Shown here piece by piece: positions 1 through 33,936 of a stretch of DNA of 33,936 nucleotides (position 1 is its first letter; every line of letters begins with the position of its first letter). The translations under genes were made by a program, and so were the position numbers. The stretch covers positions 1 through 33,936 of the forward strand of contig JAGXLC010000013.1 of assembly GCA_018334875.1 (NCBI GenBank). The letters are read 5' to 3'. The stretch comes from Bacteroidales bacterium (GTDB lineage: Bacteria; Bacteroidota; Bacteroidia; Bacteroidales; UBA12077). The notes beneath the pieces were generated by a model that saw only the letters and a list, made by a program, of their open reading frames with translations, searched no databases and was not told the origin of the DNA.

Positions 1-2
1 AT

Positions 3-113
3 TCTTTAAACGAAATTATTGAATGTCACCTTAATCCATTAATGGCTAGTGAACGGCGAGAGATTGTTGTTGAAAATTTAAAGCAAATTAATGGCTTGAC
101 CGCAAAAAAATAA
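3..113 (+). CDS. C-terminal fragment of a cassette gene (5' end outside window)
   Basis: An open frame enters from the left edge and stops at TAA 111-113, encoding about 36 residues that end in NGLTAKK. The stop lies just before attC-like site 1, exactly where every other cassette gene stops relative to its element. This is therefore read as the 3' end of the gene in a cassette that begins left of the window. The fragment is charged and probably helical. It is too short for me to assign a family. Confidence 0.55.
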   Translation, partial: SLNEIIECHLNPLMASERREIVVENLKQINGLTAKK

Positions 114-114
114 A

Positions 115-254
115 CGGCATACAACATGCGGTAATAAACCATTGGGGTTTAATTGGTTAAACAAATATTCTGTTCCGTTTTAAATTTTTTCACCGGCGGA
201 TAGGAATGCAGCACGCACTCCCCAACGGTTCATACCGCTATACGTTGGGGCGCA
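115..254 (+). repeat. attC-like site 1
   Basis: AAC is at 123-125 and GTT at 244-246. Inner arms are GCGGTA (128-133) and TACCGC (233-238); a second pair, ATTGGGG and CCCCAAC, lies inside them. The left flank C-GGCATAC-AAC fits the rule seen at the other sites (C eleven bases from the end of AAC). It predicts that the off-window cassette begins GTTGTATGCCA or nearly so. The right end GTTGGGGCGCA opens the first complete cassette. Confidence 0.85.
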
Positions 255-290
255 ATATGAAGTAGTAAAGCGTTTAATTAAATTTTTTTT

Positions 291-635
291 ATGAATGATT
301 TACAAATAAATAAAACGGATTTGTATAAAGAATTAGGAATGTCTCAAAGTATTCCAGAAAAGAATTTTCATGAATGGTATAAGACCTATTCAAAAAATTT
401 AAAAAAAATTCAAAAAACAAAAAATGCTATAAAAATTAGAATAATCCTCCTATCAATATTACTTTTTATATTGTCATTCTTCATTGACTCCAATGAGCTG
501 GGACCACAAATATTTCAATTTATATCTTTTATATTAATGGTTGGAATATGGATACTCACGAAACATGAAAGAATACATCCCGAGAAAAAGCTTTTAATTA
601 TGAAAATTTTATTTAAATCCGTTGGAAATTACTAA
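291..635 (+). CDS. Small two-helix membrane protein, cassette 1 gene A
   Basis: This 114-residue protein is not one I recognise. Residues 1-45 are hydrophilic and rich in Lys, Asn and Tyr. Two hydrophobic segments follow at about 49-65 and 72-90, joined by a short polar turn (DSNELGP), and the tail is basic. It has no signal peptide, so an inner-membrane helical hairpin with a long cytoplasmic N-terminus is likely. It lies 13 bases upstream of the next gene in the same cassette and is probably co-transcribed with it. There is no recognisable -7 box or Shine-Dalgarno sequence before the ATG, which follows a T-run. The function is unknown. As a two-gene cassette in a toxin-antitoxin-rich array, a toxin/immunity pair is possible but not shown. 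Confidence 0.75.
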   Translation: MNDLQINKTDLYKELGMSQSIPEKNFHEWYKTYSKNLKKIQKTKNAIKIRIILLSILLFILSFFIDSNELGPQIFQFISFILMVGIWILTKHERIHPEKKLLIMKILFKSVGNY

Positions 636-648
636 CAATTAAAAATTT

Positions 649-1119
649 ATGAAATACTCAAAAGACTTATTGAAAAAAAGGAAAAAATCAAAAGTTAGTA
701 TGGCATTTGGATTATTTGTTATAGTTATAGCGATTACATGGATTCCTCTTCATTTAATAGAAGAAGTCTCAATCTCTGGATTTGACTGGCCTTATATGTT
801 TATTTTTCTTTTAAACGGTCTCTCTCTATTTATGGCCGGTTATGGATATTCACTAGATAGACTTATAGGCAAAGCTTTTATTGAGATTGATAATCAGGTG
901 ATTCGCATAAAAACAGATGTCTTTGATAAAGAAAAAAGTATTAGCTGGGATAAAATAAATTCAATTGATTATAAACCAAGTAAGTTTATTGTATCAAAAA
1001 GAGATAAAACAAAACTTATTTTAACAATTTCAAAACTTGAATATATAGAAATACAAGAAATTAAAAATGTGATTAGAGATATTGCCAACAAGAAAAAAAT
1101 ATCGATAAATTTGAATTGA
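649..1119 (+). CDS. Membrane protein with C-terminal PH-like domain, cassette 1 gene B
   Basis: This 156-residue protein has two transmembrane helices, at about 17-36 and 47-66. A soluble C-terminal half follows (about 75-150) with alternating beta strands such as AFIEIDNQVIRIKTD and WDKINSIDYKPSKFIV, then a final helix. That layout resembles the small bacterial PH-like membrane proteins (bPH/YdbS style), but the assignment rests on pattern only. It follows gene A by 13 bases, forms a two-gene cassette with it, and ends 34 bases before site 2. No catalytic motif is visible. Confidence 0.7.
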   Translation: MKYSKDLLKKRKKSKVSMAFGLFVIVIAITWIPLHLIEEVSISGFDWPYMFIFLLNGLSLFMAGYGYSLDRLIGKAFIEIDNQVIRIKTDVFDKEKSISWDKINSIDYKPSKFIVSKRDKTKLILTISKLEYIEIQEIKNVIRDIANKKKISINLN

Positions 1120-1152
1120 TTAGCAGTTAATGTAATGATTATTAGTGAAATA

Positions 1153-1294
1153 CTGCGCCCAACAGGCTGTAATACGCCATGCGGGCGGGCTTCCAGTTTC
1201 TAAGGAGGTCGGCTTTAGTTGGGTTTTGTATCGGGGGGTGAGAACGCGTCTCCGAAAACCCCGCACGGCGCATACAGCTATACGTTGTGGCTCA
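1153..1294 (+). repeat. attC-like site 2 (subfamily A)
   Basis: AAC is at 1161-1163 and GTT at 1284-1286. The outer left end GCCCAAC is the only perfect RYYYAAC in the set. The left flank TGCGCCCAAC is the reverse complement of this cassette's own start GTTGGGGCGCA apart from one missing base. The central part (GGAGGTCGGCTTTAG to GAACGCGTCT) is shared with sites 6, 9 and 12, defining subfamily A. The right end GTTGTGGCTCA opens cassette 2. Confidence 0.9.
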
Positions 1295-1333
1295 TGGCTA
1301 ATAGACGGAAAGTGAAAGGTTATTTAAAATTTT

Positions 1334-1341
1334 TACCTTTG
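1334..1341 (+). promoter_or_regulatory. Bacteroidota -7 promoter box of cassette 2
   Basis: TACCTTTG matches the Bacteroidota sigma-A -7 consensus TAnnTTTG and lies 14 bases before the DUF4160 start codon. The leader would be only about ten bases long. No clear -33 TTG is seen at the usual spacing. Confidence 0.6.
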
Positions 1342-1355
1342 TAAAAAAAGAATCC

Positions 1356-1661
1356 ATGCCCAAGATATTTGAATATTTAGGAATTCTTATATTTTTTTAC
1401 TCAAATGAACATGAACCCATCCATGTTCATGCTAAGAAAGGAGAATTTGAAAGCAAAGCTGAATTTTATATAATAAACGGGATTATTCAAGAAATAAAGG
1501 TTTCCTCTGTAAAAGGATCAAAACCACTCAAAGGACAAAATCTTAAAGACTTTGAAACGTTTTTAGAAGTGTATGCAGATAAAATTGTAGAAAAGTGGGT
1601 TAATTATTTCGTATACCATAAAGATGTTGAATTTGAGAAAATAACAAAAAGGTTAAAATGA
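1356..1661 (+). CDS. DUF4160-family protein, cassette 2
   Basis: This 101-residue protein has the DUF4160 signature: an N-terminal MPKIFEYLGILIFFYSNEH followed by EPIHVHAKKGE (about residues 22-32), where the His pair is the family hallmark. The C-terminal part is helical. DUF4160 genes are commonly next to DUF2442 genes, and the pair is widely treated as a likely toxin-antitoxin module, though its activity is unsettled. The next gene overlaps its stop by four bases (ATGA), so translation is coupled. The start ATG sits 14 bases after a TACCTTTG box. The protein is of normal family length and looks intact. Confidence 0.85.
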   Translation: MPKIFEYLGILIFFYSNEHEPIHVHAKKGEFESKAEFYIINGIIQEIKVSSVKGSKPLKGQNLKDFETFLEVYADKIVEKWVNYFVYHKDVEFEKITKRLK

Positions 1662-1942
1662 AAATATCAGTTGACTATAAAAAAGAAGAAACCAAGAGCC
1701 TTAAAATTGAAAAGGCAAATTACATTGGTGATTTTGCTATTAGAATTAAGTTTAATGATGGAACTGAAAAACTAGTCGACTTCAAACCTTTCCTAACCAG
1801 GTCGGTGCATCCTTCCATAAGAAAATATCTAGACGAACGGCTTTTCTCAAATTTTAAAATAATCGACGGTAATTTGAATTGGAATGATTATGATATGATT
1901 TTTCCAATTTGGGATTTATATAAAGGAAAAGTCGATAAATAA
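1658..1942 (+). CDS. DUF2442-family protein, cassette 2 partner
   Basis: This 94-residue protein follows the DUF2442 pattern: a beta-rich region YIGDFAIRIKFNDGTEKLVDF (about 22-42), then LFSNFKIIDGNLNWNDYDMIFP and a terminal WDLY. It overlaps the DUF4160 gene in an ATGA junction. DUF2442 proteins are the usual partner of DUF4160 and are assumed to be the antitoxin-like half; that role is family inference. The stop codon is 19 bases before the AAC of site 3, so the gene and the element are tightly packed. Confidence 0.85.
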   Translation: MKISVDYKKEETKSLKIEKANYIGDFAIRIKFNDGTEKLVDFKPFLTRSVHPSIRKYLDERLFSNFKIIDGNLNWNDYDMIFPIWDLYKGKVDK

Positions 1943-1952
1943 AGCCACGCCA

Positions 1953-2091
1953 CAGAGCCACAACATGCTGTATAAACAATTGGGGCTAAATGTCTTGATC
2001 AGGGTAAGTCAAAATAGCAACATCTCTACTTGGGGGATTGGATCCAGGTAGTCCTTCCCCAACTGTTCATACAGCTTTCCGTTGGCAACAA
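1953..2091 (+). repeat. attC-like site 3 (subfamily B)
   Basis: AAC is at 1962-1964 and GTT at 2081-2083. Inner arms are GCTGTAT and ATACAGC; the second arms are AACAATTGGGG and CCCCAACTGTT. The left flank GAGCCACAAC is the reverse complement of the cassette 2 start GTTGTGGCTC. GCCA/TGGC pairing continues outside after an A/C mismatch and one extra base. The centre (GTCAAAATAGCAACAT to GGTAGTCC) is shared with sites 7 and 14. Confidence 0.9.
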
Positions 2092-2160
2092 GGCTCAGTG
2101 GAGACAGGTATTTAAATAAACGACAAAAAATTAAATAACGGAGTTTCTTATTTAAGAAAA

Positions 2161-2191
2161 TTGCAAAAAACTTAAATAGTGACTATCTTTG
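2161..2191 (+). promoter_or_regulatory. Bacteroidota promoter of the fic cassette
   Basis: TTG at 2161-2163 and TATCTTTG at 2184-2191 are separated by 20 bases, a textbook -33/-7 pair for Bacteroidota sigma-A. The fic start ATG is 13 bases further on. The cassette therefore carries its own promoter. Confidence 0.75.
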
Positions 2192-2204
2192 TTTAAAAAT
2201 TCTA

Positions 2205-3329
2205 ATGAAAAATTACAAATCCGGTCAATATATCAATCAGGGATACTATAAAAGTTTCCAACCAACTTCGATAAATAAACAATTGCATATCGATGATATG
2301 GAGGTAATGCAATTGCTTAGTCAGGCAGATAGAGAATTGGGCAGGCTTGATATGTATTCAAAATATATTCCCAATATTGATTTGTTTATTAGCATGCATG
2401 TTGTAAAGGAAGCAACCCAAAGTAGCAAGATTGAGGGAACACAGACAAATTTGGATGAAGCCCTTTTAGACAAAGAAGATATCCCTATTGATAAGAGAGA
2501 TGATTGGGAGGAAGTGCAAAATTATATTAGTGCACTGGAATGGGCCATAAAGGAGTTAAATGAATTACCCTTCTCTTCCAGATTGATAAAAGAAACACAT
2601 AGAGTACTTTTACAGGGAGTTCGTGGAGAGAAAAAACAACCCGGCGAATTCCGAACGAGCCAAAATTGGATTGGTGGGACAACGCTAAACGATGCAACAT
2701 TTATTCCACCTGTTCATGCATCTGTGCCTGAATTGATGAGTGACATAGAAAAATTCATTCATAATAATGAGATATTTGTGCCCGAGTTATTAAAGATTGG
2801 ACTTGTTCATTATCAGTTTGAAACGATTCACCCATTTTTAGACGGGAACGGAAGAATAGGAAGATTATTAATACCACTTTATTTAGTAAGCAAAGGGATA
2901 TTACAAAAACCGATTTTGTATTTATCGGAATTTTTTGAAAAAAATCGGCAGTTATATTATGATAATTTGATGATTGTAAGAAAGAAAAGCAATCTTTCAC
3001 AGTGGTTTAAGTTTTTCCTTATTGGAATAATTGAGACATCAAAAAATGGAATAAAGACATTTGATAATATATTAAAATTACAGAAGCAGGTTGAATCGGA
3101 GATACAGAGATTAGGAAGTAGAGTAACTAAAGCAAAAAAAGTAATTGATTATTTATATCAACGACCGATTATAGATGCAGAAAAAGTTAGTGAAGTAGCC
3201 GAAATATCGATGCCTTCTTCGTATAAACTGATTACAGATTTAGAGAAAATGGATATATTGAAAGAGGTAACTGGTGGAAAGAGAGGGCGAACTTATGTAT
3301 TTGAAAATTATTTAAGATTGTTTAGATAA
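2205..3329 (+). CDS. Fic family protein (AMPylase-type), cassette 3
   Basis: This 374-residue class II Fic protein has the inhibitory helix motif SSKIEG at about 73-78 (the Glu blocks the ATP gamma-phosphate site) and the catalytic loop HPFLDGNGR at about 209-217, with the catalytic His and the Asp/Asn/Arg set complete. A winged-helix-like region follows at about 310-370 (KVIDYLYQRPIIDAEKVSEVAEIS). Enzymes of this family transfer AMP from ATP to a Ser, Thr or Tyr of a target protein; the target here is unknown. It is the only gene of its cassette and, being self-inhibited, needs no separate antitoxin. It is of full family length and intact. Confidence 0.92.
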   Translation: MKNYKSGQYINQGYYKSFQPTSINKQLHIDDMEVMQLLSQADRELGRLDMYSKYIPNIDLFISMHVVKEATQSSKIEGTQTNLDEALLDKEDIPIDKRDDWEEVQNYISALEWAIKELNELPFSSRLIKETHRVLLQGVRGEKKQPGEFRTSQNWIGGTTLNDATFIPPVHASVPELMSDIEKFIHNNEIFVPELLKIGLVHYQFETIHPFLDGNGRIGRLLIPLYLVSKGILQKPILYLSEFFEKNRQLYYDNLMIVRKKSNLSQWFKFFLIGIIETSKNGIKTFDNILKLQKQVESEIQRLGSRVTKAKKVIDYLYQRPIIDAEKVSEVAEISMPSSYKLITDLEKMDILKEVTGGKRGRTYVFENYLRLFR

Positions 3330-3340
3330 GAAAAATCGCC

Positions 3341-3478
3341 CAGTTGCCAACACGCGGTATAAAAAATTGCCGAAACAGTAGGTTATTCAAGGGTTGTAGC
3401 CCGCTTCAACTTTTGTGTAACTTGACAGGAAATCGCCTGCAATCGGCAACTTTTCATACCGCAAACCGTTAGCAACAA
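3341..3478 (+). repeat. attC-like site 4 (GCGG/CCGC arm variant)
   Basis: AAC is at 3349-3351 and GTT at 3468-3470. The inner arms are GCGGTAT and ATACCGC instead of GCTGTAT and ATACAGC, so both arms changed together. The second arms are ATTGCCG and CGGCAAC, again co-varied. The left flank GTTGCCAAC is the exact reverse complement of the cassette 3 start GTTGGCAAC. The central sequence differs from subfamilies A-C. Confidence 0.88.
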
Positions 3479-3495
3479 ATTAAAAACAAAATGTT

Positions 3496-3891
3496 ATGAA
3501 AAATTTAATGACTATAGTTTTAATGATTATTCCGTTGACAATTTTCGCTCAAACTGAAAATTTAGAAGGAAAATGGATTTCTGAATCAGAAACAACTGAC
3601 GGAGAGATAATCGCGTATGAATTCTTTAATAATAAAACACTCAAAATGTTCTTTGATGGGAAGGAATTGCCGACTGTAAAACCGATTGAATATAAACTGG
3701 TGAATAATAATGACCGGACGGAAATTGAAATTGAATATGTAAGTACCTGGAATAGTTCGACTGAGAAAATGTATGGATTAATCGAATTTTTGAAAGACGG
3801 AAAAATTAAAATGGAATTTTTCCCTTTTGACGAACAAGTTGATAAGAAAAATGATTTTTCCGATGAAGCATTAATATTTAGACGGGAATAA
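3496..3891 (+). CDS. Secreted or periplasmic small protein, cassette 4
   Basis: This 131-residue protein has an N-terminal signal peptide (MKNLMTIVLMIIPLTIFAQ, cleavage likely after AQ), so it is exported. The mature part is beta-rich and acidic: LEGKWISESETTDGE, then FFNNKTLKMFFDG and a terminal LIFRRE. This resembles the lipocalin-like 'how much does it weigh against the control' small domains (LEGKW start) of Bacteroidota, but I cannot name the family. It is the only gene in a short 558-base cassette. Its ATG is 28 bases after the GTT of site 4, with no visible promoter box. An exported solitary cassette product contrasts with the cytoplasmic toxin-antitoxin genes around it. Confidence 0.75.
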   Translation: MKNLMTIVLMIIPLTIFAQTENLEGKWISESETTDGEIIAYEFFNNKTLKMFFDGKELPTVKPIEYKLVNNNDRTEIEIEYVSTWNSSTEKMYGLIEFLKDGKIKMEFFPFDEQVDKKNDFSDEALIFRRE

Positions 3892-3894
3892 AAT

Positions 3895-4036
3895 CTGTTG
3901 CTAACACGCGGTCATAAAACATTGGGGGGCGAGGTGATTATTCGAGCCTCGGTTCTCGCATCAAGGGCTGTTGTATCTTGATAGTGAAGTAGCTCCGAAA
4001 TCCCCAACGTTTCATACCGCCAACCGTTATACGCCA
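3895..4036 (+). repeat. attC-like site 5 (GCGG/CCGC arm variant)
   Basis: AAC is at 3903-3905 and GTT at 4026-4028. Inner arms are GCGGT and ACCGC; second arms are ATTGGGG and CCCCAACG. The left flank CTGTTGCTAAC is the reverse complement of the cassette 4 start GTTAGCAACAA except for C opposite A at position 11, and TAA/ATT-type pairing continues outside. The right end GTTATACGCCA opens cassette 5. Confidence 0.88.
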
Positions 4037-4107
4037 TCTCCTTTAAAGAACATAATGTTGCAATTAATAGAGTAATAAATATATAAAAATAAGAAAGGCA
4101 GTTTGCT

Positions 4108-4956
4108 ATGAATGTTTCACAATTACCCCAAGATCAATTTACACATATTGATTTTGTTAACACACGTTATTGGACAATTGGTGATAATGAGACTCCTTTA
4201 ATATTGGTTCATGGATTGGGAGGATATGCAGAAAATTGGATGTACAATGTTTCAGTTCTTGCTAAACATTTTAAAATTTATGTATTAGATCTGGTTGGAT
4301 TTGGTAAAAGTGATAAACCTGAAGCCCTATATACATATGATTATTTTGCTAGGTTTGTGCACGATTTCATGGAAAAGATGCACATTGAGAAAGCCCACTT
4401 GATTGGTCATTCACTAGGTGGAGGTATTGTATTGCAATTTGCGCTTAAATATCCTGAAAAAGTAAAAAAACTTGTTATTGTAGCAAGTTCGGGTTTAGGA
4501 AAAAAGGCTTCCATGATTCACAGAATAACATCCCTTCCAATCATAGGTAAATACTTAACGAAACCTAGCCAAAAAGGAATATCTAGGCTCTACGAATCAA
4601 TGGTATATAACAAGGAAGTAATAACAGAAGAAATGGTTGAATTAGGTTATCAAATGTTTGCATTACCGGGGGCTCAGAAAGTATATTTATCAACTACCCG
4701 GGCAGCAATTAATTTTTTCGGACAGAAACAAAAAGCAATCAATCCAATCAGGCACAACCTTCAACTTATTGAATCTCCAGTGATGGTTATATGGGGTCAA
4801 CAGGATAAGATTCTCCCTTTATCACATGCATATATAGCGAAGAAACAAATTAAAAACGTTATCCCTCATCTTTTCGATCAGTGTGGTCATCTGCCAATGG
4901 TAGAACATCCGGAAGAATTTAATATTTCCGTTGATCAATTTTTGGTTAATCAATAA
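4108..4956 (+). CDS. Alpha/beta-hydrolase, cassette 5
   Basis: This 282-residue alpha/beta-hydrolase fold enzyme has an oxyanion-hole motif HGLGG (about 35-39), nucleophile elbow GHSLGG with Ser102, acid WGQQDK with Asp233 and catalytic His261 in CGHLPMVEHP. A cap domain of about 130-220 residues separates the halves. It has no signal peptide, so it is cytoplasmic. Close relatives include esterases and C-C bond (MhpC-like) hydrolases; the substrate cannot be told from sequence. It is the only metabolic-looking enzyme besides the MBL protein in the array and the sole gene of its cassette. A weak purine stretch (AAGAAAGG) precedes the ATG. Confidence 0.9.
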   Translation: MNVSQLPQDQFTHIDFVNTRYWTIGDNETPLILVHGLGGYAENWMYNVSVLAKHFKIYVLDLVGFGKSDKPEALYTYDYFARFVHDFMEKMHIEKAHLIGHSLGGGIVLQFALKYPEKVKKLVIVASSGLGKKASMIHRITSLPIIGKYLTKPSQKGISRLYESMVYNKEVITEEMVELGYQMFALPGAQKVYLSTTRAAINFFGQKQKAINPIRHNLQLIESPVMVIWGQQDKILPLSHAYIAKKQIKNVIPHLFDQCGHLPMVEHPEEFNISVDQFLVNQ

Positions 4957-4980
4957 AAAATATGATATTATGATCAATTA

Positions 4981-5123
4981 CGGACGTATAACAGGCTATA
5001 TACAAAATGCTGGCATTCGTCATGAAGTCTACGTTTGGTGGCTTTAGCAAAATTTCGTATCGGGGGATGAGAACGCGTCTTCGAAAACCCCGCACGGCGC
5101 ATACAGCTTTCCGTTATAGGTAA
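4981..5123 (+). repeat. attC-like site 6 (subfamily A, imperfect left arm)
   Basis: AAC is at 4990-4992 and GTT at 5113-5115. The left arm GCTATAT pairs imperfectly with ATACAGC, so this site has partly decayed on the left. The right half (GGGGGATGAGAACGCGTCTT onward) is almost identical to sites 2 and 9. The left flank CGTATAAC matches the cassette 5 start GTTATACG. The right end GTTATAGGTAA opens cassette 6. Confidence 0.85.
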
Positions 5124-5163
5124 TGCTAAGAAGGGTTAATTACGGTAATTTGTATGAATTGAT

Positions 5164-5171
5164 TATCTTTG
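5164..5171 (+). promoter_or_regulatory. -7 box of the zeta-toxin cassette
   Basis: TATCTTTG fits TAnnTTTG. The possible TTG start codon at 5169 lies inside this box. The true start is therefore most likely ATG 5187, giving a leader of about ten bases. Confidence 0.65.
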
Positions 5172-5186
5172 AGAAAAAGACAATTA

Positions 5187-5768
5187 ATGCCAAATTTATA
5201 TGTGATAGCAGGTTGTAACGGTGCTGGGAAAACAACGGCTTCCTATACTGTATTGCCAGAAATATTAGATTGTGAAGAATTTATAAATGCAGACGAAATA
5301 GCCAGGGGCCTTTCTCCGTTTAATCCAGAGAAAGCTGCTATAGAGGCAGGTCGTATAATGCTGAAGAAGATAAGTGATTTTATAAAAAGGAATTATGATT
5401 TTGCTTTTGAGACAACTCTAGCATCGAAAAATTATTTAAAAACCATTGATAGAGCTAAGAACAACGGATACGAAATTACTTTACTGTTTTTTTGGTTAGA
5501 TTCAGTAGAATTAGCGGTTGAAAGAGTTAAATCACGTGTTGCAGAAGGCGGACGCAATATTCCTGAAAAAGTCATTAGAAGGAGATATTTCTCTGGCATA
5601 AAAAACTTATTTGAATTATATATACCTGTTTGTGATTATTGGATGATTACAGATAATTCTAATCCTAATTTAAGATTAGTTGCGGAAGGAACACAAAAAG
5701 AAATAATTAAAATTGAAGATAATTCTATTTTTAATTTAATGAAAAGATTAAGCCATGGCCAAAAGTAA
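5187..5768 (+). CDS. Zeta-toxin-family P-loop kinase, cassette 6
   Basis: This 193-residue P-loop kinase of the zeta-toxin/AAA_33 type has Walker A GCNGAGKTT at about residues 9-17 near the N-terminus. It also has a substrate-side segment NADEIARGLSPFNPEKAA and the later VKSRVAEGGRNIPEKVIRRRY, typical of the family's Arg-rich lid. Known zeta toxins phosphorylate UDP-N-acetylglucosamine and block wall synthesis; whether this one does is inference. ATG 5187 is chosen over an in-frame TTG at 5169 because that TTG lies in the -7 promoter box. The 3' end overlaps a small downstream ORF by 14 bases. Confidence 0.85.
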   Translation: MPNLYVIAGCNGAGKTTASYTVLPEILDCEEFINADEIARGLSPFNPEKAAIEAGRIMLKKISDFIKRNYDFAFETTLASKNYLKTIDRAKNNGYEITLLFFWLDSVELAVERVKSRVAEGGRNIPEKVIRRRYFSGIKNLFELYIPVCDYWMITDNSNPNLRLVAEGTQKEIIKIEDNSIFNLMKRLSHGQK

Positions 5769-5916
5769 TATAACTAAGAGGGAAAAACTGATCAAAGGGC
5801 TTGAATTATATTATCAGAAATTGATAAAAAATAAGATAGCCACTAATTCAGATTTAGTAGTTTCAGAAAATGGAAAGGTTGTACATATAGATCCCAAAAA
5901 ATATCAAAAAAAATAG
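5755..5916 (+). CDS. 53-residue partner ORF overlapping the zeta toxin
   Basis: This small basic protein starts MAKSNITKREKL and ends in KKYQKK. Its ATG lies inside the zeta-toxin gene, 14 bases overlapping, in another frame, so translation is coupled. It ends 10 bases before the AAC of site 7, at the normal distance for a cassette gene. Sequence features are an N-terminal amphipathic helix (ELYYQKLIKNKI) and a short beta-like tail (GKVVHIDPKKY). I do not recognise a family. The position suggests an antitoxin, although classic epsilon antitoxins precede the zeta gene and are larger. It is intact. Confidence 0.7.
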   Translation: MAKSNITKREKLIKGLELYYQKLIKNKIATNSDLVVSENGKVVHIDPKKYQKK

Positions 5917-5918
5917 CA

Positions 5919-6055
5919 CTACCTATAACATGCTGTGTAAACAATTGGGGTTGAGTAGCTTGTCCGATTCAGATCAAAATAGCAATATTTCTACCCGGGG
6001 ATAGGACTCAGTTAGTCCTTCCCCAACTGTTCATACAGCTTTCCGTTGTGCCCAA
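5919..6055 (+). repeat. attC-like site 7 (subfamily B)
   Basis: AAC is at 5927-5929 and GTT at 6045-6047. Inner arms are GCTGTGT and ATACAGC; second arms are AACAATTGGGG and CCCCAACTGTT. The left flank TAGCACTACCTATAAC pairs with the cassette 6 start GTTATAGGTAATGCTA for 15 of 16 positions, the only mismatch being C against A at position 11. The centre matches sites 3 and 14. Confidence 0.92.
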
Positions 6056-6067
6056 TTGGTAAGAAGA

Positions 6068-6098
6068 TTGGAAAATGCCTCAGAATTGATTAATTTTG
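6068..6098 (+). promoter_or_regulatory. Bacteroidota promoter of MNT/HEPN cassette 7
   Basis: TTG at 6068-6070 and TAATTTTG at 6091-6098 are 20 bases apart, matching the -33/-7 consensus. The start codon follows four bases after the box, so the mRNA would be leaderless or nearly so. Confidence 0.7.
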
Positions 6099-6102
6099 AA
6101 GT

Positions 6103-6420
6103 ATGGCAACAGATAAGGAAATACTGGAAATGATTAAAAAATCGGTGAAATCCAAAGCCTCCAATGCAATTGTTATTTTATATGGATCCAGGGCAAGAGG
6201 AGATAACCGTGCTGATTCAGATGTTGATATATTGATCCTGCTTGATCAAAAAAGAATATCAAGGGAAGATGAAAAGCGTGTAAAGTACCCCCTTTATGAT
6301 ATCGAATTCGAGACTGGAAAAATAATCAGTCCTTTGGTTCTTACAAAATCAGATTGGGAATCTCGCCATAGAATCACTCCTTTCTACGATCGAGTAAATG
6401 AAGAGGGAGTTGTACTATGA
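6103..6420 (+). CDS. MNT-type nucleotidyltransferase antitoxin, cassette 7
   Basis: This 105-residue minimal nucleotidyltransferase has the GSX10DXD signature: Gly28-Ser29, then Asp40 and Asp42, in YGSRARGDNRADSDVDILIL. In the characterised MNT/HEPN systems the MNT protein is an antitoxin that adds AMP to the HEPN toxin and silences it. The pairing here, with a four-base ATGA overlap to a HEPN gene, fits that role. It is of normal length and has all metal-binding acidic residues visible. Confidence 0.88.
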   Translation: MATDKEILEMIKKSVKSKASNAIVILYGSRARGDNRADSDVDILILLDQKRISREDEKRVKYPLYDIEFETGKIISPLVLTKSDWESRHRITPFYDRVNEEGVVL

Positions 6421-6809
6421 ATGAACAGGAAAGGAAAGAACTTGTCCAATATCGCATCAACAGAGCAAAAGATACCCTTAAAGAAGTAAACATTCATGTT
6501 GAGAATGAACTCTGGAGTACTGCCGTTAATCGATTATATTATGCTTGCTATTACGCAGTAAGTGCTCTATTGCTACAACATAAAATTAAAGCTCAAACTC
6601 ATGCAGGGGTTCGGCGGATGTTCGGGTTACATTTTGTCAAAAAGGGTTTAATAGACAAAGATCTAGCTCGATTTTATACTGATATTTTTGATAAGAGGCA
6701 AACAAGCGATTATGATGATTTTATAGAATTTTCCCGCGAAGAAGTTGTTAGCCTGATACCCTCCGCAGAACAGTTAATTGAAGAAATAGAAAAATTACTT
6801 GTTGATTAA
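6417..6809 (+). CDS. HEPN-domain protein, cassette 7 toxin
   Basis: This 130-residue helical HEPN-domain protein has the typical NRLYYACYYAVSALL helix (about 38-52) and the segment FDKRQTSDYDDF (about 91-102). In this HEPN branch R-x4-Y takes the place of the RX4H motif (Arg94, Tyr99). HEPN partners of MNT proteins are usually RNases or tRNA-targeting toxins. It is coupled to the MNT gene by overlap and ends 38 bases before the AAC of site 8. It is intact and belongs to a different HEPN branch from those in cassettes 10 and 12. Confidence 0.85.
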   Translation: MNEQERKELVQYRINRAKDTLKEVNIHVENELWSTAVNRLYYACYYAVSALLLQHKIKAQTHAGVRRMFGLHFVKKGLIDKDLARFYTDIFDKRQTSDYDDFIEFSREEVVSLIPSAEQLIEEIEKLLVD

Positions 6810-6839
6810 CTTCTAATCCCCCAAAAATAAAAATCCAAC

Positions 6840-6979
6840 TGGGCACAACATGCTGTATGCACCATGCGGGCGTATTTACAGAAGATTCAGCATTCGAATT
6901 TAGCAAAAATATTTACCAAGGCAATAGATCATACTTCTTTCATCCAGCACGGTACATACAGCTATACGTTGTGCGGCAT
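6840..6979 (+). repeat. attC-like site 8 (subfamily C)
   Basis: AAC is at 6848-6850 and GTT at 6969-6971. Inner arms are GCTGTAT and ATACAGC; second arms are CATGCGGGC and a degraded CCAGCACGG. The left flank CCAACTGGGCACAAC is the reverse complement of the cassette 7 start GTTGTGCCCAATTGG except C opposite A at position 11. The centre (TTTAGCAAAAATATTTACCA, GGCAATAGATCATACT) is shared with sites 10 and 11. Confidence 0.9.
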
Positions 6980-7047
6980 GCTATGGCTGCTGATAGGATT
7001 TATATGGTTTATTTATTCTTAATAGATTAGAGCAAATAATAATAAAA

Positions 7048-7053
7048 AAGGAG
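7048..7053 (+). promoter_or_regulatory. Shine-Dalgarno sequence of the MBL gene
   Basis: AAGGAG lies five bases before the ATG at 7059. This is notable because nearly all other genes here start without a Shine-Dalgarno sequence, as is usual in Bacteroidota. It may mean the MBL cassette came from a lineage that uses SD initiation. Confidence 0.55.
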
Positions 7054-7058
7054 TAAAT

Positions 7059-7931
7059 ATGAAAGCAAAAATATTAAACCTGTTCAGTAATGTGACATTA
7101 ACCAATACGAAACTTAAGGGTGGTCATGGACAAAGTTTTCTGATTAATATTGGCGAAGAAAAAATACTCTATGATACAGGATTAAATAGCGAAACTCTAT
7201 TAAACAATATGAAAACTTTATCCATATCTCCTGATGAAATTACGAAGCTAATTTTGTCACACGGTCATATTGATCATACAGGAGGTTTGCAAGGATTTCT
7301 TGACAAAAGAATTACAAATCAAACTTTAACTTTGATTGCGCACCCTGCCTTTCGTGAAAAAAAAATATATAAGATTTTAGGTCTTATAAAAAAATCAATT
7401 ACCTGCCCTGCCTTAACAGATAGCCAGGAAAATAAATTGGAGATGCTATTAACGATGGACCCTGTACAAATCACTCATAATTTACAAACAACAGGTGAAA
7501 TAGCAGAAAGAAATGAAAAATACGGCTTGGAGCCCAATGCATTTCATCTTGAAAATGGTAAATATGTTGTCGATCCTGTGAAAGATGATTTAAGCCTTAT
7601 TTTAAGTACTGAAAAAGGCGAAGTTATTATAACCGGTTGTGCACACAGCGGAATATTGAATATCTGTGATTACGTAAGGAGAAAAACTAATAATAAGATA
7701 CATGCTGTTATTGGCGGCACACATATGGTGCGTTACTCAGAGGATGAGGTTAAATATGTTGCTACCAGGTTAAAAAGTGAGTATAATAATCCTGATCTCT
7801 ATCTTAACCATTGTACTGATTATTTCCCGGATCCTTTTGTTAAAAAAACAAAAGCAACAGATATATTAAGAAAAGAATTAGGACCAGATAAGATTAAAGA
7901 CTGTTTTGTAGGAACAGTGATCGAATTTTAA
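7059..7931 (+). CDS. Metallo-beta-lactamase-fold hydrolase, cassette 8
   Basis: This 290-residue MBL-fold protein has the metal-binding motif HGHIDH (His68, His70, Asp72, His73), a later GCAHSG with His196, VIGGTHM with His222, and LNHC with His251. The GCAHSG/IGGTH pair is typical of the branch annotated as dihydropteridine- or methanopterin-synthesis-like MBL hydrolases. The substrate is unknown. The N-terminal LKGGHGQSFLINIGEEKILYD is the usual first sheet. It has no signal peptide. It is the sole gene in its cassette, with an unusual good Shine-Dalgarno sequence and a long 3' tail of about 140 bases before site 9. Confidence 0.88.
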   Translation: MKAKILNLFSNVTLTNTKLKGGHGQSFLINIGEEKILYDTGLNSETLLNNMKTLSISPDEITKLILSHGHIDHTGGLQGFLDKRITNQTLTLIAHPAFREKKIYKILGLIKKSITCPALTDSQENKLEMLLTMDPVQITHNLQTTGEIAERNEKYGLEPNAFHLENGKYVVDPVKDDLSLILSTEKGEVIITGCAHSGILNICDYVRRKTNNKIHAVIGGTHMVRYSEDEVKYVATRLKSEYNNPDLYLNHCTDYFPDPFVKKTKATDILRKELGPDKIKDCFVGTVIEF

Positions 7932-8063
7932 CTTTATATAATTTTTAGGTTATAGAATGAAACTCTTGACTTAATTAAATTTAAACATGGAGAAACTTTG
8001 AATAATTAAAAAGGTTAAAGAATGCAGTATTTTGTTAATGAGCATCGTTTTAATAATACTTTA

Positions 8064-8209
8064 GCAAGACCGCACAACATGCTGTAATACGCCATTTGGG
8101 CAGGCTTCCAGCGTCTAAGGAGGTCGGCTTTAGCTGGGTTTTGTAACGGGGGATGAGAACGCGTCTTCGAAAATCCCGCACGGTGCATACAGCTATACGT
8201 TGTAGGTAA
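8064..8209 (+). repeat. attC-like site 9 (subfamily A)
   Basis: AAC is at 8076-8078 and GTT at 8199-8201. Inner arms are GCTGTA and TACAGC. The left flank CCGCACAAC is the reverse complement of the cassette 8 start GTTGTGCGG. TAGC/GCTA pairing continues outside but needs a shift, and this is the one site without C near position 11. The centre is nearly identical to site 2. Confidence 0.9.
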
Positions 8210-8252
8210 TTGAATAAACACGCCAACTGTTTCCCAATAAGGAAATTTTTCT

Positions 8253-8260
8253 TAACTTTG
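8253..8260 (+). promoter_or_regulatory. -7 box of cassette 9
   Basis: TAACTTTG fits TAnnTTTG and lies 11 bases before the start of the broken toxin gene. Confidence 0.6.
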
Positions 8261-8271
8261 TAGAAAAAAGG

Positions 8272-8619
8272 ATGGTAAAACATGAGGTTCAATTTATGGA
8301 ACCTGCATAGGATTTCTTAGATGATTTAGATGATAAAACTAGAGAAAAGGTAATATTTAACATTTGGAAATCACGGGAAACAAATGATCCAGAATTATTT
8401 AAGAAGTTAACAGATGAAATCTGGGAATTTAGAACTAGATATAAGGGTAAACAAATTAGGCTTCTTGCCTTTTGGGATAAAATTAAATACACAAAAACCC
8501 TTGTCATTGCAACCCATGGATTTCAGAAAAAGGCTCATAAAGTTCCAAAGAAGCAAATCGATAGGGCAATAGAGCTACGTAAATTGTATTATGAACAAAA
8601 AAGCAGCAGAGATGGATAA
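8272..8619 (+). pseudogene. Gp49/RelE-type toxin gene interrupted by TAG at codon 13
   Basis: Read through, this frame gives 115 codons of a phage-derived Gp49-like (HigB/RelE superfamily) toxin: MVKHEVQFMEPA, stop, then DFLDDLDDKTREKVIFNIW and WEFRTRYKGKQIRLLAFWDK. The family expects Lys or a similar residue at the TAG (8308-8310), and AAG to TAG is one substitution. No ATG follows the stop, so no useful restart is evident. The rest of the frame is intact and overlaps the antitoxin gene by 29 bases, so the damage looks recent. Amber readthrough cannot be excluded, but TAG is a normal stop elsewhere in the window. Confidence 0.8.
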
Positions 8620-8938
8620 GAAAAAGATGAAAACATACACCCTGGAGGAACTTACTGATCAATATGTTGGGAAAAAGGGAACCGCCAGACGAGATAAATT
8701 TGAATTTGATCTTAAGCTTGATATTTTGGGTAATATGATAAAAAAAGCCCGGAAAGAGCAGAATTTAACCCAGGAGCAACTTGGTCGTTTAGTTGGTGTA
8801 CAAAAGGCTCAGATATCCAAAATAGAAAATAATGCGAAAGATGTAAGATTTTCCACTGTAATGAAAGTATTTGAAGCCTTAAAGGCAAAAGTTAAAATGA
8901 CCATTGAATTTGATTCTAATTCTCATATAGAAATCTAA
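8591..8938 (+). CDS. XRE-family antitoxin, cassette 9
   Basis: This 115-residue protein has a lysine-rich N-terminus and an XRE helix-turn-helix at about 46-100 (MIKKARKEQNLTQEQLGRLV, then QKAQISKIENNAKDVRFSTV). Toxin-first order with an XRE antitoxin is standard for Gp49/HigB modules; such antitoxins also repress their own promoter. The gene is intact although the upstream toxin has a nonsense codon. Its start overlaps the toxin reading frame by 29 bases. It ends 22 bases before the AAC of site 10. Confidence 0.88.
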   Translation: MNKKAAEMDKKKMKTYTLEELTDQYVGKKGTARRDKFEFDLKLDILGNMIKKARKEQNLTQEQLGRLVGVQKAQISKIENNAKDVRFSTVMKVFEALKAKVKMTIEFDSNSHIEI

Positions 8939-8951
8939 GGATAATATTCAA

Positions 8952-9090
8952 CTACCTACAACATGCTGTATAAACATGCGGTCGGGCTTCCAGCAGATTC
9001 TGTCTCCAAGTTTGACAAAATTTTTTACCAGGGCAAAAGTTCATACCTTTTCATCCCGCACAGATTCATACAGCTTTCCGTTGCCGCCAA
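8952..9090 (+). repeat. attC-like site 10 (subfamily C)
   Basis: AAC is at 8960-8962 and GTT at 9080-9082. The left flank ATTCAACTACCTACAAC pairs with the cassette 9 start GTTGTAGGTAATTGAAT at 16 of 17 positions, the single mismatch being C against A at position 11. This is the longest clean case. Inner arms are GCTGTAT and ATACAGC. Confidence 0.92.
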
Positions 9091-9126
9091 TATTAAAATA
9101 GCTTAGCTGTATTCCAGTGAATTCAT

Positions 9127-9134
9127 TATATTTG
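9127..9134 (+). promoter_or_regulatory. -7 box of MNT/HEPN cassette 10
   Basis: TATATTTG fits TAnnTTTG and lies five bases before the MNT start codon, implying a very short leader. Confidence 0.6.
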
Positions 9135-9139
9135 TCTTT

Positions 9140-9430
9140 ATGCAAACTCAAGATTTCATAGAAAAGAAATTGAAGGAATTAAAACCTTATCTTGCTGAGA
9201 AGTTCTATGTCAATAAGATAGGGTACTTCGGGTCGTATTCTCAAAATAAGCAAAATGAAGAATCCGACATTGATATATTGGTTGAATTTAGCAGACCTAT
9301 TGGATGGGAATTTTTTGACTTGAAAGATCTTCTTGAGAAGGAACTTAAAACAAAAGTTGATTTAGTTTCCGTTGGTGCTCTTCGGAAACAATTAAAGAAA
9401 TCCATTTTGAGCCAAACTCATTATGTATGA
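9140..9430 (+). CDS. MNT-type nucleotidyltransferase antitoxin, cassette 10
   Basis: This 96-residue protein has GSX10DXD (Gly31-Ser32, Asp43, Asp45) in FGSYSQNKQNEESDIDIL. The tail LRKQLKKSILSQTHYV is typical of MNT proteins that pair with DUF86 HEPN toxins. It overlaps the HEPN gene by four bases (ATGA). Known MNT antitoxins AMPylate a Tyr in the HEPN RX4HXY motif, and that motif is present in the partner. It is intact and clearly related to the MNT of cassette 12, less so to that of cassette 7. Confidence 0.9.
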   Translation: MQTQDFIEKKLKELKPYLAEKFYVNKIGYFGSYSQNKQNEESDIDILVEFSRPIGWEFFDLKDLLEKELKTKVDLVSVGALRKQLKKSILSQTHYV

Positions 9431-9777
9431 GCAAAACGGGAAGAAATTATAAGATATATTTGGAGGATATCTTAACCTCGATGTTAAGAATCGTAGAATA
9501 TATTGGAGATAGGAACTTTGAGGAATTTAAAAATAATAATATGGTTGTAGATGCTGTTGTGAGAAATTTTGAAATCATTGGCGAGGCATCAAACAATTTA
9601 CCAGATGAAATAAAAGATAAATATCCTGAAATCCCCTGGCGTAAGATGTATGGACTGAGAAATCTTGTATCTCATGAATATTCTGGGATTGATTACGAAA
9701 TGATATGGGAGATTGCCAAGAAAAACCTACCTGAAAATATAGAAGACTTCCGAAAGATAATTGAGAAAGAAAAATAA
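9427..9777 (+). CDS. hepT-like: DUF86/HepT-like HEPN toxin, cassette 10
   Basis: This 116-residue helical protein contains the RX4HXY motif of HepT-type RNases: Arg78, His83 and Tyr85 in LRNLVSHEYSGIDYEMIW. Upstream are the usual DAVVRNFEIIGEA and WRKMYGLRN segments. The family members tested are tRNA- or mRNA-directed toxins controlled by AMPylation of the Tyr. Its ATG overlaps the MNT stop. It ends 10 bases before the AAC of site 11. All motif residues are present, so it should be active. Confidence 0.9.
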   Translation: MSKTGRNYKIYLEDILTSMLRIVEYIGDRNFEEFKNNNMVVDAVVRNFEIIGEASNNLPDEIKDKYPEIPWRKMYGLRNLVSHEYSGIDYEMIWEIAKKNLPENIEDFRKIIEKEK

Positions 9778-9779
9778 TA

Positions 9780-9919
9780 CTGGCGGTAACATGCTGTATG
9801 TACTATGCGGGCGGGCTTGCAGACGATTAGGCAGTCAAATTCAGCAAAAATTTTTACCAGGGCAATAGGTCATACTTTTTACATCCCGCACGGCGCATAC
9901 AGCTATACGTTGTGGTTCA
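9780..9919 (+). repeat. attC-like site 11 (subfamily C)
   Basis: AAC is at 9788-9790 and GTT at 9909-9911. The left flank AATACTGGCGGTAAC pairs with the cassette 10 start GTTGCCGCCAATATT except for C against A at position 11 and one wobble at position 4. Inner arms are GCTGTAT and ATACAGC; second arms are ATGCGGGC and CCCGCAC. Confidence 0.92.
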
Positions 9920-9945
9920 TTTATAAGAGAGACTACAGAGAATCT

Positions 9946-9975
9946 TGCAAAGTTAAAATAAATTGCTTATCTTTG
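9946..9975 (+). promoter_or_regulatory. Bacteroidota promoter of the higBA cassette
   Basis: TTG at 9946-9948 and TATCTTTG at 9968-9975 are 19 bases apart, a good -33/-7 pair. The higB start ATG is 24 bases beyond the box. Confidence 0.7.
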
Positions 9976-9999
9976 GCGTTAGTAACGTAATATGAAAGC

Positions 10000-10284
10000 A
10001 TGATTGTTTCATTTGGCTCAAAGGATACAGAAAAAATCTGGCAAGGAGAAAGAGTTAAGAAGATTCCATTGGAAATTCAAAAAGTTGGCAGACGAAAATT
10101 AAGAATGTTGAATAATTCCCAGAACCTGTCTGATTTGAGAATTCCACCATCAAATAGATTAGAAAGGCTCAAAGGAAAAGAAAAAGGTTACTATAGCATA
10201 CGGATTAATGACCAATGGCGAATAGTTTTTAAATGGGAAAACAATCATGCCCATGAAGTCGAGACTACTGATTATCATAAATGA
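10000..10284 (+). CDS. higB: HigB-type RelE-family toxin, cassette 11
   Basis: This 94-residue HigB-family toxin carries the family landmarks: MIVSFGSKDTEKIW at the N-terminus, the central DLRIPPSNRLERLKG, YYSIRINDQWRIVFKW and a terminal VETTDYH. HigB proteins cut mRNA on the ribosome. An ATG at 9992 is out of frame and meets a stop at once, so ATG 10000 is the start. It is followed after 12 bases by higA in the usual toxin-first order. It is intact; a decayed second copy lies at 14,098. Confidence 0.92.
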   Translation: MIVSFGSKDTEKIWQGERVKKIPLEIQKVGRRKLRMLNNSQNLSDLRIPPSNRLERLKGKEKGYYSIRINDQWRIVFKWENNHAHEVETTDYHK

Positions 10285-10296
10285 AATCCATAAAAG

Positions 10297-10602
10297 ATGA
10301 GTAAATTACCCAATGTACACCCAGGAGAAGTTTTAGTTGAGGAATTCCTTAAGCCAATGGATATTAGTGCCTATAGATTGTCCAAGGAAATAGGAATACC
10401 CCAAACAAGAATTTCTCAGATAATTAAAGGTAAACGTCGTATCACTGCTGATACAGCATTAAGGTTAAGTGCTTTCTTTGGAAATACCCCAAAATTCTGG
10501 CTTGGTCTTCAGGATGACTATGACCTTGAAGAAGAATCCCACCGTAATAATGATTCCCTGAAAAGAATTAGGGATAATCGTACTCAAAAGACCGAAAAAT
10601 AA
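10297..10602 (+). CDS. higA: HigA antitoxin, cassette 11
   Basis: This 101-residue HigA has the signature HPGEVLVEEFLKPMDISAYRL (about 8-28), an XRE HTH with QTRISQIIKGKRRITADTAL (about 36-55) and FFGNTPKFWLGLQ at about 61-72. It neutralises HigB and represses the operon promoter in known systems. It ends two bases before the left flank of site 12. Two further copies, one intact and one broken, lie at 14,247 and 18,063 outside the compact array. Confidence 0.93.
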   Translation: MSKLPNVHPGEVLVEEFLKPMDISAYRLSKEIGIPQTRISQIIKGKRRITADTALRLSAFFGNTPKFWLGLQDDYDLEEESHRNNDSLKRIRDNRTQKTEK

Positions 10603-10603
10603 A

Positions 10604-10747
10604 CGAACCACAACATGCTGTAATACACCATGCGGGCGTTTCGGCTTGATGTCTAAATTTTGTGGCTCAAGCCAGGTTTTGTATCGGGCGTCAAAAACAC
10701 GTCTTCTAAAATCCCGCACGGTGCATACAGCTTTCCGTTGTGGGTAA
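10604..10747 (+). repeat. attC-like site 12 (subfamily A)
   Basis: AAC is at 10612-10614 and GTT at 10737-10739; at 128 bp it is the longest copy. The left flank ATAAACGAACCACAAC pairs with the cassette 11 start GTTGTGGTTCATTTAT except for C against A at position 11. Inner arms are GCTGTA and TACAGC; second arms are CATGCGGGC and CCCGCACGG. Confidence 0.92.
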
Positions 10748-10793
10748 TGGTAACAAGAGGTCAAGTGATGGTGGTAAAATCTCAAAATAATTG

Positions 10794-10801
10794 TATATTT
10801 G
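10794..10801 (+). promoter_or_regulatory. -7 box of MNT/HEPN cassette 12
   Basis: TATATTTG fits TAnnTTTG. A possible TTG start at 10799 lies inside it, so translation more likely starts at ATG 10808 or 10817. Confidence 0.6.
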
Positions 10802-10807
10802 GATAAA

Positions 10808-11116
10808 ATGACGGTTATGAAAGACTCTTCACAAATACTTGCATACTTGTCAAAGAACAAGTACCGATTGATGAAAAAATATCATCTCACCAAGCTAGGA
10901 GTTTTTGGGTCAGTTGTGAGGGGGGATCAAACTGATGATAGCGATATTGATCTAATTGTTGAATTCGACGATAACGTGAAGGATTTATATTTGGTGAAGA
11001 AACAATTAAGGGAAGAGATTAAGAAGCATTTTAACAGACCGGTTGATATATGCCGAGAAAAGTATATAAAGACCAGAATTAAGGACCATATCCTATCCCA
11101 GGCCCGATATGTATAA
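10808..11116 (+). CDS. MNT-type nucleotidyltransferase antitoxin, cassette 12
   Basis: This protein has 102 residues from ATG 10808 (99 from ATG 10817). GSX10DXD is complete: Gly34-Ser35, Asp46 and Asp48 in FGSVVRGDQTDDSDIDLI. The C-terminal RIKDHILSQARYV matches the equivalent tail of the cassette 10 MNT, placing both in the same branch. It overlaps the following HEPN gene by eight bases. A role as an AMPylating antitoxin is inferred from this pairing. Confidence 0.88.
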   Translation: MTVMKDSSQILAYLSKNKYRLMKKYHLTKLGVFGSVVRGDQTDDSDIDLIVEFDDNVKDLYLVKKQLREEIKKHFNRPVDICREKYIKTRIKDHILSQARYV

Positions 11117-11456
11117 AATGTCCCATAAAGATTTTGCCAGCGTTGTTTCCATTCTTGATTCGATTGAAAAGATAATGGATTACACTTCCTCATTTAATAA
11201 TGCTGATGAATTTTATGCGGATACAAAGACTTTTGATGCAGCCATGATGAATTTCATTGTTATTGGTGAAATGGCCGACAAACTCTCCGAGGAGATAAAA
11301 GATGAAACTAAAAACCAAGTTGATTGGGGCAAAGTAATAGGATTCCGAAACATTATTGCCCACAATTATTTTGGAATAGATGCAGAAGAAGTCTGGCAAA
11401 TAATTCAAACAAGCCTTTCTAACCTACAAGAAACATTGCGAGATTACGTGGATTAA
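11109..11456 (+). CDS. hepT-like: DUF86/HepT-like HEPN toxin, cassette 12
   Basis: This 115-residue HEPN protein has RX4HXY at Arg80, His85 and Tyr87 (FRNIIAHNYFGIDAEEVW), preceded by FDAAMMNFIVIGEMADKL. It is the same layout as the cassette 10 toxin but diverged, so these look like two independently acquired alleles rather than a fresh duplication. It is probably translated by coupling from the overlapping MNT gene; an alternative ATG at 11118 would shorten it by three residues. It is intact. Confidence 0.88.
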   Translation: MYKMSHKDFASVVSILDSIEKIMDYTSSFNNADEFYADTKTFDAAMMNFIVIGEMADKLSEEIKDETKNQVDWGKVIGFRNIIAHNYFGIDAEEVWQIIQTSLSNLQETLRDYVD

Positions 11457-11476
11457 TTTAAGGTCCAAAAATGCCA

Positions 11477-11616
11477 CAACCCACAATATGCTGTAAACCC
11501 CATGGGGGCAATGAGTCAAATGTAATGATAATCAATCGATTTTATAGAATACCAGCCCAAAGGGGTGTTGCCTCGCACAACCCCGCACGGCGCATACAGC
11601 TGACCGTTAGCGGTTA
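11477..11616 (+). repeat. attC-like site 13 (left AAC changed to AAT)
   Basis: The left terminal triplet is AAT (11485-11487) instead of AAC; GTT is at 11606-11608. The left flank ACCCACAA still pairs with the cassette 12 start GTTGTGGGT, with C against A at position 11 and CCA/TGG outside. Inner arms are GCTGTA and TACAGC. The centre is unlike subfamilies A-C, and the spacer before GTT is TGACC. Confidence 0.85.
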
Positions 11617-11653
11617 TTGCCCAAAGAGTCCAACAAAAGTTTTAAAAATTCGT

Positions 11654-11661
11654 TATATTTG
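11654..11661 (+). promoter_or_regulatory. -7 box of the vapBC cassette
   Basis: TATATTTG fits TAnnTTTG and lies 20 bases before the vapB start. A purine-rich AAGGAAGGG stretch near 11671-11679 may help ribosome binding. Confidence 0.6.
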
Positions 11662-11681
11662 TTAGAAATAAGGAAGGGATT

Positions 11682-11918
11682 ATGGGATTCAAGACAATTA
11701 ACATAAAGAATAAAAAGGGATTTCAAGCCATTCGAATCCCAAAACAGATGAAAATAGATGATGACAAGGTTTACCTTAAAAAAATAGGTAATGCTCTCTA
11801 CATTATACCTTATCATAAGCCTTGGCAAAATCTGTTCGACAGCCTCGAGTCATTTACGTCTGACTTCATGGATGAAAGGAAACAGCCAGAAGATCAACCA
11901 AGAGAATCTCTCGATTAA
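11682..11918 (+). CDS. vapB: AbrB-type VapB antitoxin, cassette 13
   Basis: This 78-residue protein has an N-terminal SpoVT/AbrB swapped-hairpin DNA-binding domain (INIKNKKGFQAIRIPKQMKI, then DDKVYLKKIGNALYIIP, about 6-43). An acidic helical tail follows (NLFDSLESFTSDFMDERKQP) that would bind the toxin. Its stop TAA shares a base with the ATG of the downstream vapC frame, the usual vapBC coupling. The gene is intact while the toxin frame carries a nonsense codon. Confidence 0.88.
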   Translation: MGFKTINIKNKKGFQAIRIPKQMKIDDDKVYLKKIGNALYIIPYHKPWQNLFDSLESFTSDFMDERKQPEDQPRESLD

Positions 11919-12319
11919 TGGACTAGCTGCTCGATACGAACATCTGCATCTATATTATCAAAAAGCGCCCTGATAAAGTATTACAAAAGTTTGAAAGTTT
12001 ATCCGTTGGTTCGGTCGCTGTATCCTCAATAACCCTTGCAGAGCTTCATTATGGAATAATGAAAAGCTCAAATCCAGAAAGAAATCAAGAAGCTCTTAAT
12101 AAATTTCTAACTCCCCTGGAAATTGTTGATTTTGATTATTTTGCCACTTTAGAATATGGTAAATTTCGTGCTGAACTTGAAAAGAACGGAACACCTATTG
12201 GTCCACTTGATACCCTAATTGCTTCCCATGCGAAAAGCCTTAACCTTACCTTGGTGACAAATAATGAAAAAGAATTCCAAAGGATACAGGAATTAAACAT
12301 AGAAAACTGGACCAAATAA
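11918..12319 (+). pseudogene. vapC: VapC PIN-domain toxin gene with TAG at codon 3
   Basis: The frame opening at ATG 11918 reads M-D-stop-LLDTNICIYIIKKRP and continues unbroken to 12319, 133 codons in all. This is a full PIN-domain VapC: first acidic residue in LLDTN, then SSITLAELHYGI, GPLDTLIASHA and LVTNNEKEF. The third codon should be Tyr or Phe, and TAC to TAG is one change. The next ATG (12059) would remove the catalytic LLDTN and over a third of the protein, so the toxin is probably dead. Everything else, including all acidic active-site motifs, is preserved, which points to a recent mutation, a sequencing error or suppression. Confidence 0.82.
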
Positions 12320-12328
12320 AAAAAGCAA

Positions 12329-12467
12329 CAAACCGCTAACATGCTGTATAAACGATTGGTGTGTAGTTAGTTATGCTGAAACTGTCAATATACCAATATT
12401 TCTAACCGGGGAATGGGCTCCAGGTAGTCCGTCCTCAACTGTTCCTAAGGCTTTCCGGTGTAGCCAA
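12329..12467 (+). repeat. attC-like site 14 with degenerate right half (subfamily B)
   Basis: The left half is normal: AAC 12338-12340, GCTGTAT, and flank GCAACAAACCGCTAAC, which pairs with the cassette 13 start GTTAGCGGTTATTGC allowing one extra base. The right half is damaged: CCTAAGGC replaces CATACAGC and GGT replaces GTT at 12457-12459. The centre matches sites 3 and 7. Such a site would probably not recombine on its right, and it marks the end of the compact array. Confidence 0.8.
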
Positions 12468-12521
12468 TGGAAAGAAAACTGTGACATAATAAGTAAAATT
12501 TTACATTAAAATTAGCATACT

Positions 12522-13538
12522 ATGAGAAGAAGTATTTTCACTCTAATTTTGTTTGGGCTTGTTTTTTCTCTTCCCACAAGTGCACAAGAGAATTCATCAT
12601 CAGTTGAAAAGCTACGAGACCTTATTCAAAAGGATTACTTTACCCTCAACCTTTTATTACAAAATGAGGGGCGGTTTTCCTTTAAAGATGATGATTTTCA
12701 AGGTGGCAGAACCTTTAGCACTCCCAATGCCAGAATTAGCCTTAAAGGGAAAATTGATGGTGGGTTCTTTTACCGATTTTATCTGGATGCTGCTCCTGAA
12801 CCAACTCTATTAGATGCCTATATCGGTTATAAACTTCATGATGCCCTTAGTATTTCGGTAGGCTCTATGAAACCCAGGCAAACGTTGGACTATATTCCCA
12901 GTCCTGCTGACCACAACTTTGTTGACCGTGCCACAATGACAGGATTATTGGTTGGTTCCCGTGAGATTGGCATTTCCGCAACTGGCGATATAGAGGGCTT
13001 CTACTACTACACAGGTCTGTTTAACGGTAACCGTTTGAGCACTAATAATAACAACAAATTTTACGGTATAGGCAGAATTCAGTACACCGTGGACAATTCA
13101 ATCCTGAGTAATCTGCAATTTGCCGTTAGTGGATCACACGGTTATTCCGAAGGAACAGTGAGTGGTAGTAGTGGACCATTATTACGGGGGAAACGCACGA
13201 TTATTGGTTCCGACGTTGAGGTTGAATGGGACAGACTATACTTTGCTGCAGAATACCTGCAAGGCGAACTGGAAACGTATGATATACGTGGGGCGAAAGA
13301 AATAATCAGTGGTTATTACCTGACAGGCGGAGTGCATTTAAACGATAAAGTAATGACATTGGCTCGATGGCAATCATGGTGGTATAAAGAACAGAAAACC
13401 ACAGAACAAAAACTGACATTTGGCACCAATGTTGATTTTACTGATATTACAGGCTTAACATTAAATATTGATGCTTATATGCCGAATCAAGGCGACACTG
13501 AACTTGGGGCTTCATTTATCTTACAGGTAGTTTTTTAG
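12522..13538 (+). CDS. Phosphate-selective porin O/P-like outer-membrane protein
   Basis: This 338-residue outer-membrane beta-barrel has a signal peptide ending TSAQE (cleavage about residue 21). A short coiled segment (SSSVEKLRDLIQKDYFTLNL) follows, then alternating beta strands with ARISLKGKIDGGFFYRFYLD, DAYIGYKL and SVGSMKPRQTLDYIPSPADHN, typical of Porin_O_P proteins. The last residue is Phe, as barrel-assembly signals require. The substrate is unknown; anionic solutes are plausible for the family. It lies just beyond degenerate site 14, so it is unclear whether it was ever a cassette gene. No site follows it until the damaged site 15. Confidence 0.85.
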   Translation: MRRSIFTLILFGLVFSLPTSAQENSSSVEKLRDLIQKDYFTLNLLLQNEGRFSFKDDDFQGGRTFSTPNARISLKGKIDGGFFYRFYLDAAPEPTLLDAYIGYKLHDALSISVGSMKPRQTLDYIPSPADHNFVDRATMTGLLVGSREIGISATGDIEGFYYYTGLFNGNRLSTNNNNKFYGIGRIQYTVDNSILSNLQFAVSGSHGYSEGTVSGSSGPLLRGKRTIIGSDVEVEWDRLYFAAEYLQGELETYDIRGAKEIISGYYLTGGVHLNDKVMTLARWQSWWYKEQKTTEQKLTFGTNVDFTDITGLTLNIDAYMPNQGDTELGASFILQVVF

Positions 13539-13654
13539 ATATACCAACCTTTAGAGCTAACTGGATTACTACTTTTTAATTGGAAATGCATTTTCTTGCA
13601 TAAAGGAGTAAGCCGAAAATCCTTAAGAGTAGGCATTTTACTAACTTAATAATT

Positions 13655-13942
13655 ATGGACATGGACAAAGAAAATTTCAAAAAAGAAGCAAAAAAAAGTC
13701 TAAATGACGTGATTGCTAAGATTGACGAACTGGAAGCTAAAAAGGATAAAGCTAAGGCAGACTCTAAGGCTGAGTATGAAGAAAAGCTTTCGAGGTTGAA
13801 ATCCCAGAAAGATGACCTGCAAGCTAAGTATGATGTGCTTATGAAAGCCTCTGATGAAAAATGGGAAGAAGTGAAAAACGCTTTTTCTTCATCAGCAGAT
13901 TCATTTAAAGAGGGGTTTTCAAAAATTTCATCACTTTTTTAG
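13655..13942 (+). CDS. Small coiled-coil protein
   Basis: This 95-residue, highly charged protein is predicted almost wholly alpha-helical: heptad-like ELEAKKDKAKADSKAEYEEK and LSRLKSQKDDLQAKYDVLMK (about 25-67), then SDEKWEEVKNAFSSSADSFK and a terminal SLF. It resembles the small stress-associated coiled-coil proteins of Bacteroidota (sll1863-like), but the family call is uncertain. A second ATG at 13661 is equally possible as the start. It has no signal peptide and no cysteines. A hairpin follows directly. Confidence 0.7.
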   Translation: MDMDKENFKKEAKKSLNDVIAKIDELEAKKDKAKADSKAEYEEKLSRLKSQKDDLQAKYDVLMKASDEKWEEVKNAFSSSADSFKEGFSKISSLF

Positions 13943-13949
13943 ATTTATG

Positions 13950-13980
13950 GGAGCATTTGGGCATAACACCCAATTGCTCC
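13950..13980 (+). terminator. Hairpin after the coiled-coil gene, possible terminator
   Basis: GGAGCATTTGGG and CCCAATTGCTCC pair in 11 of 12 positions around a seven-base loop, directly after the stop codon. No T-run follows, so it may instead stabilise the mRNA. Confidence 0.5.
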
Positions 13981-14097
13981 TGATTAACCTTTGAATAGTT
14001 TTGGGACATGAGAAAATATACTATTTTTTTGGAATGAATTGAAGGCAACTTTTTGGTTTTCCCCTGTCCTGATAATTCTTTCAATCCTGCTGGCAAT

Positions 14098-14232
14098 CAT
14101 CAAATAGATTAGAAAGGCTCAAAGGAAAGGGAAAAGACATTTACAGCATCCGGATTAATGACCAATGGTGAATAATTTTTAAATGGGAAAGCAATCATGC
14201 CCATGAGGTCGAGATTACTGATTATCACAAAT
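14098..14232 (+). pseudogene. higB: Truncated higB relic (second copy of cassette 11)
   Basis: The sequence from about 14,098 matches the last half of higB at 10,148-10,284 with few changes (AGATTAGAAAGGCTCAAAGG is identical). The first half is missing, and the conserved Trp-Arg reads TGG-TGA, a stop in the frame. The toxin is therefore both truncated and interrupted, while the antitoxin behind it remains open. The left breakpoint abuts unrelated sequence at about 14,097. Confidence 0.8.
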
Positions 14233-14246
14233 GAAATCCATAGAAA

Positions 14247-14552
14247 ATGATTAGATTACCCAATATCCACCCAGGAGAAATTTTAGTTGAGGAATTCCTT
14301 AGGCCAATGGATATTAGTGCCTATAGATTGGCCAAGGAAGTAGGCATATCCCAAACGAGAATTTCTCAAATAATTAAAGGTAAGCGCCGTGCCACTGCTG
14401 ATACAGCTTCAAGGTTAAGTGCTTTCTTTGGTAATACTCCAAAATTTTGGCCTGGTCTTTGGAATGACTATGGCCTCGAAGAAGAATCCCACCACAATAA
14501 TGATACCCTGAAAATAATCAGGGACATTCGTACCCCAAAGACAGAAAAATAA
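14247..14552 (+). CDS. higA: HigA antitoxin, second copy without its toxin
   Basis: This 101-residue orphan HigA is very similar to the cassette 11 antitoxin (same length and layout): HPGEILVEEFLRPMDISAYRL, QTRISQIIKGKRRATADTAS and FFGNTPKFWPGL. Its upstream toxin is a dead fragment. It may still cross-neutralise the active HigB of cassette 11 or repress its promoter, but its own promoter is lost with the truncation. Alternatively it is an unexpressed remnant on the way to decay. Confidence 0.82.
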   Translation: MIRLPNIHPGEILVEEFLRPMDISAYRLAKEVGISQTRISQIIKGKRRATADTASRLSAFFGNTPKFWPGLWNDYGLEEESHHNNDTLKIIRDIRTPKTEK

Positions 14553-14553
14553 A

Positions 14554-14686
14554 CCAACCACAAGGTACACCATGCGGTCAGGATTCAAGTATCTTGAGTG
14601 GGCGAATTCAGTCTAATTTTTCACCAGGGGGTAGGTTCACCCTTCTTTCCTCCCGCACGGCGCATATAGTTAATCGTTAGGCATAA
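14554..14686 (+). repeat. attC-like site 15, left arm deleted (subfamily C)
   Basis: The left flank C-CAACCAC-AAG corresponds to the cassette 11 end C-GAACCAC-AAC. About ten bases including GCTGTA are lost, so TACACCATGCGG follows almost directly. The right half has CCCGCACGGCGCATATAG and GTTAGGC at 14676-14682, the only right end that fits the classical GTTRRRY core. A is again at position 11 (14686). I find no partner left flank for this start further right. Confidence 0.75.
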
Positions 14687-14934
14687 ATCAACATATCAGT
14701 GTAACCGATAAACGACTGTTGCCACCATCAAAGCTGCAGAAATGAAGGAAAATTATAAAAATCAGTTTTCTATCTAAATAAACATAAAAACCATTTTCTG
14801 ACATTAGTTGGATTTTGATGCGATAAACGATATAAAATTTAGAATTTTTAACTACTCAAGGCCATTTTACTGGACTTTAATAATATCTTTGTTCATTTAG
14901 AACTTGAAAATTATTAATCTTACTTTATTGATTA
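14687..14934. other. AT-rich intergenic stretch with a promoter box
   Basis: I see no gene here. TATCTTTG at 14884-14891 fits the Bacteroidota -7 box and lies 70 bases before the likely start of the GH127/GH146 gene. The stretch is strongly AT-rich like the array, before base composition rises in the following gene. Confidence 0.5.
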
Positions 14935-14961
14935 TTGAGCACAACTAAAATGAAGTTAATT

Positions 14962-17900
14962 ATGAAAAAATACAAGCTGTTCGTTGGAATAACACTAAGT
15001 TTTTTTGCTTTGGGTACAACTTCGGTATTTGCACAAGGAGGTGATCAAATGTTAGACGGAATTGGAGAGACAGGATTAATTGCCCGCTATACCTTGAAAG
15101 AGGATGTAAAGGACTGGTCCCGTAACAACCTGCATGGCAGCGTGCAAGGCTCTGATTTCAGGTTTGTAGAAGACCCCCAGTTCGGTCATGTCATTTCTTT
15201 ACCCGAAGATGGTGAAGCATTTATTTCAATCCCGGGCGAATCAGTGACAGGAGAAGAATCACTGAGTATCACCGGATGGATTTACCTGCGTTCTGCGAAA
15301 AGCGGGCAGCTGTTTTTCGATTGTGGAAAAAACAGCCAGTCGCATTTCTTTGCTGCTCCAGCAGGTACTCAGGATAAAAAGGGGTATCAGGCTCAAATCC
15401 TGACTGAATCTGATGCCTATGTTGCCAGTTCACCAGCGGCGGCAGTTGATAAATGGAACCATTTGGCCGTTGTGATCGATGTTCCCTCCCAAACATTGAG
15501 CACATACCTGAATGGTGACCTTGTGGGCAAGACAGAGAACGTAGAGCTGGAACTGGAAGACCTCTTCGGGAACCATTCAGGAGAAAATGAACTCTATATA
15601 GGAAAGTCACTGGCTGTTGGTAATACGTATTTAGATGCCAAATTGCACGATTTCCGAATCTATAGAATTCCTCTAAGTGAAAGACAAATTGCCAGGATTC
15701 ACGATAATGCTTTGAAAAAGGAAGAAGAGGTAGTCAGCACAAGAGATGAATCAGACCGGGATCTTCCAGCGTTTTCCGAAACATCTCCTCAGTTGTATAA
15801 TGCATATCTCACCAGCGTTCCGGATATTCAAGTGGAGACCACAGTGGGGAATCTTCCCAGATTACCACGTTATGTACAGGGCGTTTACAGCAACAATATT
15901 GAAGGGCCGGATGTAAGGGTGCTCTGGCCGGCACCTGAAGATAATAGTCAGGTGCTTACCCCAGGCACATATACAGTAACAGGAAAGGTTGCCGGAACAG
16001 ACATACAACCCAATGCGATTGTCACAGTTAAACAAGCTAAAGAGCCTGCTGCACCGGATCGCAGTCTGGAAGCTTTTAATTTGGATCAGGTTTTATTAAA
16101 CACGGATATTCATAGTCGCAAAACAAAATTCATAGAGAACCGTGATAAATTTATAACAGGCCTTGTCAATACAAATCCTGACAATTTTCTTTATATGTTT
16201 CGCAATGCCTTTGGACAGGAACAGCCTGAAGGAGCTGAACCACTGGGGGTATGGGACAGTCAGGAAACGAAACTGCGCGGTCATGCTACAGGCCATTATC
16301 TTAGTGCTATAGCCCAGTCGTATGCGAGTACCGTTTATGATGCCTCGCTCCAGGCCAATTTTGCTGATAAGATGGAATATATGGTCAATACCCTGTATGA
16401 ATTATCACAGATGTCCGGTCAACCCCAAACAGTCGGAAGCGAACATGTGTCAGACCCGACAGCTGTGCCACCTGGTCCGGATGCATCAGGCTATAATTCC
16501 GATTTGAGCAAAGAAGGTATCCGAACGGATTACTGGAACTGGGGCAAAGGCTTTATCAGTGCCTACCCGCCAGACCAGTTTATCATGCTGGAAAAGGGTG
16601 CCAGCTATGGAGGCGATGATACTCAAATCTGGGCACCCTACTATACCTTGCATAAAATTCTGGCCGGGCTGATGGATATTTATCAGGTCAGTGGCAATGA
16701 AAAGGCGCTGGAAATAGTAGAAGGGATGGGTGACTGGGTATATGCCCGTCTGAGCCAGCTGCCAACCGACACACTCCTAAGCATGTGGAACAGATATATT
16801 GCAGGAGAGTATGGGGGAATGAACGAAGCTATGGCAAGGCTGTATCGGCTGACCAACGAACCTCATTATCTGGAAGGTGCACAGTTATTTGATAACATTA
16901 AGGTGTTTTTTGGTGATGCGGATCATTCCCACGGACTGGCCAGGAATGTAGATCTGTTTCGTTCTTTACATGCCAACCAACATGTTCCCCAGATTAAGGG
17001 GGCACTGGAAACCTATCGCGTTTCTAAGGATCCGGAATATTATCATATAGCGGATAATTTCTGGAATAGGGCCACTCATGATTATATGTACAGCATCGGA
17101 GGAGTGGCCGGAGCACGTAACCCCAATAACGCGGAATGCTTCACAGCTGAACCGTCCACCCTTTATGAAAACGGCTTCGCCGCTGGTGGCCAGAATGAAA
17201 CCTGTGCAACCTACAATCTGCTCAAATTAACCAGAAGCCTTTTTCTCTTTAATCAGCGTGCAGAGTTAATGGATTATTACGAGCGTGGACTTTACAATCA
17301 CATTCTTGCTTCTGTTGCCGAGCACTCCCCTGCCAATACTTATCACGTGCCTTTGAGACCAGGTTCTATCAAACGGTTTGGTAACCCGGATATGACAGGT
17401 TTTACCTGTTGTAACGGTACGGCTCTGGAGAGCAGTACAAAACTTCAAAACACTATTTATTTCAAAAGTCCAGACAACCAGGCTTTGTATGTGAACCTGT
17501 ATGTGCCTTCCACATTAAAATGGACGGAAAAGAATATAACTGTTACGCAAACAACAGCTTATCCAAAAGAAGACCACACCCGGCTAACCATTCAGGGCCA
17601 TGGCAGGTTTGATCTGAATGTACGTGTGCCGCATTGGGCAACCAAAGGATTTTTTGTGAAGATCAATGGCCAGGAAGAAAAGGTTCAGGCTGAGCCAGGA
17701 AGTTATCTTACTTTAAGCCGTCAATGGAAAGACGGGGATACGGTTGAGTTGCGCATGCCGTTTCAATTTCATTTAGATCCGGTGATGGATCAGCAAAATA
17801 TCGCCAGTTTGTTTTACGGCCCCGTTTTACTGGCAGCTCAGGAGTCAGAGCCACGGACCCAATGGCGTAAGATGACATTCGATGCAGAAGATATCAGTAA

Positions 17901-18015
17901 ATCGATATCAGGTGATCCTGAACAATTGAGGTTTACCATCGATGGGGTAGTTTTTAAACCTTTTTATGAAACATATGGCCGTCATTCGGTTTATCTGGAT
18001 GTTACATTAAAATAG
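14962..18015 (+). CDS. Secreted GH127/GH146-family beta-L-arabinofuranosidase with LamG and Ig-like domains
   Basis: From ATG 14962 this is a 1,017-residue exported enzyme. A signal peptide ends in TTSVFAQG. A LamG-like domain (about 30-245; ELYIGKSLAVGNTYLDAKLH) and an Ig-like linker (about 265-355; LTPGTYTVTGKV) precede a catalytic alpha/alpha-barrel from about 370. The zinc/nucleophile set of GH127-type enzymes is visible: Glu746 and Cys748 in NETCATYNLL, and Cys816-Cys817 in FTCCNGT. A beta-sandwich C-terminus follows. It probably releases beta-L-arabinofuranose from plant or algal glycans in the periplasm or at the surface. In-frame ATG 14950 is an alternative start. It lies between two HigA relics. 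GH127 and GH146 cannot be told apart here. Confidence 0.85.
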   Translation: MKKYKLFVGITLSFFALGTTSVFAQGGDQMLDGIGETGLIARYTLKEDVKDWSRNNLHGSVQGSDFRFVEDPQFGHVISLPEDGEAFISIPGESVTGEESLSITGWIYLRSAKSGQLFFDCGKNSQSHFFAAPAGTQDKKGYQAQILTESDAYVASSPAAAVDKWNHLAVVIDVPSQTLSTYLNGDLVGKTENVELELEDLFGNHSGENELYIGKSLAVGNTYLDAKLHDFRIYRIPLSERQIARIHDNALKKEEEVVSTRDESDRDLPAFSETSPQLYNAYLTSVPDIQVETTVGNLPRLPRYVQGVYSNNIEGPDVRVLWPAPEDNSQVLTPGTYTVTGKVAGTDIQPNAIVTVKQAKEPAAPDRSLEAFNLDQVLLNTDIHSRKTKFIENRDKFITGLVNTNPDNFLYMFRNAFGQEQPEGAEPLGVWDSQETKLRGHATGHYLSAIAQSYASTVYDASLQANFADKMEYMVNTLYELSQMSGQPQTVGSEHVSDPTAVPPGPDASGYNSDLSKEGIRTDYWNWGKGFISAYPPDQFIMLEKGASYGGDDTQIWAPYYTLHKILAGLMDIYQVSGNEKALEIVEGMGDWVYARLSQLPTDTLLSMWNRYIAGEYGGMNEAMARLYRLTNEPHYLEGAQLFDNIKVFFGDADHSHGLARNVDLFRSLHANQHVPQIKGALETYRVSKDPEYYHIADNFWNRATHDYMYSIGGVAGARNPNNAECFTAEPSTLYENGFAAGGQNETCATYNLLKLTRSLFLFNQRAELMDYYERGLYNHILASVAEHSPANTYHVPLRPGSIKRFGNPDMTGFTCCNGTALESSTKLQNTIYFKSPDNQALYVNLYVPSTLKWTEKNITVTQTTAYPKEDHTRLTIQGHGRFDLNVRVPHWATKGFFVKINGQEEKVQAEPGSYLTLSRQWKDGDTVELRMPFQFHLDPVMDQQNIASLFYGPVLLAAQESEPRTQWRKMTFDAEDISKSISGDPEQLRFTIDGVVFKPFYETYGRHSVYLDVTLK

Positions 18016-18062
18016 TACTGAGGTTAGTTAAATAGAAACCATAAAATCAGGTAAAGTTTTCT

Positions 18063-18176
18063 CGGATTATTAGAGGTAAACGCCGTATCGCTGCAGATAC
18101 AGCTTCAAGGTTAAGTGCTTTCTTTGGTAATACTCCAGAATTCTGGCATGACCTTTAGGATGACCATGGCCTTGAG
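18063..18176 (+). pseudogene. higA: Third higA relic, C-terminal part only
   Basis: The frame from 18,063 reads RIIRGKRRIAADTASRLSAF and FGNTPEFWHDL and then TAG at 18156-18158, followed by DDHGLEG in the same frame. It matches the middle of HigA; a stretch of about 40 bases around GATACAGCTTCAAGGTTAAG is identical to the copy at 14,400. The N-terminal half and any attC-like site are gone. It lies between the arabinofuranosidase and the next gene. Confidence 0.8.
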
Positions 18177-18320
18177 GGAGGGTCAGGCCTTTCCATGCAT
18201 TGATGACCGAATTCTTACACCGGCTAAAGTCAGAAGGCTTCATAGAGAAAGACCTTGAGCAACTAACCACCCCAATTCCTCAAAACCCATTTTAAGTTCA
18301 TGACTGAAATATCTAAAATT

Positions 18321-19352
18321 ATGAAGAAAATACTATTCATCTCTGCCTTTTTTGTTTTTTTGACCAGCTGCATTCAACATACAGAAAAAGAAAAAATTAT
18401 AACGGTAAATGGTGAAATACCCGTGGAAGAAATGGGTACTGCCTTAATTCATGAACATGTGATGGTAGACTGGATTGGAGCGGACAGCACGGGATTTCAC
18501 CGATGGGACCGTTCGGAAGTAGTGGAACGGGCGCTTCCTTTTCTAAAGAAGGCTAAGGAGCATGGGGTCAGTGCCTTTTTTGACTGTACACCTGCCTATC
18601 TGGGCCGGGATCCTTTGATCCTGAAAGAGCTTTCGAAAAGAACAGGTATGCACATTGTGACCAATACCGGGTATTATGGTGCAGTGGATAATCGATTTAT
18701 CCCCAAACATGCCTATGAAGATGAGGCGGAAGAAATTGCCCGGGTGTGGATCGATGAATTTGAAAATGGCATTGAAGGGAGCGATGTCCACCCAGGTTTT
18801 ATAAAAATTGGGGTGGCCAGGCAGGATACCTTATCGCCCATGCACCAAAAGCTGATCGAAGCAGCTGCCATTACGCATAAAGCAACCGGATTGCCTGTCG
18901 TCTCTCATACAGGACCAGACGGCCCTGCGTTTGCCCAGATGGGAGTTTTAAAAGAAGAGGGTGTTTCCCTGGAAGCCTTTATCTGGACCCATGCCCAGCA
19001 AGGTACACTGGAGGGATATATTCAGGCTGCCAATCAAGGCGCCTGGATCTCCCTGGATAATGTGAAGTCTAAACCTTCCAACGATCCCCAACAATCAGGT
19101 AACATCGATTGGTATGTGGATACTTTAACAAAATTAAAACGGGAAGGCATCTTAAATAAAATTCTCATATCTCACGATTCCGGCTGGTATTCGGCAGGAG
19201 AGAAGCAAGGTGGCAATTACCGCGGATATACCGATATTTTTGAGTATCTGATCCCAGCCCTGAAGGACAATGGGTTTACCCAGGAAGATATCGATCTACT
19301 TCTTGTTAAAAACCCCCGGCGCGCTTACGCGGTCAAGGTAAGAACCAATTGA
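18321..19352 (+). CDS. Phosphotriesterase-family metal hydrolase, lipoprotein
   Basis: From ATG 18321 this is a 343-residue protein with a lipoprotein signal ending FLTSC (Cys17), so it is anchored in a membrane facing the periplasm or surface. The binuclear metal centre of the phosphotriesterase/PHP-like amidohydrolase family is complete: His44 and His46 (IHEHVMVDW), the bridging Lys162 (FIKIGVA), His196 (VVSHTG), His224 (WTHAQQG) and Asp286 (SHDSGW). Natural substrates in Bacteroidota members are usually lactones or sugar lactones rather than organophosphates, which is inference. An in-frame ATG at 18300 would add seven residues and spoil the signal peptide. Confidence 0.87.
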   Translation: MKKILFISAFFVFLTSCIQHTEKEKIITVNGEIPVEEMGTALIHEHVMVDWIGADSTGFHRWDRSEVVERALPFLKKAKEHGVSAFFDCTPAYLGRDPLILKELSKRTGMHIVTNTGYYGAVDNRFIPKHAYEDEAEEIARVWIDEFENGIEGSDVHPGFIKIGVARQDTLSPMHQKLIEAAAITHKATGLPVVSHTGPDGPAFAQMGVLKEEGVSLEAFIWTHAQQGTLEGYIQAANQGAWISLDNVKSKPSNDPQQSGNIDWYVDTLTKLKREGILNKILISHDSGWYSAGEKQGGNYRGYTDIFEYLIPALKDNGFTQEDIDLLLVKNPRRAYAVKVRTN

Positions 19353-19572
19353 ATATCTTCGGCGGAAAGCAGCATATATTTGTTCATGCTTTACAATCCG
19401 GAATACACCCATGAGCGTATATGACCATGCCGAAGATCGACAGGTTTTATGAGCGGTGAAATGAACTCATAATAAAGCATGCTGAAGCAAAAAAAATGGA
19501 TATCAGCGCTTTAAATGATTCGATTTACAAAACACCTGTTGTTTTTTCCGGTCTTCTTGAATTTGAGTGACA
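19353..19572. other. Intergenic stretch with a 9-bp inverted repeat and a -7-like box
   Basis: ATCTTCGGC (19355-19363) and GCCGAAGAT (19429-19437) form a perfect inverted repeat 65 bases apart. TATATTTG at 19375-19382 between the arms fits the -7 consensus, but only short broken frames follow, suggesting a decayed small gene or a regulatory element for the membrane-protein gene. Confidence 0.4.
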
Positions 19573-20049
19573 ATGAAGCATTGGTTGATTTACACCTTTT
19601 CTTTGGGGTTTGCTGCTTATTGGGCTTCAAATCTTCTTTTGTGGTTTCCATGGAGTTATAGTGTAACTTTGGGAATCACCCTGATGGTGACTTTGGCACC
19701 TGTTATTTGGGCCTATTCAACTTTTTTGGCATTGAAGACCTACCCGGGAAAGAACCTGATCAAAGCAGCCCTGCTCGTTTCCTTGATTTTTATCTTTCTG
19801 GCTGTTGTAATGGATTATATATTCTTTGGAGTGATCCGCAACGCTATGGAACAGCTCTATCATCCGACCACCTTCTACGGATATGGATTTTTACTCTTAC
19901 TGCCGGTGGTCCTGGCGCTTATCTTTCGAAACAGGATGGTGAGGATCGGAAAACAAATTAATAACGCTGCTATTTTGAAAGCGGTATTGAGTGGAGTGTT
20001 TTGTTTAGTGATTCTTGCCGCTATCATCCTACTCGGGATAACGATATAA
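19573..20049 (+). CDS. Four-helix membrane protein of unknown function
   Basis: This protein has about 158 residues, with hydrophobic segments at about 4-22, 28-50, 62-84, 100-115 and 130-156 depending on how helices are drawn. It is a small integral inner-membrane protein with few charged residues. I do not recognise the family and see no functional motif. ATG 19573 is preferred over the in-frame GTG 19567. The neighbours do not suggest a function. Confidence 0.7.
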   Translation: MKHWLIYTFSLGFAAYWASNLLLWFPWSYSVTLGITLMVTLAPVIWAYSTFLALKTYPGKNLIKAALLVSLIFIFLAVVMDYIFFGVIRNAMEQLYHPTTFYGYGFLLLLPVVLALIFRNRMVRIGKQINNAAILKAVLSGVFCLVILAAIILLGITI

Positions 20050-20277
20050 CCGGAAAGCAATCCAGGAAAATTGGAGTATAAAAATGCAGGGTTTCGTATG
20101 GCCATATATTTCCTTATCTTTACCTGAATTAAGATGCATTGTTTTCTTAAGGAATGATGAACCAGGATATATGTCCATTTCTTACAAACGATATTTGGAG
20201 GCACCGGCTCGGCCTGCATAAATAGCTGACATGAACCTGAAAGAAGAAACTTTTTTTCTCACACTTAATTTCTTATC

Positions 20278-20994
20278 ATGAAAAAGCTGATTATAGCCTC
20301 TTTCCTCCTTCTTGCTGCATTTCAGGTCCATTCCCAGTACATCAGACTTGGATTTCAAGCAGGAAGAAGTCAATTTTCCATGGAAAAACTAAAAAGCATC
20401 AACAAACAAATTCAGCAATCCTTCCCGGTTGAGACAAAGCAAATATCCAATTATCCCTCTAATTGGTATTATCAGCCTATTCTTCTGACGAATGTGAATA
20501 TCATCGATTTTGGTATTTTTTATTCCTTTCAATCAACCGGCTCCCGTATTTCCGCAAAGGATTATTCCGGAGAATACAAATTTGAGACCGATTTGAAATC
20601 CAATACCTTCGGTATTCATGCCGCTATACCTGTGGTAAAAATGAGAAGAGTGGAGTTGAGCTTATATTCAGAAGTCGGAGTTATTTCTTCGGATTTGGAG
20701 ATGAAGGAATACCTAAATCTGATGGACAGCACATATGTGGAGGACGAATATCAGTTTCATGCCAAAAACTTTATTTTTGAACCGGGTTTGAACCTGACCT
20801 ATTATCCTTTTGACTTCCTTGGCATAACATTTAATGCAGGTTATTCTCTCCTGTTTGGTGATAATGCCTATTTTTCAGATGAACTGGATACTCCTTTATA
20901 CTATTCCACCCCGCAGGAACAGCATGAAGTAAAACCGGAGTGGAGTGGCTTGAGATTGGGTTTGACCGTTTATGTAAGGATTTTGCAATATTGA
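20278..20994 (+). CDS. Outer-membrane beta-barrel protein
   Basis: This 238-residue protein has a clear signal peptide (MKKLIIASFLLLAAFQVHSQ, cleavage after SQ). Alternating amphipathic strands follow: YIRLGFQAGRSQFSME, FGIFYSFQSTGSRISA, FGIHAAIPVV, VELSLYSEVGVISSDLEM and a final LRLGLTVYVRILQY. The closing strand with terminal aromatic residues suits an eight-to-ten-stranded barrel of the general outer_membrane_beta-barrel (PF13568-like) class. No enzymatic motif is seen. The role is unknown and it appears to be monocistronic. Confidence 0.75.
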   Translation: MKKLIIASFLLLAAFQVHSQYIRLGFQAGRSQFSMEKLKSINKQIQQSFPVETKQISNYPSNWYYQPILLTNVNIIDFGIFYSFQSTGSRISAKDYSGEYKFETDLKSNTFGIHAAIPVVKMRRVELSLYSEVGVISSDLEMKEYLNLMDSTYVEDEYQFHAKNFIFEPGLNLTYYPFDFLGITFNAGYSLLFGDNAYFSDELDTPLYYSTPQEQHEVKPEWSGLRLGLTVYVRILQY

Positions 20995-21147
20995 AATCTT
21001 TGGGGCGAAGCTGGGGCCTTCTCCAGGCAGGATGCCCTGACGCCTGCGGATTTTGAGATGTTGGTGGTTGCAGAGAGAAACCCCTCATGGTGATTTTAAT
21101 TCATACTGAATTCAAATAAACCCTGTAATAGGATAAACCCTTTTAAG

Positions 21148-21747
21148 ATGAGATCTTTTCCGATTATTTCCCTTATTATTGTTATAGGATTTGGGTGTCA
21201 CAGCAAATCTGAGGTGGAAAAGGAGCCCTGGATGAACGAGCCTGTGGGGCAATGGCCGGATTTCAGGTACTGGAAGTTTTATCCCAGGAATGATCCGGAT
21301 CGCTCGGTGGGGGTGAAGAAGCTGATCAACCGCGACAGCCATGAACCGATCGGTCAGTTCAATACCCTGAAGAACCGGGACTGGATCATTTTTGAGATAA
21401 TAGAAAATCTGGACTCCCTGTACCCTTTGAAAATTAGATATGCTCCGGTGCGAAAGGGCGAGGTAGTCTATGCCGTGGGATGGGGTGACTCACAGAAGAA
21501 CAATGATCATCCTGCCCGGATGAAGTTTCAGTGCCAGCAGGAGCGGGGAAACTATTTTTATGCCCGGCTCCTGACAACCGGTGTGAAACCCGATGGCCGA
21601 AGTGGTTCGCCGGTGATCGACAAGAACGGGTACCTGGTGGGCCTTACTTCAGGAGCAGAGGGGAAGCTTACTGTGATTGGCAGTACCCTTTATCTGAAGA
21701 AATTATTGGACCGCTATGGAGTGGATTACAGCATGCCCGGAGGGTAA
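21148..21747 (+). CDS. Trypsin-like serine-peptidase-fold lipoprotein, catalytic set incomplete
   Basis: This 199-residue protein has a short lipoprotein leader (IIVIGFGC, Cys17). The C-terminal half carries a serine-protease motif, DGRSGSPVIDKNGYLVGLTS (about 149-168), with Ser152 where trypsin has Ser195. NRDWIIFEI (about 76-84) resembles the strand holding the catalytic Asp. I cannot find the TAAHC-type histidine; the N-terminal part is too short for a complete first barrel. It may be a degenerate or non-catalytic member. Confidence 0.6.
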   Translation: MRSFPIISLIIVIGFGCHSKSEVEKEPWMNEPVGQWPDFRYWKFYPRNDPDRSVGVKKLINRDSHEPIGQFNTLKNRDWIIFEIIENLDSLYPLKIRYAPVRKGEVVYAVGWGDSQKNNDHPARMKFQCQQERGNYFYARLLTTGVKPDGRSGSPVIDKNGYLVGLTSGAEGKLTVIGSTLYLKKLLDRYGVDYSMPGG

Positions 21748-21802
21748 GATGAAGGGAGAATCTGATTGATAAAACTTTGCTGATATCTAAAACAACCATA
21801 CT

Positions 21803-23206
21803 ATGAGAAGATTTACCTGGATTTTTTTGACCGGAATGTTTTCCCTTTTTGTTTTAACTGCTTGTGCGCAGGATGACAAGGGAAAGGAATTGTACATGCA
21901 GCATTGTGCTCAGTGCCATGGCGCCGGGTTAGCCGGTGGAAATGCACAGAGCCTGATTGATGGATTCTGGCAATATGGTGCTGAAGACCATTATAAGCAT
22001 CGCAACATCAAATACGGCATACCACACGTAGGGATGCCGGCTTATGAGGAAACCCTCAGCGATCGGGAAATTAGCCTGATCGTGGATTTCATGAATGATT
22101 TTGAAGCCGAAAAGGTGAAGGATATGCCCGAGGTACCGGTTGATCTGCTGACCCTGGATTATCAGATGGAGATGGAGGTGGTGGCTGAAGGACTGGATGT
22201 TCCCTGGGCCATTGATTTCATCGGAGCGGACAAGTTTCTTGTTACCGAGCGGCCAGGGCAGCTTCGAATCATCAAAGACGGCAAGCTGTTGGAAGAACCG
22301 GTGCAAAATATCCCGGAGGTGGTGCCGCAAGGCCAGGGAGGCTTGATGGATGTGGCCCTGGATCCGCACTATGACCAAAATGGCTGGATCTATTTGGCAT
22401 ACAGCCATGGGATAAAAGGGGGAGGCGAGCGCAATCCTGCGATGACCCGCATTGTCCGGGGTAAGATCCAGGACCATGCCTGGGTCGATCAGCAGGTGAT
22501 CTATGAGGCTCCTCATGAGACCTATCGCACCACCCGCCATCATTACGGCTGTCGAATCGTCTTTGATCAGCAGGGCCATCTGTATTTCAGCATTGGAGAC
22601 CGTGGAGCTAAGCAACAGGCACAAATGCTGGACCGGCCCAATGGTAAGATCCATCGCATCAACCGCGATGGAAGCATACCCGACGACAACCCCTTTGTTG
22701 ACCGGGAAGATGCCCTGCCTACCATTTTTGCCTATGGGGAGAGAAATGCCCAGGGACTTGCTGTACATCCCGAAACCGATGATCTATGGGAAGTGGAACA
22801 TGGCCCCATGGGAGGCGATGAGGTCAATGTGATCCAGGCAGGCAAAAATTATGGCTGGCCGGTGATCACCTATGGCAGGAATTACAACGGCACCATCATC
22901 ACCGAGGAGACTCATAAGGAAGGGATGGAACAACCCATCCTGTACTGGAAACCCTCGATCGCCGTGAGTGGAATGGATTTCTACACCGGCCGGGAATTTC
23001 CGAAGTGGAACAACCATTTACTGATCTCGGCCCTCAAGTTTGAGGAGGTTCAACTGCACCGGGTATACGATCACCGCATCATGCACACGGAAACCATATT
23101 GAAGAATGCCGGTCGCGTGAGGGAAGCCGTAGCAGGACCCGATGGAGCCATCTATGTGGTGGCCAACCAGCCCGGACGAATCCTGAAGCTTACCAATGCG
23201 GATTAA
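21803..23206 (+). CDS. Cytochrome c / PQQ-dependent sugar dehydrogenase fusion lipoprotein
   Basis: This 467-residue protein starts with a lipoprotein signal (FVLTAC, Cys21). A cytochrome c domain follows at about 25-105: CAQCH at 35-39 binds haem c, with Met78 in VGMPAY as the likely sixth ligand. From about 115 to the end it is a glucose/sorbosone dehydrogenase beta-propeller (PF07995-like; VPWAIDFIGADKFLVTERPG, GQGGLMDVALDP, GERNAQGLAVHP, GGDEVNVI). Such soluble-type enzymes oxidise aldoses with PQQ; here electrons could pass directly to the fused haem. No PQQ-synthesis genes are in the window, so the cofactor may be imported. The DUF1080 gene follows after about 80 bases. Confidence 0.88.
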   Translation: MRRFTWIFLTGMFSLFVLTACAQDDKGKELYMQHCAQCHGAGLAGGNAQSLIDGFWQYGAEDHYKHRNIKYGIPHVGMPAYEETLSDREISLIVDFMNDFEAEKVKDMPEVPVDLLTLDYQMEMEVVAEGLDVPWAIDFIGADKFLVTERPGQLRIIKDGKLLEEPVQNIPEVVPQGQGGLMDVALDPHYDQNGWIYLAYSHGIKGGGERNPAMTRIVRGKIQDHAWVDQQVIYEAPHETYRTTRHHYGCRIVFDQQGHLYFSIGDRGAKQQAQMLDRPNGKIHRINRDGSIPDDNPFVDREDALPTIFAYGERNAQGLAVHPETDDLWEVEHGPMGGDEVNVIQAGKNYGWPVITYGRNYNGTIITEETHKEGMEQPILYWKPSIAVSGMDFYTGREFPKWNNHLLISALKFEEVQLHRVYDHRIMHTETILKNAGRVREAVAGPDGAIYVVANQPGRILKLTNAD

Positions 23207-23288
23207 GTGAGATTTTTTTCCATCCCTTAATTGATGGGATAGAAATTCAAAATTGTGTTTCATCAGGTGTATTGTAAAACTGTTTATT

Positions 23289-24089
23289 ATGCGTTTAATC
23301 GGGATTGTACTGTTTTCGGCAATTGTTGGGGCTTTCATTTCGTGTGTTTCCAATGATAAGAAAAAAGGTTCCACCTCAGGCCAGGATTGGCAAAGCCTTT
23401 TCAATGGCAAGAACCTGGATGGCTGGACTGCCAAGATCAACCACCATGAGCTGGGTGAAAACTACGCCAACACTTTCCGGGTGAAGGACGGGAAAATAGG
23501 GGTGAATTACGATGATTACGGGGCGTTCAATGAGCAATTCGGACATTTATTCTACCGGGAACCCTTTTCTTCCTATCACCTGAAGTTTGAATACCGTTTC
23601 ACCGACCAGTGGCAGGAAGATGCACCTTCCTATGCCTACCGCAACAGCGGGGTGATGTTTCATGCCCAGGATCCGCAGACCATCCGGAAGGATCAGGACT
23701 GGCCTATAGCTGTTGAATACCAGATACTGGCCGAAGAAGAAAAAGGAAAGCCCCGGCCCACCGGCAATGTTTGTACTCCCGGAACGGATATTCATTACCA
23801 GGGGGAGAAATATACGGATCACTGTCTGAATTCTTCATCCGAAACTTATCCCTGGGACCGCTGGATCAGCGGTGAACTGATCGTTTACCGCGATTCTCTC
23901 ATTAAACATGTGATCCATGGTGACACGGTGCTTCAATATACCCGGCCGCAGATCGGAGGAGGAGTAGTGACCGGCTTTGACCCGGCTGTTATGGACGAGG
24001 GTAAATCTCTTACCCGGGGATACATTGCCCTTCAATCGGAGGGTCATGGGATCGAATTCCGGAATATTAAAATCCGGAAGCTGGATTAA
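23289..24089 (+). CDS. DUF1080 family (3-keto-disaccharide hydrolase-type) lipoprotein
   Basis: From ATG 23289 this is 266 residues with lipobox AFISC (Cys19). The whole mature part is one DUF1080/PF06439 jelly-roll domain: WQSLFNGKNLDGWT at its start, AYRNSGVMFHAQD in the middle, and a terminal GYIALQSEGHGIEFRNIKIR, all classic family landmarks. Characterised relatives hydrolyse 3-keto-glycosides; others only bind glycans. Its place after a periplasmic sugar dehydrogenase gene suggests a joint role in sugar oxidation, but co-function is inference. A longer GTG start at 23253 would destroy the lipoprotein leader. Confidence 0.87.
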   Translation: MRLIGIVLFSAIVGAFISCVSNDKKKGSTSGQDWQSLFNGKNLDGWTAKINHHELGENYANTFRVKDGKIGVNYDDYGAFNEQFGHLFYREPFSSYHLKFEYRFTDQWQEDAPSYAYRNSGVMFHAQDPQTIRKDQDWPIAVEYQILAEEEKGKPRPTGNVCTPGTDIHYQGEKYTDHCLNSSSETYPWDRWISGELIVYRDSLIKHVIHGDTVLQYTRPQIGGGVVTGFDPAVMDEGKSLTRGYIALQSEGHGIEFRNIKIRKLD

Positions 24090-24149
24090 TTTTCCTGTCA
24101 GGAATGAGCAGAATGTGCGACTAGCCATGAAAACCAGAAATATCAAATT

Positions 24150-24917
24150 ATGAAGATCGACAAGGTTACATTCCGCAATTCTGAAGGCGACCAATTGACC
24201 GCCCGTGTGGAATTGCCGGATGATGAACAACAGCGCGCCTATGCACTTTTTGCTCACTGTTTTACCTGCAATAAAAACCTTTCTGCGGTTCGCAACATAA
24301 GCCGGTCCCTCACCTCCTCAGGTTTTGGGGTGATGCGGTTTGACTTTACCGGTTTGGGAGAGAGTGAAGGAGATTTTGCCGACACCAATTTCTCGAGCAA
24401 CATACAGGACATCCAGGAAGCCGTACGTTTCCTGGAGAAGGAATATCAGGCACCTTCGCTTCTGATCGGGCATTCCCTGGGAGGAGCCGCAGTCTTATAT
24501 GCCGCCTCGGATATTCCTTCTGTCCGGGCGGTAGCTACCATAGGAGCTCCTGCCGATCCCAACCATGTCACCCAACTCATCTCTTCCGGCCTGGGGGAGA
24601 TACATGAAAAGGGTTACGCGGAGGTATCCATAGGGGGCAGGCCCTTTACCATCAAAAAGCAGTTCCTGGATGACCTGCAAGCCGTGAACATGCCTACTGT
24701 ACTTACAAAGATGGGTAAGGCACTGCTCATAGCCCATTCACCCCAGGACCAGATTGTGGGAATCAGCAATGCCGCCGATATCTTTAAGGCAGCCCGGCAT
24801 CCCAAGAGTTTCATATCGCTTGATGGTGCCGATCATTTGTTGTCGGATTCCCGCGACTCGGCCTACATTGGTAAAGTCATCGCCCATTGGGCAGAGCGGT
24901 ATATATCGTTGGGATGA
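24150..24917 (+). CDS. Alpha/beta-hydrolase (OsmC-associated hydrolase type)
   Basis: This 255-residue cytoplasmic hydrolase has FAHCFTCNKN (about 34-43) in the oxyanion region, a feature of the hydrolases often fused to or placed near OsmC peroxidases. The RFDFTGLGESEGDF strand follows, then nucleophile elbow IGHSLGG with Ser109, Asp200 in HSPQDQIVG and His229 in GADHLL. The triad is complete. No OsmC domain is attached here, and no osmC gene is close by. The substrate is unknown; a thioester or acyl substrate would fit the subgroup. Confidence 0.85.
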   Translation: MKIDKVTFRNSEGDQLTARVELPDDEQQRAYALFAHCFTCNKNLSAVRNISRSLTSSGFGVMRFDFTGLGESEGDFADTNFSSNIQDIQEAVRFLEKEYQAPSLLIGHSLGGAAVLYAASDIPSVRAVATIGAPADPNHVTQLISSGLGEIHEKGYAEVSIGGRPFTIKKQFLDDLQAVNMPTVLTKMGKALLIAHSPQDQIVGISNAADIFKAARHPKSFISLDGADHLLSDSRDSAYIGKVIAHWAERYISLG

Positions 24918-25019
24918 CAAAGACCTTGTGATCCGCTGAGGCGAAAGGTAAGTCGTGTGAACCCATATACAGGATTTTCGTATTTCTATCATGTCGGTCT
25001 GGGGAAAATATAATTGTCA

Positions 25020-25027
25020 TATCTTTG
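25020..25027 (+). promoter_or_regulatory. -7 box upstream of the small ORF/EamA pair
   Basis: TATCTTTG fits TAnnTTTG and lies 27 bases before ATG 25055. It may drive both the small ORF and the transporter gene, which are nine bases apart. Confidence 0.55.
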
Positions 25028-25054
25028 TTGAAAATAAACCCAAAACGCAAGTTT

Positions 25055-25210
25055 ATGACTCAGGTAAGAAAATCTACAATCCCGGTTCTGTTGGCAACTT
25101 TCTGGATCAGCATGCCGGAACCCGCTCGCAATGAAATGCGGGTTATGTCCTTTTGGACCGATTATTACAAAAAACCAGGCCTGGTCTTTCCTTTTGCTCC
25201 CAATAAATAA
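25055..25210 (+). CDS. Short 51-residue ORF, possibly a truncated membrane protein
   Basis: The peptide begins MTQVRKSTIPVLLATFWISM and contains EPARNEMRVMSFWTDYYKKPG before ending FPFAPNK. The N-terminal helix followed by ARNE and FW..YY resembles the start of a small, roughly 90-residue Bacteroidota membrane protein family (FWIS-EF-RNE--SFW-HY--LGL-FP-EP), recalled from memory. If so, this copy is cut off after the FP motif. It lies nine bases before the EamA gene and shares its promoter, so it could also act as a translated leader. Confidence 0.5.
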   Translation: MTQVRKSTIPVLLATFWISMPEPARNEMRVMSFWTDYYKKPGLVFPFAPNK

Positions 25211-25219
25211 GAAGCAATT

Positions 25220-26155
25220 ATGATTAAGCGAACCGTGATCCTGATCATTGGATTTGTGCTGCTCTGGAATTCCGGGTTCATAGGGGCAGAATACGGGTTG
25301 CCCTATACAGGTCCTTTTACTCTGCTGTTTTGGCGGTATTTGGCACTAACCATTTTTATGTTCCTGTACCTGGTGATAAGAGGCCGTTTTCGTTGGGTGG
25401 GCTGGCCTGCAGCTTCTGTTAACATGTTGGTAGGTGTTCTTGCCCACGGCGGTTGGCTTACTTGCGTTTTACTGGCCCTGGATTATGATGTCCCGGCAGG
25501 AATTGTTGCCCTGGTGGTAGCCTTGCAGCCCATGGCAACAGGTGCTTTCTCCGGGATGGCCGTAGGTGAAAAAACACCTCTTTACAGGTGGCTGGGCCTG
25601 ATCATTGGATTTGGAGGTGTTGCCATTGCTGTCCTTTACAGGATCGATTTCACTTATCCCGGTTCTGTTTTTGGGTATCTCATCCCTTTAGGCTCGGTGG
25701 TCGCCATCACCATTGCCAGCCTGTTGCAAAGAAGCATGGAGACAGGTAAAGGAAACCACAAGCTGCCCGTGGACCTGAACCTTTTTTACCAGGCTATGGC
25801 TACTACCATAGCTCTGTTCTTGCCCGCCATTTTTATTGAGAACCTGGCTGCTCAATGGACGGGTCCTTTTATCTATACGATGATATGGCTTATATTTGCG
25901 GTATCCCTGGGTGCTTATGCATTGATGTGGCTGCTGATAGAGCGTATGGATGCCACCCGGGTGGCCAGCTTGTTTTATCTGGGGCCTCCCGTTACCATGC
26001 TGATGGCCTGGATTGCTTTTGGCGACAAGCTCCTGATGACCGATGTGGTTGGATTGTTGGTTGTTTTGCTTGGAGTGGTGATGACCCGCCACAAGTTGGA
26101 CCATGTCATCAAACAAATAGCTTTTGGGGTTCTTAAGCAAAGATGGGACCGGTAG
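25220..26155 (+). CDS. EamA/DMT-family transporter
   Basis: This 311-residue, ten-helix inner-membrane protein consists of two EamA repeats (about 8-140 and 152-290). Family landmarks are LLWNSGFIGAEYGLPYTGPF at the start, VALQPMATGAFSGMAVGEKT closing repeat one, and FYLGPPVTMLMAWIAFGDKL closing repeat two. Members export or exchange small metabolites or amino acids; the substrate cannot be predicted. It directly follows the 51-residue ORF and is otherwise alone. Confidence 0.9.
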   Translation: MIKRTVILIIGFVLLWNSGFIGAEYGLPYTGPFTLLFWRYLALTIFMFLYLVIRGRFRWVGWPAASVNMLVGVLAHGGWLTCVLLALDYDVPAGIVALVVALQPMATGAFSGMAVGEKTPLYRWLGLIIGFGGVAIAVLYRIDFTYPGSVFGYLIPLGSVVAITIASLLQRSMETGKGNHKLPVDLNLFYQAMATTIALFLPAIFIENLAAQWTGPFIYTMIWLIFAVSLGAYALMWLLIERMDATRVASLFYLGPPVTMLMAWIAFGDKLLMTDVVGLLVVLLGVVMTRHKLDHVIKQIAFGVLKQRWDR

Positions 26156-26332
26156 GGGCAAAACCCGGGAAGTGCCCGAGAGATGATCCATTTCATTTTT
26201 TGCCTCCAGCCGGAGTGATGCAGGGACAAACCGGCAAAAGATAACGGGATGAAATCTCCGGGGATTTGGTTGGATCTGTTTTCTTAACTTTTGGGGAGCA
26301 TTTGTGTTTTTATAATGTAAGAGCTAAAAAGA

Positions 26333-26899
26333 ATGTTTATGAATGGCTTGAAAGATATATCCCAACGGGAGGATATCTTCCCGGAATACCGCGATACTCC
26401 AATTGGTTTGCTTCTGGAATATCACAACCTGGATCGGGTCCTGGAGGAGCACGATGCTCCAAAATTACTGACCGGAACGTGTATGGATCACCGGGTCCTT
26501 TTGCACCTGCCTGAGCATTTCTCCTATATCATTCGCACGGGAGGTGCCAATCTGCGTTACAATGAATTTCAGGTATCCTTTGCCATCACCGTTGGTGGGA
26601 TCAGGTATATTGCCCTGATAGGACACAGCCATTGTGGCATGGTGGGTTTGGATTCCAAGAAGGAATCCTTTGTCAAGGGGCTGGTTGATACCACCGGATG
26701 GAAGAGGGAACATGCGGAGGATCATTTCCGGCATTTTGCCCCGATGTTTGAGATCGGGCATGAGGTGGATTTCACCCTCAGTGAAGCCAATCGACTCAGA
26801 CAACGCTATCCCGGCATTCAGGTTGCCCCTATGATCTACCTGGTCGAAGACAACCGGCTTTACTTGCTGGAAGATGACGGGCGAAAGGAAAGCAAATAA
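26333..26899 (+). CDS. Beta-class carbonic anhydrase-like protein
   Basis: This 188-residue protein carries the beta-carbonic-anhydrase zinc ligands: Cys50 with Asp52 and Arg54 in TCMDHR, then His98 and Cys101 in GHSHCGM. The Asp-Arg dyad needed for catalysis is present. The loop IRTGGANLRYNEFQVSFAIT between them is also typical. The C-terminal domain (MFEIGHEVDFTLSEANRLRQ, then VAPMIYLVEDNRLYLL) is shorter than in well-known enzymes. Cytoplasmic CO2/bicarbonate conversion is the likely role. ATG at 26339 is an alternative start two codons in. Confidence 0.85.
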   Translation: MFMNGLKDISQREDIFPEYRDTPIGLLLEYHNLDRVLEEHDAPKLLTGTCMDHRVLLHLPEHFSYIIRTGGANLRYNEFQVSFAITVGGIRYIALIGHSHCGMVGLDSKKESFVKGLVDTTGWKREHAEDHFRHFAPMFEIGHEVDFTLSEANRLRQRYPGIQVAPMIYLVEDNRLYLLEDDGRKESK

Positions 26900-27021
26900 G
26901 GGGTTGGGGTATTTGATATTTTTTGCCGGATGTTGTATCTTGTTATTAAGTATCATTTTAAAATATCATGACCGGACAGAACCGATCATCCGGTATTCAG
27001 GGGTAATGAAGGGACATCATT

Positions 27022-27507
27022 ATGAAAGCAACTATCATATTCGATTCCCAGTATGGCCACACGCAAAAGATTGCGGAAGCCATTGGGGAAGGCCTGGGGG
27101 AAGGGCTTGATATAACGGTTATCAGGGTTCAGGATGCAAAAGCCGGCGATGTTCTCCGGGATACCGACCTGCTGATGATCGGGTCTCCCACCCAGGGAGG
27201 ATGGTTCACCGAATCCGTTAAATCTTTTCTTGCCACTTTACCCGAAAAATCGCTCAAGGACAAGTGTGCCGTTTCTTTTGATACCAGTACCCTGGCAGAC
27301 AACCATGGATTTGTCGTGGGTGCACTCACCCGGTTATTCGGCAATGCAGCCCCACGAATAGAAAAAGAGCTAAAGAAGAAGGGCGCCCATTGCTTCGATT
27401 CGGAAATTTTTTATGTGGTAGGTAAAAAGGGCCCGTTGATCCATGGTGAAATAGAACGGGCCAGGGCCTGGGGGGCGAAAATATTGAAGAAAGCCTCCAA
27501 ATTATAA
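27022..27507 (+). CDS. Flavodoxin-family protein
   Basis: This 161-residue flavodoxin-like protein has the FMN phosphate loop FDSQYGHTQKIAEAI at about 7-21 and a second flavin loop SPTQGGWFTESVKSFL at about 54-69, followed by CAVSFDTS. There is no fused domain. It may act as an electron carrier or an NAD(P)H:quinone-type flavoprotein. It is in a short gene cluster with the carbonic anhydrase, 122 bases apart, with no shared function evident. Confidence 0.85.
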   Translation: MKATIIFDSQYGHTQKIAEAIGEGLGEGLDITVIRVQDAKAGDVLRDTDLLMIGSPTQGGWFTESVKSFLATLPEKSLKDKCAVSFDTSTLADNHGFVVGALTRLFGNAAPRIEKELKKKGAHCFDSEIFYVVGKKGPLIHGEIERARAWGAKILKKASKL

Positions 27508-27821
27508 ACCTGCCAACCCGTCCGGTCCCATCAACTAAAAAGTGGCTGGGTATATCATGGCCCATTGCAGGGATAGGATGGTCAGCGATACTCCATTATC
27601 CGAATAGAGGCCGGTTTTCAGGGTCGTCCATCGGGAATTCACCGATCCGGCTTTTGTTGGCATGGCCCAATGAGATGTCTCCGCCTCAGCGGGGCAAGCC
27701 ACATATGACCAAACAGAACAATAAAATGATCCTATGAAACCCCCATCCAGTAACCTACACAACAAGGACATGTTTAAGCATGGGGGTTCCATATGACCGT
27801 AATCAATATAAAGATAATCCT
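27508..27821. other. Intergenic stretch of about 314 bases, nothing recognised
   Basis: I see no convincing gene, promoter box or strong hairpin here. Short minus-strand frames exist but have no start context or family resemblance. Confidence 0.4.
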
Positions 27822-28301
27822 ATGAAAACAGATCTTAAACAAATCAAAGCCGGTATTGGTCTGGGGACCCTGAAATTTGGGATGGACCGGGGACAGGTCA
27901 GGGAAATGCTGGGCGCACCAGATGAAGTGGAACACTATTCTTTTTCAGAGGAGGAAAACGACATGACAGAGGCATGGCATTACGATGGCATGGAACTTTC
28001 CCTGGGCTTTGACGAAGCTGCCGACTGGCGGCTCACCACCATTTCTGTTACTTCCAAATACTATGAACTGGAAGACAAAAAACTGATCGGCATGAATAAG
28101 AATGAAATTCTCCCCCTGTTGAAGGATTTAAAAATGGAGGATTATGAGATTGATGACCTCTCCTCAGACCGACAGCCGGGACAGGAGTTGATCGTATCGG
28201 ATTCCAGGGGCATTCATTTGTGGTTTGATCATGAGATCTTACATGAGATTGAATGGGGGCCGATGTGGCAGGATGAGTTCAGCATCGACTGGCCTCAATA
28301 A
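27822..28301 (+). CDS. Hypothetical cytoplasmic protein, acidic
   Basis: From ATG 27822 this is a 159-residue acidic protein. The N-terminal GIGLGTLKFGMDRGQVREML with GAPDEVE is the small bacterial motif seen in lipoprotein/immunity-type BamE-like or SmpA-like repeats (GMs-eqV---LG-P). A second such unit is LIGMNKNEILPLLKDL. It has no signal peptide. The function is unknown; some immunity proteins have this layout, but no toxin gene is adjacent. The upstream ATG at 27780 is in frame but less likely. Confidence 0.65.
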   Translation: MKTDLKQIKAGIGLGTLKFGMDRGQVREMLGAPDEVEHYSFSEEENDMTEAWHYDGMELSLGFDEAADWRLTTISVTSKYYELEDKKLIGMNKNEILPLLKDLKMEDYEIDDLSSDRQPGQELIVSDSRGIHLWFDHEILHEIEWGPMWQDEFSIDWPQ

Positions 28302-28632
28302 ATCTTCATTCCAATCCTTCGGTTTCGATCCGATAGGGCTCGTGATTAAGAAAATGGGCTGCCGTTGGGGTAAGGTGGCCCATTTTAAGTGTTCGTTTTT
28401 GGACATTTTAAGAGCGCTGTTTTTTACACTGTTTTTTTATTCGCGGAAAATTTCTTATTTTGACGCTGGTGCCGGTAAGAAGGACGTCATACCCACCCCT
28501 GTTACCCTGGTATACGTTTTGCCCCGTGCCCGGATAGAGGAAGCATTCCCGAATTGTTGTGTTGTTGATCATATTCTGTGGTTTCAAAAATTATTGTTTT
28601 TACGATGAGAAAAAGAGCAAAAAAGATGAGAT
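28302..28632. other. Intergenic stretch with a hairpin, possible terminator
   Basis: AAAATGGGC (28351-28359) and GCCCATTTT (28378-28386) are perfect inverted arms around an 18-base loop, suitable as a terminator for the preceding gene. T-rich stretches follow further on. A frame across this region overlaps the previous gene in another frame and looks non-coding. Confidence 0.5.
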
Positions 28633-30114
28633 ATGGCCGAATTTAACGGAGCCATGATGCAGTATTTTCATTGGTATACTCCCGCGGATGGTACCCTGTG
28701 GAAACAATTGGCCAGTGATGCTCAGGAACTGGCTGATGCAGGCATTACAGCCTTATGGCTTCCCCCTGCCTATAAAGGAGCAGGGGGTCAGCACGATGTG
28801 GGCTATGGGGTTTACGACTTGTTCGATCTGGGGGAATTTGATCAGAAGGGGAGTGTTCGGACGAAGTACGGAACCCGCCAGGAATATCTAGAGGCCATTG
28901 AGGCGGCCCGTCAGGCCAACATTCAGGTTTATGCGGATGTAGTGTTCAACCATAAGATGGGGGCAGACCATCCTGAGGAGTTTCGAGCTACTCCCTACAA
29001 TCCGCAAAACCGCCATGAACCCATCGGGGAAATGCAGACCATAAAAGGGTGGACCCATTTTTCTTTTCCCGGCCGCAATAAGAAATATTCTGAGCTTGAA
29101 TGGCACTGGTGGCATTTTACCGCAGCCGATTACAATGCGTTGGACGATCAAAGGGATGCCATATACCTTTTTGAAGGCAAGAGCTTCGAGGAGCAGGTAG
29201 ATCAGAAGATGGGCAACTATGATTATTTGATGGGCTGCGACTTGGATATACAAAATCCCGATGTGCGCGAGGAACTTTTTCATTGGGGGAGATGGTACCT
29301 GGAGACCACCGGGGTGGATGGATTTCGTTTTGATGCGGTGAAGCACGTTCAGTCTGATTTCTTTCTTGATTGGCTGAATCATCTTCGCGGTCATAGCAAC
29401 CGCAAGCTATTTGCCGTGGGTGAATACTGGACCTATCATGTGGAAGCCCTCAAGCATTTTCTTGAAACAACAAACCAACAGATCATGCTGTTTGATGCGA
29501 CCTTGCATTATAACTTCTCCGATGCCGGCAGGCAGGGCAAGGATTATGATCTTCGGAAGATTTTGGAGGGTACGCTCGTTCAGCAACGCCCTGACCTGGC
29601 AGTAACAATTGTCAGCAATCACGATACGCAGCCCTTGCAAGCACTGGAATCTGTCGTGGAGGCCTGGTTTAAGCCGCTGGCTTACAGCATTATCCTGTTA
29701 AGAAGGGATGGGTATCCCTGTATCTTTTCAGCCGATTATTATGGGGTAGCGTATAAGGGCACAGGAAAGGACGGAAAAGAATATGACATCTCCCTGGCAA
29801 GTCATCAATGGATGATTGACCGGTTCTTGCATGCGAGGCGGGAGTTTGCCTACGGCGATCAACACGACCATTTCAACCATCCCAATTGCATCGGATGGAC
29901 CAGGACCGGGGATGGGGATCATCCCGGAGGCCTTGCCGTGGTGATGAGCAATGGAGAGGCCGGCAGCAAAAAGATGCAGACTGCTTCACCTGATACTACT
30001 TATAGGGATGTCACCAATCATATTGAAGAAGAAGTTGTTACCGATAAAGATGGTAAGGGTGATTTCCGGTGTCAAGCCGGGTCTGTTTCGGTTTGGGTTC
30101 CTGGTAAGGAATGA
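28633..30114 (+). CDS. amyA-like: Cytoplasmic GH13 alpha-amylase
   Basis: This 493-residue protein lacks a signal peptide and starts NGAMMQYFHWYTPADG, the classic opening of the GH13 subfamily of liquefying/cytoplasmic alpha-amylases (AmyA/BLA-like). The conserved regions are DVVFNH (102-107), GFRFDAVKH with nucleophile Asp234, GEYW with acid/base Glu264, and SNHDT with Asp331, so the catalytic triad is complete. It should hydrolyse alpha-1,4-glucans such as glycogen or imported maltodextrins in the cytoplasm. It is of full family length. It stands alone with no starch-utilisation (Sus) genes nearby. Confidence 0.92.
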   Translation: MAEFNGAMMQYFHWYTPADGTLWKQLASDAQELADAGITALWLPPAYKGAGGQHDVGYGVYDLFDLGEFDQKGSVRTKYGTRQEYLEAIEAARQANIQVYADVVFNHKMGADHPEEFRATPYNPQNRHEPIGEMQTIKGWTHFSFPGRNKKYSELEWHWWHFTAADYNALDDQRDAIYLFEGKSFEEQVDQKMGNYDYLMGCDLDIQNPDVREELFHWGRWYLETTGVDGFRFDAVKHVQSDFFLDWLNHLRGHSNRKLFAVGEYWTYHVEALKHFLETTNQQIMLFDATLHYNFSDAGRQGKDYDLRKILEGTLVQQRPDLAVTIVSNHDTQPLQALESVVEAWFKPLAYSIILLRRDGYPCIFSADYYGVAYKGTGKDGKEYDISLASHQWMIDRFLHARREFAYGDQHDHFNHPNCIGWTRTGDGDHPGGLAVVMSNGEAGSKKMQTASPDTTYRDVTNHIEEEVVTDKDGKGDFRCQAGSVSVWVPGKE

Positions 30115-30257
30115 AAAATACACAGGGGTCATTTTGCAAAATATCCTGTTTGTTCTTTTAATAGGGTTATTGGCAACGGATTGTCGGTAATATACCTGAT
30201 GTCTCAGATTGTGTTGCTGAATCGTATATATGGGGCGGCATATCCTGATGCAAACGC

Positions 30258-30288
30258 TTGCCCTGATGCGATGATTTTGCTATCTTTA
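30258..30288 (+). promoter_or_regulatory. Promoter of the 50-residue membrane peptide
   Basis: TTG at 30258-30260 and TATCTTTA at 30281-30288 are 20 bases apart. Only the last base departs from the TAnnTTTG consensus. The small ORF starts 17 bases further on. Confidence 0.55.
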
Positions 30289-30305
30289 TATTAAAATTCC
30301 ATGTA

Positions 30306-30458
30306 ATGAAAAAGATTACCAAAAGGGATGTCAAGTTTTTTTTCCTGGGCATCCTAACCCTATTGCTTCTGGAACTTGTCTTAAACTGGGAAGAAAATGT
30401 CAAGGCTTTTGAGGCCGGGTTTATGAGTGGATACGAGGAGACCTATCAGCCAGATTGA
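30306..30458 (+). CDS. Small single-helix membrane protein, 50 residues
   Basis: This protein starts MKKITKRDVKFFFLGILTLL and continues LLELVLNWEENVKAFEAGF to a polar tail ending YQPD. It has a basic N-terminus, one hydrophobic helix (about 11-27) and an acidic C-terminal helix, a layout common for small Bacteroidota inner-membrane proteins. It has a plausible promoter and a clean stop. The function is unknown. Confidence 0.6.
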   Translation: MKKITKRDVKFFFLGILTLLLLELVLNWEENVKAFEAGFMSGYEETYQPD

Positions 30459-30567
30459 AAGATCCTGATTCTATCCGGAAACACCCATTGTCAAGACCTT
30501 CATCTGCCAGGTTATCATATTTTTCTTATTTTAGCAGGATAAGCTTTTAATTTTTTAAACCAAGCCA

Positions 30568-30687
30568 ATGTTGATTATGAGGCTGTTGATTGTATTGACG
30601 ATGTTTACCCTGGCCTGGCTGCCGGTTGGCTTAAACGACTACTTCAGGCTTCGCCGCCAGATAAGCACAACAGTCGGATGGGGGTAA
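30568..30687 (+). CDS. Possible 39-residue hydrophobic peptide
   Basis: This ORF reads MLIMRLLIVLTMFTLAWLPV and then a basic tail with YFRLRRQ. A hydrophobic helix followed by Arg residues is coding-like, but the ORF is very short, has no clear promoter, and lies between convergent genes. It may be chance. Confidence 0.3.
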   Translation: MLIMRLLIVLTMFTLAWLPVGLNDYFRLRRQISTTVGWG

Positions 30688-30718
30688 AGGATTTGGAAAC
30701 GACTGCCGGACGCAGGCG

Positions 30719-32146
30719 CTAAGTCTCCCCCAGATATTTTGTTATATTTTGTGCAGCCTGTATGCCTGAATTTATTGCTGTTACAACCAGGTTGGCACCC
30801 TGATGTGCATCCCCCGCCACAAACACTTTGCCAATGGATGTTTGTAGGTTCTCGTTTCCCTTTACATTGCCCCGATCGTCATAGTCCACCTTCAGGTTGT
30901 TGAGCAGGCCCTTTTGTACGGGATGGACAAAACCCATGGCCAGCAGCACCAGGTCGGCCTGAATGGTTCGTTGGGTAGAAGACTTCTCTTTCATATTTGT
31001 CCGACCCTTCTCATCCTTTTGCCAGGAGGTGTCCACGATTTCGAGCTGGCTGACTTTATTGTTCTTTCCGATGAATCGTTTGCTTGCTACAGACCACATT
31101 CTTTTGCAGCCCTCTTCGTGGGAGGAGGTGTTTTTGAGGGTTTTCCGGGGCCAGGGCCAGTTGGGGTTGGATTCATTATTTTCTGTGGGTTTGGGGAGTA
31201 TTTCCAGCTGGGTGACGCTTAGAGCACCCTGACGGTTGGCTGTTCCCACGCAGTCAGATCCGGTGTCGCCTCCTCCGATCACCACCACGTGTTTGTTTCG
31301 GGCATTGATCATAGGATTGCTGTCCTGAACCGCCCCTGCCTGCACCACTTTATTTTGATGGGTAAGGTAATCCATGGCAAAATAGATCCCATTCATCCGC
31401 CGCCCCGGGATATTCAGGTCTCTGGGGTGACGTGCGCCTGTTGCCAGGCAGACGGCGTCGAAGGATTGAATCAGGTCGCTTGCGGCGATGTCCTTACCTA
31501 CTTCCATCCTGGTGCGGAAGGAGATGCCTTCTTCCCTGAAGATATCCAGGCGTCGGTCGAGGATGTGTTTGCTTAATTTGAAATCGGGTATGCCATAACG
31601 CAATAGTCCACCAATGGCATCGTCTTTTTCAAAGACTTCCACCAGGCAGCCTTGTTGATTCAGGCGGGCGGCTGCCGATAGTCCGGCCGGACCGGAGCCG
31701 ATGACGGCCACTTTTTTGCCGTTGCGTGTCAGGGGAGGCTGGGGGTTGATATGTCCGTCGGCAAAGGCATGCTCCACCACCGAGGCTTCATTTTCGCGGA
31801 TGGTCACTGGCTGGTCGTTGATGGACAGGGTACAGCTTATCTCGCATGGTGCGGGGCATACCCGGCCGGTGATCTCGGGGAGATCGTTGGTGGTATGCAG
31901 TATGTCGCTGGCTTCTTTCCAGTCGCCCCTGTACACGGCATCCTGCCAGTCGGGTATATTGCTGTGCACCGGGCAGGCCCAATGGCAAAAGGGAACGCCG
32001 CAGTCCATGCATCTGGCTGCCTGTAGGGCACGATCGGCCGTGTTCAGGGTTTGCTCTACTTCCCCGTAGTCGTGGATGCGTTCGTGCAGTGGCCTGTTGC
32101 CAGCTTCTTTTCTGGCGGTCTTGATGAATCCTTTTGGGTCTCCCAT
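30719..32146 (-). CDS. gltD: Glutamate synthase small subunit
   Basis: This 475-residue NADPH-dependent glutamate synthase beta subunit has N-terminal iron-sulphur cysteines in CMDCGVPFCHWAC (Cys46, 49, 54, 58) and CPAPCEISC (97, 101, 105). The FAD-binding VIGSGPAGLSAAARL is at about 148-162, and the NADPH site VIGGGDTGSDC follows. A C-terminal AGDAHQGANLVVTAI-type FAD motif closes it. It passes electrons from NADPH to GltB, where 2-oxoglutarate and glutamine give two glutamates. It lies 90 bases downstream of gltB on the same strand, an ordinary gltBD operon. Confidence 0.96.
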   Translation of the reverse strand: MGDPKGFIKTARKEAGNRPLHERIHDYGEVEQTLNTADRALQAARCMDCGVPFCHWACPVHSNIPDWQDAVYRGDWKEASDILHTTNDLPEITGRVCPAPCEISCTLSINDQPVTIRENEASVVEHAFADGHINPQPPLTRNGKKVAVIGSGPAGLSAAARLNQQGCLVEVFEKDDAIGGLLRYGIPDFKLSKHILDRRLDIFREEGISFRTRMEVGKDIAASDLIQSFDAVCLATGARHPRDLNIPGRRMNGIYFAMDYLTHQNKVVQAGAVQDSNPMINARNKHVVVIGGGDTGSDCVGTANRQGALSVTQLEILPKPTENNESNPNWPWPRKTLKNTSSHEEGCKRMWSVASKRFIGKNNKVSQLEIVDTSWQKDEKGRTNMKEKSSTQRTIQADLVLLAMGFVHPVQKGLLNNLKVDYDDRGNVKGNENLQTSIGKVFVAGDAHQGANLVVTAINSGIQAAQNITKYLGET

Positions 32147-32236
32147 GATGGTTTTATTTGTTTTGTGAATCAGACTTTCGGGTTCCCTCCCCGGGTATAA
32201 TCACCGGGGAACGGGCTTGTGCATAAGCGCTACGCC

Positions 32237-33936
32237 CTATTCATGATCGGGCATGTATTTGCTGATCTTCTGATTGAGCTCGGAGATCTTTTTTTCCTCC
32301 AGGTGGCGTTGATATTCGAAGGGGATCACCTTGATGAAATCCCTGAGGCTGTTTTCCCAGTCTTCCAGTATTGCTGCTGCCAGAGCGCTTCCTGTATACT
32401 GATGGTGGCTTTGGATGAGCTGTTTCAAGGTGATCAGGTCTTCAAAATCCTCAATGATCTGCAGGCTGACCATTTCCATGTTGCAGAAGTAGTCGAGGTT
32501 ACCTTTGGGGTTGTATACATAGGCAATGCCGCCACTCATTCCTGCAGCCATGTTTCGTCCCACCTCACCCAGGATCACCGCCACTCCTCCGGTCATGTAT
32601 TCGCAGCAATGATCGCCGGCACCTTCCACTACGGCTGTGGCACCGCTGTTTCTTACGCAGAAGCGTTCGCCACATAAACCGTTGATGTATACTTCACCGC
32701 CAGTAGCTCCGTAAAGCGAGGTGTTCCCGATGATGATGTTTTGTTCAGGTCTGAAGGCGGCATTGGCAGATGGCTGGACGATGATCTTTCCTCCGGATAG
32801 TCCTTTCCCCAGGTAATCGTTGACCTGTCCCTGGAGTTGGAAGGTGATGCCGGATTTCAGGAATGCCCCGAAGCTCTGACCCCCTGATCCATTAAAGTGG
32901 CATGTGATGGTATCATCGGGCAATCCTTTCTGTCCATGATTTTTGTCTACCTGATAGGAAAGCATAGCTCCCACGGCCCGGTCGGTGTTGGTGATCTTAT
33001 GATTCATTGCCACAGGCTGGCTGTTTTCCAGGGCTTTTTGCGCCTGCCGGATCAGTGTGCGATCCAGCAGGTTCTGCGGCAGGTGTTCCTGGGGATGGGT
33101 TTTGCGGATGGGATATTGCGTGGCTTCTGCGGGCAGGTGGACGATGTCGCTGAGTAAGACCTTTTGTAACTTCCAGTGGTCGATTTCCTTACGCTGGATA
33201 AGCAGGTCACAGCGGCCGATGATCTCGTCCATGCTGGTATAGCCCATCTCTGCCAGGTATAAACGGATCTCCTCAGTCAGGAAGGTAAAATAGCGGATCA
33301 CATGCTCCGGTGAGCCGGAGAATCGCTTTCTTAACTCTGCATCCTGGGTACATACACCCACCGAGCAGGTGTTCAGGTTGCATTTTCTCAGCAGGATGCA
33401 ACCCAGGGTTACCAGGGCTGAGGTGGCGAAGCCAAATTCTTCGGCACCCAGCAGAGCGGCTATTATGACATCGCGTCCGGTTTTTAGCTGTCCGTCGGCG
33501 TAAAGCGAGACCTTCCCCCGGAGGTTGTTTTTTACCAGGGTTTGTTGTGTCTCGGCCAAGCCGATCTCCATGGGCAGGCCGGCATGAAGGATGGAGCTTA
33601 GGGGGCTGGCGCCGGTACCGCCTTCCGCTCCGCTGATGGCAATGGAGTCGGCTCCCCCCTTGGCCACCCCTGCTGCTACTGTTCCCACGCCAAACTCCGA
33701 GACCAGCTTCACATTGATGCGGGCATTCGGGTTGACATTCTTCAGGTCGAAGATGAGCTGCGCCAGGTCTTCAATGGAGTAAATATCATGATGGGGAGGT
33801 GGAGATATCAGGGTGATGCCCGGGGTGGAGTTGCGGGTTTTAGCAATGATGCTGTTCACCTTTGTTCCCGGCAGCTGACCACCTTCTCCAGGTTTGGAGC
33901 CCTGGGAGATCTTTATCTGTATCTCATCGGCATGGA
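32237..33936 (-). CDS. gltB: Glutamate synthase large subunit, C-terminal part (runs off the window)
   Basis: This is the 3' part of gltB. The frame is open to the right edge (33,934 is the first whole codon), and the upstream residues KISQGSKPGEGGQLPGTKV are typical GltB, so the GTG at 33,859 is not a start. Visible parts are the FMN/2-oxoglutarate barrel (SGAEGGTGASPLSSILHAGL; ETQQTLVKNNLRGKV), the 3Fe-4S cysteines in CILLRKCNLNTC, and the C-terminal beta-helix (GGQSFGAF, LSGGKIIVQP, GATGGEVYINGLCGERF). It makes glutamate together with GltD. Roughly 570 of about 1,500 residues are present. Confidence 0.95.
   Translation of the reverse strand, partial: HADEIQIKISQGSKPGEGGQLPGTKVNSIIAKTRNSTPGITLISPPPHHDIYSIEDLAQLIFDLKNVNPNARINVKLVSEFGVGTVAAGVAKGGADSIAISGAEGGTGASPLSSILHAGLPMEIGLAETQQTLVKNNLRGKVSLYADGQLKTGRDVIIAALLGAEEFGFATSALVTLGCILLRKCNLNTCSVGVCTQDAELRKRFSGSPEHVIRYFTFLTEEIRLYLAEMGYTSMDEIIGRCDLLIQRKEIDHWKLQKVLLSDIVHLPAEATQYPIRKTHPQEHLPQNLLDRTLIRQAQKALENSQPVAMNHKITNTDRAVGAMLSYQVDKNHGQKGLPDDTITCHFNGSGGQSFGAFLKSGITFQLQGQVNDYLGKGLSGGKIIVQPSANAAFRPEQNIIIGNTSLYGATGGEVYINGLCGERFCVRNSGATAVVEGAGDHCCEYMTGGVAVILGEVGRNMAAGMSGGIAYVYNPKGNLDYFCNMEMVSLQIIEDFEDLITLKQLIQSHHQYTGSALAAAILEDWENSLRDFIKVIPFEYQRHLEEKKISELNQKISKYMPDHE

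Follow-up and report, generated by a model that had tools for sequence, protein, structure and literature searches.

Results

An array of attC-like sites in a Bacteroidales contig

Which system built the array of repeated hairpins that opens contig JAGXLC010000013.1, and with which enzyme? The whole 33,936-nt stretch analysed here (the window) starts at the contig edge, inside the array. It carries 14 attC-like sites between positions 123 and 12460, the family extending past position 4028 through site 14, which is decayed, to a left-truncated remnant at about 14.5 kb. As in canonical integrons, the sites are imperfect palindromes, bounded by AAC/GTT boxes, that lie in tandem between co-directional cassettes in which toxin-antitoxin genes are abundant (Table 1). 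Each site divides two cassettes and consists of a RYYYAAC-like box on the left, a hairpin whose middle is variable and a GTT box on the right. Because the window begins at the contig edge, the recombinase and attI of this array are not seen attached to it, and the locus has the composition of a CALIN, a cluster of attC sites with no integron integrase nearby. We put at roughly 80% the probability that the window is a chromosomal integron-like cassette array, in which the mechanism of the sites is that of integrons and the enzyme is not a canonical IntI.

Table 1. Sites and cassettes of the array in the window.
Feature	Position	Strand	Remarks
attC-like site 1	123..246	+	AAC..GTT; GCGGTA/TACCGC variant
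cassette 1	245..1163	+	two small ORFs (291-635, 649-1119); second without Pfam match
attC-like site 2	1161..1286	+	
cassette 2	1285..1964	+	gene pair DUF4160 + DUF2442 (1356-1942)
attC-like site 3	1962..2083	+	
cassette 3	2082..3351	+	Fic/DOC protein (2205-3329)
attC-like site 4	3349..3470	+	GCGGT variant; second arm ATTGCCG/CGGCAA
cassette 4	3469..3905	+	small protein, signal-like N-terminus (3496-3891); no Pfam match
attC-like site 5	3903..4028	+	GCGGT variant
cassette 5	4027..4992	+	alpha/beta hydrolase (4108-4956)
attC-like site 6	4990..5115	+	several mismatches
cassette 6	5114..5929	+	zeta-toxin-like kinase (5169-5768) + small ORF
attC-like site 7	5927..6047	+	
cassette 7	6046..6849	+	toxin-antitoxin pair MNT/HEPN (6103-6809)
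attC-like site 8	6847..6970	+	
cassette 8	6969..8078	+	metallo-beta-lactamase-fold protein (7059-7931)
attC-like site 9	8076..8201	+	
cassette 9	8200..8962	+	HTH regulator (8591-8938); upstream frame RelE-like by eye
attC-like site 10	8960..9082	+	
cassette 10	9081..9790	+	MNT/HepT pair (9140-9777)
attC-like site 11	9788..9911	+	
cassette 11	9910..10614	+	toxin-antitoxin pair HigB/HigA (10000-10602)
attC-like site 12	10612..10739	+	
cassette 12	10738..11487	+	MNT/HepT pair (10799-11456)
attC-like site 13	11485..11608	+	
cassette 13	11607..12340	+	small ORF + PIN-domain frame (11682-12319)
attC-like site 14	12338..12460	+	right arm decayed (CCTAAGGC..CGGTG)
attC-like remnant	14546..14688	+	left-truncated, downstream of the array

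Covariation supports selection on the fold of the sites

The initial annotation had read paired changes in the arms as a sign that the fold is under selection. The changes are present as described: the inner arms of sites 1, 4 and 5 have GCGGT facing ACCGC, most others GCTGT facing ACAGC, and the second arms co-vary too (ATTGGGG/CCCCAA, ATTGCCG/CGGCAA and CATGCGGG/CCCGCACG). By themselves, the first five copies would be weak evidence for compensatory pairing. The covariation check on a large alignment, proposed in that annotation, was run on 102 non-redundant sites (<85% identity) aligned with MAFFT blind to structure, using a G-test with APC and a phylogenetic null of 60 simulations that redistribute the substitutions of the tree. 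Fifteen column pairs reached E<0.05, of which 13 lie on one stem diagonal (E from 3e-12 to 0.026), the other two being one-off neighbours. This highly significant covariation bears out the claim of selection on the fold, the pairing being kept through compensatory change as in the attC sites of canonical integrons. In the first 13 sites of the window, the stem pairs comprise 241 Watson-Crick pairs, 29 bottom-strand G·T, 6 top-strand G·T and 9 others.

The bottom strand is the favoured folding strand

At two positions of the stem the top strand almost always has A·C, equivalent to G·T on the bottom strand (125 and 142 of 150 sites). Over these 150 sites there are 299 bottom-strand G·T cells versus 17 on the top strand, a bias that falls to just 32 versus 15 (p=0.019) once the two conserved columns are removed. 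The comparison of strand folding that had been suggested was also carried out: with arms-only DNA the bottom strand folded better in 12 of the 13 window sites (p=5e-4) and in 138 of 144 related sites (p=4e-24), and with whole window sites the preference was weaker (10/13, p=0.046). The bottom-strand preference of canonical integrons is seen here solely in the folding energies and in the polarity of G·T pairs. In classical attC sites an extrahelical G, conserved in the L box, sets the choice of strand (PMC2727003). The window sites have no such conserved G, an extra base being present at column 21 in 5/13 and none in 8/13, and carry instead the two conserved G·T pairs, which would bias folding toward one strand where classical sites use extrahelical bases.

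The hairpins are palindromic and lie directly 3' of genes, as would terminators or attenuators acting in the transcripts of the upstream genes. However, at the two conserved positions a sense transcript would have A·C mismatches where the bottom DNA strand has G·T pairs, which argues that the folded form is the bottom DNA strand. In addition, no Rfam family scored above threshold for the sites, and a transcript role would leave unexplained both the complementarity of cassette ends and the interspecies cassette boundaries described below. We consider such a role highly improbable.

Cassette ends are complementary and one cassette is shared between genera

The ends of a cassette are inverted repeats, usually of 8-10 nt counted from GTT. 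The mean complementarity outward beyond GTT was 5.1 nt for the two ends of the same cassette, 1.0 nt within a site and 0.5 nt otherwise, and the value for own ends was unmatched in 20,000 permutations, as expected for circular cassettes recombining at the GTT box. The bottom hairpin was more stable in the circle form than in the array form in 12 of 12 cases.

Draconibacterium and Marivirga share an ABC-F cassette of 1771 nt with a single difference (99.9% identical), beginning in both at GTT directly after the recombinase. Such near-identity across two genera suggests recent interspecies traffic. In Draconibacterium the cassette stops at the left box rather than at GTT, and its attC body is unlike that of Marivirga; because the bodies differ, this pair does not show a whole classical unit moving. 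A Paludibacteraceae contig matches Marivirga through the attC body up to GTT; for that reason, movement without the attC body, which the Draconibacterium and Marivirga pair had suggested, was not retained as a general rule. The start of the cassette had no additional near-identical copy in 295 genomes of the class, and a plasmid search returned only relatives at ~75% identity. Taken together, the complementarity of cassette ends and the exact interspecies boundary of the cassette show that the sites delimit mobile cassettes.

A recombinase without the IntI insertion heads related arrays

A covariance model seeded from the window sites was used on the host genome, on relatives and on a phylum sample. 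It gave about 30 hits in the host genome, some of them outside the main array, and 43 of 59 relatives had sites. Copies of this number and scatter could be dispersed non-coding repeats with no role in recombination, but the cassette logic and the linkage to a recombinase gene make this the least credible of the readings we considered.

The system is widespread in Bacteroidota, and in dozens of genomes the array is headed by a tyrosine recombinase that lacks the insertion specific to IntI. At about twenty loci its gene lies upstream of the first site and co-directional with it, and a shorter subtype, which is divergent, adjoins the array in 8/8. In relatives an attI-like region ends at the first GTT, where two genera show the same cassette. 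The recombinase was detected in 23 of the 43 relatives with sites and in 0/16 of those without (p=7e-5, genome relatedness uncorrected); many, not all, of the assemblies of the remaining 20 are fragmented or incomplete. In the phylum sample, in which only 8 site candidates were scored per genome, the odds ratio was 7.9 for sites and recombinase (p=3e-17) and the corresponding value 0.70 for sites and IntI (p=0.18), both uncorrected for genome relatedness. These arrays suggest that the array-head recombinase acts on the attC-like sites. The host genome has only a recombinase fragment (C448), at the edge of a separate 3-kb contig, with no physical link to the array and 47% identity to one array-head recombinase. 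A second recombinase, C435, was rejected as the integrase because it belongs to an IS91-like element.

The additional domain of IntI is a defining trait of that family (PMC9668308). The array recombinases lack this insertion, and their scores of 194-220 bits fall short of the cut-off of 265, so they are not IntI-family integrases of the canonical kind; the likeness of the sites to integron attC, claimed at the outset, holds nonetheless. No IntI exceeded the NCBIfam cut-off in the host genome, and the 59 relatives contained only one, truncated. This absence, the decay of site 14 and the remnant, the frequency of CALINs and the many sites without any recombinase would all suit an ordinary CALIN, that is, a relict attC cluster formerly moved, or moved in trans, by a canonical IntI. 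However, the sites track the insertion-less recombinase rather than IntI, and that recombinase occupies the array head in many genomes. Moreover, just 1 of the 107 IntI-positive genomes of the phylum sample belongs to the class of the host, IntI occurs in 0/46 site-bearing genomes of that class, and at six IntI loci the 9-12 kb scanned contained no such sites. We therefore hold the relict reading to be unlikely, and favour an integron-like array served by its own recombinase.

Ancestry and N-terminal modules of the recombinase

That recombinase may itself be related to IntI, either as an early branch or through loss of the insertion, which would make these arrays a deep branch of true integrons and not an independent system. 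The common GTT/AAC boxes, the hairpin sites and the layout of attI plus array fit this ancestry, as does a core 35% identical to IntI over 278 columns; the predicted model fits IntI (2a3v) and archaeal XerA about equally well. Against it, the eight IntI sequences form a clade of their own (SH-aLRT 100) that includes no array recombinase, in a tree whose resolution is too poor to order the two groups. We give this ancestry slightly less than an even chance. It is a matter of descent, compatible with the mechanism proposed below.

Most recombinases of the array-head set bear N-terminal modules that are unseen in the compared Xer proteins and, among the fetched loci, present only on array recombinases. 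With the predicted module, the first Foldseek match was 4o66, the HARP substrate-recognition domain of SMARCAL1 (E=0.09), and the N-terminal domain of archaeal XPB aligned with Z 6.3 (rmsd 2.0, 56 residues). The resemblance to HARP/XPB is weak (Z 6.3 and 3.8, no match at E<0.001), and Z values below 8 may reflect merely a common arrangement; the predicted structure is no more than suggestive of a HARP/XPB-like module.

Discussion

We propose that a cassette becomes transiently circular and that its site, when present as a single bottom strand, folds into a hairpin. Since the two ends of the cassette repeat each other in inverted orientation over about 10 nt or more, the stem would be longer in the circle. 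The dedicated tyrosine recombinase would cleave the bottom strand, once folded, at the GTT box, and the cassette would be joined to the attI-like site beside the recombinase gene, the newest cassette coming to stand at the head of the array. For this scheme we infer single-strand cleavage, circle intermediates and the recombinase as catalyst.

Large surveys found few integrons in Bacteroidetes, first only cassette-less integrases and later one complete integron, in Salinibacter (PMC9024848). If the arrays are active, searches that require IntI have overlooked a major system of gene capture in Bacteroidota. The chances are about equal for and against a Bacteroidota-wide capture of cassettes at hairpin sites that dispenses with the I2 insertion of IntI and uses instead N-terminal structure-sensing modules, in many lineages, and G·T-marked sites. 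If true, I2-less capture would either have originated independently of integrons or preserve a stage of integron evolution that predates I2. The I2 helix is held to be the innovation that enabled the integrase to act on single-stranded sites (PMC7790495), a claim made testable by I2-less recombinases that head arrays of covarying hairpins. A search of open-access papers (with few subscription papers and no preprints) found no description of this system.

With integron attC sites and sedentary chromosomal integrons the system shares terminal AAC/GTT boxes, an imperfect palindrome with a variable middle and a bottom-strand folding bias. Like sedentary chromosomal integrons, it has head-to-tail, co-directional cassettes rich in toxin-antitoxin genes, and, as in integrons, a recombinase beside an attI-like site, here seen in relatives. 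It differs from integrons in lacking IntI with its additional domain, in marking its sites by two conserved G·T pairs rather than an extrahelical G, in the unequal spacer (2 nt vs 5 nt), in the complementarity of own cassette ends, often at least 10 nt, and in a recombinase usually co-directional with the array. CALINs are similar in having an attC-like array with no IntI nearby, whereas the arrays related to ours are headed by a dedicated, different recombinase. Like XerC, XerD and XerA, the array recombinases have core-binding and catalytic domains but not the IntI insertion; unlike them, they are tied to hairpin cassette arrays and mostly carry N-terminal modules, whose best structural matches are SMARCAL1 HARP and XPB, although the relation in sequence is not significant.

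The hairpins covary, and predicted folding favours the bottom strand

The hairpins that the initial annotation placed at 123-4028 are real and belong to a longer array of 14 attC-like sites, hairpin repeats with AAC/GTT boxes between co-directional cassettes, at the start of contig C13 of the host genome (4.7 Mb, 533 contigs; see the table). Inspection of the window sites confirmed that sites 1, 4 and 5 are set apart by paired inner-arm changes and that the second arms also fall into paired classes. A covariance model built from the window sites and run against the host and 59 relatives detected some 30 sites in the host genome and sites in 43 of the 59 relatives; named records with sites include Draconibacterium, Marivirga, Zobellia, Labilibaculum, Lutibacter, Algoriphagus and Polaribacter. 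To measure covariation, 150 matches from named loci and the window sites were aligned structure-blind, thinned to 102 sites (<85% identity) and analyzed by a G-test with average-product correction against 60 simulations redistributing tree substitutions over columns. Fifteen column pairs reached E<0.05, 13 on the stem diagonal and the remaining two one-off neighbours; the covariation behind the earlier proposal of a selected fold, as in attC, is therefore significant.

Two stem positions form, in almost every site, an A·C mismatch in the top strand, which reads as G·T in the bottom strand (125/150 and 142/150). When only the arms were folded as DNA, linked via an artificial loop, the bottom strand was favoured in 12 of 13 window sites and 138 of 144 related sites; with whole window sites the preference was weaker (10/13, p=0.046). 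Since the mismatches would sit in the sense transcript, these results argue against an RNA function of the hairpins.

Coordinates of features in the window and in related loci
Feature	Location	Coordinates	Remarks
14 attC-like sites	window	123-12460	+ strand
DUF805b RNA motif (RF02914)	window	13603-13635	44.7 bits vs gathering score 35.6
Second HigBA-like copy	window	14109-14552	partly degraded, downstream of array; related to cassette at 10000-10602
Truncated site remnant	window	near 14546-14688
Recombinase broken by stop	L332	5993-7297	beside intact sites
IS91-like transposase with own tyrosine recombinase	L008 (host contig C435)	160-2311	directly adjoins attC-like site
ABC-F ribosomal-protection-like cassette, first position (Draconibacterium, Marivirga)	L172; L173	4912-6682; 777-2547
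~365-bp shared cassette tail	L085; L129	2583-2945; 7434-7797	also in L148, L152, L171, L162

An insertion-less recombinase heads many related arrays

No integron integrase over the cut-off (TIGR02249) was found in the host genome, and the sole such match among relatives (G031) is truncated before the catalytic tyrosine region. The arrays of six contiguous genomes are headed instead by a tyrosine recombinase which, by alignment, has the catalytic residues and lacks the IntI insertion (I2, the additional domain). More array-head recombinases were found in named loci and relatives, most of them pointing the same way as the array (exceptions L175 and L211); a shorter subtype, including that of Zobellia, likewise lacks the insertion and in 8/8 loci is oriented divergently from the array. 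Host contig C448 carries a contig-edge recombinase fragment, 47% identical to the recombinase heading the array of locus L053.

Among the 59 relatives the recombinase is present in 23/43 site-bearing and 0/16 site-less genomes (p=7e-5), and in a sample of 392 genomes from the phylum the presence of sites goes with the recombinase (odds ratio 7.9, p=3e-17) and shows no association with IntI (odds ratio 0.70, p=0.18), the genomes in all three comparisons being akin and kinship uncorrected. IntI occurs in 0/46 site-bearing genomes of the host's class, and six IntI loci (9-12 kb scanned) had no attC-like sites of the window type. The one genome with both systems, G354, has sites only at the insertion-less recombinase. 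In a shared-core tree the eight IntI sequences group together (SH-aLRT 100), with every array recombinase outside their clade, the deeper order not being settled by the tree.

Most array-head recombinases, though not L221, L334 or the shorter subtype, have an N-terminal domain of 60-70 residues, present in one to three copies and confined to them among the fetched loci. AlphaFold2 confidently predicts a beta-beta-alpha-beta-beta-alpha-beta fold, which matches best, below significance in both cases, with the HARP recognition domain of SMARCAL1 (Foldseek E 0.09) and with the N-terminal domain of XPB (Z 6.3; 56 residues superposed at rmsd 2.0). We hypothesize that the N-terminal domain of the recombinases senses distorted DNA, standing in for I2.

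Dense arrays of attC-like sites were also seen on IMG/VR viral contigs (L312, L315, L235), some with ~300-bp cassettes and with genes that oppose the site orientation; in L235 an insertion-less recombinase adjoins tandem methyltransferase-like genes.

Cassette ends, movement and cargo

The two ends of one cassette, the right box of one site and the left box of the next, match outward from GTT over 8-10 nt in 10/13 cassettes and 6 nt in one, the match being interrupted at the first bases in the other two. Between different cassettes a match beyond GTT is rare (mean 0.47 nt), and 0/20,000 permutations reached the observed sum. By inspection, about half of the cassettes break the match at base 11 with A against G, a further bottom-strand G·T, and then resume it.

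The region that follows the recombinase stop and reaches to the first GTT is a candidate attI; in one group it contains repeated palindromic motifs resembling ACAATTTGT and terminates in TATAAACAA|GTT. Draconibacterium and Marivirga share an ABC-F cassette of 1771 nt that differs between them by a single change. In both it starts exactly at GTTAGCTGC after the recombinase and runs to the left box; the attC bodies that follow are not the same. A third genome has its attC body in common with Marivirga up to GTT. Whole-cassette transfer and secondary attC-body exchange may thus both occur. Relatives of this cassette (~75% identity) lie on Empedobacter plasmids.

Cassettes with unrelated genes share ~365 bp up to GTT (88-96% identity), beginning near the stop codon, the genes being apparently joined to a common tail, which may bear on how cassettes arise.

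Comparison with known integrons

Few integrons are described in Bacteroidetes (PMC9024848), and the literature searched, with partial coverage, held no description of attC-like arrays paired with an insertion-less recombinase. The system works like an integron. Because the array recombinases lack the additional domain, treated as a defining IntI trait in PMC9668308, and the host has no IntI over the cut-off, we do not file it as a canonical integron. Whereas classical attC sites have an absolutely conserved extrahelical G (PMC2727003), in 8/13 window sites the inner arm lacks any extrahelical base. The window cargo (MNT/HEPN pairs, HigBA, Fic, zeta toxin, DUF4160/DUF2442 and PIN) is typical of sedentary integrons.
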